A program made the position numbers and the translations under genes. Under the pieces are notes generated by a model that was not told the DNA's origin, searched no databases, and worked only from the letters and a program-made list of their open reading frames with translations. A stretch of 64,000 nucleotides of DNA from an uncultured Lachnospiraceae bacterium (GTDB taxonomy: Bacteria; Bacillota; Clostridia; Lachnospirales; Lachnospiraceae): NCBI GenBank assembly GCA_902775555.1, contig CACYMQ010000001.1, forward strand, positions 146,201-210,200. Direction: 5' to 3'. Below are positions 1 to 64,000 of this stretch, piece after piece. Numbering within the stretch: the first letter of the stretch is position 1; every line of letters starts with the position of its first letter.

Positions 1-346
1 ATTTTCTGAACAACCCCCGCACTTCTGCCTGTGCCTGGTCAAAGGCCTGTTCCTGCTCTCTTCGCCATTCCGGGGACTGATTCTCAAAACGGTCACCTAC
101 GAAATCCGCACCGCGCTCCACCGCATGTCCGATATTGCTTCCCAAACCGCTGCCGAAGCTGCCCAGTACTCCGCCGATGGTTCCGGAAAGCCCTCCGAAA
201 CGTCTGGTCTTCTGCTGCTTCCCATACGTGGAAGACTCCATAAAAGAACTCTTGAATCCGTTCCCGCAGCAGTCACAGAAGTACTCAAACTGAAATCCGG
301 CCTCCGTCGAAAGATCATTATAGTTTCTCGTAAATGCATGTAGCAT
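1..346 (-). CDS. Zinc-finger, glycine-rich protein of unknown function, 3' end outside window
   Basis: The frame opens at ATG 346, with an AGGGGG ribosome site seven bases upstream, and is still open at base 1, so 115 codons are visible. Residues 21-31 read EYFCDCCGNGF, half of a zinc ribbon (C24 and C27); a second CxxC pair would have to lie outside the window. Residues about 48-75 are rich in glycine and serine, followed by an amphipathic, Glu/Gln-rich stretch. Such a zinc ribbon plus glycine-rich segment occurs in small uncharacterised Firmicutes proteins. I do not recognise a specific family and propose no function. A promoter-like sequence lies at 439-468. Confidence 0.6.
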   Translation of the reverse strand, partial: MLHAFTRNYNDLSTEAGFQFEYFCDCCGNGFKSSFMESSTYGKQQKTRRFGGLSGTIGGVLGSFGSGLGSNIGHAVERGADFVGDRFENQSPEWRREQEQAFDQAQAEVRGLFRK

Positions 347-438
347 ATGCGTTCCCCCTTTGTTGTGCTAAGTTATCAGCTACTCCGCGTAAGCATAGAA
401 CCTCTGCACGCGGCCAGCTGCGTTTCTCCCCAAGGAAC

Positions 439-468
439 ATTATACTATACAGTATCAACGGCGTGCAA
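439..468 (-). promoter_or_regulatory. Candidate sigma-A promoter for the zinc-finger gene
   Basis: On the minus strand TTGCAC (468-463) and TATAAT (444-439) are separated by 18 bases, about 90 bases upstream of the ATG at 346. The -10 match is perfect and the -35 fair. Confidence 0.5.
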
Positions 469-483
469 CCAAAAATATAAACA

Positions 484-529
484 GGCAGAACCTCCTTCGG
501 CACAATATTTTCGCCGAACGGGTTCTGCC
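484..529 (-). terminator. Rho-independent terminator after pcrA
   Basis: GGCAGAACC (484-492) pairs perfectly with GGTTCTGCC (521-529), and inner bases around CTTCGGC/GCCGAA extend the stem. On the minus strand a T-rich run follows. It lies 18 bases beyond the pcrA stop. Confidence 0.7.
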
Positions 530-546
530 GTTATAAATCTTTCATA

Positions 547-2721
547 CTATGTCAACAGGCTCATCCTGACCTTCATGGAGATCTCCCTCGGCGTTTCCAT
601 CCGGTCAAACTTCACCAGATAACTATGCTCCTTCACCCGAAGCTCCAGCACGGTGCCCGGACCGAAGACAGCATGTTCCACTCTTTGTCCGGGTTCCGCA
701 AGTTCATGGTCTTCCGGTTTCTTCAGGATCCTGCTCTCACTTTCGATAAACCGCCTCGTACTTTCGATCAGCCGGTCCTCCGGTCTCTCCGCATACTCCA
801 GCAGCTCCTGATCGATATCCAGCAGGAATCTGGACGGATATCTGGGTATCCCGTCAAAATGTGTTCCTTCCGCACAGGAGAGATACAGACGGTCCTTCGC
901 CCTGGTCATTGCCACAAATGCCAGCCGGCGTTCCTCCTCCATCTCTTCCAGAGACTTTATCTTCCGGGAAGGGAAGATCCCTTCATTCAGACTGAAGAGG
1001 AACACATACTTAAATTCCAGTCCCTTTGCCGCATGAACGGTCATAAGACGCACCTTATCCGTCGAATCCGTATCCGCATCCGCATTTGTATACAGTGCGA
1101 TATGTCTCAGGTAATCCTCTATGGAAGCCTCTTCCCCACAGGTCACTTCATACTCGAACACCGCCTGTTTCAGTTCCGCCAGATTGTCCAGCCGGTCCCG
1201 GGCACCTTCCGTACGCAGCATCTCTTCATATCCGCTTTCACTCAGGAGCTTGGACAGTATCTCCGAAGCGGAAAAGCCGTCCACCATTTCCGCATACTTT
1301 TCCACGAGACTGACAAACTGTTTTGCCTTCGTACTCCGGATCAGTTCATGCTCCAGATTCTCATACAGCGCCATATAAAGGGTCGTATCATACTCCTTCG
1401 CATACTGTTCCAGGAACTGCATCCTCCGCTTTCCCAGATTCCTTTTGGGAACATTGCAGATCCGGCGAAAGGACAGATCATCCCGATACAGTATCATACG
1501 GAGATAGGAAAGCGCATCCTTGATCTCCGCTCTTCCGTAAAAGGGTACGCCCGAATAGATCGTGTAGGGGATGGGCTGATCCGATGCCGGTTGATGGAGC
1601 AGCATCTGTTCCAGTGTGCGTGTCACATAATGCGCACGGTATAACACCGCCATATCACGGTAAGGCACCCCGGATCCATGCAGGGCAAGGATCTCTCCGG
1701 TGAGCCAGTCTGCTTCCTCTTCGGCATTCTTCGCGATGTAGCAGAAGACACTCTCTCCCCTGTCCCTCATGGGGATCAGTTCTTTTCTGATCCGGGTCCG
1801 GTTCGTGTCGATCAGGGAGTTCACCGCTGCCAGGATCTCCGGCGTGGAACGATAATTCTCATTCATGAAAATGGTCTTCGTGCCGGGAAATGCCTCGGCA
1901 AAGTCCATCAGAAACCGCGCATCCGCTCCTCTCCAGCTGTAAATGGTCTGGTCCGGATCCCCCACAACAAAAAGGTTCCTGTGATGATCCGCCAAAACCT
2001 TCATCAGCTCATACTGGGGCGGGTCGATATCCTGAAATTCATCGATCATGATATATTCCAGACGGGTCTGCCATTTCTCCCGGATCTCCGGATGTTCCCG
2101 GAAGATATGAAGCGTGACGATCAGTAGATCATTATAATCAAGACCGAAGCACTTCTTCTCCTGATAGAGATACCCATAGAAGAGAATATCCCTGACGCTT
2201 TCCGCGCGGTCATACTTCTCCTTCAGTGCTTCAGGAGACATATCCAGTAGATCCCTGTAATAAGCAGGATCCTCCTTCAGCTTCCGCATCTCGAACATAT
2301 CCCTTGCATTGGAATAGGTCATATCCCGAAGTGACAGATTCCGTTCCTCATAGATCAGTTTCAGCATGTCATCGATATCCGAATTATCCAGTACCAGGAA
2401 ATTCTTCGGATATTGAACCGCATGGCTGTCTTCCTGCAATACGGACACGCAGAAGCCATGAAATGTATTGATATATCCTGTATCCTGATCCCCGGTCAGA
2501 TCATGGATCCGCTGACGCATCTCATTTGCGGACTTGTTGGTAAAGGTTACACACAGGATATGTCCCGGCAGGATCCCGAGTTCCTCCACCAAATAAGCAA
2601 ACCGGTGCGACAGCGCTCGTGTCTTCCCGCTGCCTGCACCGGCTATAACTCTCACATATCCTTCCGTCGTGGTCACAGCTTCTCTCTGCGCCCCGTTCAA
2701 GTGTTCCAAAATAGCCGGCAT
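547..2721 (-). CDS. pcrA: ATP-dependent DNA helicase PcrA (UvrD/Rep family, SF1A)
   Basis: A 724-residue 3'-5' DNA helicase, essential in Firmicutes for repair, plasmid replication and removal of RecA or RNA polymerase from DNA. Visible motifs: Q-motif (LNGAQREAV, 8-16), Walker A AGAGSGKT (27-34), Walker B DEFQD (227-231), motif III GDPDQTIYSWRG (254-265), motif V VHAAKGLEF and motif VI VAMTRAKDRLYL. The C-terminal segment with VEHAVFGPGTV is the Tudor-like domain that contacts RNA polymerase in PcrA. The ATG at 2721 was chosen because AAGGAG lies just upstream and the protein then begins right at the Q-motif; a longer frame reaches 2817 without family support. A terminator follows the gene. 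Confidence 0.95.
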   Translation of the reverse strand: MPAILEHLNGAQREAVTTTEGYVRVIAGAGSGKTRALSHRFAYLVEELGILPGHILCVTFTNKSANEMRQRIHDLTGDQDTGYINTFHGFCVSVLQEDSHAVQYPKNFLVLDNSDIDDMLKLIYEERNLSLRDMTYSNARDMFEMRKLKEDPAYYRDLLDMSPEALKEKYDRAESVRDILFYGYLYQEKKCFGLDYNDLLIVTLHIFREHPEIREKWQTRLEYIMIDEFQDIDPPQYELMKVLADHHRNLFVVGDPDQTIYSWRGADARFLMDFAEAFPGTKTIFMNENYRSTPEILAAVNSLIDTNRTRIRKELIPMRDRGESVFCYIAKNAEEEADWLTGEILALHGSGVPYRDMAVLYRAHYVTRTLEQMLLHQPASDQPIPYTIYSGVPFYGRAEIKDALSYLRMILYRDDLSFRRICNVPKRNLGKRRMQFLEQYAKEYDTTLYMALYENLEHELIRSTKAKQFVSLVEKYAEMVDGFSASEILSKLLSESGYEEMLRTEGARDRLDNLAELKQAVFEYEVTCGEEASIEDYLRHIALYTNADADTDSTDKVRLMTVHAAKGLEFKYVFLFSLNEGIFPSRKIKSLEEMEEERRLAFVAMTRAKDRLYLSCAEGTHFDGIPRYPSRFLLDIDQELLEYAERPEDRLIESTRRFIESESRILKKPEDHELAEPGQRVEHAVFGPGTVLELRVKEHSYLVKFDRMETPREISMKVRMSLLT

Positions 2722-2837
2722 ATGACACTCCTTTTTTTCCGGATGCTCTGCCTCCCCGGCGGCTCCTCCATCAAAATGTACCGCTTTTATCTTACACGAA
2801 TACCGCACACAGGTCAACTATTTTCGAACATTTGTTT

Positions 2838-3488
2838 TTAGTTTTTCTGAAGTCTTCCCAGATCCGACTTCTCCAAAATGACCAGAAGTTCCGTGTCCGC
2901 TTCCAGCGGGCGCTTCGGGTCGATGAAGGAACGCATCTCACTGTGGTCCTTGACCGCAACCACATTGACACCATACTTTCCACGGAGGTTCAGCTCGATC
3001 AGATTCTTTCCGACCCATTCGGGCTTGGTTTTGATCTCCAGAAGGCAGAGGTTTTTATCGATATCGAAAAACTCCAGGAAGGAATCCATCACCAGGGTAC
3101 GTGCGGTACGGACACCGGTCTCCTCCTCCGGATAGATGATCTTGTCCGCTCCGATCTTTGTAAGGATCTGACCCATCCTCTTGTCGGCTGCCTTTGCAAT
3201 GACTTTCGGAACTCCCTGCTCCTTTGCGACCATTACGGACATGATACTTCCCACCAGATCCGATCCCATGGCCACAACAACGGTATCCATATTGTTCAGG
3301 CCGATCCCCTTCAGGGAATCCGCGTTCACCGCATCCGCCTCCACTGCATAGGTGACCGAATCCGCAACGGATGCAATGATCTCGGAATTCTTGTCCACTG
3401 CCATTACATCGGCTCCCATTTCATACAGGCTCTCCGCAAGTTTTTTTCCAAACCGGCCGAGACCGATCACTGCGATTGATTTTGTCAT
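2838..3488 (-). CDS. ktrA: Potassium channel regulatory subunit KtrA/TrkA (RCK domains)
   Basis: A 216-residue cytosolic gating subunit. The N-terminal RCK_N Rossmann domain starts with VIGLGRFGKKLAE (the GxGxxG nucleotide loop) and has the acidic residue AVD at the end of strand 2; it binds ATP/ADP or NAD(H) in this family. The C-terminal RCK_C domain (about 135-216, with ELNLRGKYGVNVVAVK) is the usual c-di-AMP-binding region in KtrA and CpaA. One RCK_N/RCK_C pair of about 220 residues is the KtrA size, half of classical TrkA. GGAGG precedes the ATG at 3488. It follows the transporter gene by 18 bases, so the two form one operon. Confidence 0.92.
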   Translation of the reverse strand: MTKSIAVIGLGRFGKKLAESLYEMGADVMAVDKNSEIIASVADSVTYAVEADAVNADSLKGIGLNNMDTVVVAMGSDLVGSIMSVMVAKEQGVPKVIAKAADKRMGQILTKIGADKIIYPEEETGVRTARTLVMDSFLEFFDIDKNLCLLEIKTKPEWVGKNLIELNLRGKYGVNVVAVKDHSEMRSFIDPKRPLEADTELLVILEKSDLGRLQKN

Positions 3489-3506
3489 TCTTTTTTCCTC
3501 CGAAAT

Positions 3507-4898
3507 CTATCCGATATAGAAATTTCCGTCTGCATAACTCACTTTGTTCTTATCCTGCGAATTGTAGTTAAAGAACAGTCCCATGGAAATGGGTCCGATC
3601 CTTCCCAGATACATGGCAATGATGATCACCCATCTTCCCGCCGTATTCAGGTTCGGCGTCAGATTCCTGGACAGTCCCACCGTTGCGGTCGCACTGAAGG
3701 TCTCATAGGCACCGGACATAAATTCCATGGTATCTACGATCATCAACATCAGCAACAGCAGTACGGTGACCGCAAAACTGATCAGAACAATGGCAGATGC
3801 CTTGTGAATCATTTCCGATGTTACTTTTCTTCCGAAGATCACATTCTCCTTACGTTTTTTCACAAAGGAGAATGCATTCATCATCACCACAAAGAAGGTG
3901 ACCGTCTTTACACCGCCGGCCGTTCCTACGGGCGAACCGCCGATGAACATCAGGATACATCCCACCAGACCGGTGCTTTCACGCAGAGCCCCCTGGGGTA
4001 CGGTTGAAAAGCCTGCCGTTCGGAAGGTCACGGACTGGAATAAGCTGTTCGTTACCTTGTCCCCCACGGAAAGCGGACCCAGCGTATCCTGATTATTATA
4101 CTCCAGACAGAATACCGTTATCGCACCCAGAAGGATAAATGCCAGCGTAAGACTCAGGACAAGCTTGCTATGAACGCTGAGATGCTTGATCATGGTCCTG
4201 ATAGAATATTTCCACCGGATCCCCTTTCGGAGCGTCCGGTACATATCCAGCCATACCACGAAACCAAGACCTCCCATGACGATCAGGAACATGGTCACAA
4301 ACAGAATATAGGGACTCTTCTGGTAACCGACGAGACTGTCCGGCCCCATGATATCGATCCCTGCATTACAGAATGCGGACACCGAGGTGAATATGGACTG
4401 CCAGATCCCCCTCAGGATCCCGAACCGCGGAATGAACTTCACCATATACAGCGCAGCTCCCAGCATCTCCACAAGGAAGGTTCCTTTAAAGACCACCAGG
4501 AGGAAATGCCATACATCCGAAATGGAATTCATGTTATAGGTATCCTGAAGCAGCAAAGCATTCGACAGTGTATGCTTCTTTCCCAGCATCATGACCACAA
4601 TGGATGTGATGGCGATCACACCGAATCCTCCGATCTGGATCAGACAGAGGATCACGATCTTTCCGAAGAGTGTCCAGTATGCAAATGTATCCACGACCAC
4701 GAGTCCCGTCACACAGATGGATGTGGTGGACGTGAAGAATGCCGTTGTCAGATCCGCACTCCCCTCGCCGGCCTTGGCACAGGGAAGCATGAGCAGGATC
4801 GTCCCCAGGATGATCACTCCCAGAAAACTGAGCGGGATCAGCTGGGCCGAACGTAATCTGAATTTCCTTTTTTTATTCTTGTTATCCATATCGATCAT
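3507..4898 (-). CDS. ktrB: Potassium uptake channel KtrB/TrkH
   Basis: A 463-residue membrane channel of the SKT superfamily with four M1-P-M2 repeats. Selectivity-filter regions are recognisable by their glycines, for example TSTTSICVTGLVVVDT near 55, SVSAFCNAGIDIMGP, VTFRTAGFSTVP and ATATVGLSRNLTP. An arginine in the fourth repeat matches the conserved gate region. The N-terminus is short and basic, as in KtrB. The ATG at 4898 has only a weak AGAG site; the ATG at 4889 is an alternative. It is directly upstream of ktrA and just downstream of the peptidase gene. Probable role: K+ uptake under osmotic stress. Confidence 0.92.
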   Translation of the reverse strand: MIDMDNKNKKRKFRLRSAQLIPLSFLGVIILGTILLMLPCAKAGEGSADLTTAFFTSTTSICVTGLVVVDTFAYWTLFGKIVILCLIQIGGFGVIAITSIVVMMLGKKHTLSNALLLQDTYNMNSISDVWHFLLVVFKGTFLVEMLGAALYMVKFIPRFGILRGIWQSIFTSVSAFCNAGIDIMGPDSLVGYQKSPYILFVTMFLIVMGGLGFVVWLDMYRTLRKGIRWKYSIRTMIKHLSVHSKLVLSLTLAFILLGAITVFCLEYNNQDTLGPLSVGDKVTNSLFQSVTFRTAGFSTVPQGALRESTGLVGCILMFIGGSPVGTAGGVKTVTFFVVMMNAFSFVKKRKENVIFGRKVTSEMIHKASAIVLISFAVTVLLLLMLMIVDTMEFMSGAYETFSATATVGLSRNLTPNLNTAGRWVIIIAMYLGRIGPISMGLFFNYNSQDKNKVSYADGNFYIG

Positions 4899-4930
4899 TG
4901 ACTCTTTTGATTAATGTGTTCTTACAACCT

Positions 4931-6523
4931 TCAGGCTTCGGACAGTTTCTCCAGAACAGAAAGGATAAACCTCCAGGTCCGTTCCACCGATGCAAGATCC
5001 ATCGTTTCCCGCGGTGTGTGGATATCCCTGAGTTCCGGACCAAAGGATACCACATCCAGATCCGGGATCCCGTCTGAAAAAAGCCCGCACTCCACACCTG
5101 CATGAATGATCTCCTCGACCATCGGTTTCCCGTACTGTTTTTGGAAGCACTCCTGCATCACCGGACGGAGCCGCGACTGTTCCCGGAATTCCCATGCCGG
5201 ATAATTGCCGCTGTTTCTGCAGGTTCCGCCAAGAGCATCCGCGCCCGCCTGCAGACGGCCGATCAGTTCCAGTTTTTCCGAATTCACGTTACTCCGGACA
5301 AGAAACGATGCTGAAACCTCATTTTCACTTGTGGTCAGGATCCCCAGATTCAGGGATGTCTGCACAAGGCCCGGGAAGGAATGACTCATCCTTTGAACCC
5401 CATTGGGCAGAATCCGGAGCAGCTGTATGCAGCGGGCAGCGGATGCCATATCCATGGGATCCCCCGGGGTTACGGTTTCGGCGCTCCCGGAAGATACCTG
5501 TGTTTCCTCTTCGGTTCCACCCTCTTTCTGCCTGCCGGCGGACTCCTCCGTCTGCAGCCCAAGGACCAGGCCCGGGTCTCTTTCTCCGTATTCCTTCCTG
5601 TAGATCTCCTCTTCTTCACGGATAAATGCCGTCATTGCTTCCTTCAGCTCCGGCCGGATCAGGACCTCTGCTTCGGAAGATCTCGGGATCGCATTGTCCT
5701 TGGTCCCGCCGTTCACGGAGATAAGAAGGATCCCTTCGCCAAACTCCCGGAACATTCCCTGCAGCAGCCTGCCGAGAAGCATATCCGCATTTACCCGGTC
5801 CTTATCGATCTCATTTCCCGAATGGCCTCCCTTTAGTCCTTTCACGGAAAGAACCGCGTGTATCCGGTCTTTCGGGCAGGTCTCTCTTGAAACGGGAACG
5901 GTAATGGTGGAGATACAGCCTCCGGCACAGCCTGTCAGCAGCTCTCCTTCTTCCTCGGAATCGATATTCAGCAACATACGGCCCTTCAGCCCGGACATAT
6001 CCATGCCGACCGCTCCCAGCATACCGATCTCTTCATCTACCGTAAATACACACTCCAGGGCCGGAGCCTTGATGGTATCGGATTCCAGGATGGCCAGCAT
6101 ATAGGCCACAGCGACCCCGTCATCCGCACCGAGTGTGGTCCCGTCCGCTTTCAGGATCAGATCCTCTTCTGTCTGCCACGGAGTCATATCCTTCATCAGC
6201 CAGTCCAGGTCTTTTCTCTTATGAAGGACGAGCGAGAGCCCTTCCTTCTCCATATCCAGAGTACAGTCGGCTTCCTTCTCCGCGACCATATCCATATGAC
6301 CCTGCAGGATCACGACAGGTGCCTTCTCACAGCCCTGTGAGGCAGGACGTCGGATCACCACATTTCCCATCTCATCCTGTGTGTAGGAAAGCCCATGCTC
6401 CTTTGCAAATCCTGCCAGATGATCACTGATGGCCCGTGTATGGCCGGACCCCCGCGGGATCGCGGAGATCTCTTCAAAATAATACAGAACCCGTTCGGGC
6501 TGAAGCCCTTCAAGTTTCCTCAT
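4931..6523 (-). CDS. pepD: Beta-Ala-His dipeptidase / aminoacyl-histidine dipeptidase (M20C), PepD-like
   Basis: A 530-residue zinc aminopeptidase that hydrolyses dipeptides such as Xaa-His. Visible signatures: VVILQGHMDMV (metal His and Asp), TLGADDGVAVAYMLA (bridging Asp), FTVDEEIGMLGA (catalytic Glu pair), LNIDSEEEGELLTGCAGG and a C-terminal HAGVECGLFSDGIPDLD. The family is usually about 480-490 residues. The extra length is a polar, Glu/Ser/Thr-rich insertion around residues 325-365, between two folded segments, probably a surface loop. GGAG lies seven to eight bases before the ATG. It is in the same orientation as ktrBA, but the link may be only positional. Confidence 0.9.
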   Translation of the reverse strand: MRKLEGLQPERVLYYFEEISAIPRGSGHTRAISDHLAGFAKEHGLSYTQDEMGNVVIRRPASQGCEKAPVVILQGHMDMVAEKEADCTLDMEKEGLSLVLHKRKDLDWLMKDMTPWQTEEDLILKADGTTLGADDGVAVAYMLAILESDTIKAPALECVFTVDEEIGMLGAVGMDMSGLKGRMLLNIDSEEEGELLTGCAGGCISTITVPVSRETCPKDRIHAVLSVKGLKGGHSGNEIDKDRVNADMLLGRLLQGMFREFGEGILLISVNGGTKDNAIPRSSEAEVLIRPELKEAMTAFIREEEEIYRKEYGERDPGLVLGLQTEESAGRQKEGGTEEETQVSSGSAETVTPGDPMDMASAARCIQLLRILPNGVQRMSHSFPGLVQTSLNLGILTTSENEVSASFLVRSNVNSEKLELIGRLQAGADALGGTCRNSGNYPAWEFREQSRLRPVMQECFQKQYGKPMVEEIIHAGVECGLFSDGIPDLDVVSFGPELRDIHTPRETMDLASVERTWRFILSVLEKLSEA

Positions 6524-6594
6524 TTTATCAACTCCAATCTGTCATTCCGACGGCGTATGCCCGAAGGAACTTATCCCTCCGAACCTTCCCGCGA

Positions 6595-7830
6595 TCAGTT
6601 GTATCTTTCGTCGATCACGCGCTTCGTCTTCTTCTCGCTTCTCGGAAGTACACCGAGCTCTACGACCTTAACGATCGGTGTGAAGCCGATCTTACTCTTG
6701 ACCTTAACCGCAATACGTTCGGAGAGATCGCGGAAATCCACGCTTCCGTTGGTCTCCACGTAGAGACGCATGGTATCCTTTCCATCCAAATGAGAGATAC
6801 GGATCTGATATTCACTGGAGGTCTCCGGGAAGTCACGGAGCACCTCTTCGATCTGACTCGGGAATACATTTACACCCTTGATCTTCATCATGTCATCGGT
6901 ACGTCCCATGATCACATCGATCCGCGGGAATTTGCATCCGCAGGGGCACTCACCCGGTACGATACGGGACAGGTCATGGGTACGGTAACGGATCAGCGGA
7001 GCACCCTCCTTCACGAGGGTGGTGATCACGATCTCTCCCAGTTCTCCGTCCGGAACAGGCTTTAATGTCTCCGGATCTATGATCTCCAGATAGATATAGT
7101 CATCCCAGTAATGCATGGCCGTTCCCTTGTCACAGTTAATGCCGATACCCGGTCCGTAGATCTCTGTCAGTCCGTAGATATCGTAGAGTTCGATCCCAAG
7201 CTCATCATGGATCCTTCTCCGCATGGTCTCACCCCAGCGTTCGGATCCGATGACGCCCTTCTTAAGATGGATCTTGTCGCGGATCCCTCTTTTCTCGATC
7301 TCCTCTGCCAGAAGGAGCGCATAGGAGGATGTGGAACAAAGGACGGTGGACTTCATATCCATCATCATCTGCAGCTGTTTCTCCGTATTTCCGGGTCCCA
7401 TGGGGATTGCCATGGCTCCCAGTTTTTCGCAGCCCAGCTGGAATCCGATCCCGGCTGTCCAGAGGCCGTAACCCGGAGTGATATGGATACGGTCCTTCTT
7501 TGTGATCCCTGCCATTTCATAACAACGCGCAAACTGCGTCGCCCAGTCATCCACATCCTTCTGTGTATAGGGGATGATGACCGGAAGTCCGGTGGTTCCC
7601 GAGGAAGAATGGATCCGCACGATCTCCTCCTCCGGTGCCGTCATCAGCCCCAGAGGATAGGCATCCCGAAGATCTGCCTTTTCGGAGAATGGAAGAGACT
7701 CAAATTCCTCTACCGAATGTACACCCGTGATCCCCGCTTCCTTCAGCTTCTTCCCATAGAAGCTGCCTGCCGATACCAGGGCATCGATCCGGTCGTTTAC
7801 CTGTGCCAACTGTGTTTCATTGATTCTCAT
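6595..7830 (-). CDS. paaK: Phenylacetate-CoA ligase family protein (PaaK-like aryl-CoA ligase)
   Basis: A 411-residue ANL adenylate-forming enzyme that activates aryl acids to aryl-CoA. Seen: phosphate loop SSSGTTGLPVIIPYT, IYGLTEIYGPG (the acyl-adenylate motif), IRYRTHDLSRIV and MGRTDDMMKIKGVNVFPSQIEE (the hinge to the C-terminal domain). A CPCG pair lies before the hinge, as in many anaerobe PaaKs. AGGAG precedes the ATG at 7830; a longer frame to 7851 lacks a site. Together with iorAB just upstream it fits the anaerobic route aromatic amino acid to arylpyruvate to aryl-acyl-CoA or aryl acid. In this pairing the ligase may run either way; the exact substrate cannot be read from sequence. 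Confidence 0.9.
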   Translation of the reverse strand: MRINETQLAQVNDRIDALVSAGSFYGKKLKEAGITGVHSVEEFESLPFSEKADLRDAYPLGLMTAPEEEIVRIHSSSGTTGLPVIIPYTQKDVDDWATQFARCYEMAGITKKDRIHITPGYGLWTAGIGFQLGCEKLGAMAIPMGPGNTEKQLQMMMDMKSTVLCSTSSYALLLAEEIEKRGIRDKIHLKKGVIGSERWGETMRRRIHDELGIELYDIYGLTEIYGPGIGINCDKGTAMHYWDDYIYLEIIDPETLKPVPDGELGEIVITTLVKEGAPLIRYRTHDLSRIVPGECPCGCKFPRIDVIMGRTDDMMKIKGVNVFPSQIEEVLRDFPETSSEYQIRISHLDGKDTMRLYVETNGSVDFRDLSERIAVKVKSKIGFTPIVKVVELGVLPRSEKKTKRVIDERYN

Positions 7831-7853
7831 TTTTCTCTCCTTTTCTCCCATAA

Positions 7854-8537
7854 TTAATACATTTGAATCTCCGGATAATACCTTCCGAACACCACTTCAA
7901 GTGCCGGTTCCGATATTGCTATCTGCGGAAAGTTTTCCTCTTTATATTTTGATAAGCTTTTTTTACGTTGCAGAGATGTATAAAATATAGCCCCAAAAAA
8001 CAGAACCCAGAGAAAACCAAGCAGTATAATCGCATAATCAAATCTGTTTATTCGTACCGATGTAACAACTGTTCCGGTTGTCATTACTGCCATAAAGAAT
8101 ATGAAAAGTTTCAGTATTCCGGCCGGCGGACCATTCTTGGTTTTTGACCATGCCGGAATCGTCTGACAGGTGCGGCAGGATCCGTTGAGATCCAGTTTTT
8201 TATAATTACCCTCTTCACGATAACGTAAAAATGTATTCAACGCCGTCGCAGCTTCTACATGAAATTCTTTCGGATAAAAAAGCTCCGGAGGAAGTTCGCC
8301 ATCATCCTTTGCCTCGTATAATTCCTCCGTCAATGATCCTACTGAATGATACCCTGTCATTTTGGCTCCGCATTTCGGACATATCCAATTATATCGTATC
8401 GGTATAGCGCCACATAGAAATGCTTTTGATTCACTACGTAATGGCATGGAAACCCAATTCATCTTTGTTCTTTCCGTGAAGGTGGTCAACAGACGCTTCT
8501 TCAGCTCATTTTTCAATTGTTTAGTCTGTTCATCCAT
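7854..8537 (-). CDS. Zinc-ribbon membrane protein of unknown function
   Basis: A 227-residue protein I do not recognise. Residues about 52-60 contain CPKCG and about residue 120 CRTCQ, two CxxC pairs that could form a zinc ribbon on the cytosolic side. Two hydrophobic segments follow (about 143-163 and 168-188), then a basic stretch and a soluble C-terminus. GGGG lies upstream of ATG 8537. Base composition is visibly more A/T-rich than the neighbours. It sits between iorB and the PaaK-like ligase, a place where most relatives have the two directly adjacent, so it looks like an insertion in that operon. Confidence 0.75.
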   Translation of the reverse strand: MDEQTKQLKNELKKRLLTTFTERTKMNWVSMPLRSESKAFLCGAIPIRYNWICPKCGAKMTGYHSVGSLTEELYEAKDDGELPPELFYPKEFHVEAATALNTFLRYREEGNYKKLDLNGSCRTCQTIPAWSKTKNGPPAGILKLFIFFMAVMTTGTVVTSVRINRFDYAIILLGFLWVLFFGAIFYTSLQRKKSLSKYKEENFPQIAISEPALEVVFGRYYPEIQMY

Positions 8538-8582
8538 ATGATTACGCCCCTTTTAACAATATCCGACATTGTTTCTGAAAAG

Positions 8583-8678
8583 TTATATAAACAAAAGAAG
8601 TTTATCTTTATTCGAGTCCTGTAAAAACGGATCCGCTTCATTTTTTGAAAATGATCCGTCTTCCTTCCTTCTCACCAT
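8583..8678 (-). CDS. Possible 31-residue small protein
   Basis: In the gap between iorB and the zinc-ribbon gene, ATG 8678 is preceded by AAGGAG at ideal spacing and opens 31 codons (starting MVRRKEDGSF, ending in LLLFI) before TAA at 8585-8583. It is charged with a hydrophobic tail and I recognise no homology. The good ribosome site is the only support; it may be a chance frame. Confidence 0.25.
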   Translation of the reverse strand: MVRRKEDGSFSKNEADPFLQDSNKDKLLLFI

Positions 8679-8703
8679 ATGGAATCTCCTTCTGATTCAT
8701 AGT

Positions 8704-9285
8704 TCAGCCCCCTTGAAACTGACCGGAAAGCGCCTTGAAATTAATCTCATGCAGCTTCTCCGGCAGTCTCTCACGGATAACATCCTGCAGGTCCTCAATG
8801 GTGAGACCCAGTGCACCGGAACGAACCGCCGCTCCGAGAAGCACCACATTTACTACCTTCGGATTCCCCAGTTCCTGAATGGCCGCATCCGTATCCACGG
8901 TCAGCAGGTTCGGAACCTTCCCGCGAAGGTATTCCAGCATCTCTTCCCCACTGTAGTTTCCTCCCGCAAGGGCAGCCGTAACCGGCATTACGGAACGAAC
9001 AGCGGTAACCACCTGCCCGCCTTCCTTCAGGTACGGAAGCATCCTTACGGTCTCTGCAGGTTCAAATCCGAGGATCAGATCCGCTTCTCCTTTTGCGATC
9101 ATGGGGGAAGCAATTCCCTCTCCGATCCTAAGATGACTAAATACGCTTCCACCCCGCTGCGCCATCCCGATGGTCTCTGCACTCATGACGGTAAGGCCCT
9201 TCTTCATGGCCGCCGCAGCGATCAGTTTGGAAGCAAGCACGGTTCCCTGTCCTCCGACACCGGTAAGTACGATATTCTTACGCAT
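8704..9285 (-). CDS. iorB: Indolepyruvate:ferredoxin oxidoreductase, beta subunit (IorB)
   Basis: A 193-residue gamma-type subunit of a 2-oxoacid:ferredoxin oxidoreductase. It begins MRKNIVLTGVGGQGTVLAS, the signature of the POR gamma domain, and contains MAQRGGSVFSHLRIG, also conserved. With IorA it oxidatively decarboxylates indolepyruvate and other arylpyruvates to aryl-acetyl-CoA while reducing ferredoxin. The ATG at 9285 has a perfect AAGGAGG site, and its first codons overlap the iorA stop by 8 bases, so translation is coupled. A longer frame to 9432 lies inside iorA and is not the start. Confidence 0.93.
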   Translation of the reverse strand: MRKNIVLTGVGGQGTVLASKLIAAAAMKKGLTVMSAETIGMAQRGGSVFSHLRIGEGIASPMIAKGEADLILGFEPAETVRMLPYLKEGGQVVTAVRSVMPVTAALAGGNYSGEEMLEYLRGKVPNLLTVDTDAAIQELGNPKVVNVVLLGAAVRSGALGLTIEDLQDVIRERLPEKLHEINFKALSGQFQGG

Positions 9286-11224
9286 GGAACTCACCTCCTT
9301 CCTCAGAAGGTACATCCCCAAGACGAGGCTGATCCGATACCTGCACGCCATCCTCCGGGTTGTCTCCACCCTCGATCGCGCCCATCGGGCAGATCTGTCT
9401 GCAGAGGCCGCAACCTGTACAGAGAGTTTCATCTATAGCAACTTTCCCGTCCTTCAGGATCAGAGCAGGACAGCCAAGCTCGCGGATACACTTCTTACAC
9501 TGGATACACTTCTCCGGAAGGATCCGTACCGGTCCCACCTCACGGAGATGCTTCGCCTGGTCACTTGCCATGGCGATACATGGATACTTGAAAATGATTG
9601 CCTTCACGCCGGGCCCTGCCGCCACCCGGGTCACGGTCTCCAATGCTTCTTTGTAGCAGAGCGGGTTCACGGTCTCCACAGTCTTAACTCCGACACCACG
9701 AAGCACCTGTTCCATGTCCACCTTCGCCACGATCTCTCCCATCATGGTCTGTCCCGTACCGGGATGCGGCTGATGACCGGTCATGGCTGTCGTGGAATTG
9801 TCCAGCACGATCAGTGTCATATCCGCCTGATTATATACCGCATTGACAACTCCGGTAATGGCCGATGCAAAGAATGTGGAATCTCCTACAAAGGCAAAGC
9901 ATGTCGTATCCGGATCCACCCTTCCCACGCCCTGTGCGATATTCACACCCGCACCCATACAGAGGCAGGTATCCACCATATCCAGCGGCATGGCATTTCC
10001 AAGTGTATAACAGCCGATATCCCCGCAGAATATGGTCTTCTTTCCCTTCATTGCCTGCTTTACGGCATAGAAGGATGCCCGATGCGGACATCCGGCACAA
10101 AGCACCGGAGGACGTACCGGAAGTTCGGGAGCCGAAGAAGGATCCTCTTTTTCTTCAGATGATCCCGACCCTGTACCGGGATCCGGTATTCCCATAAAGA
10201 TGCGGATCCACTCCTCCACACTGTCTCTTGTATTTTCACCTGCAACCGAAGTGGCATGTGTATGCTTGCCCAGGATCTCCACGGAAAGTCCGTAACGACC
10301 GGCCAGATGGATGAGCCCATCCTCGATCACGGGATCCAGTTCCTCCAGACAAAGGACCTGGTCACAGTCCTGAAGAAACCGAAGGGCCTTGAACTTCGGG
10401 AAGGGATACGGGGTGCTCACCTTAAACAGCTGTACCTGATATGGGAAATCCAGTTTCTCCAGCGCCTCTTCCGCATATGCATAACTGATACCGGAGGCTG
10501 CGATCCCCAGCCGGAGCCCCTTCTTTTCCCCGAAGATCCGAATGGAATTACCTTCATAACCCGAGAATATCTCAGACAGCTCTTCGTTCCTTGCAACGAT
10601 CTTCTGATGATTTGCATAGGAAAGCCGCGGAAAGATCACCCAACGCTTTGAATCCTTTACGAATCCGTCAGGGTTGTGTACCGTATACTCCTCCGGATCC
10701 TTCACTTCAAGGGACGCATACCCGTGGCAGACACGTGTGGTGGGTCTGAGGAATACGGGGGTCCCGTACTTCTCGGACAGATCAAAGGCTTCCTGTATCA
10801 TCCGGTATGCTTCCTCTGCGGAGGAGGGATCAAAGCAGGGCACCTTGGAAAATGCAGCAAAATGTCTCGTATCCTGTTCTGTCTGAGAAGAGATCGGTCC
10901 CGGATCATCTGCCACCAGGATCACGAGTCCTCCCTTCACGCCCACATATTCCAGGCTCATCAGGGGATCCGATGCCACATTGAGTCCCACCTGCTTCATG
11001 GTCACAAGTGCCCTGGCACCGCTATAGGCCGCACCCGCTGCCAGCTCCATGGCCGCCTTCTCATTGACGGACCACTCCACATAGGTACCTTGTCCCCTTC
11101 TTTTTGCGACCGTTTCCAGCACCTCCGTAGAGGGGGTTCCCGGGTAGCCTGCCACCACATTGACTCCTGCAGCCAGAGCTCCCAGGGCGATCGCCTCATT
11201 TCCCATTACATATTCCTTATGCAT
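9278..11224 (-). CDS. iorA: Indolepyruvate:ferredoxin oxidoreductase, alpha subunit (IorA)
   Basis: A 648-residue thiamine-diphosphate enzyme. The N-terminal pyrimidine-binding domain starts GNEAIALGALAAGVNVVAGYPGTPSTE (read here as GNEAIALGAL then GYPGTPSTE). The TPP-binding domain contains CAGCPHRASF, GDIGCYTLG and GDSTFFASAITGVVNAVYN. The C-terminus carries two [4Fe-4S] motifs, CIQCKKCIRELGCP and CTGCGLCRQICP, the electron exit to ferredoxin. A polar linker with GTGSGSSEEKEDPSS lies near residue 370. Start at 11224 gives GGGAG five bases upstream; ATG 11206 is an alternative with AAGGA. It couples to iorB and lies in the operon with the PaaK-like ligase. Role: fermentation of aromatic amino acids. 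Confidence 0.94.
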   Translation of the reverse strand: MHKEYVMGNEAIALGALAAGVNVVAGYPGTPSTEVLETVAKRRGQGTYVEWSVNEKAAMELAAGAAYSGARALVTMKQVGLNVASDPLMSLEYVGVKGGLVILVADDPGPISSQTEQDTRHFAAFSKVPCFDPSSAEEAYRMIQEAFDLSEKYGTPVFLRPTTRVCHGYASLEVKDPEEYTVHNPDGFVKDSKRWVIFPRLSYANHQKIVARNEELSEIFSGYEGNSIRIFGEKKGLRLGIAASGISYAYAEEALEKLDFPYQVQLFKVSTPYPFPKFKALRFLQDCDQVLCLEELDPVIEDGLIHLAGRYGLSVEILGKHTHATSVAGENTRDSVEEWIRIFMGIPDPGTGSGSSEEKEDPSSAPELPVRPPVLCAGCPHRASFYAVKQAMKGKKTIFCGDIGCYTLGNAMPLDMVDTCLCMGAGVNIAQGVGRVDPDTTCFAFVGDSTFFASAITGVVNAVYNQADMTLIVLDNSTTAMTGHQPHPGTGQTMMGEIVAKVDMEQVLRGVGVKTVETVNPLCYKEALETVTRVAAGPGVKAIIFKYPCIAMASDQAKHLREVGPVRILPEKCIQCKKCIRELGCPALILKDGKVAIDETLCTGCGLCRQICPMGAIEGGDNPEDGVQVSDQPRLGDVPSEEGGEFHA

Positions 11225-11271
11225 CCTGTACTCCCTTATTTGTCAATTTTATGTAAACTGATCCTGCTGTC

Positions 11272-12456
11272 TTACCTAAGCCACACGACCTCCGCTGTAT
11301 CGATCGCCTTCTCATAGATGGGCTCGATGATGCCCGAAAGCTTCTCTTCCGATTTTTCGATCTGCTCCAGAGTCGGCTTCGTCACGGGATGCTTCGCCAC
11401 GAAAATGGTACAGCAATCCTCATACGGCCGTATGGAGGTCTCATAGGTCCCGATCTTCTCGGAGATATCCACGATCTCCTGTTTATCCAGTCCGATGCAT
11501 GGCCGGTATACGGGGCAGGTCACAGCCCGGTCGATCACGCCCAGCGAGAATAAAGTCTGGGAGGATACCTGACCGATGGATTCTCCGGTCACGATGCACT
11601 CCGCCTCTTCCCTTTTTGCCAGTTCTTCCGCCACCCGGAACATATAACGCTTCATGATGATCGTCAGCTCGTCATGAGGACAGTTATCATAGATGGCCAG
11701 CTGCAGATCCGTAAAGTTTACGATATGCAGTTTGATGGGACCTGCATAGTGGGATACGATCCGTCCCAGATCCTGTACCTTCTCAAGCGCACGTTCCGAT
11801 GTGTATGGAGGCGAATGGAAATATACTGCCTGCATTTCCACACCACGTTTTGCGATCATCCAGGTCGCAACGGGACTGTCGATCCCCCCTGACAGCAGGG
11901 AGATCGCTCTTCCGTTCGTTCCCACCGGGAGTCCTCCGGGGCCCGGAAGAACCTTGGAATAGATAAATGCGATCTTCCTGATCTCTACATAGACCATCAC
12001 GTCAGGAGTATGGACATCCACATGGAGTCCCTCCTCCTCGTACCTGTCCAGAAGGATTCCCCCAAGCCGCGCGTCCATTTCCATGGATGCAACCGGGAAT
12101 TCCTTGTTGATCCTCTTTACACGAACCTTAAAGGAGAAGGAATAATCGTCATACTCCTCCTCAAAATACCTTGCCACTGTTTCGTCCAGTTTTTCGGGAG
12201 TAGGATCTTCCACGGTCCATACCGGACAGATACCCGTGATCCCGAAGGTCTGGGTCATCCTGCGGACTGCCTCGTCGTAATCATAATCCGAATGTGCATC
12301 CACAAAGATCCTTCCGTATTCCCGGCGCACTTCAAACTGTCCCAGGGGTTTCAGTCTGGCGCGAAGGCGCTTGCAGAGGATGTCCTCAAACTTATAACGG
12401 TTCTTTCCCTTTACACCGATCTCGGCATATTTGATCAAAAAAGTCTGTATCTTCAA
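11272..12456 (-). CDS. thiI: tRNA 4-thiouridine sulfurtransferase ThiI
   Basis: A 394-residue enzyme that adenylates U8 of tRNA and inserts sulfur to make 4-thiouridine. The N-terminal ferredoxin-like and THUMP domains come first, then the PP-loop ATPase signature SLLSGGIDSPVATWMIAKRG around residue 190. No C-terminal rhodanese domain follows; the length matches the short Gram-positive form, which takes sulfur from a dedicated cysteine desulfurase. That partner is directly upstream, 25 bases away. The start is TTG at 12456, supported by AAGGA seven bases before it; no in-frame ATG fits. Confidence 0.95.
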   Translation of the reverse strand: MKIQTFLIKYAEIGVKGKNRYKFEDILCKRLRARLKPLGQFEVRREYGRIFVDAHSDYDYDEAVRRMTQTFGITGICPVWTVEDPTPEKLDETVARYFEEEYDDYSFSFKVRVKRINKEFPVASMEMDARLGGILLDRYEEEGLHVDVHTPDVMVYVEIRKIAFIYSKVLPGPGGLPVGTNGRAISLLSGGIDSPVATWMIAKRGVEMQAVYFHSPPYTSERALEKVQDLGRIVSHYAGPIKLHIVNFTDLQLAIYDNCPHDELTIIMKRYMFRVAEELAKREEAECIVTGESIGQVSSQTLFSLGVIDRAVTCPVYRPCIGLDKQEIVDISEKIGTYETSIRPYEDCCTIFVAKHPVTKPTLEQIEKSEEKLSGIIEPIYEKAIDTAEVVWLR

Positions 12457-12481
12457 CTGTTAATCCTTTCATTTTTCCGTG

Positions 12482-13624
12482 TCATCCCCGTGTATAGTGT
12501 CTCAGGGTCGGAAGAAGCTTCGCTACGGTATCGATCACGTACTGCACCTCTTCCTCCGTATTCTCCTCGCTGAAACTAAAGCGCAGGGTTGATTCCCTCT
12601 CATTCGCAGGAAGTCCGATGGCTGACAGAACACCGCTCTCACGCTTCTTGTTGGAGGAGCAGGCTGATCCCGCCGAAACATAGATCCCTTCGGCTTCCAG
12701 GCTGTGGAGCATGACCTCCGCACGGACGCCGACAAAACTGATGCTTGCAATATGGGGTGCGCCCTTAGAATGGTTCACCACATCGGGAAGTGCCGTAAGC
12801 CCCCGGATCAGCATATCACGAAGCTCTGCGATCCGCGCATTTCTTTCCTCGAGATCCTTCATCGCCTGTTGGATCGCCAGGCCGAAACCGGCTATGGCAG
12901 GTACATTTTCCGTTCCGGAACGCATACCCTTCTGCTGGCCGCCTCCGTAAATGATGGGCCGGATCAGCGTGCCCTTTTTGATATACAGAAATCCCACACC
13001 CTTCGGCCCATGGAGCTTATGTGCACTGACAGAGAGCAGATCCACACCCAGCTTTGAAACATTGATGGGAAGCTTTCCGTAGGCCTGGATCGCATCCGTA
13101 TGAACGTAGATCTTCGGGTTCTTCTTATGGACCGCCTTGGCGATGGCCTCCACGGGAAGAACGGAGCCGATCTCATTATTCACCATCATCACCGAAACCA
13201 GGATCGTCTCAGGACGGATCGCCTCCTCCACCTGTTCCGGTGTGATAACGCCTTCTTCATTGACCGGAAGGCGGGTAACCTCATAGCCCTCCTTCTCCAG
13301 GAAATCCAGAGCCGCTCCGATGCTCGGATGCTCAATATTTGTAGAAATGATATGATTTCCCATGCGTCTTTTTGCCAGTGCGGAACCGATCAGTGCCTGA
13401 TTATTGCTCTCCGTTCCCCCGGAGGTAAAAAGGATCTCTTCCGGAAGAGCGTGAATGCTTTTTGCAGCCCGGTCCACAGCGTCCTTCAGATAATGCTCTG
13501 CCGTTACGCCGCAGCGATGAAGGGATGACGGATTCCCGAAATCCTCCGTCAGGATCTTCGTCATCAGAGCCGCTGTCTCCGGATATACCCTTGTAGTCGC
13601 CGAATTGTCTAAATATACTTCCAT
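12482..13624 (-). CDS. Cysteine desulfurase (NifS/IscS family), partner of ThiI
   Basis: A 380-residue PLP enzyme that releases sulfur from cysteine as a persulfide. Visible: VYLDNSATTRVYPE at the N-terminus, TSGGTESNN, SVSAHKLHGPKG with the PLP lysine near residue 200, and SAGSACSSNKK with the reactive cysteine near 325 on a long flexible loop (class I). The ATG at 13624 is chosen because AGGGA lies eight bases before it; the GTG at 13630 sits almost on the site. The pair desulfurase-thiI is the NifZ-ThiI arrangement of Bacillus, so sulfur delivery to tRNA is the likely job. A role in Fe-S assembly cannot be excluded. Confidence 0.92.
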   Translation of the reverse strand: MEVYLDNSATTRVYPETAALMTKILTEDFGNPSSLHRCGVTAEHYLKDAVDRAAKSIHALPEEILFTSGGTESNNQALIGSALAKRRMGNHIISTNIEHPSIGAALDFLEKEGYEVTRLPVNEEGVITPEQVEEAIRPETILVSVMMVNNEIGSVLPVEAIAKAVHKKNPKIYVHTDAIQAYGKLPINVSKLGVDLLSVSAHKLHGPKGVGFLYIKKGTLIRPIIYGGGQQKGMRSGTENVPAIAGFGLAIQQAMKDLEERNARIAELRDMLIRGLTALPDVVNHSKGAPHIASISFVGVRAEVMLHSLEAEGIYVSAGSACSSNKKRESGVLSAIGLPANERESTLRFSFSEENTEEEVQYVIDTVAKLLPTLRHYTRG

Positions 13625-13717
13625 GTTCACTTCCCTGTATCATTCCGTTATAACCTGGCATGACTTTCCTTACTTCAGGTATCCTGTCATGCCGGCCTAT
13701 AACCTTTTTTCTTTTCA

Positions 13718-14476
13718 TCAGTCATTATCCAGCAGATATCCCAATACGGACAGCAGCATCAGCCCCGCCGTCTCCGTCCGAAGGATCCTGTGTCCCAATG
13801 TGATGGTCTTTGCTCCTATGGCCTCCAGTGCCGTGACCTCAGACTCTTCAAAGCCTCCTTCCGGTCCGATGAAGATCCCGAGAGACTTAACGGAGCCTGC
13901 CCTGTTCTCCTCCACCAGCTTCTCCATGATGGCGCGGGTCACGTTCATCCCTGATGCATTCTCGTAAGGAAGGAGTACCATATCCAGTTTTCCGGCATCC
14001 TCTATGGCATCCTTCATGGAGAGAAATGTTCCGACCTCCGGGATCACACCTCTCCCTGACTGTTTCGCGGCTGCTTCCGCAATGGCCTGGTAACGGTCTC
14101 TTCGCTTGGCAGCCTTTGCAGCGTCCATCTTTACAACCGACCGGGACATCCAGACAGGAACGATCCTGACAGCCCCGAGTTCTACTGACTTCTGAAGGAT
14201 CAGATCCATCTTGTCGCCTTTGGGGAACCCCTGGTATAACGTGACCGCAATCGGAAGCTCCGCCGCATTTCCGCATATATCTTCAATTGTGGCGAGCACC
14301 TCATCCGGAGTGATGGATCCGATCCTGCAGGTATAGTCACGTCCGTCTCCGGAGCCCACCTCGATCCGGTCCCCCGCCTCCAGACGGAGTACCTGTGCCG
14401 CGTGACGGGCGTTGCTTCCCGTGAGCCGGATCGTTCCGGACGCAGAATCGATCTCCTCAGTAAAAAACCGATGCAT
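13718..14476 (-). CDS. rsmE: 16S rRNA m3U1498 methyltransferase RsmE
   Basis: A 252-residue SPOUT methyltransferase acting on U1498 of 16S rRNA in the 30S subunit. It starts MHRFFTEEI, has the PUA-like N-terminal domain, then VTLYQGFPKGDKMDLILQK (quoted in part: LYQGFPKGDK), IGPEGGFEESE and LGHRILRTETAGL, the knot that binds S-adenosylmethionine. GGGGAG lies nine bases before ATG 14476; ATG 14485 abuts the site and is less likely. It follows prmA by 65 bases, a common pairing in Firmicutes. Confidence 0.94.
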   Translation of the reverse strand: MHRFFTEEIDSASGTIRLTGSNARHAAQVLRLEAGDRIEVGSGDGRDYTCRIGSITPDEVLATIEDICGNAAELPIAVTLYQGFPKGDKMDLILQKSVELGAVRIVPVWMSRSVVKMDAAKAAKRRDRYQAIAEAAAKQSGRGVIPEVGTFLSMKDAIEDAGKLDMVLLPYENASGMNVTRAIMEKLVEENRAGSVKSLGIFIGPEGGFEESEVTALEAIGAKTITLGHRILRTETAGLMLLSVLGYLLDND

Positions 14477-14541
14477 GTTATTCATCTCCCCATACTTCGA
14501 TAGCCATGTCTTTATGAAATGTTGATCCGGTATTCCTCAAT

Positions 14542-15636
14542 TCACTTTTGCGCCACTACGGATACCCACTCACCCATCTGAACGGTATCCAATACCGTGA
14601 AGCCGGCCTCCGTCATCGCATTTCGCACATCCTCCGCCCGGTCTGACGTGATGCCGGAGGTGATAAAGATTCCCCCCTGCTCCAGATATGCGGGAACAAC
14701 CGCAGAAAGAGGGATGATCACATCCGCGAGAATATTGGCTACAACGATATCATAGGTCCGTGCCGGAACGGGATCCTCGTCTCCCAATGCCAGATCCACC
14801 AGCTGGACGGGATTCACTGCAGCAATTCCGGAGCCGAGACTCGCCTTGTCCGCCGCTTCTTTTGCTGCCGCCTTTTCTTCTTCCGTAGTTGCACCGATCA
14901 CATTTCCGGCCAGCAGATTCCCGCAGGAAAATGCGATCCTGTCGGTGGTAAGGCCATTCGCCTCCGCATTCTCCCGACTGGAAAGGACCGCCTGCGGATC
15001 GATATCCAGTCCGTGTACATAGCCCGCACCAAGCAGTACGGAAAGGATCGCCAGGATCCCGCTTCCGCATCCTACGTCAAAGACGGACTGCCCTGCCTTC
15101 AGGTACTTACGGATCTGCCCGATGCACAGCTTTGTGGTCTCATGGGTTCCTGTCCCGAATGCCATGACCGAAGAGATCTTCACTACCTTATCCTCCGGGC
15201 GGATATCCGGATATTCCGTCCACACCGGTTGGATCACGATATCCTCGCCCAGACGGAAGGGCTGATAATACTGTTTCCAGTTCTCCTGCCAGGTCGCATC
15301 ATCCTCCGTATCCGTCACGGTGATCTTCCTGCTTCCGACAGCGATATATGCCTCCATCCGGTCCAGTTCTTCCATGACCGTCCGCTTCAGTTCCTCTATC
15401 CTTTCAGCGTCATAATCCGCATCCAGATAGACGGAAACCTCCGCTGTGCCGGTCTCCCCTTCCGGGATCAGAGGAACATCCACATACATCTGCCTCATTT
15501 CCTCTTCGGTAAGCGGAACATTATCCTTTACCTCCGCACCCGGAAAGCCAAGCTCTTCCAGATACTCCGCCACCAGGTTCTCGGCCTCCACCGATGTTTC
15601 AATTGTAAATCTTTTCCAGATCAAAGCGATTTCCAT
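14542..15636 (-). CDS. prmA: Ribosomal protein L11 methyltransferase PrmA
   Basis: A 364-residue SAM methyltransferase that trimethylates ribosomal protein L11. The N-terminal substrate-recognition domain is followed by FGTGTHETTKLC, VFDVGCGSGILAI (motif I) and VANILADVIIPL. The family is usually about 310-315 residues. The excess is mainly an Ala/Lys/Glu-rich insertion around residues 245-290, between two strands of the methyltransferase core. Start is ambiguous: ATG 15636 directly follows GAGG, while TTG 15624 has it at normal spacing and matches the family's usual N-terminus. Confidence 0.92.
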   Translation of the reverse strand: MEIALIWKRFTIETSVEAENLVAEYLEELGFPGAEVKDNVPLTEEEMRQMYVDVPLIPEGETGTAEVSVYLDADYDAERIEELKRTVMEELDRMEAYIAVGSRKITVTDTEDDATWQENWKQYYQPFRLGEDIVIQPVWTEYPDIRPEDKVVKISSVMAFGTGTHETTKLCIGQIRKYLKAGQSVFDVGCGSGILAILSVLLGAGYVHGLDIDPQAVLSSRENAEANGLTTDRIAFSCGNLLAGNVIGATTEEEKAAAKEAADKASLGSGIAAVNPVQLVDLALGDEDPVPARTYDIVVANILADVIIPLSAVVPAYLEQGGIFITSGITSDRAEDVRNAMTEAGFTVLDTVQMGEWVSVVAQK

Positions 15637-15798
15637 CCTCTTCTTCTTTTCCGTACCATGCGTTCCGACAAAGCAGGGATTTCGCTGTCACGCGACTGTT
15701 ATCCGTAAGATAACCTCACCCCGGACGCATATGCACAGATATGGTTATTTTACCACTTTCCCGCTCCGATTCATAGACCAAAATACTTCATACGAAAA

Positions 15799-15833
15799 GG
15801 AAGCGGTCACATGGGAATCATGCGACCGCCTCC
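15799..15833 (-). terminator. Terminator after the leucine-rich-repeat gene
   Basis: A 15-base inverted repeat (GGAAGCGGTCACATG / CATGCGACCGCCTCC, one G-T pair and one mismatch) with a five-base loop. The minus-strand transcript ends in TTTTCG. It lies 45 bases after the stop at 15878. Confidence 0.65.
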
Positions 15834-15877
15834 GGAATACCTATGATATTTTACTTTTCGATAAGATACTGTTTCTT

Positions 15878-18778
15878 CTATGGATTCTGGCATGCTCCCG
15901 AATCATTGAAGATATAGACCTTTTTACCGATCTTCTTCGAACCGGTCACGATATATCCCTTTGAATCAAAGTAATACCACTTTCCGTCGATCTTCAGCCA
16001 CTGACTCTTCGCGTACCATTTCTTTGTATCCTGATAGTACCAGCCTACCTTGTCCTTCTTCCATTTTGCCTTTGGCTTGTAGGTCCAGCTGCCGTTCTTA
16101 TTCAACCAGTAACCCTTGCAATACTCGTTGGAAGCCATATAACCATTGGCTTTGAAATAATACCACTTACCGTCGATCTTCTGCCACTGGTTCTTCGGAT
16201 ACCAGCCCTTGGTATCTTCGATCCAGTAACCCTTGGAGTTCTGTTTCCAACTCATGGTGTACTTATAGGTCTGGGTTCCGTCCTTGTTGTACCACTTACC
16301 CTTAACCCACTCGTTGGAGTACTTTGCAGCGGGTTTCAGTTTCGGAATAACGGTCTGCTTCTTAAGGATCGTTCCGCATACGGAGCAATGGCTTCCTTCC
16401 GTCAGTCCTTCCTTTGTGGTGGTTGCTGCTACCGCCGGATCGATCACAGCTTTATGTCCCGTTGCTTTGATCGTCTCTGTCTTCGTTATACCGCAAATCT
16501 CACAGGTGTATGTCATGACACCATTTGCCGTACAGGTTGCGGCTTTTGTAACTTTCCCTTTATCCCAGGGATGCGGACAGATCTTTGTGATGTTCACCTT
16601 ATCATCCAGGCACAACAATGCATAGGTATATATATCCTCCTTTTCATCGTATTTATCGTAATAGTAATACAACTCTGCACCCTCATGCTCAGGTTCAACT
16701 GATTCATATGCCAGCAGCAGATTCGGGTTTCCACCAAGATTTAAAGAACTGATCTTATTTCCGGCACAATTCAGAGAATCCAGGAATCTAAGACCATCGA
16801 TATTCAGTGCAGTGAGCTCATTATCTCTGCAACCCAGCGTAATGAGCTTGCCACAGGAACCAAGATCCAGCGTCGTCAGCTGATTTCCGGAACAGTGAAG
16901 GGTCTCAAGGGAAGAACAACCACTAAGATTTAAGGATGTGATCATATGATCCGAACAATCCAGATAGTTCAGGGAACTGCAGCCACTGACATCCAGTTTC
17001 GTCAGAGAGCCATATCCACAGGAGATATACTCAAGTTCCTTAAGACCACTCACATTCAGGGATTGCAATGGACAATTTGAACAATACAGTCTCTCCAGTT
17101 TTGTATTCTTTCTAAGATCCAGGGACTTTATGGGACAATCACTGTAAGATAGTTCCTCCAGATTCCTGAAATAACCGATTCCTGTCAGATTCACAGGATA
17201 AGGCCAGGGGCGGCTCAGAGATGTTACCAGATCCAGTTCTCCCTGCTTAAACCCGCCGCTCTGATCCAGATCAAACTGTTTCAGAGAATTTCGGAAGTTT
17301 TCATCCGGGAAGTAGGTGGAATCCAGTTTTACGATATCCCCTTTCTCGGAGTTCGTGATCTCCACATCCGAATCGCAGTAGAAATTCAGATCTCTGAAAT
17401 CGTTCTTGTCATACAGATGATGACCTGACACATTATCATAGGATTCATCCCAACCACTTGAATATACATAAGCGATCATAGGAACGACATCCAGGTTCAG
17501 AGTAGAGATATCATTGTCATTACAATACAGTTCGCGAAGATTCGGAGCTGCACTGAGATCCAGCTTTGTGATTTGATTACTTTGGCAATCCAAATAGTTC
17601 AGTTTCGGATTATTTTTCATGGCCAGCGCCGTGATCTTATTATTGGAACTCCTCAACCCTTCAAGATTCTCACAGCCACTGACATCCAGTTCTTTGATCC
17701 GACATCCCGTACAATAAACATTTTCCAGTTTCGTCTTTCCTGCCAGATCGATCTTTGAAAGGATTGAATTGTAAGAGCAATCAAGATACACGAGTTTTGA
17801 TGCCTCGCTTAGATCCAGTTCCGTAAGATCACAATCGTCACATTCCAGATAACTAAGATCTTTACATCCTTTCAGATTGATAGACTCAAGATCCCCATTT
17901 GAACCTGCATGGATGGTTTCTATCCTACTGCAGGAGCTGACATCGAGAGACCTCAACTTGTTATAACTACAGGACAGGCTCTCCAATGCTGACAGGTTTG
18001 CAAGATCCAGGTTTTTTATCGCATTGCTACTTACATTCAGAGAAACCAATGCGTTACACTTTGACAGATCCACTGTCCTCAGCTTATTACTGGAGTAATC
18101 CAGATTTGTCAGTTTGCTGCATCCGCTGAGATCCAGCTTCTCCAGCTCGTTTCCGGCACAATCAAAGTAAGTTAATGCCGTTTTTGTACCCAGCTTCAGA
18201 TCATTTATATTATTATAATCACATTCCAAATGGTCCAAAGCAGACTGTTTGCTGACATCCAGGGAACCCAACTGATTGGAAGTGCACTTTAAAAGTTTCA
18301 GTTTCAGATTCTGACCGAGCGACAATTCTGTCAATTGGTTATTATCGCAACGCAGTGTTTCCAGATCCGGATTTGATTTAAGATCGATGGTCTGAATCTG
18401 ATTATCCGAAAAATCCAGGTACTTCAGTTTTGTATTCTTGCTGACATCCAGTTCCGTCAGAGAGTTTTCCTCCACTTCCAGAGTCTCCAGTTCCGTCAGA
18501 TACTCGATCCCCTTCAAACTGGAAATGTCACACCATCCCACATACAGTTCTTTCAAAGAAGCAATCTCCGTCTGGGATAACATCCCGTCTCCGTCATATT
18601 CATCCTGATCTATGTCCAATAGTCTGGACCTGAAATGATCATCTTCAAAATGCGCCGCATCGATCGGGACATCGCCGTCTGCCGCATATACCTTACCCGA
18701 AGCAGAACCCAATGACAGCCCTCCCGCGATCAAAGCTGCTGCCATAGCAGCAGTGGTCAATAGTTTCCTCCTTCTCAT
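15878..18778 (-). CDS. Secreted leucine-rich-repeat protein with CW-binding repeats
   Basis: A 966-residue surface protein. A signal peptide (MRRRKLLTTAAMAAALIAGG, then AxA around 31-33) is followed by an EF-hand-like loop (DIDQDEYDGDGML) and about 20 LRR units of the L-x-x-LDLSxCSxLxxLDCSxN type. A second EF-hand-like loop (FDLDQSGGFKQGEL, near 500) opens a second, shorter LRR block. Near 725-810 is a Cys-rich module (HPWDKGKVTKAATCT, CEICG, CSVCG) common in Lachnospiraceae surface proteins. The C-terminus holds four aromatic CW repeats such as WQKIDGKWYYFKANGYM, which in other species bind choline or glucans and hold proteins on the wall. AAAGGAGG precedes ATG 18778. A c-di-GMP-I riboswitch and a strong promoter precede it. 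Likely an adhesin; ligand unknown. Confidence 0.88.
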   Translation of the reverse strand: MRRRKLLTTAAMAAALIAGGLSLGSASGKVYAADGDVPIDAAHFEDDHFRSRLLDIDQDEYDGDGMLSQTEIASLKELYVGWCDISSLKGIEYLTELETLEVEENSLTELDVSKNTKLKYLDFSDNQIQTIDLKSNPDLETLRCDNNQLTELSLGQNLKLKLLKCTSNQLGSLDVSKQSALDHLECDYNNINDLKLGTKTALTYFDCAGNELEKLDLSGCSKLTNLDYSSNKLRTVDLSKCNALVSLNVSSNAIKNLDLANLSALESLSCSYNKLRSLDVSSCSRIETIHAGSNGDLESINLKGCKDLSYLECDDCDLTELDLSEASKLVYLDCSYNSILSKIDLAGKTKLENVYCTGCRIKELDVSGCENLEGLRSSNNKITALAMKNNPKLNYLDCQSNQITKLDLSAAPNLRELYCNDNDISTLNLDVVPMIAYVYSSGWDESYDNVSGHHLYDKNDFRDLNFYCDSDVEITNSEKGDIVKLDSTYFPDENFRNSLKQFDLDQSGGFKQGELDLVTSLSRPWPYPVNLTGIGYFRNLEELSYSDCPIKSLDLRKNTKLERLYCSNCPLQSLNVSGLKELEYISCGYGSLTKLDVSGCSSLNYLDCSDHMITSLNLSGCSSLETLHCSGNQLTTLDLGSCGKLITLGCRDNELTALNIDGLRFLDSLNCAGNKISSLNLGGNPNLLLAYESVEPEHEGAELYYYYDKYDEKEDIYTYALLCLDDKVNITKICPHPWDKGKVTKAATCTANGVMTYTCEICGITKTETIKATGHKAVIDPAVAATTTKEGLTEGSHCSVCGTILKKQTVIPKLKPAAKYSNEWVKGKWYNKDGTQTYKYTMSWKQNSKGYWIEDTKGWYPKNQWQKIDGKWYYFKANGYMASNEYCKGYWLNKNGSWTYKPKAKWKKDKVGWYYQDTKKWYAKSQWLKIDGKWYYFDSKGYIVTGSKKIGKKVYIFNDSGACQNP

Positions 18779-18803
18779 TTAACCCCTCCTTTAATTAAAA
18801 AAT

Positions 18804-18818
18804 ACGCCATTTCGGCGC
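18804..18818 (-). terminator. Riboswitch expression platform: intrinsic terminator
   Basis: In the minus-strand transcript GCGCC-GAAAT-GGCGT is followed by ATTTTTT (18803-18796). The stem lies between the c-di-GMP aptamer and the ribosome site of the LRR gene, where a ligand-controlled terminator would sit. The stem is short, and whether ligand turns the gene on or off cannot be read. Confidence 0.55.
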
Positions 18819-18848
18819 TCACTCCAGAGTCTTCTGTAATCCTCCCAT

Positions 18849-18956
18849 TAATAAAGCAACTGGCTATCATACTTGACGCAATACTCTACACCCCTCATCA
18901 CGCCCTTTCAGACCCTATAGCTTTGCGCCGCAGGATTTCTCCTGTTTTGCCTTTAA
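18849..18956 (-). ncRNA. c-di-GMP-I riboswitch (GEMM-I aptamer)
   Basis: The minus-strand transcript contains, in order: AAGGCAAAAC; a stem CAGGA/TCCTG capped by the GAAA tetraloop (P1b); GGCGCAAAGCTATAGGGTCT; a variable stem; and ATGATAGCCAGTTGC, the tetraloop-receptor side. These are the conserved blocks of RF01051, and they closely match Clostridium examples such as those at flagellar genes. It lies in a leader of about 185 bases before the LRR surface protein, a typical target since c-di-GMP switches cells between motile and adherent states. Confidence 0.9.
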
Positions 18957-18968
18957 AAACATACACAA

Positions 18969-18997
18969 ATTATACCATGTGAACAAAAGTTTTACAA
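18969..18997 (-). promoter_or_regulatory. Sigma-A promoter of the LRR surface protein
   Basis: TTGTAA (18997-18992), 17-base spacer, TATAAT (18974-18969) on the minus strand. Start would be near 18962, immediately before the riboswitch aptamer. Confidence 0.8.
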
Positions 18998-19050
18998 GAT
19001 ATTATCCAAAATAACATATTTTTTTTCTCTCAGGTCTTCGACCCGAAAAA

Positions 19051-19076
19051 AATCCCGCACCTTACGATGCGGGATC
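19051..19076 (-). terminator. Terminator of the dnaK operon
   Basis: ATCCCGCA/TGCGGGAT with an eight-base loop, followed on the minus strand by seven T residues. It lies 21 bases after the dnaJ stop. Confidence 0.85.
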
Positions 19077-19096
19077 CTTTCCATCTCAAGACCAGA

Positions 19097-20251
19097 CTAT
19101 CGGCGCTTCTTCTTGTGAGAACCAAAGGAGAAGCCTCCTGAGGAGTCTGTTGTCGCCCGGGCATTCACATTTGTTGTCTGCTCATACTGATTCAGGATAC
19201 TCTTCTGTTCATCCGTCAGATTATCCGGAACCTGAACTACCAGTGTAACATAGTGATCACCACGGACATTCTTATTTCTGAGGGTGGGAACACCCTTGCC
19301 GCGAAGCTTGACCTTCGTATTTGTCTGTGTACCCGGCTGGATATCGTATTCCATCGGACCATCGATGGTCTGAAGGGTAACGCGTCCGCCAAGTGCAGCC
19401 TGTGTAAAACTGATGGGTTCGGTGGAATACAGATCATACTCCTGACGAGTGAATACCGGATGCTTATCAACCAGTACGGTTACCAGAAGATCTCCTCTGC
19501 CGCCGCCATTGATACCCGGTTCTCCCATCTCACGAAGACGGATACTCTGTCCGTTATCGATACCTGCAGGAACCTTTACCTGAATGGTCTTCTTACTCTT
19601 TACATAACCGGAGCCTGCGCAGTTGGAACATTTGAAACGAATGATCTTACCACTTCCCTGACAATCCGGACAGGTCTGAACCGTTCTCGCCATACCGAAC
19701 AGGGACTGCTGTGTGAATACAACCTGACCCTTACCACCACACTTATTGCAGACTTCGGCAGGATGTCCGGGCTGTGCACCGGTCGCATGACATACCGGGC
19801 ATTCATCCTTCAGCGGCATCTCGATATCTGTCTGGGTCCCGAAAGCAGCCTCCTCAAAGGACACACGTACCGTCGTACGGATATCCGCACCCTTCATGGG
19901 ACCGCTCTGCTGCCTTGCACGGGAACCTCCACCGAACATATCACCGAAGATATCACCGAAGATGTCACCCATGTCCGCGAAGTCAAATCCACCGAATCCT
20001 CCGTCACCACCGGCATTCGGATCGAAAGCAGCCCAGCCGAACTGATCATACTTTCTCTTCTTCTCCGGATCTGACAGGATCGCATAAGCCTCGGAAGCCT
20101 CTTTGAACTTTGCCTCGGCTTCCTTATCACCCGGATTTGCATCCGGATGATATTTCTTAGCCAAAACACGATATGCTTTTTTCAGATCATTCTCGCTGGC
20201 GTTCTTGGGAACACCAAGGACCTCATAACAATCTCTCTTTTCTTCTGTCAT
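19097..20251 (-). CDS. dnaJ: Chaperone DnaJ (Hsp40)
   Basis: A 384-residue co-chaperone that delivers substrates to DnaK and stimulates its ATPase. The J domain holds HPD in [11 protein letters not shown] (about 33-43). A Gly/Phe-rich linker ([20 protein letters not shown] in part) follows. Four zinc-binding repeats are visible: [32 protein letters not shown]. Two beta-barrel substrate domains complete a full-length type I protein. The start at ATG 20251 has GAGG upstream. Last gene of the hrcA-grpE-dnaK-dnaJ operon, 23 bases after dnaK. Confidence 0.97.
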
Positions 20252-20274
20252 TATCTTACCTCACAGATATCTCC

Positions 20275-22212
<1,938 letters not shown>

Positions 22213-22215
22213 TCA

Positions 22216-22878
22216 TCAGTTGGCAACCTTGACCATACTGTGTCTCAGGACCGTGTCCTTGTACATGTAACCCTTCTGCATCTCTTCCACGACGACGTTC
22301 TCGCCTGCGCCTTCCTCTTCCACATGGATCACTGCATTGTGGAAGTTCGGATCGAATTCCTTGCCTACCGGATCCATGGGTTCTACACCGATCTTCTTCA
22401 GTGTTTCCATTAACTGCTTATAGATCATCTCGACACCCTCTTCGAAGGGATTCTTCTCTTCTTCCTTAACGGTCTCAAGTGCCCGTTCGAGATTGTCTAT
22501 GATTGGCAGCAGCTTCTCCAGAACATCCGACGCTCCGTAATCGAACATCTTTGCATTCTCTTTATCATTTCGGGAACGCATGTTGTCGAAGTCCGCCAAC
22601 AGCCTGGTGTATTTCTCCTTGTTGTTCTCGGCCAAAGCCTTTGCATCCTCCAGCTCTGCCTGCATCTTCTTGGAACCTCTTCGATTCTTCTTCGGCAGAG
22701 GCTTCGGACGTTTTGCATCCGCATCCTCCGGCTTTACGTCTTCTTCACTTGCGATCGTAACGTCGGTTCCAGCTTCCACCTTGTCCGGATCAACCTTGAT
22801 GTCTTCTTCCTCCGGCAGAGCTTCCAGCTCTTTTTCCGCCTTGAGGTTGCGAAGCATCTCGTTCATTCCTTTCGCCAT
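22216..22878 (-). CDS. grpE: Nucleotide exchange factor GrpE
   Basis: A 220-residue dimeric exchange factor that removes ADP from DnaK. The first 70 residues are acidic and low in complexity, then a Lys/Arg-rich coil, and the conserved core from LLADFDNMRSRNDKE through VLEKLLPIIDNLERAL to DPVGKEFDPNFHNAVIH and the C-terminal YMYKDTVLRHSMVKVA. AGGG lies before ATG 22878; two further in-frame ATGs (residues 5 and 8) are possible. Only 6 bases separate it from hrcA. Confidence 0.96.
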   Translation of the reverse strand: MAKGMNEMLRNLKAEKELEALPEEEDIKVDPDKVEAGTDVTIASEEDVKPEDADAKRPKPLPKKNRRGSKKMQAELEDAKALAENNKEKYTRLLADFDNMRSRNDKENAKMFDYGASDVLEKLLPIIDNLERALETVKEEEKNPFEEGVEMIYKQLMETLKKIGVEPMDPVGKEFDPNFHNAVIHVEEEGAGENVVVEEMQKGYMYKDTVLRHSMVKVAN

Positions 22879-22884
22879 GCGTTG

Positions 22885-23940
22885 TCACCCTTTCTTTTCA
22901 TTTTTTCTGAATATTGTATCCAGCTCATCCGTCAGATTCTTAAGCGTGTGTACCACTTTCTTATAATCCATACGTTTTGGCCCGATGATCCCTATGGTTC
23001 CCTTGGCGCCTTCCGGCAGTTCGTACGTGGAGGTTACGATCGAGTAATCCTTCATATTCTGAACGGGAGCCTCTTCTCCGATATAGATCTGGATCCCGTC
23101 CCCACTTCTGTCATCCGACTTCATGGTCTCATCGATCAATGACTCCAGCCCGCTCTTGTCCTCCAGTGTTTCCAGAAGTGCAGAGGCCTTGTTCATATCT
23201 CCGAGTTCATTGTACTTCAGGATATTCGAGGTTCCGCTGGTATAGATCTGCATCTCCTCCGCCTGGTGTACCGCATCCACGATCCCTTCAAAGATGTTCT
23301 CAAGAATATCCTCATATTCACCGGCCTGTCTTCGCATGGCCTGCATGAGTTCGATATTGATCTCATTGACGGATGCTCCGGTAAGAAATGTGTTCAGCAG
23401 CAGATTCAGTTTCAGGACCTCTTCGTTGTTCAGAGGTCTTTCCACATGGATCAGCCGGTTCTTTGCCACATTATCACCTACCACGATGACTGCCACCAGA
23501 TCCTCTTCATCCACCTGCGAGAGCTGGATGAATTTCACCTGCCGGTTGCGAAGCTGCGGGGATGTGACCATCGTAGCATACTGGGTGTTGTATGCCAGTA
23601 CCTTTGCCACCTGTTTCAGCAGAGATTCCAGCTTGTCCACCCTCTCCAGCAAGGCTCCCTGAGAAGCCTCACTTTCGTTCTTCTCCGCCATCATCGCATC
23701 TACATAGAAGCGATAACCTTTATCCGTGGGGATCCGGCCTGCCGAGGTGTGAGGTTGTATGATATAGCCCATCTCCTCCAGATCCGACATCTCATTGCGT
23801 ATCGTCGCCGAGCTTAAGTTCAGATCCGTATACTTTGAGATCGTCCGGCTTCCTACCGGTTCACCGGTCTCCAGATAATTGCTGATGATCGCCTTGAGGA
23901 TTTTTTCTTTTCTTTCATCGAGCACAGTTGCCTGCTCCAT
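22885..23940 (-). CDS. hrcA: Heat-inducible transcription repressor HrcA
   Basis: A 351-residue repressor that binds CIRCE and is kept active by GroEL. The N-terminal winged helix has ILKAIISNYLETGEPVGSRT and SSATIRNEMSDLEEMGYI (helix-turn-helix, read in part), followed by QPHTSAGRIPTDKGYRFYVD. The C-terminal domain ends with GTIGIIGPKRMDYKKVV, the family end. First gene of the operon; a CIRCE lies 34 bases upstream of its ATG, so it controls itself, dnaK and the groE operon at 56.3 kb. Confidence 0.97.
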   Translation of the reverse strand: MEQATVLDERKEKILKAIISNYLETGEPVGSRTISKYTDLNLSSATIRNEMSDLEEMGYIIQPHTSAGRIPTDKGYRFYVDAMMAEKNESEASQGALLERVDKLESLLKQVAKVLAYNTQYATMVTSPQLRNRQVKFIQLSQVDEEDLVAVIVVGDNVAKNRLIHVERPLNNEEVLKLNLLLNTFLTGASVNEINIELMQAMRRQAGEYEDILENIFEGIVDAVHQAEEMQIYTSGTSNILKYNELGDMNKASALLETLEDKSGLESLIDETMKSDDRSGDGIQIYIGEEAPVQNMKDYSIVTSTYELPEGAKGTIGIIGPKRMDYKKVVHTLKNLTDELDTIFRKNEKKG

Positions 23941-23973
23941 CCCATCACCATCCTCATATGTAGTTGTTTTTCG

Positions 23974-24000
23974 TTAGCACTCATTTATCCCGAGTGCTAA
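23974..24000. promoter_or_regulatory. CIRCE operator of the hrcA-dnaK operon
   Basis: Perfect TTAGCACTC-N9-GAGTGCTAA. It sits just downstream of the -10 box at 24012-24017, where bound HrcA would block RNA polymerase. Confidence 0.97.
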
Positions 24001-24011
24001 TCACTAAGAAT

Positions 24012-24040
24012 AATCTAACACCTGCCCACCTTATTGTCAA
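24012..24040 (-). promoter_or_regulatory. Sigma-A promoter of the hrcA-dnaK operon
   Basis: TTGACA (24040-24035), 17-base spacer, TAGATT (24017-24012) on the minus strand, immediately upstream of CIRCE. Confidence 0.8.
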
Positions 24041-24075
24041 GGAAAAAAGGTGGTTTTTTCAGAGTTTTTTCCCGT

Positions 24076-25275
24076 CTAATGTTCCAGGATAAAATCCGAG
24101 AGGATCACATTACTTACATCGATCCCGGCATCCGTCAGCGCCACCCGGTCCTCTTCAAGCTTAAGGAATCCGTCGTCCACATATTTATTGATCACAGAAC
24201 CGTATATGTCGAACATATCCTTATTGAAACGTTCTTTAAAGTCGGTACGGCTCACGCCTTTGATCATCCGCAGTCCGAGGAACATGTACTCCTCCATCCT
24301 GCGGTCCACATACATGGCGGTGTTCTCCCTCCTCAGCTTCTCCGTCGCCGCATCGTACAGCTGAAGCATATCCACATCGGGCGTCATGAGACCGGCTACT
24401 TCCGTCATCAGCTCCAGATAATCATCCAGATTCCGCAGATTGGAGAAACGCTCTCCCTTGAAGAGGGAAGATGCTCCAAGTCCGAAACCGATATACTCTC
24501 CTCCGGTCCAGTAGACCAGATTATGCCGGCATTCATACCCGGGCTGGCAGTAATTGGAGAACTCATATCTCTCATAACCATTGGTCCGAAGGATCTTCTT
24601 GGTCATGGCGTACATCCTGCGATCCGTCTCCTCTTCCGGAAGCATTCCCAGAAGATACTCATCCTCCGCCAGCTTCGTCCCTTCTTCCACCTGCAGGGAA
24701 TATGCGGAAATGTGCTCCGGACGGTACTCCATCACCCGTGTCAGGGTATCCACATAGGAATGCATATCCTGCCCCGGGATCCCGGACATAACATCCACAT
24801 TGATATTCTCAAAGCCTGCTCTCCGTGCGGAGGTAAAGCCCGCCACGAACTGATCGAAATTATGGATCCTTCCCAGCATTTTCAGAAGCTCATCATCTGC
24901 GCTCTGAAGGCCGATGGAAAGACGGTTGATCCCATAAGAACGATATGCCAGAAGATCCGTATATTTCAGGGTTCCGGGATTTGCCTCGATGGTGATCTCC
25001 GCAAAACGATCCAGCCGAAAGACACTTCTGACCTGGGTCAGCAGCGCTTCGATCAGGGACTCATCCATGGTGGACGGCGTCCCTCCGCCTATAAAGATGC
25101 TCTTTACCACATACCGGTCTGCATACGGCTGGTACAACCGAAGTTCCGTACGCAGTGCATCCATGTACTGAAGGCGCTTGGCATACAGAATGTCATCAAA
25201 GGACAGGAAGTCACAGTAGAGACATTTCTGTACACAGAAAGGGATATGGATATATAAACTCAAATTTCTTTTCAT
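24076..25275 (-). CDS. hemW: Radical SAM heme chaperone HemW
   Basis: A 399-residue radical SAM protein that inserts heme into apoproteins (formerly HemN-like). It starts with LYIHIPFCVQKCLYCDF, the CxxxCxxC [4Fe-4S] motif plus a fourth cysteine typical of HemW. SIFIGGGTPSTM, ITIEANPGTL and RLSIGLQSADDELLKMLGR follow. The C-terminal HemN domain ends near FLKLEEDRVALTDAGIDVSN. The start at 25275 lies 294 bases after the lepA stop. Adjacent to lepA and hrcA, the standard Firmicutes order. Confidence 0.95.
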   Translation of the reverse strand: MKRNLSLYIHIPFCVQKCLYCDFLSFDDILYAKRLQYMDALRTELRLYQPYADRYVVKSIFIGGGTPSTMDESLIEALLTQVRSVFRLDRFAEITIEANPGTLKYTDLLAYRSYGINRLSIGLQSADDELLKMLGRIHNFDQFVAGFTSARRAGFENINVDVMSGIPGQDMHSYVDTLTRVMEYRPEHISAYSLQVEEGTKLAEDEYLLGMLPEEETDRRMYAMTKKILRTNGYERYEFSNYCQPGYECRHNLVYWTGGEYIGFGLGASSLFKGERFSNLRNLDDYLELMTEVAGLMTPDVDMLQLYDAATEKLRRENTAMYVDRRMEEYMFLGLRMIKGVSRTDFKERFNKDMFDIYGSVINKYVDDGFLKLEEDRVALTDAGIDVSNVILSDFILEH

Positions 25276-25293
25276 GATAAATTACCTTGTATT

Positions 25294-25491
25294 TACGATT
25301 TCCCCCACTCACCCGACCGCAGCCCATCCACGCTTCGCGGCTTCCGGCTGAGGTGGCGTTCGTGGTGACGGCTTCGTATCTTTCCTCTTACGATTCCCCC
25401 CACTCCGTCCGACCGCAGCCCATCCACGCTTCGCGTGTATGTCGCCGCTTCGCGGCTTCCGGCTGCGGCGGCGTTCGTGGTGACGGCTTCG
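25294..25491. repeat. Two diverged direct repeats in the lepA-hemW gap
   Basis: Copy 1 (25294-25376) and copy 2 (25389-25491) share CCGACCGCAGCCCATCCACG, CTTCGCGGCTTCCGGCTG and GGCGTTCGTGGTGACGGCTT. Copy 2 has an extra 19-20 bases (CGTGTATGTCGCCGCTTCG). The block is rich in TTCG motifs and short palindromes and has no convincing reading frame. Confidence 0.75.
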
Positions 25492-25497
25492 CCGTCC

Positions 25498-25553
25498 GGA
25501 AGAACACCACATCACTTTTTCATGCAAGCATGAAAGTGATATGGTATTCTTCC
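25498..25553 (-). repeat. Long intercistronic hairpin between lepA and hemW
   Basis: Arms of about 26 bases (GGAAGAACACCACATCACTT onward, and its complement up to 25553) around a CAAG loop. In the minus-strand RNA both mismatches become G-U pairs and only a 2-base bulge remains. It begins 16 bases after the lepA stop. There is no T tract, so it may be an mRNA-stabilising or attenuating hairpin, or the end of the adjoining repeat. Confidence 0.7.
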
Positions 25554-25569
25554 TCACGGGAATCGTAAC

Positions 25570-27384
25570 CTATTCTTCGTCCAGTTTCAGCACGGACATG
25601 AATGCTTTTTGGGGGATCTCCACGTTTCCGATCTGGCGCATACGTTTCTTGCCTTCCTTCTGTTTCTCAAGCAGTTTTCTCTTTCTTGTGATATCTCCTC
25701 CGTAACACTTGGCCAGCACATCCTTCCGTACGGCCTTTACGGTCTCCCGGGCGATCACCTTGCCGCCCACCGCCGCCTGGATGGGGATCTCGAAGAGATG
25801 TCTCGGGATCTCTCCCTTCAGCTTCTCACACATTTTTCTGCCACGCTCATATGCCGAATCCTTGAATACGATGAAGGACAGGGCATCTACGGTCTCGTGA
25901 TTGATCAGGATATCCAGCTTCACCAGATCCGAACGCTGGTATCCCTTCAGCTCATAATCAAAGGAGGCATATCCGCGGGACCTGGATTTCAGGGCATCAA
26001 AGAAATCATAGATGATCTCATTGAGCGGAAGCTCATATTTCAGGAGCACACGGGTCTCCTCCAGGTATTCCATACTGATATAATTACCCCTCCGCTCCTG
26101 ACACAGCTTCATGATGGCACCGGTGAACTCCGTGGTCACCATGATCTCCGCGGAGACAATGGGCTCCTCCATATAATCGATCTCTGACGGATCCGGCAGA
26201 TTCGAGGGGTTGGTCAGCTCGATCATTTCCCCATTCGTCTTATGAACACGGTATACAACACCGGGCGCCGTCGTTACCAGATCCAGATTGTACTCTCTTT
26301 CCAGGCGCTCCTGGATCACCTCCAGATGAAGCAGTCCCAGGAATCCGCAGCGGAAACCGAACCCGAGGGCAATGGATGTCTCAGGCTCATACTGAAGGGA
26401 CGCATCATTCAGCTGAAGCTTCTCCAGGGCATCACGAAGCTCCGGATACTTGGCTCCGTCAGCGGGATACATGCCGCAGAATACCATGGAACGCGCCTCC
26501 TTGTATCCGGGAAGTGCCTCTTTACACGGGCGGTCCGCATCCGTAACCGTATCACCCACCGCCGTTTCCTTGACATTCTTCAGGCTGGCGGTGATATACC
26601 CCACCATACCCGCTGAGATCTCATCCTGCGGAATGAACTGGCCCGCTCCGAAGATGCCGACCTCAACCACGTCTGCCTCCGCACCGGTCTCCATCATCCG
26701 GATCCTTTTCCCTTTTCCGATCACACCGTCAAATACGCGGCAGAAAATGATCACGCCCTTATAGGAATCATAGAGGCTGTCAAAGATCAGCGCCTTGAAG
26801 GGGCCATCCACGTCTCCCCTGGGGGCGGGGATCTTCTGAACCACAGCCTCCAGTACTTCATCGATCCCGATCCCCTGCTTGGCTGAGATCAGCGGCGCAT
26901 CCTGTGCTTCGATCCCGATCACGTCCTCGATCTCATTCTTCACACGATCCGGATCCGCCGACGGCAGGTCGATCTTATTGATCACCGGGAAAACTTCCAG
27001 ATCATGGTCCACCGCCAGATAGACATTTGCCAGCGTCTGCGCTTCGATCCCCTGGGCCGCATCCACCACGAGTACTGCGCCCTCACAGGCAGCAAGCGAC
27101 CTGGACACCTCGTAATTGAAATCCACATGGCCCGGAGTATCAATGAGATTGAAGATATATTCCTCTCCGTCCTTCGCCTTATATATGATACGAACGGCCT
27201 GAGATTTGATCGTGATCCCCCGTTCCCTCTCTATATCCATATTGTCCAGCACCTGCTCCTGCATCTCCCGCTGGGTAAGAGTGCCCGTCTTTTCGATGAT
27301 CCGGTCCGCCAATGTGGATTTACCGTGATCGATATGGGCTATGATACAAAAGTTTCTGATCTTACTCTGGTCTAAATGATTCAT
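25570..27384 (-). CDS. lepA: Elongation factor 4 (LepA), ribosome back-translocating GTPase
   Basis: A 604-residue translational GTPase that acts on stalled or mis-translocated ribosomes. G domain: [17 protein letters not shown] (G1), RGITIK (G2), DTPGHVDF (G3), NKIDLP (G4), SAKQGIG (G5). Domains II, III, V and the LepA-specific C-terminal domain ([37 protein letters not shown] in part; [19 protein letters not shown]) are complete. ATG 27384 ([12 protein letters not shown]) gives the family length but has AAGGA only 17 bases away. A 38-residue longer frame starts at ATG 27498, overlapping the kinase stop as ATGA. Family length favours 27384. Confidence 0.96.
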
Positions 27385-27494
27385 GGTCGTTCTGTTCAAT
27401 CCTTTCGGAAATACTCTTTTTCGTATGGCACCTTCTGTCCGTTCTTCACCCTGTCCGTTCTGTGCCTGCTTTATCCCTTCTCTTTCCTTCCCGG

Positions 27495-28556
27495 TCATTG
27501 TCCGTGTTCACGGATGGGAAGTTCCAGGAGAAATGTGGTACCCTGGCATCTCCTGCTCTTCACAGATACGGAGATCCCGAGAAGGTCCGTGATCTGCTTC
27601 ACCAGTGCAAGCCCGAGCCCGTTTCCTTCCCGGCTGTGGGACTTGTCCCCCTGATAGAATTTATCATACATATGGTTCATCTGCTCCTGGGACATGCCGA
27701 TGCCGGTATCCCTGATATTCACGCAGATCACGCCCGTATCCGACGGATTCTCCTCCATCCGGATCTGCAGCTGTCCTCCGGGATTTGAGAACTTAATGGC
27801 ATTGGAGATCAGATTCGTCCAGATATGATAGATCAGATCCTCATCGCCGTAATATACCACCGGATCCATCTCCAGATCCAGTTCCAGATCCTTTTCCACC
27901 CACCTGTCCTCCATGGACAGCACCACCCGTCGGATCTGCTCATCCAGACGGAAGGCATCCTCTTTTGAAATGATCGTTCCGTTATCCAGCCTGGAAAGCA
28001 TCAGGATATTTCCCGTCAGATTCGTAAGTCTCCGGCAGTTGTAGAGGATACTTTCGATATGCTGCAGGCGTTCCTCCGGAGAAAGATTCTCATCCTGCAG
28101 CAGCGTGGCATAGCCGTCTATGGCAGCAGTGGGTGTCTTCATCTCATGGGACACATTTGCCACAAAGTCATTTCTCAGGGTTTCTATCCCGTCCAGATCC
28201 TTTACCATCCGGTTAAAGGAATCGTAGAGTTCTTCGATCTCGGCGATATGAAGATGTTCGTCCGGCGTCACACTAACGTCGAAATTCCCTTTTGCCACTT
28301 CCTCCGTCGCCGTATTCAGCTTCTCCACCGCCTGAAAGACACGGCGCATCTTATGATACAGGATCAGATTCGCGAGAATGGTTGCCACCGTGATCCACAG
28401 AAAGAACATGACGATGGCCAGACGATGGGAGTTCGCCAGCTGTTCCCTCCCCTGCAGGTAAACGGCGATGATCGCCGACAGGATAACGATCAGAACGGTG
28501 GTAACACTGAGATGCAGGAGAAAGAAAATATTCAGTTTACGTTTCTTACGCTGCAT
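27495..28556 (-). CDS. Membrane sensor histidine kinase
   Basis: A 353-residue two-component sensor. Two transmembrane helices (about 11-32 and 46-68) are separated by only about 13 residues, so there is almost no extracellular sensor domain; the signal is probably membrane- or protein-borne. A HAMP domain (about 68-122) leads to HisKA with phospho-acceptor H137 in [14 protein letters not shown]. The ATPase has [11 protein letters not shown] (N box), DTGIGMS (G1) and [10 protein letters not shown] (G2). It follows its response regulator by 11 bases and its TGA overlaps an in-frame ATG of the lepA frame. Confidence 0.93.
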
Positions 28557-28567
28557 ACCGTATCATC

Positions 28568-29245
28568 CTAATTCCCATGATGAACCACCTTGTAGCCCAG
28601 CCCCCTTATGGTTACGATCTCATAATCCGGAACATCCCGAAGGCGTTCCCGAAGGCGATTGATATGTACATCCACCGTCCGGACATCGCTGGGGGAATCC
28701 GCTCCCCAGATCTCATCCATCAGCTGCTGTCTGGTAAATGTCTTCCCTGCGGAATTCAGAAGTTTATACAACAGCATAAATTCCTTTTGGGGAAGGATCT
28801 CTGCGTCCTCTCCTACCGTCAGGGTCATGGAGTCCAGATCCAGTGAAAGCGTACCAAAGGTCTGTCTTCTTTCATTCTGCATCTCGGCTCTTCGGATCAG
28901 TGCCGCCACCCGAAGTACCAGTTCATTCATATTCACGGGCTTCACCATGTAATCATCCGTGCCAAGAGAGAAGCCCTTTCTCATATCGTCAAAGCCTTCC
29001 TTTGCGGTGATCAGAAGGATCGGTGTCTTCTGCCCCGCTTCCCGAAGCGCGCGGATCAGCTGGAACCCGTCCATATTCGGCATCATGATGTCGGAAATGA
29101 TGAGATCCACGTACTCTTTATTCAGATAGCGAAGTGCCATAAGCCCGTCTTCTGCAGGTATCACCTCATAGCCTTCCTTCTTCAGCACCGTCTGGAAAAG
29201 CTTCAGGAGGTCCGAATCATCCTCTGCGATCAATATCTTTTTCAT
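28568..29245 (-). CDS. OmpR-family response regulator
   Basis: A 225-residue DNA-binding regulator. The receiver has the acidic pair D9/D10, phospho-acceptor D52 (ISDIMMPNMDGF), T (LLITAKE) and K (MVKPVN). The C-terminal winged helix contains LPQKEFMLLYKLLNSAGKTF in part, VDVHINRLRERL and IRGLGYKV. GAGG precedes ATG 29245, and the dtd stop is three bases upstream, so dtd, regulator, kinase and perhaps lepA are co-transcribed. Target genes are not visible. Confidence 0.94.
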   Translation of the reverse strand: MKKILIAEDDSDLLKLFQTVLKKEGYEVIPAEDGLMALRYLNKEYVDLIISDIMMPNMDGFQLIRALREAGQKTPILLITAKEGFDDMRKGFSLGTDDYMVKPVNMNELVLRVAALIRRAEMQNERRQTFGTLSLDLDSMTLTVGEDAEILPQKEFMLLYKLLNSAGKTFTRQQLMDEIWGADSPSDVRTVDVHINRLRERLRDVPDYEIVTIRGLGYKVVHHGN

Positions 29246-29248
29246 ACT

Positions 29249-29716
29249 TCAATCCTCATGTAATTTGGGACAGATCTCTCTGGAATCCAGCCAGATCGTG
29301 AACGGGCCGTCATTTAGAAGTTCGCATTTCATCTCCGCTCCGAATACGCCCTTCCCGGTCCGATAGCCCTCTTTCCTGCAACGTTCAATAATATACTCAT
29401 ACATCTCATTTGCGAAATCCGGTTTTCCCGCCTGTATAAATGACGGCCGGTTCCCGTGCCTTGCATCCGCATAAAGAGTAAACTGGGAGATCAGCATCAG
29501 TTCACCGTCCACATCCTTCAGCGCGAGATTCGATTTCCCTTCTGCATCATCAAATATCCGGAGTCCCAGAAGCTTTCCGATCATCTTGTCGGCAACCGCT
29601 CTGTTATCACCATCCTCAACTCCGATCAGAACGAAGAATCCTTTACCGATGCGGCCGGTCTCTTCTCCGTTTACCTTTACAGATGCATGACTTACTCTCT
29701 GTACCAAAAAACGCAT
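29249..29716 (-). CDS. dtd: D-aminoacyl-tRNA deacylase (DTD)
   Basis: A 155-residue homodimeric enzyme that cleaves D-amino acids and glycine mis-attached to tRNA. Visible: MRFLVQRVSHASVKVNGE at the start, LMLISQFTLYADARHGNRPSF in part (SQFT motif) and the cross-subunit Gly-cis-Pro motif seen here as NDGPFTIWLDS. ATG 29716 has AAAGGA upstream; a longer frame to 29758 has no support. First of a tight group with the two-component genes. Confidence 0.95.
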   Translation of the reverse strand: MRFLVQRVSHASVKVNGEETGRIGKGFFVLIGVEDGDNRAVADKMIGKLLGLRIFDDAEGKSNLALKDVDGELMLISQFTLYADARHGNRPSFIQAGKPDFANEMYEYIIERCRKEGYRTGKGVFGAEMKCELLNDGPFTIWLDSREICPKLHED

Positions 29717-29845
29717 GGAACACATCCTTTCCGGCGCCCCTTCCGCCGGAGCGCACACTCCCTATCAGTTTACCGAATCCTCCGTATTTTCGCAAGAAAA
29801 ATATCCGCTTTCCCATTCCTTCCATCCGGTGAAACAGGCGGAAAA

Positions 29846-29882
29846 GAAAAATGAGTGCAGGTGTTTCCCGCACTCATTTTCT
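29846..29882 (-). terminator. Terminator after the LURP-one-like gene
   Basis: GAAAAATGAGTGC pairs with GCACTCATTTTC across an 11-base loop; the minus-strand product ends in TTTTTCTTTTCC. It lies 14 bases beyond the stop at 29896. Confidence 0.8.
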
Positions 29883-29895
29883 TCAGATGCCAAAA

Positions 29896-30396
29896 TCAAT
29901 ATTTGTACTTGTTCAATGCATATACCGCCAATGCAAAGGACAGTCCTACGAGTACCTCGGAGTCGCTGTCAAACTGCATGATGTAGGTATCCGCCAGATT
30001 CAGTGCCTGACCGGGGATCAGGTACTTCTCGCATTTTACACGCATGACCGGAAGAGCACCGCGATAGACCATATAATTCCATGCGACACCGTCACCCACG
30101 ATCTCCCAGCCTTCATCGAAATCCACAATGTATCTCTGCTGGCGTGACATGGGATCTCTTTCGATGGTTCCGAACTTGTCCCTTGCACAGAACTCAAACC
30201 GTTTGGAACCCAGTCGATCGTACTTCTCCTGCACATATGCACACTCCGTGATGGTATCTGCCAGAAAGATCTTGATACGATGACCTGTTGCGATAAAATC
30301 GTCCTTGGTATAGTATACCTGTTTCCCGCGCTCATTAAAGACCTTAACGGAATCATACTCCTCCAGATCCTGCGCTTTGATAAATAGCTGTGCCAT
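29896..30396 (-). CDS. LURP-one-related (LOR/YxjI-like) protein
   Basis: A 166-residue protein with no signal peptide. The beta-strand pattern with VKVFNERGKQVYYTKDDF, then IFLADTITECAYVQEK, then a Tyr/Trp-rich second half, resembles the LURP-one-related fold shared with Tubby and scramblases (YxjI in Bacillus). Its molecular role is not established. It is monocistronic: a good promoter lies upstream (30445-30473) and a terminator downstream. Confidence 0.6.
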   Translation of the reverse strand: MAQLFIKAQDLEEYDSVKVFNERGKQVYYTKDDFIATGHRIKIFLADTITECAYVQEKYDRLGSKRFEFCARDKFGTIERDPMSRQQRYIVDFDEGWEIVGDGVAWNYMVYRGALPVMRVKCEKYLIPGQALNLADTYIMQFDSDSEVLVGLSFALAVYALNKYKY

Positions 30397-30444
30397 ATTC
30401 GTCTCCCCAATATATGAAATCGGTTTCCTCTTCCCCTGCTCCCT

Positions 30445-30473
30445 ATTGTACCAATTCTCTTTTCAGTTTTCAA
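30445..30473 (-). promoter_or_regulatory. Sigma-A promoter of the LURP-one-like gene
   Basis: TTGAAA (30473-30468), 17-base spacer, TACAAT (30450-30445) on the minus strand, about 50 bases before ATG 30396. Confidence 0.75.
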
Positions 30474-30480
30474 TCAGTTT

Positions 30481-31056
30481 CTACTGGGCCAGGGAATACT
30501 GAATGGAGTTTACCAGGTCATCCTTGAAGATGATCAGCAGGTCACTGTTCCCCTTCTTCAGCTGGATGTTATTGACACCGTCTTCCGCCTTCTGACCGTA
30601 TGCCTTCTCTACTGCCGCCTTATCGGATCCGACATATATGCCTTCGGGTGTAGCCTGTGTATCATCACGAAGAACAACGCCCGTGATAATATTCGTACCG
30701 TCCTTCTTAAAGGTAAGGACATCGAAGCCCGCATAGCTGTATACCACATCCATACCGTCAAATGCACAGCTCTCCGCTTCATAGGTATTCTTATAGGTGC
30801 CGAGTGCGGAAATGATATCATCTGCGGGTGCCCCCATGCTGATCGTTACATCGCCCTTCTTAAAGACATATCCGTCCTCTCCAGCCGGTGCCGCTCCCTC
30901 TTTCTTCCCTGAAGCCTCAGTAGCTGCCTCCGTTGCTGCAGAAGCATTTGCCTTCGATGCGGTAGTTCCCGCATCCCCTTCCTTATTCTTGCTTCCACAG
31001 CCGGTAACAAGCAGCAGCATGGCCAGTGTCAGCGTCAACAGTTTCATTTTCTTCAT
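30481..31056 (-). CDS. Lipoprotein of unknown function
   Basis: A 191-residue protein with a lipoprotein signal peptide (MKKMKLLTLTLAMLLLVTGC, lipid-accepting cysteine at residue 20). A low-complexity Ala/Thr/Glu/Lys linker (about 21-60) is followed by a small alpha/beta domain with ISMGAPADDIISALG and VYSYAGFDVLTFKKDG, a fold-unassigned type frequent in Lachnospiraceae lipoproteins. CAGGAGG precedes ATG 31056. It is 65 bases after the SGNH gene and may be the last gene of the surface-polymer cluster. Confidence 0.75.
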   Translation of the reverse strand: MKKMKLLTLTLAMLLLVTGCGSKNKEGDAGTTASKANASAATEAATEASGKKEGAAPAGEDGYVFKKGDVTISMGAPADDIISALGTYKNTYEAESCAFDGMDVVYSYAGFDVLTFKKDGTNIITGVVLRDDTQATPEGIYVGSDKAAVEKAYGQKAEDGVNNIQLKKGNSDLLIIFKDDLVNSIQYSLAQ

Positions 31057-31121
31057 GATCGTTCCTCCTGGTATTTCGTCTTTTATCATTCATTCTTCGG
31101 GTGGTATCCCGAAGATGGATC

Positions 31122-32189
31122 TCATTTCCCGTGATAATTTGTGACCGCCCCGGTCTCCCTCAACTGTTTCTCCTGGGCAGCTCTCATTTCTTCATAATAG
31201 TCGATCTTCTCCTGCCACTTTGCAGCAAGAGCGGAATCTCCCCGCCGGTCGGTGATCCCGGGCTGTTCCTTCAGGATCTTCCCGAACCAGGCACTGGACT
31301 TCTCCGCACCCGCAAGATTCAGATGAAGCCCCGCATCATAGGTATCCGTTTTGTAATCGATCCCGGTTTCATCCGCATGCTCAAGGAAATTGATATAGGT
31401 CAGCTGATTCTTCTCTGCATAATCCCGGATCTGCTGATCCCACTCCTCGAACCAGTAGGGATAACAGGATGCCGATTTGATCAGGATCAGCGTGATACCG
31501 TTTTCCTTACACAGATCCCGGATCTTATCCAGATATTCCCAGTCGATATTGCTGTAGGTATAGTCCGCCAGCGGGATCGGATCCGGGAGTTCCTCCACGG
31601 GTTTTGTGTCAACACGCATCACATATCCGTTATGGGACAGCTGCTCGGATGAAAACAGATACTCAAAATCTTCTCCCGAGAGTTCATTCCATCTGGAATG
31701 GAAACGGAGGATGGGGAACACATAGCTAAGATAGCTCTCCTCTTCCGTCATAGATGCCCTGACGGCTTCCGATTTCACGGAGGACCATCTCATCCCGTCC
31801 AGTGTCAGACGGTTATATGCCTCATTCTGCGGCTTATCATATTTCATGGAAAATACATTATACACAACGACCTTCGGCGTCTCGTAACGAAGGGTATCCT
31901 TCAGCATATAATAGGACTGCCAGATCAGCTGCTGGGGCGTCCCGCGTATCACACTTGTGATCCCATAATCCTCCCACAGCTTTATCGTGGAGAAATTGGA
32001 ATATACTTCACAGTCCCCGATAAAAAGGACATCATTATCTCCCGCATTTGCATAGTACTCCCCCGACAGCAGCCCTTCTTCATTTTCCGAGATGTACTTC
32101 GGCATCAGCAGCCGCTGCAGGAACCAGAGGGCTCCGGTCAGGCATACCAGAAAGGCCAGAACATAGATACACTTTTTCAGTTTCGTCAT
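31122..32189 (-). CDS. DltD-like membrane-anchored SGNH-fold protein
   Basis: A 355-residue protein with one N-terminal helix (about 6-24), then an extracellular SGNH domain. The first block reads VLFIGDCEVYSNF: where GDSL/DltD enzymes have the catalytic serine this one has cysteine. SVIRGTPQQLIWQSYY, KVVVYNVFSMKYDKP and DAGLHLNLAGAE follow; the last holds the D-x-x-H of the triad. Near relatives are annotated as SGNH hydrolases next to MBOAT genes. It lies 19 bases after the MBOAT gene, so it should act with it outside the membrane, as DltD does with DltB. GAGAGG precedes ATG 32189; a longer frame to 32273 lacks a site. Confidence 0.8.
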   Translation of the reverse strand: MTKLKKCIYVLAFLVCLTGALWFLQRLLMPKYISENEEGLLSGEYYANAGDNDVLFIGDCEVYSNFSTIKLWEDYGITSVIRGTPQQLIWQSYYMLKDTLRYETPKVVVYNVFSMKYDKPQNEAYNRLTLDGMRWSSVKSEAVRASMTEEESYLSYVFPILRFHSRWNELSGEDFEYLFSSEQLSHNGYVMRVDTKPVEELPDPIPLADYTYSNIDWEYLDKIRDLCKENGITLILIKSASCYPYWFEEWDQQIRDYAEKNQLTYINFLEHADETGIDYKTDTYDAGLHLNLAGAEKSSAWFGKILKEQPGITDRRGDSALAAKWQEKIDYYEEMRAAQEKQLRETGAVTNYHGK

Positions 32190-32208
32190 ATGTACCACCT
32201 CTCTTCGA

Positions 32209-33783
32209 TCAGAACTGATTATAAATGAACTGGGTGGCGTCATAACCGATGCCATACGCGCCGAACACCACAACCACCAGGATCAGCACAAGAAGAAGCA
32301 GAAAATGCAGGATCACCGGCTTCGTATCCATCCTCTGATCGATCGCTTTCCGTTCGGCGAGACAGCTGACGATAAAGATCAGGATCACGCCGATCCCTGC
32401 CACAATGAGATCCGCTGCGGTAGCACCCAGCTTAAGAAAACTCCCGTCCGAAAGTGCTCCCCAGTTTGAAGTGGTGAACGCGGACCCGACCATGCGGAAG
32501 GTCAGCGGCACATCCCTGTATACGTCCAGGATCCGGATCATCCCCATAAGCCAGAATGTGCGGACGATCTGTACACCGTTCCAGAAGGCTGTGTTGGAGA
32601 ATCCGAAGCGTTCATGGAATTTCTTATACAGAGGGTTCAGCTCCTGGGATACCAGCAGTACAAGACAGTTCAGCATACCCCAGACGATAAAGTTCCAGGC
32701 TGCCCCGTGCCATACACCGGTTGCAAACCATACGATTATGGTGGAAAGATATACGGGGATCCGCTTTCCGAGGGCCGGTCCCAACTTCTCCCGTGATTTT
32801 TTTGAGATCTTCAGCATCCAGCCACTGACGGAAATGGGATAAAAGATATAATCCTTAAACCATGTACCCATGGTGATATGCCAGCGTCTCCAGTATTCGG
32901 CAATGTTCTTTGAGAAGTACGGACGTTCAAAATTCTCCGCCACGGGGATCCCCAGCATCCTTGCCACGCCGATGGTGATATCGATCCCTCCGGTGAAATC
33001 CGCATATAGCTGCCATGCATAGAAGAAGATCGTTGCAATTACATAGACGCCGGGGTATTTATCCGTATCTCCCGTAAGTGAAGCGATGACGGGAGCCAGA
33101 CGGTCGGCGATCACCAGCTTCTTAAAGAAGCCCCATACAACTCTCAGCAGGCCGTAATAGAACTCCCTTGCATTGAAAGAATGCTGTGCAAAGAGTCCCT
33201 TGGACAGATCGTCAAAACGGCTGATAGGACCCTGGATCACCTGCGGGAAGAAGGACGTGAAGAGTGCTGCCTTCAGGGGATTTCTCTCTGCAGGGTATTT
33301 CCGTCTGTATACATCGATCACATAACCAAGACTCTGGAACATGTAAAAGGAGATTCCGAGAGGCAGGATGAAATTCCGCGGAGTAAACTCCGTCCCGAAC
33401 ATCCCGTTCAGATTCTCCAGTATAAAATCCGTATATTTGATCACTCCTAGGATCCCAAGGTTCACAAGCAGGCAGAGGACCAGTACTCCCTTCGCTCTCC
33501 GGGTCATACCGGCTTTATATGCCTTCTTTTCCTCCCTGGTGATCCCTTTATGCTCTTTTACCCAGGCATCCTGTCTTCCCCAGATGCTTTCGATCCAGAC
33601 GGTCGCTCCATAGGTGGTCAGGATCGTGATCCCCATGAAGATCAAGTACTTAGGGCCCGAATAGGTATAAAAAGCAATGCTCCCGACCAAAAGAAGCATC
33701 CACTGGACCTTCTTCGGAAGCACATAATACAGCAGGATCAATCCCGCCAGAAAGATGATAAATTGAAAAGATACAAACGACAT
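32209..33783 (-). CDS. MBOAT-family membrane O-acyltransferase (DltB/AlgI-like)
   Basis: A 524-residue multi-pass membrane enzyme that moves an acyl group from a cytosolic carrier to an extracellular acceptor. Family blocks: FPQVIQGPISRF, the arch YADFTGGIDITIGVARMLG (quoted in part as DFTGGIDI), FSKNIAEYWRRWHITMGTWF in part, and GVWHGAAWNFIVWG with the putative catalytic histidine. The hydrophobic pattern gives roughly 11-12 helices. Only 7 bases separate it from the carrier-protein gene, strong support for a carrier-fed reaction. The length is larger than DltB (about 400) and close to AlgI/PatA types. Confidence 0.92.
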   Translation of the reverse strand: MSFVSFQFIIFLAGLILLYYVLPKKVQWMLLLVGSIAFYTYSGPKYLIFMGITILTTYGATVWIESIWGRQDAWVKEHKGITREEKKAYKAGMTRRAKGVLVLCLLVNLGILGVIKYTDFILENLNGMFGTEFTPRNFILPLGISFYMFQSLGYVIDVYRRKYPAERNPLKAALFTSFFPQVIQGPISRFDDLSKGLFAQHSFNAREFYYGLLRVVWGFFKKLVIADRLAPVIASLTGDTDKYPGVYVIATIFFYAWQLYADFTGGIDITIGVARMLGIPVAENFERPYFSKNIAEYWRRWHITMGTWFKDYIFYPISVSGWMLKISKKSREKLGPALGKRIPVYLSTIIVWFATGVWHGAAWNFIVWGMLNCLVLLVSQELNPLYKKFHERFGFSNTAFWNGVQIVRTFWLMGMIRILDVYRDVPLTFRMVGSAFTTSNWGALSDGSFLKLGATAADLIVAGIGVILIFIVSCLAERKAIDQRMDTKPVILHFLLLLVLILVVVVFGAYGIGYDATQFIYNQF

Positions 33784-33790
33784 GGGTCAC

Positions 33791-34018
33791 TTACTCATCC
33801 ATCAGTTTCTCGATCAGAGCCCAAAGCGCCTCCGCCGAATTGAAATTCTCCGGAATGATCTCCGACGCGGGGATCCTTACATCAAATGTATCACTTACCT
33901 CCGTAATGAGAGATACGATATCAAAGGAATCCAGGATCTTATCATCCACAAGCGTTGTACAGGTTTCATAATCCACCTCGGGATGCAGTTCCTTTAAGAT
34001 ATCCAGCAGTTCTTCCAT
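33791..34018 (-). CDS. Acyl/aminoacyl carrier protein (DltC-like)
   Basis: A 75-residue four-helix carrier. The phosphopantetheine attachment serine is S31 in ILDSFDIVSLI; DltC and ACPs share D-S-(L/F)-D here. The protein is acidic, as expected. ATG 34018 is preceded by CGGAGG at six bases. It stands between the adenylating enzyme and MBOAT genes. Confidence 0.9.
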   Translation of the reverse strand: MEELLDILKELHPEVDYETCTTLVDDKILDSFDIVSLITEVSDTFDVRIPASEIIPENFNSAEALWALIEKLMDE

Positions 34019-34053
34019 GATCAACCTCCGTTTTCATTTACATATATTCCGTA

Positions 34054-34122
34054 AGATCCCTCGTCACTTCGTTCCTCGGGATGACATTGTTTTTCCTCGT
34101 CACTTCGTTCCTCGGGATGACA
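34054..34122. repeat. Dispersed element, two tandem copies overlapping the end of the dltA-like gene
   Basis: A 28-base exact direct repeat beginning CCTCGTCACTTCGTTCCTCG (34059-34086 and 34095-34122); the first copy is preceded by AGATC as in other family members. Bases 34100-34122 lie inside the DltA-like coding sequence. Confidence 0.8.
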
Positions 34123-35620
34123 TATATTTCTTCTTCAGCAGGCTTCGGTCCACCTTCCCGTTCGGGGTATAGGGCATGCTGTCCAGGCGGAACACTCCAT
34201 GGGGCAGCATATAGCGGGGAAGCTTCTTCTTCAGCTCCTGTTTCAGGGACAGTTCCTCCGGATCCCCCACATAATAAAGACCGATCTTATTCTTATCGGG
34301 ATCAAATACACAGCAGACGCTCCGGATCCCCTCAAGGAGTGCGGTCACGGCCTCGATCTCTCCGAGCTCGATCCGGTGTCCCATATGTTTGATCTGATCA
34401 TCCTTTCTGGAAAGGAAGATCAGTTCTCCTCTTTCATTCCTCTTTGCCAGGTCCCCGGTCTTATAAACGATCTCCGGATAGAAGGGATTCAGGGGATTCT
34501 GTACATAACTCTCCCCGGTCTTCTCCGGATTATTGAAATACCCCAGTGTAACGGAGGTTCCCCGAACCGTGATCTCACCGGCTTCACCGTCCGGCACTTC
34601 CTTCCCATCCTCCGAAAGAAGAAGGATCTCCGTATTTCGGAAGGGTCCTCCGATGGGGATCACCTCTCCCGGCTCAAAATCCCGTTCCACCCTGTAATAG
34701 CAACACATGCCTGTAGCTTCGGTAGGACCGTACAGATTGGTAAACCGCGCTTCGGGAAGCGCCTCTCTCCATAACTTCAGCTGCTTTATGGGGAAGACCT
34801 CACTTCCGAAAGCGATATTCTTCAGATATTTCGGTACCACCGTATCAAATGTGCCAAAGGAGGATACGATGGTAAGGGCCGAAACCACCCAGCATACCGT
34901 ATTGATCTTATACTCATTCAGGAATTCCACCAGTTTCACCGGGAACATGAACAGAATCTTCGGGATCAGATATGTGGTGGCTCCGAACTTCAGTGTGGGA
35001 TACAGTTCCTTAAGACAGGCATCGAAGTAAAGCGGTGTCTGGTTTCCGAATACCGTATCCTCATTAAACTCCAGCACCTCCGACAGTGTCTCGATGTAAT
35101 CGATGACGGAGCGATGACATGCCACAACTCCCTTCGGGACTCCTGTGGAACCGGAAGTGAATACAATATAGATGGGATCCACATCCAGACTCTTTCTACG
35201 GATCTCCAGCAAAGCCTCCTCATCAATCTCTTCCCGGATCAGATCCTCATACCGCATCAGCTGTTTATCATATCCCAGTTCTCTGGCGTGACCCTCCGTC
35301 TCCTCATCACAGATGACCGCCCGGGGGTTCAGTGTATCAAAGATCAGCCGGATCCGATGTACCGGCATCTCCTCATCAATGGGGACGTAGTAACAGCCTC
35401 CATACAGCACGCCGAAGAATGCATTTACCATATTCGGATGCTTTCTCATATAGACCACTACCGCTTCCCGGTAGAACCCTCTTTTATGCAATGCACTTCC
35501 GATGGCCTTCGCACCATCGGACAGTTCACGGAAGGTGATCCCCTCCTCTCCGTTGGAGAAAGCAGTTTTATCCGGGACCCTGTCTATAGTCCCTTCCATA
35601 TATTCCAAAACATTCGTCAT
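34100..35620 (-). CDS. DltA-like amino acid/acyl adenylating ligase
   Basis: A 506-residue ANL ligase that would activate a carboxylate with ATP and load it on the adjacent carrier protein. Seen: TSGSTGVPKG (155-164), D200 in YFDACL, which in amino-acid-activating domains binds the substrate amino group, YGPTEAT (297-303), YKTGDLAKRN and the C-terminal lysine K489 in NGKVDR. DltA normally has FCGE before the YGPTEAT block; here it is FGSE (271-274), without the cysteine tied to D-alanine selectivity. So an amino acid is likely, D-alanine uncertain. GGAGA precedes the ATG. The last residues (SSRGTK) and stop come from a repeat element. Confidence 0.88.
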   Translation of the reverse strand: MTNVLEYMEGTIDRVPDKTAFSNGEEGITFRELSDGAKAIGSALHKRGFYREAVVVYMRKHPNMVNAFFGVLYGGCYYVPIDEEMPVHRIRLIFDTLNPRAVICDEETEGHARELGYDKQLMRYEDLIREEIDEEALLEIRRKSLDVDPIYIVFTSGSTGVPKGVVACHRSVIDYIETLSEVLEFNEDTVFGNQTPLYFDACLKELYPTLKFGATTYLIPKILFMFPVKLVEFLNEYKINTVCWVVSALTIVSSFGTFDTVVPKYLKNIAFGSEVFPIKQLKLWREALPEARFTNLYGPTEATGMCCYYRVERDFEPGEVIPIGGPFRNTEILLLSEDGKEVPDGEAGEITVRGTSVTLGYFNNPEKTGESYVQNPLNPFYPEIVYKTGDLAKRNERGELIFLSRKDDQIKHMGHRIELGEIEAVTALLEGIRSVCCVFDPDKNKIGLYYVGDPEELSLKQELKKKLPRYMLPHGVFRLDSMPYTPNGKVDRSLLKKKYMSSRGTK

Positions 35621-35652
35621 TTTTCCGTCTCCGAGATCCTTGATCTCTGTCT

Positions 35653-36981
35653 TTATTTGACCGTGAGGATATAATCCCCGTCCTTATACTCTACCGAAAC
35701 CGGACTCACCAGGGGGGTGGCCGGATACGGATTCTCCTTCAGTTCATACAGATGCGGGCGCCACTTGTCCGCCCATGCCTTGAGTTCCTGATCCGTGGCA
35801 AGGAAAGGAACAAACTGCCTGATATAGATCGGAGACGGATCCATATTGTACCAGTTTCCGTCAACATTTACCTTCAGCCAGTAATGGGTTCCCGTTTCCG
35901 TATTCTTCTCTATCATGACAGACAGGAATCCGGCGCGTTCCATCAGGATCTTACATACAAGAGCATGGGTATAACAGTCTCCGCTGTTCCCCTCCAATCC
36001 GAGGATTGCCTGATCCGCATCATTTTCATGGGACCCGGTCTGGATCCATGGGATCTCAAGACGTGTCCAGCGGAAGATGGCAAATGCCTTCTCGATATCC
36101 GTCATCCCGTCCTTAAGGATGAGGCGAAGACGTTCATCCGCCTTGGAATACAGCATCTCCACATCCTGATAATTGGCAGGCTTCTCTTCCACGTGAACCT
36201 TGATGGTCACATTACTGCTCCTTCCGCAAAAATCCGTCGCGGTATAGGTCACAGGATACACCCCCGGAACATCCTGATTAACTGCCGAATTGTCGATGGT
36301 CAGGACCGGATCCGGATCCAGTGCATCTTCGACGGTGATCCCGTTTCGGTATGTGATGGATTCACCGGTATAAATGGTACGATCGTCCGCTCCGTTGATC
36401 ACCGGAACCTTCGTCTCATCGTATACCGTCAGCTTTGCCTGAAGAAGTGTAACATTTCCTCCGAGATCCTCCAGACGGATACTGACATTTTGTATGCCTT
36501 CTTTGGAGACATCCGGTTCATTGGCATAACTGACACTGATCTCCGTCACATCATCATACGACAGGAGAAACTCCTTCGGCCTGGGTTTGTCACCCACCTT
36601 CACCATCAGATCCTCCGTCTCCGCAACCGGTGCTGTCGTATCCCGGATCGACAGTTTCGATTCCGCATGCAGAAAGAGCCAGGAAAAATCAATGGTATGA
36701 TCCCCCGGCTTCCTCATATTGACAGCCTCCAGATCTGTATTGCAGTTCACGCTGATATCGGGATCATAAAGGAAGTCCTCCACCGCCGGAGTTTTCGATC
36801 CGGCTTCCAGTGTCAGCTCTTCACGGATATTTGAATAAAAACGATATACAAGATATGCACCTACAACTATTAATATGACCAACGTCGGTATCAGGAGAAT
36901 AAGCAGTCTTTTTCTTCTTTTCTTCCTTGAAGCGATCTGGATCTTCTCCAGCACCGACGCCTTTGTACTCTTTTCATCCAT
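35653..36981 (-). CDS. Membrane-anchored transglutaminase-like protein with Ig-like domains
   Basis: A 442-residue protein. A basic cytosolic start (KKRRKR) is followed by one transmembrane helix (about 26-48). The extracellular part has two or three Ig-like/HYR-type repeats, for example VPVINGADDRTIYTGESITY (read in part) and PGVYPVTYTATDFCG. The C-terminal third is a transglutaminase-like domain with Cys in NSGDCYTHALVCK, His in TGTHYWLKVNVDG and Asp in WYNMDPSP, the full Cys-His-Asp triad. These domains act as peptidases or cross-linkers of wall-associated proteins. The ribosome site is distant (GGAG 13 bases). It is 32 bases upstream of the dltA-like gene and so belongs to the cluster. 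Confidence 0.85.
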   Translation of the reverse strand: MDEKSTKASVLEKIQIASRKKRRKRLLILLIPTLVILIVVGAYLVYRFYSNIREELTLEAGSKTPAVEDFLYDPDISVNCNTDLEAVNMRKPGDHTIDFSWLFLHAESKLSIRDTTAPVAETEDLMVKVGDKPRPKEFLLSYDDVTEISVSYANEPDVSKEGIQNVSIRLEDLGGNVTLLQAKLTVYDETKVPVINGADDRTIYTGESITYRNGITVEDALDPDPVLTIDNSAVNQDVPGVYPVTYTATDFCGRSSNVTIKVHVEEKPANYQDVEMLYSKADERLRLILKDGMTDIEKAFAIFRWTRLEIPWIQTGSHENDADQAILGLEGNSGDCYTHALVCKILMERAGFLSVMIEKNTETGTHYWLKVNVDGNWYNMDPSPIYIRQFVPFLATDQELKAWADKWRPHLYELKENPYPATPLVSPVSVEYKDGDYILTVK

Positions 36982-37020
36982 CGGATAAACAATACTCCAT
37001 CCTAAAAATAAAGTTCCGTA

Positions 37021-37941
37021 TCAATCACGGGATCCTGATAAATATTCCTTATACGGAACATCCGGTGCAAACTGGAAATCATGCCATACACCCCTCTCCT
37101 CCACCGGAGGAAATTTCATGTAGTCATCTCCGTAGCTGTCTCTCAGGAACCTGTCATACCCTACGGGTGCCGGGACCTTCAGGAACTCAAAATCCAGCCA
37201 TACCGTGGATCGGAAGATCTTCTTATCACTGATATACTCATCTCCGTAACGGAAGGGAAAGCTGATGAGCCCGACTTCCCTGCTATCCTTCCACCGGTGC
37301 CGTATGGCCGTTCCGTTTACCTTCTTGTATACCGATACGGGATCAAAAGAAATGAACGGAAGATGAAGGATCTTATGTGCAAGCCTGGTCAGCTTATTGG
37401 GATTTATATTGAACACATAAGCATTTGCCAGGATATTTCTGGTCTGATTTAAAAAGAGGACCCATTTTCTTTCAAGTCCCTTCTTCGGAGCTCCGTCCAA
37501 CGGCATGATATCCACATAGATGCCGTTATTGCATTTATTCTTTCCGGATACCATGATCCCTGTGGTGTTGCTGTTTCGAAGACGCGCAAAGGGATTGTAG
37601 TAATCCACATCCGACTGCGGGGTCTGAAGGAAATACGGTTCCGGAAATTCCGTCTCCAGCTGAAGCAGCTTCTGATAATCCGCTCTCGGCATTACCACAT
37701 CAAAATCATCATCCCAGGGAATGAAGCCCTTATGGCGCACCGCACCGATCAGGGTTCCGTAAGAGATCCAGTATCTTAAGTGATGCCTTTCACATACCTC
37801 GCTTATTGCCCGGAACAGATCCAGTTCGATCGCCCAGACCTTCTTCATCTCCGTCGGCACTTCATAATCACAGCGCACCTCCGGCTTCAGGAAGTCCTTT
37901 GGAAGGAATCCGTTTTCCAGCAGTCTTTCACATTCTGTCAT
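37021..37941 (-). CDS. LicD-family phosphotransferase
   Basis: A 306-residue LicD protein, a family that transfers phosphocholine or related phospho-groups onto surface glycans. The signature is ISYGTLIGAVRHKGFIPWDDD (given in part: GTLIGAVRHKG and PWDDDFDV), followed by MPRADYQKLLQLE. The family's nucleotidyltransferase fold uses these aspartates for metal. GGAGG lies 11 bases before ATG 37941. With the SDR and ATP-grasp genes just upstream it suggests that this cluster builds a modified polymer. The real donor is unknown; no choline kinase or cytidylyltransferase is in view. Confidence 0.9.
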   Translation of the reverse strand: MTECERLLENGFLPKDFLKPEVRCDYEVPTEMKKVWAIELDLFRAISEVCERHHLRYWISYGTLIGAVRHKGFIPWDDDFDVVMPRADYQKLLQLETEFPEPYFLQTPQSDVDYYNPFARLRNSNTTGIMVSGKNKCNNGIYVDIMPLDGAPKKGLERKWVLFLNQTRNILANAYVFNINPNKLTRLAHKILHLPFISFDPVSVYKKVNGTAIRHRWKDSREVGLISFPFRYGDEYISDKKIFRSTVWLDFEFLKVPAPVGYDRFLRDSYGDDYMKFPPVEERGVWHDFQFAPDVPYKEYLSGSRD

Positions 37942-37994
37942 GTTCGTTTTATCCTCCGATGTAAAAGCTTTCCATCCTCTTTGAAAAGCATATC

Positions 37995-38765
37995 CTATAT
38001 GTACTCTCCTGCAGTGATACGGAATGTGGAGCCCGTCATCATGGAGCTGGCATCACTGAACAGATAGACCAGCGCTTCCACATAATCACTGCGCTCACAC
38101 ATGCGTCCCATAGGGAGGATCTCCGCAGCTCTCTGCCGGAGTTCTGCCTCGCTTTCTCCCAGGGAGATCCGAAGAGCCACCTCTCCCTCCGTCGGCGTCC
38201 AGCCCAGAGTCAGGTAATTGCAGCGTATCATTTCCGAGGCATACTGATGGGCGATATGCTCCATCAGGATCCGGAGTACGCCCTTACTGCAGGCATATGC
38301 CGCACGATCCTTCTGTCCGCCCCATGCATGGGCCGAACCGGTCAGCACAATACTTCCTCCGCCATTCATCCGCATATATTTCACTGCCTGCTGGCAGCAG
38401 AAAAATGCCGCTTTGAAATTCACGTCCATGACCCAGTCAAAGGTCTCCTCATCGCAGGTATCCAGCGGCGATACAGGTGTAACACCGGCGTAATTGAAGA
38501 AGCCGTCAATCTTCCCGAACTTCCGGTAGGTCTCATCGAAAAGATTCCTGCAATCCTCCACCTTCAGCAGGTCGGTATGCACGAATATCGCTTCCGATCC
38601 ATAGGTTTTGATATTCTTTACGATCTTCTTCCCGGCCTTCTCATCCCTGCCGCCGATCACGACCTTCGCGCCCTCCTGGCCACAGACCTCTGCCACGGCC
38701 CGTCCGACACCCTTGGTGCCTCCGGAGATCACGATCACTTTGTCTTTTAATCTATTCTCTGCCAT
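37995..38765 (-). CDS. Short-chain dehydrogenase/reductase
   Basis: A 256-residue SDR with VIVISGGTKGVGRAVAEVCG (TGxxxGxG-type cofactor loop), NYAGVTP in place of the usual NNAG, catalytic S (VLTGSAHAWG) and Y/K in YACSKGVL: the YxxxK motif reads YACSK and is intact. NAD(P) choice cannot be settled. GGGAG precedes ATG 38765; a TTG at 38780 is less likely. It is between the ATP-grasp and LicD genes, so its substrate is probably a sugar or polyol building block of the surface polymer. Confidence 0.88.
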   Translation of the reverse strand: MAENRLKDKVIVISGGTKGVGRAVAEVCGQEGAKVVIGGRDEKAGKKIVKNIKTYGSEAIFVHTDLLKVEDCRNLFDETYRKFGKIDGFFNYAGVTPVSPLDTCDEETFDWVMDVNFKAAFFCCQQAVKYMRMNGGGSIVLTGSAHAWGGQKDRAAYACSKGVLRILMEHIAHQYASEMIRCNYLTLGWTPTEGEVALRISLGESEAELRQRAAEILPMGRMCERSDYVEALVYLFSDASSMMTGSTFRITAGEYI

Positions 38766-38827
38766 GTTCTGTACTCCCAATCACAGGCCGTAGCCTCAAG
38801 ACTCCCCTGTCCTGCTCAGAATAACAT

Positions 38828-40117
38828 CTACAGCTGCAGTGCCTTATCCACATCGAAGCCCCTGAGACAGAGGTCTTCACCATTCTCATCATATACATGA
38901 ACCGTCGCCATATAATGCTTCAGACGCTCTGCCAGCTGTTCTTTGGTATCACATACCAGATAGAGACGGGTCAGGACCTGCTTCTCATTTCCGATCCATT
39001 CGGGAAGGACCTCGTCCCCCTCGTGGAGTCTCTGGATGTTCTCGATGGCGCAGGGATCGTCCTCCCAGGCAGAGAGTCCATCGATCCTTGCGATCTTACC
39101 TTTCTTCAGCAGGAACCACAGGGTTGCCGCATGCTTACCGCGAAGATAGGTGTCATCATCCTTTGCCAGATCCACATCGCCCTCGGAACCGGTCAGTGCA
39201 AAACGGATCAGCATCTCTCTCTGATCAAAGCCGTGAATGGCCTTCATCAGAAGATGCGGTGCTTCTCCCTGCAGACGGAAGCCCGTATCATAAACATAGA
39301 ATTCCCCGTTCTCAAAGAAGCCCGACAGCATCAGGATCCCGTTCCGTATCCCGATCTCCTTGAACATCCGTACCGCATTTTCATGCATACGGCTGAAATA
39401 TTCATCCAGATGCTTGGACGGATAGGTTCCGCCCAGACATACACGGGACAGTCCCGGCTGTTCGTCCGTCGTATACCGGTCGTAGATGCAGGATGCGGAG
39501 CACTCTCCGTCCTTGAAGGTATAATACATACCCATGTCTTCGCACTGCATATATTTTTCTACGATAAAACGCTTCTTGTAGGAAGCATCCAGTGCGATCT
39601 GTACGCCTTTTCTCAGTTCTTCCTCATTGTAGGCTACGGTCATTCCGACACCGCCGCCGTTGTCAACGGGCTTGATCATGACCGGATATACGATCTTGTC
39701 CAGATCCTCACGCTTCATATCGGCATCCAGATAGAACTCCGGGATACCGTGTACTCCGTAACGTTCGCAGGTAGCTTTAAAGATATCCTTAAATGCAAAT
39801 ACATCCACGATCTGCTGTGTGGCATAGCAGGGAAGATTCAGGGCTTCACAGACCTTGCAGTAGGAAGGGACCAGGATATCGGCCACGCCCACCAGCACGC
39901 CGTCCACCTTCTCCTCATTTGCAAGCGCCACAAGCCCCGGAACATCCATTCCGTCTACATCATATGCCTTCCACGCTGCTTTCTTCGCCGGATCCGTGTG
40001 TCTTCCGGAGGATACGATGGTCTTGATCCCCATATTGTTTGCGATCTCCACCAGGGGGGTCGTCTCCGGATTACCGCCAAGGATCAGCAGCTTCTTGCCT
40101 TCAAATTCACGCTCCAT
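38828..40117 (-). CDS. ATP-grasp ligase of unknown substrate
   Basis: A 429-residue ATP-grasp protein. The N-terminal preATP-grasp Rossmann domain begins KKLLILGGNPETTPLVEIA, as in PurK- and carbamoyl-phosphate-synthase-like enzymes. VYPVMIKPVDNGGGVGMTVA (in part VMIKPVDNGGG) is the ATP-binding lysine and glycine loop, and RLQGEAPHLLMKAIHG lies in the metal-binding region. These enzymes join a carboxylate to an amine or thiol through an acyl-phosphate. GGAGG lies five bases before ATG 40117, overlapping an earlier in-frame ATG at 40129. Clustering with LicD and SDR suggests it makes a precursor or peptide-like decoration. Confidence 0.85.
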   Translation of the reverse strand: MEREFEGKKLLILGGNPETTPLVEIANNMGIKTIVSSGRHTDPAKKAAWKAYDVDGMDVPGLVALANEEKVDGVLVGVADILVPSYCKVCEALNLPCYATQQIVDVFAFKDIFKATCERYGVHGIPEFYLDADMKREDLDKIVYPVMIKPVDNGGGVGMTVAYNEEELRKGVQIALDASYKKRFIVEKYMQCEDMGMYYTFKDGECSASCIYDRYTTDEQPGLSRVCLGGTYPSKHLDEYFSRMHENAVRMFKEIGIRNGILMLSGFFENGEFYVYDTGFRLQGEAPHLLMKAIHGFDQREMLIRFALTGSEGDVDLAKDDDTYLRGKHAATLWFLLKKGKIARIDGLSAWEDDPCAIENIQRLHEGDEVLPEWIGNEKQVLTRLYLVCDTKEQLAERLKHYMATVHVYDENGEDLCLRGFDVDKALQL

Positions 40118-40184
40118 ATTTTCCTCCATATTGTTTATATATTCATGTAATATTCCGGGGAGTTTCTTCCCCGTACAGTCGATA

Positions 40185-40275
40185 AGATCCTTCGGCTTCG
40201 CCTCAGGATGACAGGTACGGCTTCGCCTCAGGATGACTCCTTCCTGTCATTCTGAGCCCGCAGGGCGAAGAATCT
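40185..40275. repeat. Inverted pair of the dispersed element between the MBL and ATP-grasp genes
   Basis: AGATCCTTCGGCTTCGCCTC onward (40185-40213) and TGTCATTCTGAGCCCGCAGG onward to AATCT (40245-40275) are opposite-facing members of the family, with a shorter partial repeat CGGCTTCGCCTCAGGATGAC between (40218-40236). Together they can fold into a long hairpin. Confidence 0.75.
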
Positions 40276-40336
40276 TACAGTACGCTCCCTCATCTGTCTG
40301 CATGGATGCACACCATGCGAAGAATCTTACAGTACG
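40265..40336. repeat. 20-base direct repeat spanning the MBL gene end
   Basis: GCGAAGAATCTTACAGTACG occurs at 40265-40284 and 40317-40336. The right copy contains the stop and last codons of the MBL-fold gene; the left lies in the intergenic space and looks like a duplicate of the gene end. Confidence 0.75.
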
Positions 40337-41091
40337 ATCCCCTCACCCATCTGCATCAGTCTGCAGGGAAGCTTCTTCTCCTGCATGATCTCGTAAAATT
40401 TCCCGGGATCCCCGTGATGGCATGCAAACATACCATAATGACAGGGAATCGTGATCCCCGGCTTCAGAAGCTCAGCCAACTGGGGAAGATCCTCTTCATT
40501 CATATTTCCGTAGGCTCCGTTGATGGGGCCGATCAGCACATCCAGATCTCTGGGAAGGGAAATGGCCCTATCCAGCCTGAGGCAGGTATCTCCGGCCTCG
40601 TAAACCTTCTTTCCGTCTACCGTCACAATGACACCCACCGCATCCGGTGCACCGGTCCCGTGATCACAGTCCACGAAGTCGATCGTAAAACTGCCTGCCG
40701 TTACCCTGTCCTTCGGAGCCACATAGGTGATCTGATCACCGTAATACTCCAGCTGCAGCTGGTGGATCAGCTTCTCACAGTCTACAGAACATAACAGCTT
40801 CGTTCTGTGATTTGCGATCAGTTCGGGAACTGCATCCATATCAAAATGATCCAGATGCGGATGCGTACAGATCACGACATCAAATTCCAGTTCCTCCGGA
40901 AGAAGCATCTGCGGCAGCAGTCTCCGATATCCGTGATGTCCCTCAACTCTCTCCACACATTCGGAGAGATAGAGATCGATGGCAAGCAGTTCTCCTGCCT
41001 TGCTCTTAATAATAAATCCCGCCTGTCCGGCTGAGAACAGATGTGTCTTTCCGACAGGCGCCGTCCTGATCTTTTCCGCAAGCCGCTGCAT
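40327..41091 (-). CDS. MBL-fold metal-dependent hydrolase (UlaG-like)
   Basis: A 254-residue metallo-beta-lactamase-fold enzyme. THPHLDHFD is the HxHxDH metal motif, CDHGTG, EAGDTCL and a final PCHYGMFACHHG give further ligands. It resembles the UlaG (L-ascorbate-6-phosphate lactonase) branch, which covers many unrelated hydrolases. GGAGGG precedes ATG 41091. It is placed between the glycosyltransferase (59 bases) and the repeat-rich gap before the ATP-grasp gene. Substrate unknown; a phosphodiester or lactone of a sugar-phosphate intermediate is possible. Confidence 0.85.
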   Translation of the reverse strand: MQRLAEKIRTAPVGKTHLFSAGQAGFIIKSKAGELLAIDLYLSECVERVEGHHGYRRLLPQMLLPEELEFDVVICTHPHLDHFDMDAVPELIANHRTKLLCSVDCEKLIHQLQLEYYGDQITYVAPKDRVTAGSFTIDFVDCDHGTGAPDAVGVIVTVDGKKVYEAGDTCLRLDRAISLPRDLDVLIGPINGAYGNMNEEDLPQLAELLKPGITIPCHYGMFACHHGDPGKFYEIMQEKKLPCRLMQMGEGIVL

Positions 41092-41150
41092 ATGTTACCC
41101 TCCCCCAATAATACTCCTGATCCATAGTTATCGATTCCGGCCGAACCGGT

Positions 41151-42380
41151 TTATGCATGAGAATTCCCGCCATAGAGGAATCGTTTTGTCAGACGCAGTC
41201 TCAGCTCCTCTGCCTTTGGTACGGAAACCGTCAGGATCCGTCTCCTGTTCACGCCGATCCCGATCAGCCTCTCTATAGCTTTCTCCGAAAATGTTTCACT
41301 GACAGATGCGATCAGAACAAAGTCATATTCCATTTCGGTAATCTGTTCCACCGGATCCACATCCAGGCAGCATCTCCTGTATTCCCAGTAATCATCATCT
41401 ACCCAGCCGGTAACTCTGCAGTGTCCGGTCTCCTTGAACCGGTTCACCAGCTGCTGGCCGAAGGTCCCGGCGCTGTAGATCACGACCCTCTTCCCGTAAT
41501 AGGCTTTATCAAAGGTGGAATAATCATCCTCCGGCAATCGTCCGCCGGAGCGCATGATACAGATGGAAAGCACATAATCCGTGATCTGCTGTGCCAGATG
41601 AAGTCCCTCTGCATCTTCGATACTGTCCTTCCATCGGTTCATATATTCATAAAGGCTCCTAAGCTTCCCTGCTTCCGCCGCAAAGCTTGTGCTCTGCTTC
41701 AGCATGGAGTCTTCTCTCTGTCTGTAATGATAGTCCGTATGCTCCGTGACTGCGATCTTCCTGCACCGGAGAAGTGCAGGATACGTGACTGCCGCATCTT
41801 CGCCGATGGAGATTGCTTCATCCACCTGCATTTGCGGATCATATACAATGTCCCGTCTAAAGAGTTTATTCCAAACGTAGGTGGAGATCCCGGGTCTGTA
41901 GAAGCTTCCGTCGGACATCATATGCTTCTGAACCCGTTCGTACAGCTCCTCCCCTTCATAGACTCCTGCAGGGATACGGTCCACCAGTTCCGCGGCGCGG
42001 TCGAAGATCACTCTTGTCTGACCCGCACAGATCATATCCGCACCTGTTTCACGATAAACCTGCACCATCTTTTCGATAAAAGAGGGGCCGATCCAGTCAT
42101 CTCCGTCCACATACGAAATCAGACCACCCGTTGCTACTGCAAGGCCGGCCTTTCGTGCAGATACCAGTCCGCCGTTTTCCTTATGGATCACACGGATCCT
42201 CGAATCCTTGGAAGCATACAGATCACAGATCTCGGGACAACGATCCTTTGATCCGTCATCCACCAGAATGATCTCCAGATTTCCGTAGGTCTGGTTCACG
42301 ATACTCTCAATGCAGATCCCCAGATATCTGTCGATCATGTAGATCGGAACTATAATGCTGATCAGCGGTTGCTCTTCCAT
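41151..42380 (-). CDS. Family 2 glycosyltransferase with C-terminal Rossmann-like domain
   Basis: A 409-residue enzyme. The GT-A domain shows SIIVPIYMIDRYLG, NLEIILVDDGSKDR, KENGGLVSARKAG and the DxD-like VDGDDW. After about residue 300 a separate domain starts KRVVIYSAGTFGQQLVNRF and includes VTGWVDDD, a small Rossmann-type fold found fused to glycosyltransferases. No transmembrane helix is seen, so it works at the inner face. GGGAG lies six bases before ATG 42380. It seems to be first of the surface-polymer cluster, with its own promoter at 42453-42481. Confidence 0.88.
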   Translation of the reverse strand: MEEQPLISIIVPIYMIDRYLGICIESIVNQTYGNLEIILVDDGSKDRCPEICDLYASKDSRIRVIHKENGGLVSARKAGLAVATGGLISYVDGDDWIGPSFIEKMVQVYRETGADMICAGQTRVIFDRAAELVDRIPAGVYEGEELYERVQKHMMSDGSFYRPGISTYVWNKLFRRDIVYDPQMQVDEAISIGEDAAVTYPALLRCRKIAVTEHTDYHYRQREDSMLKQSTSFAAEAGKLRSLYEYMNRWKDSIEDAEGLHLAQQITDYVLSICIMRSGGRLPEDDYSTFDKAYYGKRVVIYSAGTFGQQLVNRFKETGHCRVTGWVDDDYWEYRRCCLDVDPVEQITEMEYDFVLIASVSETFSEKAIERLIGIGVNRRRILTVSVPKAEELRLRLTKRFLYGGNSHA

Positions 42381-42452
42381 GTCACACTCCCATGTCACAC
42401 TCCGTAAACCGGACCGCAGTCCGGCTTTACTCCCTTTTGGGCATACACGGAT

Positions 42453-42481
42453 ATTATATCTTAAACACTTTCCCATAGCAA
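42453..42481 (-). promoter_or_regulatory. Sigma-A promoter at the head of the surface-polymer cluster
   Basis: TTGCTA (42481-42476), 17-base spacer, TATAAT (42458-42453) on the minus strand. It gives a leader of about 65 bases before ATG 42380. Confidence 0.75.
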
Positions 42482-42540
42482 GGGAAATTGCAATGGTTTA
42501 GCGAGTTTTACCTCCGGGATCCATGGTCTGTGCGATACGC

Positions 42541-42588
42541 AAAAAAGAAGCAGCAGTTACCTTACGGCACTTGCTGCTTCTTTTTTTG
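42541..42588. terminator. Bidirectional terminator after ppdK
   Basis: A 15-base stem AAAAAAGAAGCAGCA/TGCTGCTTCTTTTTT around a 16-base loop, with T tracts on both strands. It ends ppdK transcripts (stop 42645) before the glycosyltransferase promoter. Confidence 0.9.
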
Positions 42589-42644
42589 TTTATGATCTTA
42601 TGAATGAAGCATTTCCGGAAAACCGGCTCTGCTTCCGATCTCTC

Positions 42645-45284
42645 TTACTGCTCCTCAGCGATTGCTGCCTGAGCTGCTGCCAGACGAGCTACCGGTACAC
42701 GGAACGGTGAGCAGGATACATAGTCAAGACCGATCTTGTGGCAGAACTCTACGGAAGACGGATCTCCACCGTGCTCTCCGCAGATACCTACATGAAGCTT
42801 CGGATTAACCGGCTTGCCAAGGTCGATGGCCATCTTCATCAGCTTGCCGACACCTGCCTGATCCAGCTTAGCGAAGGGATCATTCTCAAAGATCTTGGTA
42901 TCATAGTATGCATCCAGGAACTTACCTGCATCATCACGGGAGAAGCCGAATGTCATCTGAGTCAGGTCGTTTGTACCGAAGCAGAAGAAGTCAGCTTCCT
43001 TAGCGATCTCATCAGCCGTCAGTGCTGCTCTCGGGATCTCGATCATGGTACCTACTTCGTACTCCAGCTTAACGCCTGCTGCTGCGATCTCAGCATCTGC
43101 TGTCTCAACAACAACCTTCTTAACGAACTTCAGCTCCTTCACCTCGCAGGTAAGCGGGATCATGATCTCCGGCTTTACATTCCAATCCGGATGAGCCTTC
43201 TGAACCTCGATAGCTGCACGGATCACTGCCTTTGTCTGCATCTTTGCGATCTCCGGATAGGTAACTGCAAGACGGCATCCACGATGACCCATCATCGGGT
43301 TGAACTCATGCAGACCCTGGATGATTCCCTTGATGGTCTCAACGCTCTTGCCCTGTGCATCCGCCAGCTTCTGGATCTCTTCCTCTGTGGTCGGAACGAA
43401 CTCATGAAGCGGGGGATCCAGGAAACGGATCGTAACCGGGCAGCCCTCAAGTGCCTCATACAGTGCCTTGAAATCTCCCTGCTGATAAGGAAGGATCTTC
43501 TCAAGTGCTGCTTCTCTCTCTTCTACTGTATCGGAGCAGATCATCTCACGGAATGCTGCAATTCTGTCTTCCTCGAAGAACATATGCTCTGTACGGCAAA
43601 GACCGATACCTTCCGCACCCAGCTCACGAGCCTTCTTCGCGTCTGCCGGTGTATCCGCATTTGTACGAACCTTCAGCTTACGATACTTGTCAGCCAGCTG
43701 CATGATACGTCCGAACTCGCCGGCGATCTGTGCATCAACTGTCGGGATCAGGCCCTCATAGATATTTCCTGTAGTACCGTCAATGGAGATCGGATCTCCC
43801 TCATGGAACTCCTTGCCGCCCAGAGTGAACTTCTTGTTCTCCTCATCCATTACGATATCGCCGCAGCCGGATACACAGCAGGTACCCATACCACGTGCAA
43901 CTACGGCTGCATGAGAGGTCATACCGCCGCGAACAGTCAGGATACCCTGAGATACCTTCATTCCGGTGATATCCTCCGGTGATGTCTCAAGACGAACCAG
44001 AACGACCTTCTCGCCACGAGCTGCCCAGCTCTCAGCATCCTCAGCCGTGAAGACTGCCTTACCGCATGCAGCACCCGGAGAAGCACCAAGGCCCTTGCCC
44101 AGCGGTGTAGCTGCCTTCAGAGCAGCTGCATCGAACTGCGGATGAAGCAGGGTATCCAGGTTACGCGGATCGATCATGGCTACCGCTTCCTTCTCGGTCT
44201 TGTGGCCTTCATCGATCAGATCGCAGGCGATCTTCAGAGCAGCCGGAGCTGTTCTCTTACCATTTCGGCACTGCAGCATGTAGAGCTTCTTGTTCTCAAC
44301 GGTGAACTCCATATCCTGCATATCATGATAATGATTCTCAAGGATCTCGCAAACCTTGATGAACTCAGCATAGGCCTCGGGGAACTCCTGCTCCATCTGA
44401 GCGATCGGCATAGGTGTACGAACACCGGCAACCACGTCCTCGCCCTGTGCGTTCTTCAGGAACTCACCCATCAGCTTCTTCTCGCCTGTTGCGGGATCAC
44501 GGGTGAAGGCAACGCCTGTACCGGACTCGTCGTTCAGGTTACCGAATACCATGGGCATTACATTGACTGCGGTACCCCAGGAATACGGGATATCATTGTC
44601 ACGACGGTATACATTTGCTCTCGGGTTATCCCATGAACGGAATACAGCCTCGATAGCCAGCTTCAGCTGTACAACCGGATCAGACGGGAAGTCCTCGCCC
44701 AGCTGCTTCTTGTACTCTGCCTTGAACTGCTCAGCCAGCGTCTTCAGATCGGCAGCGGTAAGATCCACATCATACTTAACGCCCTTCTCTTCCTTCATCT
44801 TGTCGATCAACTGCTCGAAATACTTCTTGCCGACTTCCATAACGACATCAGAGAACATCTGGATGAAACGTCTGTAGGAGTCATAAACGAAGCGCTCGAA
44901 CTTGGGATCCGGATTTCCTGCGATCATCGCAGCAACTACCTCGTCATTCAGACCCAGGTTCAGGATGGTATCCATCATACCAGGCATGGATGCTCTTGCG
45001 CCGGAACGAACGGAAACCAGCAGCGGATTCTGCTTATCCCCGAACTTCTTACCGTTAATTTCCTCCATCTTTGCAACGCCTTCCATAGCCTGAGCCATGA
45101 TCTCGTCGTTGATCTTACGGCCATCCTCATAATACTGAGTACAAGCCTCGGTTGTGATCGTGAATCCCTGCGGTACCGGAAGGCCGATGCCTGTCATTTC
45201 TGCCAGGTTCGCACCCTTACCACCAAGAAGATTTCTCATGCTCATGTCGCCTTCGCTGAACATGTAGACCCATTTGTTTGCCAT
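42645..45284 (-). CDS. ppdK: Pyruvate, phosphate dikinase
   Basis: An 879-residue enzyme that interconverts pyruvate, ATP and Pi with PEP, AMP and PPi; in anaerobes it serves as a glycolytic or gluconeogenic PPi-linked step. The N-terminal ATP-grasp domain starts MANKWVYMFSEGD and has LLGGKGANLAEM. The central swivelling domain has TVRGGMTSHAAVVARGMGT with the phospho-histidine and the preceding threonine. The C-terminal PEP domain has GLCRTEHMFFE and HVGICGEHGGDPSSV with the catalytic cysteine. The length fits the family exactly. GGAGG lies 11 bases before the ATG. Monocistronic, with its own promoter and terminator. Confidence 0.97.
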   Translation of the reverse strand: MANKWVYMFSEGDMSMRNLLGGKGANLAEMTGIGLPVPQGFTITTEACTQYYEDGRKINDEIMAQAMEGVAKMEEINGKKFGDKQNPLLVSVRSGARASMPGMMDTILNLGLNDEVVAAMIAGNPDPKFERFVYDSYRRFIQMFSDVVMEVGKKYFEQLIDKMKEEKGVKYDVDLTAADLKTLAEQFKAEYKKQLGEDFPSDPVVQLKLAIEAVFRSWDNPRANVYRRDNDIPYSWGTAVNVMPMVFGNLNDESGTGVAFTRDPATGEKKLMGEFLKNAQGEDVVAGVRTPMPIAQMEQEFPEAYAEFIKVCEILENHYHDMQDMEFTVENKKLYMLQCRNGKRTAPAALKIACDLIDEGHKTEKEAVAMIDPRNLDTLLHPQFDAAALKAATPLGKGLGASPGAACGKAVFTAEDAESWAARGEKVVLVRLETSPEDITGMKVSQGILTVRGGMTSHAAVVARGMGTCCVSGCGDIVMDEENKKFTLGGKEFHEGDPISIDGTTGNIYEGLIPTVDAQIAGEFGRIMQLADKYRKLKVRTNADTPADAKKARELGAEGIGLCRTEHMFFEEDRIAAFREMICSDTVEEREAALEKILPYQQGDFKALYEALEGCPVTIRFLDPPLHEFVPTTEEEIQKLADAQGKSVETIKGIIQGLHEFNPMMGHRGCRLAVTYPEIAKMQTKAVIRAAIEVQKAHPDWNVKPEIMIPLTCEVKELKFVKKVVVETADAEIAAAGVKLEYEVGTMIEIPRAALTADEIAKEADFFCFGTNDLTQMTFGFSRDDAGKFLDAYYDTKIFENDPFAKLDQAGVGKLMKMAIDLGKPVNPKLHVGICGEHGGDPSSVEFCHKIGLDYVSCSPFRVPVARLAAAQAAIAEEQ

Positions 45285-45380
45285 GTTTCTAGATACCTCC
45301 TACATATAAAATGTGATGTTTTGCGGGGCACCCCTCGTCAGAATGCCGAATGCATATGAAAGACCCCACAACTGCGAAAT

Positions 45381-45389
45381 ATTATAACA
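45381..45389 (-). promoter_or_regulatory. Extended -10 promoter of ppdK
   Basis: TGTTATAAT on the minus strand (45389-45381) is a perfect extended -10; no good -35 is seen 17 bases upstream. The leader is about 90 bases and contains the GC palindrome GGGGTGCCCC. Confidence 0.65.
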
Positions 45390-45479
45390 TAAAAAGCAGA
45401 CAAAGGAAACATGATTTTCTGTAAAGTTTCTGCAATTTATATCAATCTGCACAAAACACAGACTTCTCTGAAACCGAAG

Positions 45480-45510
45480 AAGGATCCGGAACAAAAAATT
45501 CCGGACCCTT
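45480..45510 (-). terminator. Inverted repeat, probable glyS terminator
   Basis: AAGG-TCCGGAA and TTCCGGA-CCTT arms enclose an A/T loop, 85 bases after the glyS stop. The T tract after the stem is poor, so this could also be a processing site. The rest of the 309-base gap holds only the ppdK promoter and leader. Confidence 0.5.
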
Positions 45511-45593
45511 CCTGCCTGCGGGAGGATTCTCCTGCGATATTCAGTTTACATAATGCCGACTTGGGAACCCTGTTCCCGTAAGGTCCGACATCA

Positions 45594-46991
45594 TCAATAT
45601 GCCAGTTTTGCGGCAAGATATGCCTTCAGTTCGGAGATAGCCACTCTCTCCTGCTCCATGGTATCACGGTCACGAACGGTAACTGCTCCGTCGGTCTCGG
45701 AATCAAAATCATAGGTTACGCAGAATGGTGTACCGATCTCATCCTGTCTTCTGTAACGCTTACCGATCGCTCCGCGGTCATCGTACTCGCAGTTCCACTC
45801 CTTGGAAAGATCTGCGAAGACCTTCTCGGCACCTTCCGCCAGCTTCTTGGAAAGCGGAAGCACACCGACCTTTACCGGTGCGATAGCCGGATGGAAATGT
45901 AATACGGTCCGGACATCATTCTTCTCCGCATCCAGCACTTCCTCGTCATATGCCTCACACAGGAACGCAAGGGTCACACGATCCGCACCGAGTGAGGGTT
46001 CCACAACATAGGGGATGTACTTCTCATGTGTCTCGTCATCAAAATAATCCATGGGTTCACCGGAGGTATTCTGATGCTGCGTCAGGTCGTAGTCCGTTCT
46101 TGACGCGATACCCCAGAGCTCACCCCAGTCAGTGAACGGGAATGCGTACTCGATGTCGGTGGTATGATCGGAATAGAAGGACAGCTCCTCCGGATCATGA
46201 TCACGCAGCCGGAGATTCTCTTCCCTGATACCCAGCTCCAGCAGCCAGTTGTAGCAGAAGCTTCTCCAGTAGTTGAACCACTCGGTCTGTGTTCCCGGCT
46301 TGCAGAAGAACTCCAGCTCCATCTGCTCGAACTCTCTGGTACGGAAGGTGAAGTTACCCGGTGTGATCTCATTCCGGAAGGACTTTCCGATCTGACCGAT
46401 ACCGAACGGTACCTTCTTACGGGAGGTACGCTGTACATTTTTAAAGTTTACAAAGATACCCTGCGCAGTCTCGGGGCGGAGATATACCACATTCTTGGCA
46501 TCCTCGGTAACGCCCTGGAAGGTCTTGAACATCAGGTTGAATTCACGGATATCCGTGAAATTATGCTTACCGCAGGAGGGGCAGGGAACCTGGTTGTCGT
46601 CGATGAACTTCTTCATCTGCTCGTGTGTCCAGCCATCGACGGAACTCTCCAGTGTAAGTCCCTTCTCTGCCGCATAATCCTCGATGATCTTATCGGCTCT
46701 GTGACGCTCATGGCACTCCTTGCAATCCATCAGCGGATCCGAGAAGCTTCCCAGATGCCCGGATGCGATCCATGTCTGGGGATTCATAAGAATGGCACAG
46801 TCAACCCCCACATTATAGGGATTCTCCTGAATGAACTTCTTCCACCATGCCTTCTTCACATTGTTCTTAAGCTCCACGCCGATATTGCCGTAATCCCAGG
46901 TATTGGCAAGTCCGCCGTAGATCTCTGAACCGGGATATACAAATCCACGGGATTTTGCAAGGGCAACAATTTTCTCCATTGACTTTTCCAT
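45594..46991 (-). CDS. glyS: Glycyl-tRNA synthetase (single-chain, class II)
   Basis: A 465-residue alpha2-type enzyme (glyQS form). Class II motif 2 is visible as [26 protein letters not shown] in part ([19 protein letters not shown]), and motif 3 as [18 protein letters not shown], preceded by VVEPS. CxxC pairs ([13 protein letters not shown]) of the inserted domain are present. AAGGAG precedes ATG 46991, and an in-frame TTG at 47012 is upstream of that site. It closes the era-recO-lipoprotein-glyS group. Confidence 0.96.
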
Positions 46992-47021
46992 ACGATTCTC
47001 CTTTTGTTTCAATAAATATCA

Positions 47022-47041
47022 AAAACGCTGTTTCGGCGTTT
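47022..47041 (-). terminator. Weak hairpin overlapping the lipoprotein stop codon
   Basis: AAACGC/GCGTTT with a seven-base loop, then TTTTTG on the minus strand. It overlaps the stop of the lipoprotein gene and lies 30 bases before the glyS ATG, so it may attenuate rather than end transcription. Confidence 0.4.
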
Positions 47042-47804
47042 ATAAACCGAGAAAAAGAACGACGATCGCCGTCCCCTCTCCATCCGTATGCGCGATACCG
47101 TTTTCGATCGCCGCATGCGGATTGGCGTAGAGAAGCTTCCCGTCCTCCAGACGGATGTTCATCTTCTCATCCGTGACCAGCATCATATTTTCATTCACAT
47201 CGATGGCATCGGAAGAAACGGTATTCCCGTTTGCATCCGAAAATGTGGCTGTTACCGCCTTCGTCTCCACCAGGGTATCGATCTCGTTCTGATCCATGGA
47301 GGATGCGTCGTAACCCGCCTCTGCCAGTTCCGCATCCGAAACCTTCTTCTCCGGTTCAGCTGCCGTGTAACGATTTGCTTCATCCGCCGTGGCCTTATCA
47401 GCCGTCTCGGCAGAATAGACCGTCAGTTTCAGATCCATGTGATTAAAAGCATTATAGGCGGAAATGTCAGTGTAGGAAATGGCCGTCCTGATCACATCCT
47501 TCTCCTGTTTCATCTGAAGGAAGGAGACCTTCTGTGCGCCCTGTTCCTTATTAAATGAATTGATCTCATTCTGGATAAACGCCCGGACCTCATCCGGCTT
47601 ATAATCAACTCCGGTGTAATCCTCCACGGCGATCTCCAGGATCCTGCCGTTACTGTCGATCTCCAGCGTATTTACATCCGTTGCGCCGATCAGGTCCTGC
47701 TCGGGAGCCTCCGTCGTTTCTTCCTTCTTTCCGCAGGCTCCGAATATGGCAAGAACAAACAGTGCCGTCAGAACCGTTATGATCCTTTTCTTCCAGCCTT
47801 TCAT
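47040..47804 (-). CDS. Lipoprotein of unknown function
   Basis: A 254-residue exported protein with a lipobox (LAIFGACGKKEE, cysteine near 24) after a basic start and hydrophobic helix. The mature part has alternating strands, no cysteine and many Glu/Asp/Thr residues; SFLQMKQEKDVIRTAISYTD and DLKLTVYSAETADKA mark the middle. I recognise no domain. ATG 47804 with AGGA upstream is preferred to GTG 47813. Placed between recO and glyS, which are usually adjacent in Firmicutes. Confidence 0.75.
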   Translation of the reverse strand: MKGWKKRIITVLTALFVLAIFGACGKKEETTEAPEQDLIGATDVNTLEIDSNGRILEIAVEDYTGVDYKPDEVRAFIQNEINSFNKEQGAQKVSFLQMKQEKDVIRTAISYTDISAYNAFNHMDLKLTVYSAETADKATADEANRYTAAEPEKKVSDAELAEAGYDASSMDQNEIDTLVETKAVTATFSDANGNTVSSDAIDVNENMMLVTDEKMNIRLEDGKLLYANPHAAIENGIAHTDGEGTAIVVLFLGL

Positions 47805-47886
47805 CTTACACACTTTCCTCGCTTTTTATGCACATTTCGAAACATACGTATTTTACATTTATTTTTCACGTATTTCAACTGTATTT

Positions 47887-48525
47887 TCAGATCAACTGTC
47901 GTTCCAGACTCTCAAGGACTTCCAGAGAACGAAGCGGATAATCCAAAATCCGGTCGCGTGCTTTATCCGCAGTCCGGATCAGTTCCCTTCTCCCCTCCTC
48001 CGTCGGTTCAAAACTATAGGTCGCACCGATGGGCTGCGACAGAATATAGCGGATCAAGGGGGACGCCGCATCTCTCGCGAACTCTCCTTCAATATCCAGA
48101 AGTTTGATACAGAATGCAGCTCTGACCACTTCCGCTTTCAGTCTCCCCTCCAGAAGCGCAAGGAAGGTAACATACAGAAGGTTCAGTTCATCTTTCCCGC
48201 CCAGTCCCTCTCTGGTGAAATACTCAGTCAGTTCCGAACAGTAAGAAGCCGACGCAAAGTTCTCCACATCCAGGGTCAGATCCAGAAAGGATCTTTGGAT
48301 CTCAGCCCCTGTAAGTGTGTAGGCCTGTTTTCCGGGCCGCAGCAAAAAGCGTCCCATGGTAAAGCTCTGGGCCACTGCGGTAAAACGGTTGTTCTGACGT
48401 CTGGCTCCGTTGGCGAATACCGTGATCCGTCCCAGCTGTTCCGTTAGAACCACCATTCTCTTATCATATTCACCCAGCTGGGAAACCGAAAGCACGATCC
48501 CCCGCACCCATTGCTCCTCATACAT
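47887..48525 (-). CDS. recO: DNA repair protein RecO (short form)
   Basis: A 212-residue recombination mediator that loads RecA with RecR. The OB-fold N-terminus reads VRGIVLSVSQLGEYDKRMVVLTEQLGRITVFANGARR in part (VLSVSQLGEYDKR), then a helical domain with ASYCSELTEYFTREG and FCIKLLDIEGEF. RecO proteins are normally about 240-260 residues with a Cys4 zinc finger after this block; here it is missing and the protein passes directly to the final helices. GAGGAAG precedes the ATG. Follows era by 23 bases, a conserved pair. Confidence 0.9.
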   Translation of the reverse strand: MYEEQWVRGIVLSVSQLGEYDKRMVVLTEQLGRITVFANGARRQNNRFTAVAQSFTMGRFLLRPGKQAYTLTGAEIQRSFLDLTLDVENFASASYCSELTEYFTREGLGGKDELNLLYVTFLALLEGRLKAEVVRAAFCIKLLDIEGEFARDAASPLIRYILSQPIGATYSFEPTEEGRRELIRTADKARDRILDYPLRSLEVLESLERQLI

Positions 48526-48548
48526 GGTTCTTCCTCAATATCCGTTTC

Positions 48549-49466
48549 TCAGCGTTTCTTCTTCTGTGAAAGATATCCGTATTCCTTCAGCAGCATGGCA
48601 TTGTCCCGCCAGTCCGGCCGCACCTTGACAAAAAGCTTCAGATTTACCTGCTGTTCCAGCATATCCTCGATCTCCCGTCTGGCACCGGAACCGATCCTTC
48701 TCAGCATGGAACCGCCCTTTCCGATGATGATCCCCTTATGGGAATCACGCTCACAGATGATGGTTGCATCGATATCCGTAAGACTTCCGTCCGGACGCTC
48801 ACTGAAACGTTCCACGAGAACGGCGATCCCGTGGGGGATCTCCTTATCCAAATGGATCAGTGCCTGCTCCCGGATCAGTTCCGCGGCGATATCACGAACC
48901 CGTTCATCCGTGACCGTATCCGCATCATAGAACATGGGGCCCTCCGGCATAAGCCTGAGAAGTACCCGGATCAGTTCATCCAGATTCTTTCCCTTCACCG
49001 CCGAAACCGGAACCACCTCGGTAAACTCCATTTCCTTCGTGTAGGCAGTGATGCATTCCGCAATCTGCTCTTCCTTTACCGTATCGGTCTTATTGATGCA
49101 GAGGACCACCGGGATCTTCACCTTCCGTAACCGTTCCAGGATCTGACGCTCCCCTGCTCCGATAAAGGTCGACGGCTCCACCAGCCACAGGATCACGTCC
49201 ACTTCTCCCATAGCCGAACCGGACACCTCCAGCATATAATCGCCCAGTTTATTCTTTGCCCTGGTGATCCCCGGCGTATCCAGAAATACGATCTGACCCT
49301 CATCACAGGTATATACGGTCTGTATCTTTCTTCTGGTGGTCTGGGCGCGGTTCGATACCGCTGCGATCTTCTGACCGATGAGAGCGTTCATCAATGTGGA
49401 TTTCCCCACATTCGGTCTTCCCACCAGCGCAGCAAACCCACTGCGCGTCGGCGCATTTTCTGACAT
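48549..49466 (-). CDS. era: GTPase Era
   Basis: A 305-residue GTPase needed for 30S subunit assembly. G1 GRPNVGKSTLMNALIG, G3 DTPGI, G4 NKTD and SAVKG are clear. The C-terminal KH domain has VERFSERPDGSLTDIDATIICER in part and IIGKGGSMLRRIGSGARREIE in part (GKGG loop), then VKVRPDWRDNAMLLKEYGY. GGAGG lies just upstream of ATG 49466. Between the M16 protease and recO, all within 25 bases of each other. Confidence 0.97.
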   Translation of the reverse strand: MSENAPTRSGFAALVGRPNVGKSTLMNALIGQKIAAVSNRAQTTRRKIQTVYTCDEGQIVFLDTPGITRAKNKLGDYMLEVSGSAMGEVDVILWLVEPSTFIGAGERQILERLRKVKIPVVLCINKTDTVKEEQIAECITAYTKEMEFTEVVPVSAVKGKNLDELIRVLLRLMPEGPMFYDADTVTDERVRDIAAELIREQALIHLDKEIPHGIAVLVERFSERPDGSLTDIDATIICERDSHKGIIIGKGGSMLRRIGSGARREIEDMLEQQVNLKLFVKVRPDWRDNAMLLKEYGYLSQKKKR

Positions 49467-49490
49467 ATCTTCCTCCGCCCCTGTTCTTCC

Positions 49491-52403
49491 CTATAACAGG
49501 TTTTCTATCTTATCAAATCGTTTGCTGTCCTTTTCCACCTTTGCTTTGGAACCCACCACGCAGATGGTCTCTTCCTCACGGATCCCGTCCAGATAGGGTG
49601 CAAGCTTCCGGATACTTTCCTGATCAGCGGAAAGGATTGCTTCCCTGTCCTTCTGCCTGTCTTCATCCGTTCTTCCCATCAGGTACGCATAAAAGCTGGC
49701 CAGACCTTCGGCCGACGGATTCAGCGGCGTGTCTCTCTTGCTGATGGTTCCGATGATGTATTTCAGCATATCCCTGTCAGAGCAGTCAAATTCCCTCAGG
49801 TAATCAGCCGCCTGTTCATAGATCTGATAGGTCTCCTCCAGATTCGGATCACGATAGGAAGTAAGATAACAGATCCCGTCCCTTCCGAAATCGCACATGG
49901 CCCCGTAGGCTCCGCCCTGCACACGGACACGGATCCACAGATACTCATAGGAGAAAATGATCTGCAGTACGTTCAGGGCTCCAGTATATTCAAGCCCGTC
50001 TTTCCTGTAATCCCAGGCTGTAGCGACAAACTGTACCTGCCCGGCGGTCACAAATCCCTCATTCTTCTTCTCAGGCAATGCTCTTTCCGCAGGCGCTCCC
50101 ATCGCCTCATCCGAAAGCTCTGCCAGGAATCCCGTGATCGCCTTCTTCTCTTCCTCACCCGGAAGATCCTTATGCGTATAGGACAGCTTCACTCTGCTCC
50201 TGCTGAATATCCTGGCGTGCACCTTCTTCAGCTGCTCGGCCAGTTCGTCATAACGGTTCTCAAAATCCGCATTCAGTCCGCTGATAAACCGATAATAATC
50301 GATGCCTTCCGTCTGCTCCTTCAGGGCATACCTTTCGGAAATGTAGGATTTTGCCCTTCCTGCTGCCGTCACATGTCCGCTTCCCGGCATGTCGGAGCGA
50401 AGTCCGGAATACATCTCGGCTATGATCTCCCCAAGCCTTTTCCTGTCTGTGATCTTCGAACGAAGGAGCACCTCCGACAGAAGCTCTACGCCCGGAACCA
50501 GTTCCCCTTCCAGCGTCTTTACCCTCGCCATAAGATAGAGCAGGGTATCGTCCGAATGTGCCTTTGCGAGGAGCCCTGTGGAGACAGCAAGACCGCCGGT
50601 CTTCAGATTCAGTTCATTTGTCAGTTCTTCCAGAGAATACTTCTCCGTGGGAACCGATTTATACAGCTCGGCCAGAAGCGCTGCCAGCTGCAGTTCTTCT
50701 GTCGAAAGGTCGGACAGATCAAAGTAGATATCCAGATACTCGATCCCGTTGGTAAAGATACTGTGAGACACCAGCTCGGTCCCGTCGATCTCCGAGAATC
50801 GGTTACAAAGCTTCCTGTCCTCAGGATCGATATCCTCCCTCGCAAGAAGAGGAATGGCTTCCAGATCCTCCACCGGAGTGGGGTCACTCTGGTATTTCTT
50901 TAAGTGTGCGGTCTCTTCCACCACGCGGGTTCTTTCTTCCGCGGAAAGGGATTCTCTTTTGGAGGCAAGCGCCGCCTGCAGCTCTTCCTCCTCTTTCTGA
51001 TCCATACCGATCACGGGAACACCGATGATATAAGCCACATGCGGATTGTCGATAAGATGATCGCGGATCAGCTGTTCGAAATATCCGGACTCCACATCCC
51101 CGGTCAGTTCTTTATAGACCCCATCCAGGGAGAACAGGTCCAATGCGGCCTTGTCATCGTAAAGCCAGGTATCAAATGCATCCAGGCCCAGCATAAGGCC
51201 TTTGGGATACCTTCCGAAATTTCCTTCCTTATGGAGGAACTCAAATCTGCGGATCGCTGCCCGAAGAGATGTCTTATCCAGACCGTTTTCGGAAAGACCT
51301 CTCAGCGTGTCCGTAAGAACCTCACGGAATCTGTCCGCATCCTTCTCATTACAATTATGTGCCACCACGGAAAATACCGGCTGCAGCATGGTAGTATCAT
51401 ACGAACTTTCCACATCCGCCGCCAGACCGGCGTCGATGATGGCCTTTCGCAGCGGTGCGCCCTCTGCATCCAGAAGCACATAACTCAGCACATCAAAAGC
51501 CACCCGCAGTTTTTTGTCCAGAGAAGTACCGATCACGGCGTTATAGGTCAGATAAGCATTTTCCTCTTCCTTCTCACCCTCCGCAAGCGCAAAGGGGATC
51601 CTGGCTTCCGTCGGACGCTCCGGGGCTTCCTGTAACCGGATGGAGGAATCCACATCCAGTGCATCAAACTCCGAGAGGTATTCCCGGTCCAGGTATTCCA
51701 GCTGTTCTTCAGCATCCAGCTTGCCATACAGATAGATATAACTGTTGGACGGATGGTAATAGGTCCTGTGATATTCCAGGTACTCTTCCCTTGTCAATGT
51801 CGGGATCTCCTTCGGATCTCCGCCGGAATCATGCCGGTATACGGAATCCGGAAAGAGCTGTCCGCTGATGCTTCTGGCGATCACGGAATCCGGTGCGGAA
51901 TACACACCCTTCATCTCGTTGTAAACAACGCCGTTGTATATGAGCGGACTGTCCTGATCAGCCATCTCATAGTGCCAGCCTTCCTGAAGAAAGATCTCTT
52001 CCTTATCGTAAATATTGGGATGGAACACCGCATCCAGATAGACATCGGTCAGATTCCGGAAATCCTTGTCATTGCAGCTGGCAATGGGATAAACGGTCTT
52101 GTCCGAATAGGTCATGGCATTTAAAAAGGTATTCAATGAACCCTTTGCCAGTTCGACAAAAGGATCCTTTGCAGGATACTTCTTCGATCCGCAGAGCACG
52201 GTATGCTCAATGATATGCTGGATCCCCTTGGAATTGTCAGGAGGTGTCCGGAATCCGATGGCAAAGACCTTGTTGACATCGTCATTGACAATGAGCATCA
52301 CTCTTGCACCGGTCTTCTCATGGCGGAGGACATATCCGGTCCCGTTCACTTCCGGCAGTTCTTCAGTCTGTTCGATCCTGTAATTCTTGATATTATCTAA
52401 CAT
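49491..52403 (-). CDS. M16C metallopeptidase (presequence protease-like)
   Basis: A 970-residue, four-domain insulinase-family zinc protease that degrades peptides in an enclosed chamber. The inverted zinc motif HxxEH is seen in GIQHIIEHTVLCGSKKYP (near 65-70), followed by KDPFVELAKGSLNTFLNAMT, LQEGWHYEM, VVYNEMKGVYS and YHPSNSYIYLYGK. The C-terminal half has VQGGAYGAMCDFGRDG, the arginine/tyrosine region. No signal peptide, so it is cytosolic. AAGGAG precedes ATG 52403. It is upstream of era and may be co-transcribed. Confidence 0.94.
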   Translation of the reverse strand: MLDNIKNYRIEQTEELPEVNGTGYVLRHEKTGARVMLIVNDDVNKVFAIGFRTPPDNSKGIQHIIEHTVLCGSKKYPAKDPFVELAKGSLNTFLNAMTYSDKTVYPIASCNDKDFRNLTDVYLDAVFHPNIYDKEEIFLQEGWHYEMADQDSPLIYNGVVYNEMKGVYSAPDSVIARSISGQLFPDSVYRHDSGGDPKEIPTLTREEYLEYHRTYYHPSNSYIYLYGKLDAEEQLEYLDREYLSEFDALDVDSSIRLQEAPERPTEARIPFALAEGEKEEENAYLTYNAVIGTSLDKKLRVAFDVLSYVLLDAEGAPLRKAIIDAGLAADVESSYDTTMLQPVFSVVAHNCNEKDADRFREVLTDTLRGLSENGLDKTSLRAAIRRFEFLHKEGNFGRYPKGLMLGLDAFDTWLYDDKAALDLFSLDGVYKELTGDVESGYFEQLIRDHLIDNPHVAYIIGVPVIGMDQKEEEELQAALASKRESLSAEERTRVVEETAHLKKYQSDPTPVEDLEAIPLLAREDIDPEDRKLCNRFSEIDGTELVSHSIFTNGIEYLDIYFDLSDLSTEELQLAALLAELYKSVPTEKYSLEELTNELNLKTGGLAVSTGLLAKAHSDDTLLYLMARVKTLEGELVPGVELLSEVLLRSKITDRKRLGEIIAEMYSGLRSDMPGSGHVTAAGRAKSYISERYALKEQTEGIDYYRFISGLNADFENRYDELAEQLKKVHARIFSRSRVKLSYTHKDLPGEEEKKAITGFLAELSDEAMGAPAERALPEKKNEGFVTAGQVQFVATAWDYRKDGLEYTGALNVLQIIFSYEYLWIRVRVQGGAYGAMCDFGRDGICYLTSYRDPNLEETYQIYEQAADYLREFDCSDRDMLKYIIGTISKRDTPLNPSAEGLASFYAYLMGRTDEDRQKDREAILSADQESIRKLAPYLDGIREEETICVVGSKAKVEKDSKRFDKIENLL

Positions 52404-52501
52404 GAAAATCTCCTTGATTTAGTTTGATCTAACTAGAAAAGTATAACACGTTTACATTGGAAAAACCACCGGAATTCCTTATATTGCTGTCCGCATCAAA
52501 C

Positions 52502-52540
52502 AAAGACCACCGGAGAGTCTCTGACTCTCCGGCGGTCTTT
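52502..52540. terminator. Terminator after the CW-repeat protein gene
   Basis: An 18-base stem (AAAGACCACCGGAGAGTC and its complement, one mismatch) with a TCT loop. T-rich on both sides. It lies 33 bases past the stop at 52573. Confidence 0.85.
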
Positions 52541-52572
52541 GATCAATATTTCATATTATTTTCGTGCATCGA

Positions 52573-53871
52573 TCACGGATTCAGGCATACACCGCTATCA
52601 CTGAATCTGTAAACTCTTCCGTTGATCGAGTATCTTCCGCCATACCACATAGCACCGGACTTACCGAAATAGTACCACTTACCGCCGATCTTCTGCCAGC
52701 CATAACGCTCAGCTCCGTCAGAACCGAAGTAGTGCCATGTTGAGCCACTGGGTTTCAGCCATCCCGTTCTCATTGCTCCGGAGGTGTTGAAGTAATACCA
52801 CTTATTACCTATCGAACGATAACCGGTATACATATTTCCGTAATCCTTTTGGAAATAGTACCATTTCTTTCCTACCTTTTTCCAACCGGTAGCCATGGCT
52901 CCGCCGGCTTTCTTATCAAAGTAATACCAGTCTCTTCCGATTTTCTTCCATCCGGTGATCATATAGCCCCCGGCGTTGAAGTAATAGTATTTCTTACCAA
53001 CTTTAACCTGCTTGGATTTTGCATATGTTCCATCCTCATACTGATACCACCAACCCTTGGCATCTTTATTCCATCCCAGGTTTGTACGCTTGATCGAGAA
53101 GGAATAACTACCTGTATAAGAATCTGATCCGCTTATCGTGTTTACACGGAGGAAATAGGTTCCCTTCTTCAGAGAAAAAGCTCTTAACGTTTTAGTACCT
53201 ACAGAAGTAGCTCCTGAATCCTTTGTTACATAATTAGGTTTTGCCTTAACACCATTAGTTCCATAAAAATCAAAGCTTATGGACTGCATACTTCCGGTGA
53301 TATTCATAAAAAGAACCGAATCCTGACTCAGAGTCAGTTTGTATGCATCCACCAGATCATCCGATCCAAGGTAACCCGTATAAGCCGTACCGAATTTCAT
53401 CGGATGAGCAGCAGCATCCGCATCATCTCTGGTAGAATAAGATTCAGGGAATGTCTCAGTAGCCGGGGTATACTTAAACTGGAAAGAATAGGAATTATCG
53501 TTGTATTTAGAACCGTAACCCGACACTTTTATGTAGTAATCGCCTGCCACAAGCTTCCTGATAAAAGCCCCCTGTTTCTGTGGACCAACAGACTCAGCGA
53601 GATAAACCACCTTTTGGGCAGCATCCATCACCTCAAAGTTTGCCGAATCATCTTTCGTTGTTACAGAAAAATTGAGTCTGCCGGATTGTGGTATAGAAAC
53701 CTTATAAAACTGGTTTACTCTACCATTCGTTCCAAAGTTTCCGGATACCGGTTGTTCACTGACAATCGGGGTCGCATCTGCCACACCCGATCCTGCTGCT
53801 TCTGCCTTACCGGTAAATGCAAAGCATGCGAGTCCGGTAGCCAGAGCAAGTGTAAGTAATTTCTTCCTCAT
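52573..53871 (-). CDS. Secreted protein with PPC-like domains and CW-binding repeats
   Basis: A 432-residue exported protein. Signal peptide MRKKLLTLALATGLACFAFT with AEA near 26. Two jelly-roll PPC-like domains follow (about 35-135 and 150-270); each has the pattern FYKVSIPQSGRLNFSV / AYKLTLSQDSVLFMNI and VAGDYYIKVSGYG / KKGTYFLRVNTISG. The last 160 residues are seven or eight CW repeats such as GWKKVGKKWYYFQKDYGNM, which bind choline or glucan in other species. No protease or hydrolase domain remains, so a structural or adhesive role is likely. AGGAGG precedes ATG 53871. Confidence 0.87.
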   Translation of the reverse strand: MRKKLLTLALATGLACFAFTGKAEAAGSGVADATPIVSEQPVSGNFGTNGRVNQFYKVSIPQSGRLNFSVTTKDDSANFEVMDAAQKVVYLAESVGPQKQGAFIRKLVAGDYYIKVSGYGSKYNDNSYSFQFKYTPATETFPESYSTRDDADAAAHPMKFGTAYTGYLGSDDLVDAYKLTLSQDSVLFMNITGSMQSISFDFYGTNGVKAKPNYVTKDSGATSVGTKTLRAFSLKKGTYFLRVNTISGSDSYTGSYSFSIKRTNLGWNKDAKGWWYQYEDGTYAKSKQVKVGKKYYYFNAGGYMITGWKKIGRDWYYFDKKAGGAMATGWKKVGKKWYYFQKDYGNMYTGYRSIGNKWYYFNTSGAMRTGWLKPSGSTWHYFGSDGAERYGWQKIGGKWYYFGKSGAMWYGGRYSINGRVYRFSDSGVCLNP

Positions 53872-53916
53872 AAGGCCCTCCTTCATAATCATGGGTTATA
53901 CAAACGTACATAGTTA

Positions 53917-53945
53917 AATATAGCACACAAACCTTCAGATTTCAA
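53917..53945 (-). promoter_or_regulatory. Sigma-A promoter of the CW-repeat protein
   Basis: TTGAAA (53945-53940), 17-base spacer, TATATT (53922-53917) on the minus strand; the leader is about 40 bases with no riboswitch. Confidence 0.75.
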
Positions 53946-53991
53946 GACAGGAGTATATTATTCCGGCAATTAAACTCTTGCTTCGCATCTC

Positions 53992-54179
53992 TGACTGCTC
54001 ACAGGTGACACCACCTGCACCGATGACGAATCTGCCTGCTTCGCAGCCAGTCGCCGCTTCGCGGCTGATTACATTCGTCATGATTTGTTGGCGTCACCTA
54101 TTCCAGGTCACAAAACAGAAAAGGAGTGATGGATTCTGCAAGCAGACCCATCACTCCTTTTCTGTTTTGCACCTGTGAG
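53992..54179. repeat. Composite inverted-repeat element downstream of groEL
   Basis: GACTGCTCACAGGTG near 53994 is complementary to CACCTGTGAGCAGT near 54170. Inside, GGTGACACCACC...GATGACGAAT (54004-54031) pairs imperfectly with ATTCGTCATG...GGCGTCACC (54072-54099). A central GTCGCCGCTTCGCGGCT (54050-54066) also occurs at 25441-25457. It includes the groEL terminator described separately. Confidence 0.75.
54114..54168 (-). terminator. Terminator after groEL
   Basis: AACAGAAAAGGAGTGATGG and CCATCACTCCTTTTCTGTT form a 19-base perfect stem around a 14-base loop; the arms are A/T-rich at the base. Lies some 20 bases past the groEL stop. Confidence 0.75.
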
Positions 54180-54187
54180 CAGTGACT

Positions 54188-55825
<1,638 letters not shown>

Positions 55826-55862
55826 TTACTGTTAATTATAATCTATATTGTTTGGGGTAATA

Positions 55863-55915
55863 AGATCCTTCGCCGGTGCGGATCGCTATCGCTTCGCGCA
55901 CGGCTCAGGATGACA
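55863..55915. repeat. Dispersed intergenic element (long copy between groES and groEL)
   Basis: Starts AGATCCTTCGCCGGTGCGG and ends GGCTCAGGATGACA, with the inner arm enlarged to 53 bases by GATCGCTATCGCTTCGCGCA. It can form a stem of CCTTCGCC/GG...AGG type. Confidence 0.7.
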
Positions 55916-55927
55916 TGCCGGGTTTTA

Positions 55928-56212
55928 CTATTCAACGACTGCCAGGATATCATCCTGACGTACGATGGTATACTTCTCCTCACCCAGTGTCACATCCGTA
56001 CCTGCATACTGTGAATAGATCACTTTCTGGCCTACTTCCACATTCATGGGGATGGTCTTTCCATCCTCTACCTTACCGGGGCCGACTGCTACAACCTCCG
56101 AATACTGGGGCTTCTCCTTGGAATTTCCGGTCAGGATAATGCCGGACTGGGTCGTCTCCTCAACCTCAGCCTGCTTCAAAACAACTCTGTCACCTAAAGG
56201 TTTTACGTTCAT
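55928..56212 (-). CDS. groS: Co-chaperonin GroES (Hsp10)
   Basis: A 94-residue lid of the GroEL chamber. MNVKPLGDRVVLKQAEVEE opens the protein; the mobile loop is TTQSGIILTGNSKEKPQYSE in part; VAVGPGKVEDG and YTIVRQDDILAVVE end it. GGAGG precedes ATG 56212. A longer frame back to 56305 would start inside CIRCE and is not the start. Confidence 0.97.
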   Translation of the reverse strand: MNVKPLGDRVVLKQAEVEETTQSGIILTGNSKEKPQYSEVVAVGPGKVEDGKTIPMNVEVGQKVIYSQYAGTDVTLGEEKYTIVRQDDILAVVE

Positions 56213-56294
56213 GGTATACTCCTCCTCTTTCTCTGAATGTGCCGTCCGTTCTCTGTTTTTGCTTCTGTAACAGATCCTGCGTCCGGTCGGATTT

Positions 56295-56321
56295 TTAGCA
56301 CTCACAGCTTCTGAGTGCTAA
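56295..56321. promoter_or_regulatory. CIRCE operator of the groES-groEL operon
   Basis: Perfect TTAGCACTC-N9-GAGTGCTAA, the second in the window, 83 bases before the groES ATG and just after the -10 region. Confidence 0.97.
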
Positions 56322-56326
56322 CACAA

Positions 56327-56359
56327 ATTATATTGTAACCTATTTTCAGAAAAAATCAA
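56327..56359 (-). promoter_or_regulatory. Promoter region of groES-groEL
   Basis: TTGATT (56359-56354) pairs at 16 bases with TACAAT (56337-56332), which overlaps a perfect TATAAT (56332-56327). Which -10 is used cannot be told. Confidence 0.6.
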
Positions 56360-56389
56360 GTCCTATTTTACTTTCTGTACAAAGAAAAA

Positions 56390-56419
56390 GGAACATCCGC
56401 ACTTATCGACGGATATTCC
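56390..56419 (-). terminator. Terminator after the papain-like hydrolase gene
   Basis: GGAACATCCG/CGGATATTCC, one mismatch, ten-base loop; TTTTTCTTTG follows on the minus strand. It separates the glnS group from groES. Confidence 0.75.
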
Positions 56420-56452
56420 CTGTCAGATCTTATATTCATTTCCCGTGGGAAA

Positions 56453-56525
56453 AGATTCTTCGCTTCGCTCAGAATGACAAGGTTCCACACGGTACGATAC
56501 GGTTCCAATGGAATGATACGGTTCC
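56453..56525. repeat. Dispersed element followed by a 20-base tandem repeat
   Basis: AGATTCTTCGCTTCGCTCAG onward to GAATGACA (56453-56479) is the most regular family member. It is followed by three units starting GGTTCC (56481, 56501, 56520); the first two end GATAC. Confidence 0.75.
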
Positions 56526-56538
56526 TTCGGGAGACATC

Positions 56539-57264
56539 TTATGCCGTTCCCGCATGCTCCGGACTGCCGTTCTTCTCTTTCCAACGGTAGTTCTTCTGAT
56601 CCCGCATTTTTCTGACTTCTCCGCGCTGGGTCATTTCATTTGCCTCCCTGCCACAGCGGAAACCGGCCAGCCATGTCCTGTAATTGGAAAGAAGGCCTTC
56701 ATAAAAATGTTCGAGCCTGTCGCAGGTACGATAATCCTCCGGCGTCACAAGTCCGGGCTTCTTATCAAAGAGATTGATCCCGCTGACCTGAAGTACCTTC
56801 TCTACAAACTGTGTGCAGAAGAAAGCATATTTCCGGTCGAAAGCCTTATGGAACTTCACTGCCAGAACGCCCAGATAATTATATCCGTACAGGCGCCGTC
56901 TTGCCTTAAGGCCCTCCACATAATCATGCGCCTTCTGGTAGACCTCCTTCGAAACAGGAAGCCGGAGCACCAGACATTCCGTGGACTTCTTTCTCCCGTA
57001 TACACCCTTATTGATGTCCTCATCGATCAGACCGCAGTAGAAGGGATAATGCACCCTCTTCCTTGCGAAGCTGTACATCTCCGAGAGATTCTCATCAAAC
57101 GCAATGGATGCATGCGCATAGGGCATGGGATTTAAAGCGCGGATGATCTTCGACGGAATGGTATGGGTCCGCGAGAGCAGGATGAACAGATCCTTCTTCT
57201 CCTGTCCCTTCGGACTCATTGTAAAAATATTATCTTCCGATGCATCGTAAATCTTACTGATCAT
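56539..57264 (-). CDS. Papain-like (YiiX/YebB-type, permuted NlpC/P60) hydrolase
   Basis: A 241-residue cytosolic protein. HASIAFD holds the histidine and FFCTQFVEKVLQ the cysteine, in the permuted order H then C seen in YiiX-like NlpC/P60 proteins. The SRTHTIPSKIIRAL stretch near the start is also typical. The last 40 residues are highly basic and charged. AAGG lies before ATG 57264. It follows glnS by 40 bases. Family members cleave amide or peptide bonds; the target is unknown. Confidence 0.7.
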   Translation of the reverse strand: MISKIYDASEDNIFTMSPKGQEKKDLFILLSRTHTIPSKIIRALNPMPYAHASIAFDENLSEMYSFARKRVHYPFYCGLIDEDINKGVYGRKKSTECLVLRLPVSKEVYQKAHDYVEGLKARRRLYGYNYLGVLAVKFHKAFDRKYAFFCTQFVEKVLQVSGINLFDKKPGLVTPEDYRTCDRLEHFYEGLLSNYRTWLAGFRCGREANEMTQRGEVRKMRDQKNYRWKEKNGSPEHAGTA

Positions 57265-57304
57265 AATAACCTTCTAAATCTCTGTCCCCTCGCGTATTCT
57301 AAAA

Positions 57305-58981
57305 CTACTTACCCGGCTTATAGGAACTCTTAAGTCCTACGATACGGTTCAGGACCAGGTGTCCCTCCTTTGTATCCTTCGGATCCACGGAGAAATACCC
57401 GTTTCTGATAAACTGGAACCGGTCATAGGCCTTAGCGTCCCTGACACATGCCTCCAGCTTCGCATGGGGACGGACTACAAGGGAATTCGGATTGAAGTTC
57501 AGCGTTCCGTCCTCATTCAGCTTTCCCTTCTCCTCATCGATCAGATTCTCATAGAGTCTGACCTCTGCATCCACCGCATCCGGTGCATTCACCCAGTGAA
57601 TGGTACCCTTGACCTTTCTTGCCCCTTCCTTCTCCTCATAACCGGAGCCGGATCTTGTTTCGGGATCATAGGTCCCGTGAACCACTGTCACAACACCGTT
57701 CTCATCCTTTTCACATCCGGTACAGCGAACGAAATAGGCACCCTTCAGGCGAACCTCATTTCCGGGGAACAGACGGAAGTATTTCTTCGGCGGTTCCTCC
57801 ATGAAGTCATCCCGCTCGATATACAGTTCTTTCGAAAATGTGACCTTGCGGCTTCCCGCTCCCTCCGCATCCGGGTTGTTCTCGATCTCAAACTCTTCTG
57901 TCTGTCCTTCCGGATAGTTGTCGATCACCAGACGGACCGGATCCAGAACACCCATAAGGCGCGGAGCCTTCGGCTTCAGATCCTCACGGATACAATACTC
58001 CAGCATCGAATATTCCACGGAACTCTGGGATTTGGAGATTCCCACCAGCTTCATGAATGTCTTCAGGGATTCCGGTGTGAAGCCTCTCCGGCGAAGCGCT
58101 GCCAGCGTCACGAGACGCGGATCATCCCAGCCGTCTACGACGCCATCCTCCACCAGCTTCTTGATATATCTCTTACCCGTCACCACATCCGTCAGATACA
58201 GCTTCGCGAACTCGATCTGCTTGGGAGGATGCGGATATTCAAGTTCCTCGACCACCCAGTTATAAAGGGGCCGATGATCTTCAAATTCCAATGTACAGAG
58301 AGAATGTGTTACGCCCTCGATCGCATCCTCGATGGGATGCGCGAAATCATACATGGGATAAATGCACCAGGTGTCCCCGGTATTATGATGCGTCATGCGG
58401 GCGATCCGGTAAATGACGGGATCCCGCATGTTGATATTCGGAGATGCCATATCGATCTTGGCCCGAAGTACCTTGGAGCCGTCCGGATACTCCCCGTTCT
58501 TCATCCCTTCAAACAGTTCCAGATTCTCTTCCACGGAGCGGTCTCTGTAGGGACTGTTCTTTCCCGGCTCGGTAAGGGTTCCTCTGTACTCCCGGATCTC
58601 ATCCGCAGTCAGATCACATACAAATGCCTTTCCCTTGCGGATCAGCTTCACCGCCGCCTCATACATTTGTTCAAAATACTCGGACGCATAGAGGACCTTT
58701 CCTCCGAAATCCGCGCCCAGCCATTTCACATCCTCCACGATGGAATTGACGAACTCCTCCTTCTCCTTGGTGGGATTCGTATCATCAAAACGGAGATTGA
58801 ACTGACCCTTGTATTCCTCAGCCATACCATAGTTGAGAAGTATGGACTTTGCATGTCCGATATGCAGATATCCGTTGGGTTCGGGCGGAAAACGGGTAAT
58901 GATCTTCTCGTACTTTCCCTCTGCCAGATCCTTATCGATGATCTGCTCTATAAAATGCTTCGATGTCATTTCCTCTGACAT
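57305..58981 (-). CDS. glnS: Glutaminyl-tRNA synthetase
   Basis: A 558-residue class I synthetase. [20 protein letters not shown] has the HIGH motif; the second lysine motif is seen as [11 protein letters not shown] in place of KMSKS-type. [21 protein letters not shown]-like [14 protein letters not shown] and the two beta-barrel anticodon domains follow. Direct GlnRS suggests that Gln-tRNA need not be made by GatCAB here, although many Clostridia keep both. AGGAGG lies ten bases before ATG 58981; the frame extends to 59053, into the upstream gene, without a better site. Confidence 0.95.
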
Positions 58982-59009
58982 TGCTATTCTGCCTCCTGCT
59001 TCACGTACA

Positions 59010-60662
59010 TCACTCTGCATCTTCCTCTTTTTCTTCACCGTCAGGCAGAGCAATACGTTGTGGTTCTTCCGATTTTACATGAACATCCTCGGTTTTGTCA
59101 ACCTGTTCAGACTCCACTACATCAAATGCGGAATCGATCCCGTAGGGTCTGCTCTTCATTACTTCCTCGAGGGTTTTCTTCCCGTGGTCCTCTGCAGGCG
59201 GTACATTTACCGAACGGTTATTATCCTCCGCCGCTTCAAGGATGATCTCTATGGTTTCTCCCGTCACTTCAGAGGACTTCTTTCCTTCTGTATCCTGTTC
59301 TCCGGAAATGTCGTTCGTACCGTCTTCCGTATTCTTATCTCCTGCGGTTTCCTTCTCTCCTGCCTCTGCGGCTTCATACGTTCCTTCGTCCGCCGTACCC
59401 GGGCCGGATATTTCCTCGCCGTTTCTTCGAATGCTTCTGATGGGCGAATCCTCATCCGGATACTCCTCCTGGGAAACACCCTGAAGCTTGGCATTTTTCA
59501 CCATCAGTACAATGGAAAGGATCGCCATGATCAGGAAAAGGGCCACCGCACCGATCAGCATCTTGATCAGGTTGTCCCTCGTGAAGATCCCTTCATCTTC
59601 CTTCGTCCTTCGTTCCGCCGGCTCCTGCAGTACGACCGTTGCAGGTTCCGTTGAAGCTTCCACCTTCGTGTCTTCCTTCGGTTCCTTCTCTGTCAGCTGG
59701 ATAAAGCGAAAGAAGGAGCCGTCGATGGTATCATAATAGTGGAATCCTTCCACGCCCTGGACACTGACGCAGTAGATCAATACCACATCCTGCAGCTTCT
59801 CGGAGCGGTATACCGTTACTTCTCCGAAGCCCAGGTTCAGTTTGTCCTCGGTAAATCCCTCCGGGATCTTGATATTGGACGGTTTATCCAGCATGACATA
59901 CCGCTCCGCGGAAGCGGAATACTCCACGTAGGGGATCAGTTCCCCGGTGGTAGGCTTCAGCTGATACCATTTGACCGTCCCGTCCGGATCGGCTCGGGCT
60001 ATGATCTTCACCACCTTATTGGGCGATTCGTATGCCGGCACTTCCCGGTTCTTATACTCCGCCGTAGTCTCGGTATATCCCGCCGGTACCTCCTCCGGAT
60101 TCTCCACCTTCACGATCCCGTCCGGCAGTTCACCCGGTTCCTCAGTGGATGCCTCTTCCGTGGATGCCCCGTCGGAAGCCTTCTCCGTACTCACCCCGTC
60201 CGAAGCTTTCTCCGTGGTGACTCCGGTACCGGGTTTTACTTCGATGGTCACACCGGCATTTGCCACGGTCAGCGTCGACTGTTCCTTGTCATAGGCACTT
60301 CCTCCGCCCGTGACCACTCTGGCAGAACCCTCACTGACCGCCTTAAACGTAGCTGATATGGACCCTGCGCCCGAGAATGTCGCCTTCAGTGTCCCGTTTC
60401 CTCCGTTGATATTCCCGCTTCCCCCCGTGTATTGCAGGATGGCCGCGGGATAGGTAAGATTGATGGTCATGGATGCCAGGGAATCTCCCGATGCATGAAT
60501 GGTGACAGTTACATTTTCGCCCTTCTTTATCTCCAGTGAAGTGACCGAGAGATAAACCGTCACGTCTTCTGCTTCCGCCTGCCCCTGGGGCAGCCAGATA
60601 CCGGTACACATCATCAGGAACATCCCAAGGATCAGGCTGATGATTCGATTCCTCTGTTTCAT
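59010..60662 (-). CDS. Cohesin-domain membrane protein
   Basis: A 550-residue exported protein. Signal peptide (cleavage near AEAEDV, 31). Residues about 32-150 form one cohesin-like jelly roll: [37 protein letters not shown] and [18 protein letters not shown] Thr/Ser/Glu linker with repeated TEKASDG follows, then a second extracellular region. One transmembrane helix (about 375-395, [20 protein letters not shown]) leads to an acidic, disordered cytosolic tail of about 150 residues. The N-terminus is outside. GAGAGG precedes ATG 60662. No dockerin protein is visible in the window. Confidence 0.82.
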
Positions 60663-60747
60663 ATCCGAAGCACCTCTCTTTACATCAAGTTAAGAAAAAC
60701 CTCAAAATATATGGGTTCCCTTCCCTAAAACAGGCATATCTGGTAGG

Positions 60748-60776
60748 ATTATATCATAAACACTATATGAATACAA
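60748..60776 (-). promoter_or_regulatory. Sigma-A promoter of the cohesin-like gene
   Basis: TTGTAT (60776-60771), 17-base spacer, TATAAT (60753-60748), about 80 bases before ATG 60662 on the minus strand. Confidence 0.75.
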
Positions 60777-60789
60777 AAGAATTTTGGTA

Positions 60790-60818
60790 TTGACAAACGT
60801 CTCCATATTTATTATTAT
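60790..60818 (+). promoter_or_regulatory. Promoter of tRNA-Thr
   Basis: TTGACA (60790-60795), 17-base spacer, TATTAT (60813-60818) on the plus strand. The expected start near 60825 gives a short leader. It diverges from the cohesin-gene promoter. Confidence 0.85.
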
Positions 60819-60834
60819 AGCAAATGTGATTTTT

Positions 60835-60907
60835 GCCGCCATAGCTCAGTAGGTAGAGCGCAGCATTGGTAGTGCTGAGGTCGCCGGTTCGACTCCGGTT
60901 GACGGCT
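60835..60907 (+). tRNA. tRNA-Thr (anticodon GGT)
   Basis: A 73-base cloverleaf. Acceptor GCCGCCA/TGACGGC with one C5-A68 mismatch; D arm GCTC/GAGC; anticodon stem CAGCA/TGCTG around TTGGTAG, so anticodon GGT reads ACC and ACU; T arm GCCGG/CCGGT with TTCGACT. Discriminator T73; the 3' CCA is not encoded. The only plus-strand gene in the window. Confidence 0.93.
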
Positions 60908-60915
60908 CACAAGAG

Positions 60916-60948
60916 AAAAGCTTCGGATCGCGTGTCCGAAGCTTTTTT
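60916..60948 (+). terminator. Terminator after tRNA-Thr
   Basis: AAAAGCTTCGGA/TCCGAAGCTTTT with a seven-base loop and a T run. The stem is symmetric, so it may also stop sigH transcripts on the minus strand. Confidence 0.85.
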
Positions 60949-60972
60949 ATTTCCATTCTGTTTCCGATCTTA

Positions 60973-61040
60973 GTTTATCTGTTCCGGTCTATCCGTTCCG
61001 GTCTATCCGTTCCTGTTTATCCATTCCGGTTTATCTGCCG
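60973..61040. repeat. 14-base tandem repeat downstream of sigH
   Basis: Four units GT(T/C)TATC(T/C)(G/A)TTCC(G/T) at 60973, 60987, 61001 and 61015, then a shortened fifth at 61029. It lies between the tRNA terminator and the sigH stop. Confidence 0.85.
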
Positions 61041-61062
61041 TATCCGTCTCTTTCTGCCGGTC

Positions 61063-61668
61063 CTATTCCGGCTTCAGTTTATTCCTTGCACGGGTCAGCG
61101 CATTATTCACGGAGCGCTCATCCTTTCCCATTCTCTCTGCGATCTCCGCATAACTGTATCCTGCCAGAAAGAGTTCCGCAACGGTCCGTTCCATCCGGCT
61201 GAGTTTCTGCCGGATCTGCTCCTCCCGTTCCTCCAGTCGTTCCTTCAGCAGCACCACGGTTTCCGGGTTCCCCAACTCCTCCATCAAGGCACGTTCCGTC
61301 AGAAGCTGTTCTCCTTCCTCGTTGGGATCCCCGTAAATGGAAATGTAGGTATTCAGCGGTTGATGCTTCATCCTCCCGGCTGCAGTTATGGCACTGCGGA
61401 TCTGATTTCTGACACAGCTTGTGGCATAGGTCCGAAAGGCAGCGCCCCGAAGAGGCGTGTAATCCCGGATGGCCTTGACCAGACCGATCATTCCTTCCTG
61501 GGCCAGATCTTCCACCTCGGCACCCACGAGAAAGAGAAAACGGATCTCCTTCTTCACCAGACCGCTGTATCGTTTCAGAAGGAGTTCCTCCGCCACACGA
61601 TCACCGGACTGACTGCGATACACCAGTTCCTCATCCGTGGGATCCGGTTCATTCTTTATCTCATCCAT
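61063..61668 (-). CDS. sigH: RNA polymerase sigma factor SigH
   Basis: A 201-residue sigma-70 family factor, in Bacillus and Clostridium the transition-phase sigma controlling sporulation and competence entry. Region 2 is seen in VEDLAQEGMIGLVKAIRDYT, then FRTYATSCVRNQIRSAITAA and PLNTYISI; region 4 in LSRMERTVAELFLAGYSYAE with ERMGKDERSVNNALTRARNK (each in part). Its place after cysS-mrnC-rlmB matches the Bacillus locus. ATG 61668 has no clear site; TTG 61677 lies seven bases after GGGAG and may be the true start (204 residues). A longer frame back to 61857 overlaps rlmB. Confidence 0.9.
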   Translation of the reverse strand: MDEIKNEPDPTDEELVYRSQSGDRVAEELLLKRYSGLVKKEIRFLFLVGAEVEDLAQEGMIGLVKAIRDYTPLRGAAFRTYATSCVRNQIRSAITAAGRMKHQPLNTYISIYGDPNEEGEQLLTERALMEELGNPETVVLLKERLEEREEQIRQKLSRMERTVAELFLAGYSYAEIAERMGKDERSVNNALTRARNKLKPE

Positions 61669-61789
61669 ACTCTTCAATCCGATACTCCCATCTGCTGATC
61701 CTGTCCGATCCACCTGTGTACTCCCCTGTCCGGTACTGACACTCCTGCAGGCCCGTCCATGTCCGCTTATGCTGCAGTCACCGACCGGC

Positions 61790-62674
61790 TCAGCCCTTCG
61801 GGGCCATCCTCTGGCGTACGATCTCATATGCAAGCACGCCTGCCGCGACCGAAGCATTCAGTGAATCGATATTCCCCTTCATGGGAACCGATACGATATG
61901 ATCACATTTCTCACGGACCAGCCGTGATACACCGCTCCCTTCATTTCCGATGACCAGACCGATGGGACCGGTGAGATTGCAGTTATACATGACCTCACCA
62001 TCCATGTCCGCACAGGCAAACCAGAGTCCTCTGCCCTTCAGTTCATCTATGGTCTTGGCGATGTTCGTCACCTTCACTACCGGTGTGTAATTGACCGCGC
62101 CGGCCGAGGCCTTCACCACCGTTGCCGTAAGTCCGACAGCCCTGTGCTTCGGGATGATGACCCCGTGGGCACCGCACAGATTGGCTGTACGTATGATCGC
62201 TCCCAGATTGTGAGGATCCTCGATCTCATCCAGCAGGAAGATAAAGGGCGGTTCCTCCCTTTCCTCCGCAACACGGAAGATCTCTTCCATGGATGCATAT
62301 TCATAAGCCGAGCAAAGAAGGATCAGTCCCTGATGCTTCCCTGTCTCCGACATCTGATCCAGCAGTTGTTTTTTGACAAAACTGACCGTGGCTCCCTGCT
62401 TTTTCACCTTTGAAAGGATCTGGCCGACCACCGGATCCCGCAGTCCGTCCTGGACATAAAGGCGGTCTGCCGTCTTCCCGGAGCGAAGCGCCTCCTGTAT
62501 GGCATTTCTTCCTTCTACCATACCGGATCTGGTATGGGAAGGCGGTTCCTCCCTGACTGCCGCTGTCTGCTCCTCTTCCGGTTCCTCCGGCAGAAGCTCT
62601 GTCATTTCCGTTCCGAATTTATCCAATCCTGTTTCTCCTGTCTTTCTTCTATGAAACCTGCCCGGTCTCCCCAT
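61790..62674 (-). CDS. rlmB: 23S rRNA 2'-O-methyltransferase RlmB (TrmH/SpoU family)
   Basis: A 294-residue SPOUT methyltransferase for G2251 of 23S rRNA. After a variable N-terminus, VEGRNAIQEAL marks the substrate-binding domain; LLDEIEDPHNLGAIIRTANL in part (motif 1), VIGNEGSGVSRLV (motif 2) and SLNASVAAGVLAYE (motif 3) form the knot. ATG 62674 overlaps the mrnC end by 26 bases and has GGAG four bases away; later in-frame starts (62605, 62521) are possible because the first 50 residues are not conserved. Confidence 0.93.
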   Translation of the reverse strand: MGRPGRFHRRKTGETGLDKFGTEMTELLPEEPEEEQTAAVREEPPSHTRSGMVEGRNAIQEALRSGKTADRLYVQDGLRDPVVGQILSKVKKQGATVSFVKKQLLDQMSETGKHQGLILLCSAYEYASMEEIFRVAEEREEPPFIFLLDEIEDPHNLGAIIRTANLCGAHGVIIPKHRAVGLTATVVKASAGAVNYTPVVKVTNIAKTIDELKGRGLWFACADMDGEVMYNCNLTGPIGLVIGNEGSGVSRLVREKCDHIVSVPMKGNIDSLNASVAAGVLAYEIVRQRMAPKG

Positions 62675-63086
62675 GCTGCTCCAGCAGCAGTTCTATCAAT
62701 TCAGAAAGCCTCTTCTCCTGTCCGCTGAGATAGAGATACCCCATCAGAGCCTCCAGTCCCGTGGCTTTCTTGTACTCGGCCATGCTGGCATTCTTCGCTT
62801 TCGAATGCACGGACGCATTTCTTCCCCGGTGATATATGGCAAGCTCCTCCTCCGACAGACTGTCCTCCATGCTGTCAATAAAGGCCGCCTGACTCACAGC
62901 GGAAACAACCTCTGTCACAAGTTTATGATACTTCCGCACCTGCTGGTTGACCTTCCTTACAAAATGCTCCTTCACCCGAAGATCCAGGATACTGTCGCCG
63001 ATATAAGCAAGTGTAAGGGGAGAATAAAGAACCGCCGGGTCTCCGGTCCCGGATGACCCCGTCTCTTTTACTATGCCTTCTTCCAC
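62649..63086 (-). CDS. mrnC: Mini-ribonuclease III (MrnC)
   Basis: A 145-residue RNase III catalytic domain without a dsRNA-binding domain; it matures 23S rRNA ends in Bacillus. LAYIGDSILDLRVKEHF carries the metal Asp, and KATGLEALMGYLYLSG the second acidic block. The start is GTG 63086, with AGAGGG six bases upstream; it overlaps the end of cysS by 16 bases, so translation is coupled. Confidence 0.93.
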   Translation of the reverse strand: MEEGIVKETGSSGTGDPAVLYSPLTLAYIGDSILDLRVKEHFVRKVNQQVRKYHKLVTEVVSAVSQAAFIDSMEDSLSEEELAIYHRGRNASVHSKAKNASMAEYKKATGLEALMGYLYLSGQEKRLSELIELLLEQHGETGQVS

Positions 63087-64000
63087 TTCACGCCCTCTCT
63101 GGTATCCTCGATCACGATACCCATATCCGAAAGCTGACTGCGGATCTCATCTGCCCTGGCAAAATCCTTCGCCTTCTTGGCAGCCGTCCTCTCCGCGATC
63201 AGTGCTTCGATCTTCGCGGTCTCCTCGTCTGAGATTTCCGCTTCTTTCCTTGTCAGATGTATACCCAGTACGGTATCCGAAAGTGTAAACAATGTGTCAT
63301 AAAGTGCCTTTGCAAATGTAGAGGAGGTCTCCTCGTTCGTGCTGGCATTTGTAAAACGGACAAGCTCAAAAATAACGGAAATGGCATCTGCCGTGTTCAG
63401 ATCATCATCCATGGCGGAATTGAACTTACCCACGAACTTCGGCAGCTCCCCGGCCAGAAGTTCCCTCTCCCCTTCCGAGAGTTCCTTGCCGTTATTCTTT
63501 GCAACGATGCCTTCCAGCTTCTCTGCTCCGTTCAGGATCCGGTCCAGGCTGACCTTTGCGGTCTCCATCATTTCTTTGGAGAAATTGAGAGGACTCCGGT
63601 ACTGGGCGGAAAGCATGAAGAAGCGAACCACCTGGGGATCGTATTTTGCACAGATGTCGCGTACCGTGAAGAAATTCCCCAGGGACTTGGACATCTTCTC
63701 ATTATCGATCTTCAGGAAGCCGTTATGCATCCAGTAATTTGAGAAGGTCTGATCATTTGCTGCCTCACTCTGGGCGATCTCATTCTCATGATGAGGGAAG
63801 ATCAGATCCTCTCCCCCCGCATGGATATCCAGAGTTCCTCCGATATACTTCCTGGACATCACCGAACACTCCAGATGCCAGCCGGGACGGCCTTCGCCCC
63901 AGGGCGACTCCCAGAAAGGCTCCCCCTCCTTCTTCGGTTTCCAAAGCACGAAATCCAGCGGATCCTCCTTTTCGTCCTCACCGCTGACCTTCAGCTGATG
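63071..64000 (-). CDS. cysS: Cysteinyl-tRNA synthetase, 5' end outside window
   Basis: The frame is open at base 64000; 309 residues of the C-terminal two thirds are visible. GRPGWHLECSVMSRKY, DIHAGGEDLIFPHHENEIAQ in part (zinc and cysteine pocket), and KMSKSLGNFFTVRD (KMSKS) identify it, followed by the DALR anticodon domain. The HIGH motif lies beyond the edge. No start is given. First of the cysS-mrnC-rlmB-sigH string. Confidence 0.96.
   Translation of the reverse strand, partial: HQLKVSGEDEKEDPLDFVLWKPKKEGEPFWESPWGEGRPGWHLECSVMSRKYIGGTLDIHAGGEDLIFPHHENEIAQSEAANDQTFSNYWMHNGFLKIDNEKMSKSLGNFFTVRDICAKYDPQVVRFFMLSAQYRSPLNFSKEMMETAKVSLDRILNGAEKLEGIVAKNNGKELSEGERELLAGELPKFVGKFNSAMDDDLNTADAISVIFELVRFTNASTNEETSSTFAKALYDTLFTLSDTVLGIHLTRKEAEISDEETAKIEALIAERTAAKKAKDFARADEIRSQLSDMGIVIEDTREGVKWKKA

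Follow-up and report, generated by a model that had tools for sequence, protein, structure and literature searches.

A Dlt-like gene set that is widespread in gut bacteria adjoins a second gene module in a single rumen-bacterial group

The 64,000-nt stretch analysed here (the window) comes from an uncultured Lachnospiraceae bacterium and contains a run of minus-strand genes that an earlier note had read as a rearranged Dlt-like surface decoration cluster. All ten genes that it named, and the A-C-B-D order of the Dlt-like ones, were recovered in place on that strand. They form an upper module (GT2, MBL, ATP-grasp, SDR and LicD) and a core (TG, ligase, carrier, MBOAT, SGNH and a lipoprotein; 30481-36981):

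41151-42380, minus strand: GT2 glycosyltransferase, upper module (Pfam PF00535)
40327-41091, minus strand: MBL-fold hydrolase, UPF0173-like, upper module (PF12706)
38828-40129, minus strand: ATP-grasp ligase, upper module (PF02786)
37995-38765, minus strand: SDR oxidoreductase, upper module (PF13561/PF00106)
37021-37941, minus strand: LicD-family transferase, upper module (PF04991, E=1.6e-45)
35653-36981, minus strand: TG, with an N-terminal hydrophobic segment and Ig-like and transglutaminase-like domains, core (PF16403, PF01841)
34100-35620, minus strand: DltA-like adenylating ligase, core (PF00501)
33791-34024, minus strand: carrier protein, core (TIGR01688 below cut-off; conserved D32, S33)
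32209-33783, minus strand: MBOAT with a fused C-terminal FIYNQF acyl-shuttle motif, core (PF03062)
31122-32189, minus strand: SGNH-fold protein with GDC replacing GDS, core (PF13472 below its cut-off; predicted SGNH fold)
30481-31056, minus strand: lipoprotein, core (no Pfam match; recurs near the ligase)
30445-30473, minus strand: promoter-like site belonging to the following gene at 29896-30396 (sequence scan)

The lipoprotein gene, which lies 65 nt downstream of the SGNH gene, is an eleventh member of the unit. Its start codon was checked, a search run from the second residue gave no Pfam match at E <= 1, and its predicted fold had no structural match at E <= 0.001. The intergenic gaps measure 59, 197, 62, 53, 39, 32, 75, 7 and 19 nt, close to the earlier 7-81 and, for the one large gap, 209; the repeats said to fill the 197-nt gap do lie in and around it (40193-40341), and repeats also occur in and around the 75-nt gap between ligase and carrier (34059-34123). 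The promoter-like site at 30445-30473 marks a likely downstream boundary of the unit, and a similar sequence precedes the same next gene in two loci where the core is absent (L203, L204). At the other end, a longer GT2 reading frame extends to 42476 and a promoter-like TTGCTA-17-TATAAT lies at 42481-42453; a sequence resembling it is also found upstream of GT2 in L111, and none was evident ahead of GT2 in L115. A plasmid search returned nothing but matches under 60% identity.

Sequence comparison indicates that the core recurs widely in Lachnospiraceae and their relatives, more than expected by chance. A scan of genome contigs yielded 116 loci, of which the best 80 were kept and 52 of these had enough flank. 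In 51 of the 52, the TG, carrier, MBOAT and SGNH genes each lie near the ligase, and the lipoprotein gene does so in 49; the sequences themselves show this membership and recurrence.

The core proteins resemble their Dlt counterparts but score below the corresponding models. The ligase reaches 263.5 bits against the DltA equivalog TIGR01734 (cut-off 559.85), and no match in the window's own genome exceeds that cut-off. The carrier scores 23.4 bits with TIGR01688 (cut-off 52.35) and 36.4 with NF003464 (cut-off 68), and the MBOAT 139.9 bits with the DltB equivalog TIGR04091 (cut-off 375). For the SGNH protein, Pfam's DltD family gives no hit at E <= 0.001, and the sole match is to PF13472, below cut-off; in a Foldseek search its predicted fold matched DltD (6pfx) at E 1.2e-4 and TMq 0.39, ranked tenth among SGNH proteins and designed scaffolds, and PatB weakly (E 2.1e-3). 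Residues conserved to at least 95% include C336, H366 and D381 of TG and D32 and S33 of the carrier (72 sequences each), and H302 and H359 of the MBOAT (70 sequences). Two further features are apparent from the alignments: the MBOAT C-terminus carries FXYXXF in 66 of 70 sequences (FIYNQF in the window), and GDC replaces GDS, exchanging Ser for Cys, in 62 of 63 SGNH proteins, the exception being L296. For other ligase classes, the Ser/Cys check covered ten hand-picked SGNH proteins. With its SGNH-fold partner and acyl-shuttle Tyr motif, the MBOAT belongs among the MBOAT-SGNH pairs, although the partner has Cys where described ones have Ser.

An aspartate-type racemase gene lies near the ligase in 51 of the best 80 of 116 loci, despite several gene orders, and an asparagine synthase gene (AsnB) is present at 15 of the 80. 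The 29 loci without a nearby racemase, some of them cut by contig ends, comprise 26 with neither gene and 3 with AsnB alone. This association had not figured in the earlier note. Across 150 genomes, one per genus, the racemase was found in 16 of 17 with this type of ligase versus 13 of 133 without (Fisher p 8e-13), the type being defined by an identity of at least 57%, a limit chosen once the list had been inspected; G065 has the ligase, with a deviating pocket, and no racemase at the threshold used. The closest solved protein to the linked racemase is the aspartate racemase 1jfl, and glutamate racemase is a far weaker relative. The L064 racemase scores 207.2 bits with TIGR00035 (cut-off 93.1), and C83 and C194, which we take to be the catalytic Cys pair of the active site, are at least 95% conserved in 51 sequences. 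The racemase also passes the NCBI model for cysteate racemase (CuyB, NF052483), so D-cysteate is a further possible substrate. One operon asparagine synthase passes TIGR01536, and the role of AsnB could be L-Asn supply. The window's operon has no racemase gene; a homolog of about 40% identity lies elsewhere in its genome, but 25 of the 48 genus genomes that lack this ligase have it too.

The window's ligase appears to share its substrate pocket with the racemase-linked enzymes: the same 8-residue signature is predicted in the window and in 79 of 80 ligases (best 80 of 116 loci), and on a tree of the ligases those of the window's genus branch from within the racemase-linked ones. Since its predicted pocket equals theirs, its substrate is likely D-Asp or D-Asn rather than D-Ala. 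The position matching Cys-269 of DltA, a residue whose role is treated in passages of PMC4176424, appears to be Gly. A well-flanked subclade (L318, L321, L322, L324) has a DAP pocket variant and no racemase nearby. Lys at pocket position ‘239’ was considered as proof of an acidic substrate and set aside as not diagnostic, as it also occurs in the most frequent of the other ligase classes, where no racemase is linked.

In the upper module, LicD is a clear member of its domain family (PF04991, 156.4 bits against a cut-off of 22.6), and five of the six solved relatives of the MBL protein among the matches listed are named UPF0173 hydrolases. Of the NCBIfam models shown as matches for the ATP-grasp protein, which include biotin-carboxylase-like and D-Ala-D-Ala-ligase-like ones, none reaches its cut-off, and most of the solved relatives are biotin carboxylases; on these two comparisons, the idea of an AslA-type D-Asp ligase was dropped.

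The partner genes of the core in relatives suggest that D-aspartate (or D-asparagine) is attached instead of D-alanine. The earlier proposal of Dlt-like carrier/MBOAT/SGNH acylation with a probably non-canonical aminoacyl group is supported. We lean towards a reading in which the core performs surface aminoacylation with an acidic D-amino acid, D-Asp (or D-Asn) being the likeliest, while the upper module is a separate glycan/phospho-decoration module beside it. The ligase would adenylate the D-amino acid and load it on the carrier, and the MBOAT would pass it through the membrane to the Tyr in the FIYNQF tail at its own C-terminus. From there the SGNH-fold protein would accept it on Cys as a thioester and hand it over to a surface polymer, while TG and the lipoprotein may help, or may trim or recognise the acceptor. 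The D-amino acid would come, in most relatives, from the operon-borne aspartate-type racemase; in the window's genus the racemase gene would have left the operon and the distant homolog may take its place. We infer the substrate, the thioester intermediate and the acceptor, and, by analogy with Dlt and PatAB biochemistry, the route across the membrane.

An ordinary, if divergent, Dlt system, in which the ligase activates D-alanine, the core D-alanylates (lipo)teichoic acid and the racemase serves something else, would have the same A-C-B-D gene set. DltA models do rank second and third among the ligase's NCBIfam matches, the ligase is the only match in the genome to the DltA model at E <= 1e-30 outside reading frames of over 1000 aa, and one of four sulfatase-family (PF00884) stretches in the genome weakly resembles LtaS (45 bits with that model, against a cut-off of 970). 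Set against this are the DltA, DltB and DltC models all falling below NCBI cut-offs, the missing Pfam DltD match, the racemase/AsnB association and the apparent Gly at the Cys-269 position (for that residue, passages of PMC4176424), and we regard an ordinary Dlt system as fairly unlikely. That the substrate is some other amino acid that is acidic or resembles Asp (D-Glu, D-cysteate, or L-Asn/L-Asp) seems to us quite improbable: the asparagine synthase at 15 of the best 80 of 116 loci points to Asp, as do the solved relatives of the racemase, even though its Pfam family is Asp/Glu racemase, it passes both the CuyB and the amino acid racemase models, and any bacterium that makes peptidoglycan has D-Glu to hand.

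The earlier note had further proposed a single pathway, in which GT2, LicD, SDR, ATP-grasp and MBL build a polymer unit that is then aminoacylated, and this claim could not be established. The 39-nt LicD-TG gap contains no promoter-like site, which favours one pathway of ten or eleven genes, whereas LicD has a weak terminator-like site of 5 pairs at its end (37030-37016); three minus-strand promoter-like sites fall inside the MBL and ATP-grasp genes, and transcription shared between the modules is possible. Among 61 genomes of the genus, 13 carry this ligase; the modules adjoin in 6 of these, as proposed, and are separated in 5, while no ATP-grasp gene was found in the remaining 2. The neighbourhood criterion that the earlier note had set for refuting its claim therefore gives a mixed result. 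The full gene set occurs in five further genomes of the genus, with G198 ending (contig end) inside the ATP-grasp gene and G197 and G195 before the lipoprotein gene. ATP-grasp genes of at least 91% identity accompany the ligase in 11 of 13 genomes versus 0 of 48 without it, a co-occurrence that is not independent because the 13 form one group by lepA, and so cannot serve as independent proof. The upper module adjoins the core in the window and only 5 of the best 80 of 116 loci, and in the other 75 no ATP-grasp gene lies within 9 kb of the ligase, some loci ending sooner. In another genus, G116 has the upper module minus LicD in an exopolysaccharide cluster, its ATP-grasp copy 79% identical to the window's, and no ligase match at E <= 1e-60. 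A single pathway is thus rather doubtful; the modules are separable by neighbourhood, and the cluster consists of two modules brought side by side within a single group of rumen bacteria.

The textbook case of carrier-fed aminoacylation on Gram-positive surfaces is D-alanylation. Like DltABCD(X), the core has an adenylating ligase, carrier, MBOAT and SGNH-fold protein, but its SGNH protein has Cys where DltD has Ser, its FXYXXF is fused to the MBOAT rather than borne on a separate DltX microprotein, and it adds TG and the lipoprotein, joined in relatives by the racemase and sometimes AsnB. The earlier remark that no teichoic acid polymerase is in view extends to the whole genome (99.49% complete), where no TagF-type match was found (PF04464, E <= 1e-5). 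The fused C-terminal FXYXXF and the weak PatB-like fold recall PatA/PatB peptidoglycan O-acetylation, from which the core differs in encoding a carrier and ligase; in the relevant passages of PMC12148441, the FXYXXF acyl-shuttle is present in DltX and PatA, and MBOAT/SGNH pathways except Dlt have no carrier and are evidently acyl-CoA-fed. Wall D-Asp/D-Asn of Lactococcus lactis, made with racD, aslA and asnH according to portions of PMC4155827, offers a parallel in that an aspartate racemase and an asparagine synthase feed a wall D-amino acid, whereas there an ATP-grasp ligase, not an adenylating ligase, carrier and MBOAT/SGNH pair, joins D-Asp to the lysine of peptidoglycan precursors.

Judging by titles and abstract openings, the literature on Dlt-like systems, racemase, D-Asp, Lachnospiraceae and Blautia held no description of the operon; no paper on Cys-nucleophile SGNH acyltransferases was found, and rumen/teichoic literature yielded nothing relevant. 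We tentatively suggest that gut Clostridia may have a widespread, apparently undescribed surface D-aspartylation or D-asparaginylation that is carrier-fed, with a shuttle tail built into the MBOAT and a Cys-nucleophile SGNH transferase. Dlt-type machinery would then have been re-tooled for other amino acids through a dedicated racemase, an SGNH Cys and a fused acyl-shuttle. As a thioester, the Cys intermediate may react with an amine (giving an amide) in preference to a hydroxyl, and the groups added would be negative or, as amides, neutral, where Dlt adds positive charge. The substrate prediction is concrete enough for one carrier-charging assay, and the variety of ligase pockets across the Dlt-like loci of Lachnospiraceae suggests that there are more surface groups.

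All ten genes that the earlier note had named were found in the window, in the same direction and tightly spaced, and an eleventh follows them:

30481-31056, minus strand, lipoprotein gene, eleventh of the cluster, after the ten named genes
29896-30396, minus strand, gene for an uncharacterised 166-aa protein, with a promoter-like site upstream in some relatives

A search for the DltA-like ligase in one genome from each of 150 genera of the family gave matches at E <= 1e-60 in 65 of them, and 17 genomes, including the window's own, carry it at 57% identity or more (two as partial genes). A scan of genome contigs confirmed 116 ligase relatives, of which the best 80 were kept. Neighbours were counted up to 9 kb from the ligase; in 28 of these 80 loci the contig ends too soon for the count to be fair. 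In the 52 well-flanked loci among these best 80 of 116, the TG, carrier, MBOAT and SGNH genes each occur in 51, the lipoprotein gene in 49 and an aspartate-type racemase gene in 39. Membership of this core is largely constant across loci despite changing gene order, as in TG-racemase-ligase-carrier-MBOAT-SGNH-lipoprotein, ligase-carrier-MBOAT-SGNH-AsnB-TG-racemase-lipoprotein and carrier-MBOAT-SGNH-AsnB-TG-racemase-ligase-lipoprotein.

The ~240-aa gene that adjoins the ligase in relatives encodes a PF01177 racemase in all three cases tested, with aspartate racemases as the nearest solved proteins, and the racemase of locus L064 scores above the cut-off both for TIGR00035 and for the cysteate racemase model NF052483. 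Among the best 80 of the 116 loci, 51 have the racemase gene close to the ligase and 15 have an asparagine synthase gene there (AsnB, over 50% identity to that of L063); 12 have both and 26 neither. At genome level (racemase threshold E <= 1e-25), a racemase is present in 16 of the 17 genomes with this ligase versus 13 of 133 others (Fisher p 8e-13); in two of the 16, G000 (the window's genome) and G002, it is on a different contig from the ligase, and in G087 it shares a contig with the carrier-MBOAT-SGNH part while the ligase is on another. We infer from this a substrate prediction for the Dlt-like half, in which D-Asp or D-Asn would take the place of D-Ala.

The ligase set comprised 168 copies (the window, the 80 kept loci and 87 from sampled genomes, with some genomes represented twice), or 158 for the tree once identical copies were removed. 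The full signature of eight predicted pocket residues occurs in 96 of the 168, including the window ligase and 61 of 62 racemase-linked ligases, the remaining one (L295) being a variant. Since the window's genus is nested inside racemase-linked lineages, in a tree with several internal supports only moderate, its operon probably lost the racemase gene. A ~40% racemase homolog lies elsewhere in the genome in 13/13 genus genomes with this ligase (one a fragment only), which is weak support because 25 of 48 genus genomes without the ligase have it too. In DltA, Asp-197 is described as binding the amino group and Cys-269, near the alpha carbon, as determining D/L selectivity (PMC4176424). The amino-binding Asp is retained here, and the Cys-269 position appears to be Gly, from a motif reading of FGSE against FCGE (taken from L097 and L143) rather than a DltA alignment. 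By their pockets, the Dlt-like ligases of Lachnospiraceae can be sorted into several classes (loci L074-L169); in six ligases, the SMSV class, Ser replaces the amino-binding Asp, which suggests non-amino acyl substrates. Elsewhere in the window's genome (G000), contigs C13, C25 and C50 contain ORFs of 1177-2018 aa for long adenylating enzymes, which are probably peptide synthetases.

Where SGNH enzymes carry GDS, 62 of 63 homologs of the SGNH protein carry GDC; the one that differs, in L296, is only 21% identical. Among ten hand-picked SGNH proteins of other ligase classes, Ser is kept in seven and Cys occurs in three, all from TG-bearing sister operons (L092, L157, L163). The AlphaFold model of the SGNH protein (mean pLDDT 86.2) gave modest-score matches to SGNH acylhydrolases, designed scaffolds, DltD and PatB. 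Of 70 MBOAT homologs, 66 have FXYXXF at the C-terminus; in two of the others the reading frame used contains no tail, and the last two have a shifted FIYGDRF ending. DltX and PatA are described as carrying this same shuttle motif, FXYXXF (PMC12148441), and the DltX C-terminus is given as FLYFGF (PMC11035591). Because carrier-linked MBOATs of other Dlt-like loci (L074-L168) have a Y-x-x-F/Y ending in 45 of 47 cases (strict FXYXXF in 26 of 47), the fused tail characterises the wider Dlt-like group and is not exclusive to the window's core.

The link between the core and the upper module, GT2-MBL-ATP-grasp-SDR-LicD, was followed in 61 genus genomes, 13 with this ligase and 48 without. The ATP-grasp gene occurs at 91% identity or more in 11 of the 13 versus none of the 48, two of which hold 33-36% relatives; it was not found in G183 and G184 (79% and 87% complete). 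The ligase genomes are close relatives, sharing 93% or more lepA identity (next genome, 91%), and 11 of the 13 form one clade (support 0.87) in a lepA tree of 30 of the 57 lepA-bearing genus genomes, which included those 11, so the co-occurrence counts as about one event. The modules adjoin in G000, G199, G155, G197, G195 and G198 and are apart in G173, G175, G165, G209 and G170, where the five upper genes, to the extent that the contigs cover them, lead into the 166-aa gene with no core between, and adjoin ppdK in two of the five. Joined and separate states are intermixed on the lepA tree, requiring about two changes by eye. The Dlt-like half of the earlier interpretation held up; the single pathway that was also to include LicD, SDR, ATP-grasp, MBL and GT2 is not established. 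In G116 the upper module, without LicD, sits inside an exopolysaccharide cluster that also encodes an aminotransferase and a sugar-phosphate transferase; a plausible guess for the module's role is to make or attach a sugar-bound acyl or phospho group. Loci L202 and L205, in G170 and G173, carry a tandem pair of LicD genes, with the core missing from this locus.

Scanning the window gave 14 promoter-like sites against a mean of 15.2 in shuffled sequence, and 14 terminator-like sites against 9.1. As the promoter-like count is not above shuffled, the sites upstream of GT2 (42481-42453) and of the gene beyond the lipoprotein gene (30473-30445) draw their support from where they lie and from comparable sequences in certain relatives (L111 for the former, L203 and L204 for the latter). 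Between LicD and TG the scan found no promoter-like site; it did find a weak terminator-like site of 5 pairs (37030-37016), and the MBL and ATP-grasp genes contain three promoter-like sites on the minus strand. TG has a TATAAT-like site of its own upstream in all three loci inspected (G173, G175, G184). Two of the cluster's intergenic gaps and their surroundings contain short repeats that include GATGAC (40193-40341 and 34059-34123). Elsewhere in the window, a c-di-GMP-I riboswitch (18852-18961, minus strand) lies directly upstream of a gene at 15878-18778 for a large leucine-rich protein, probably a surface protein.
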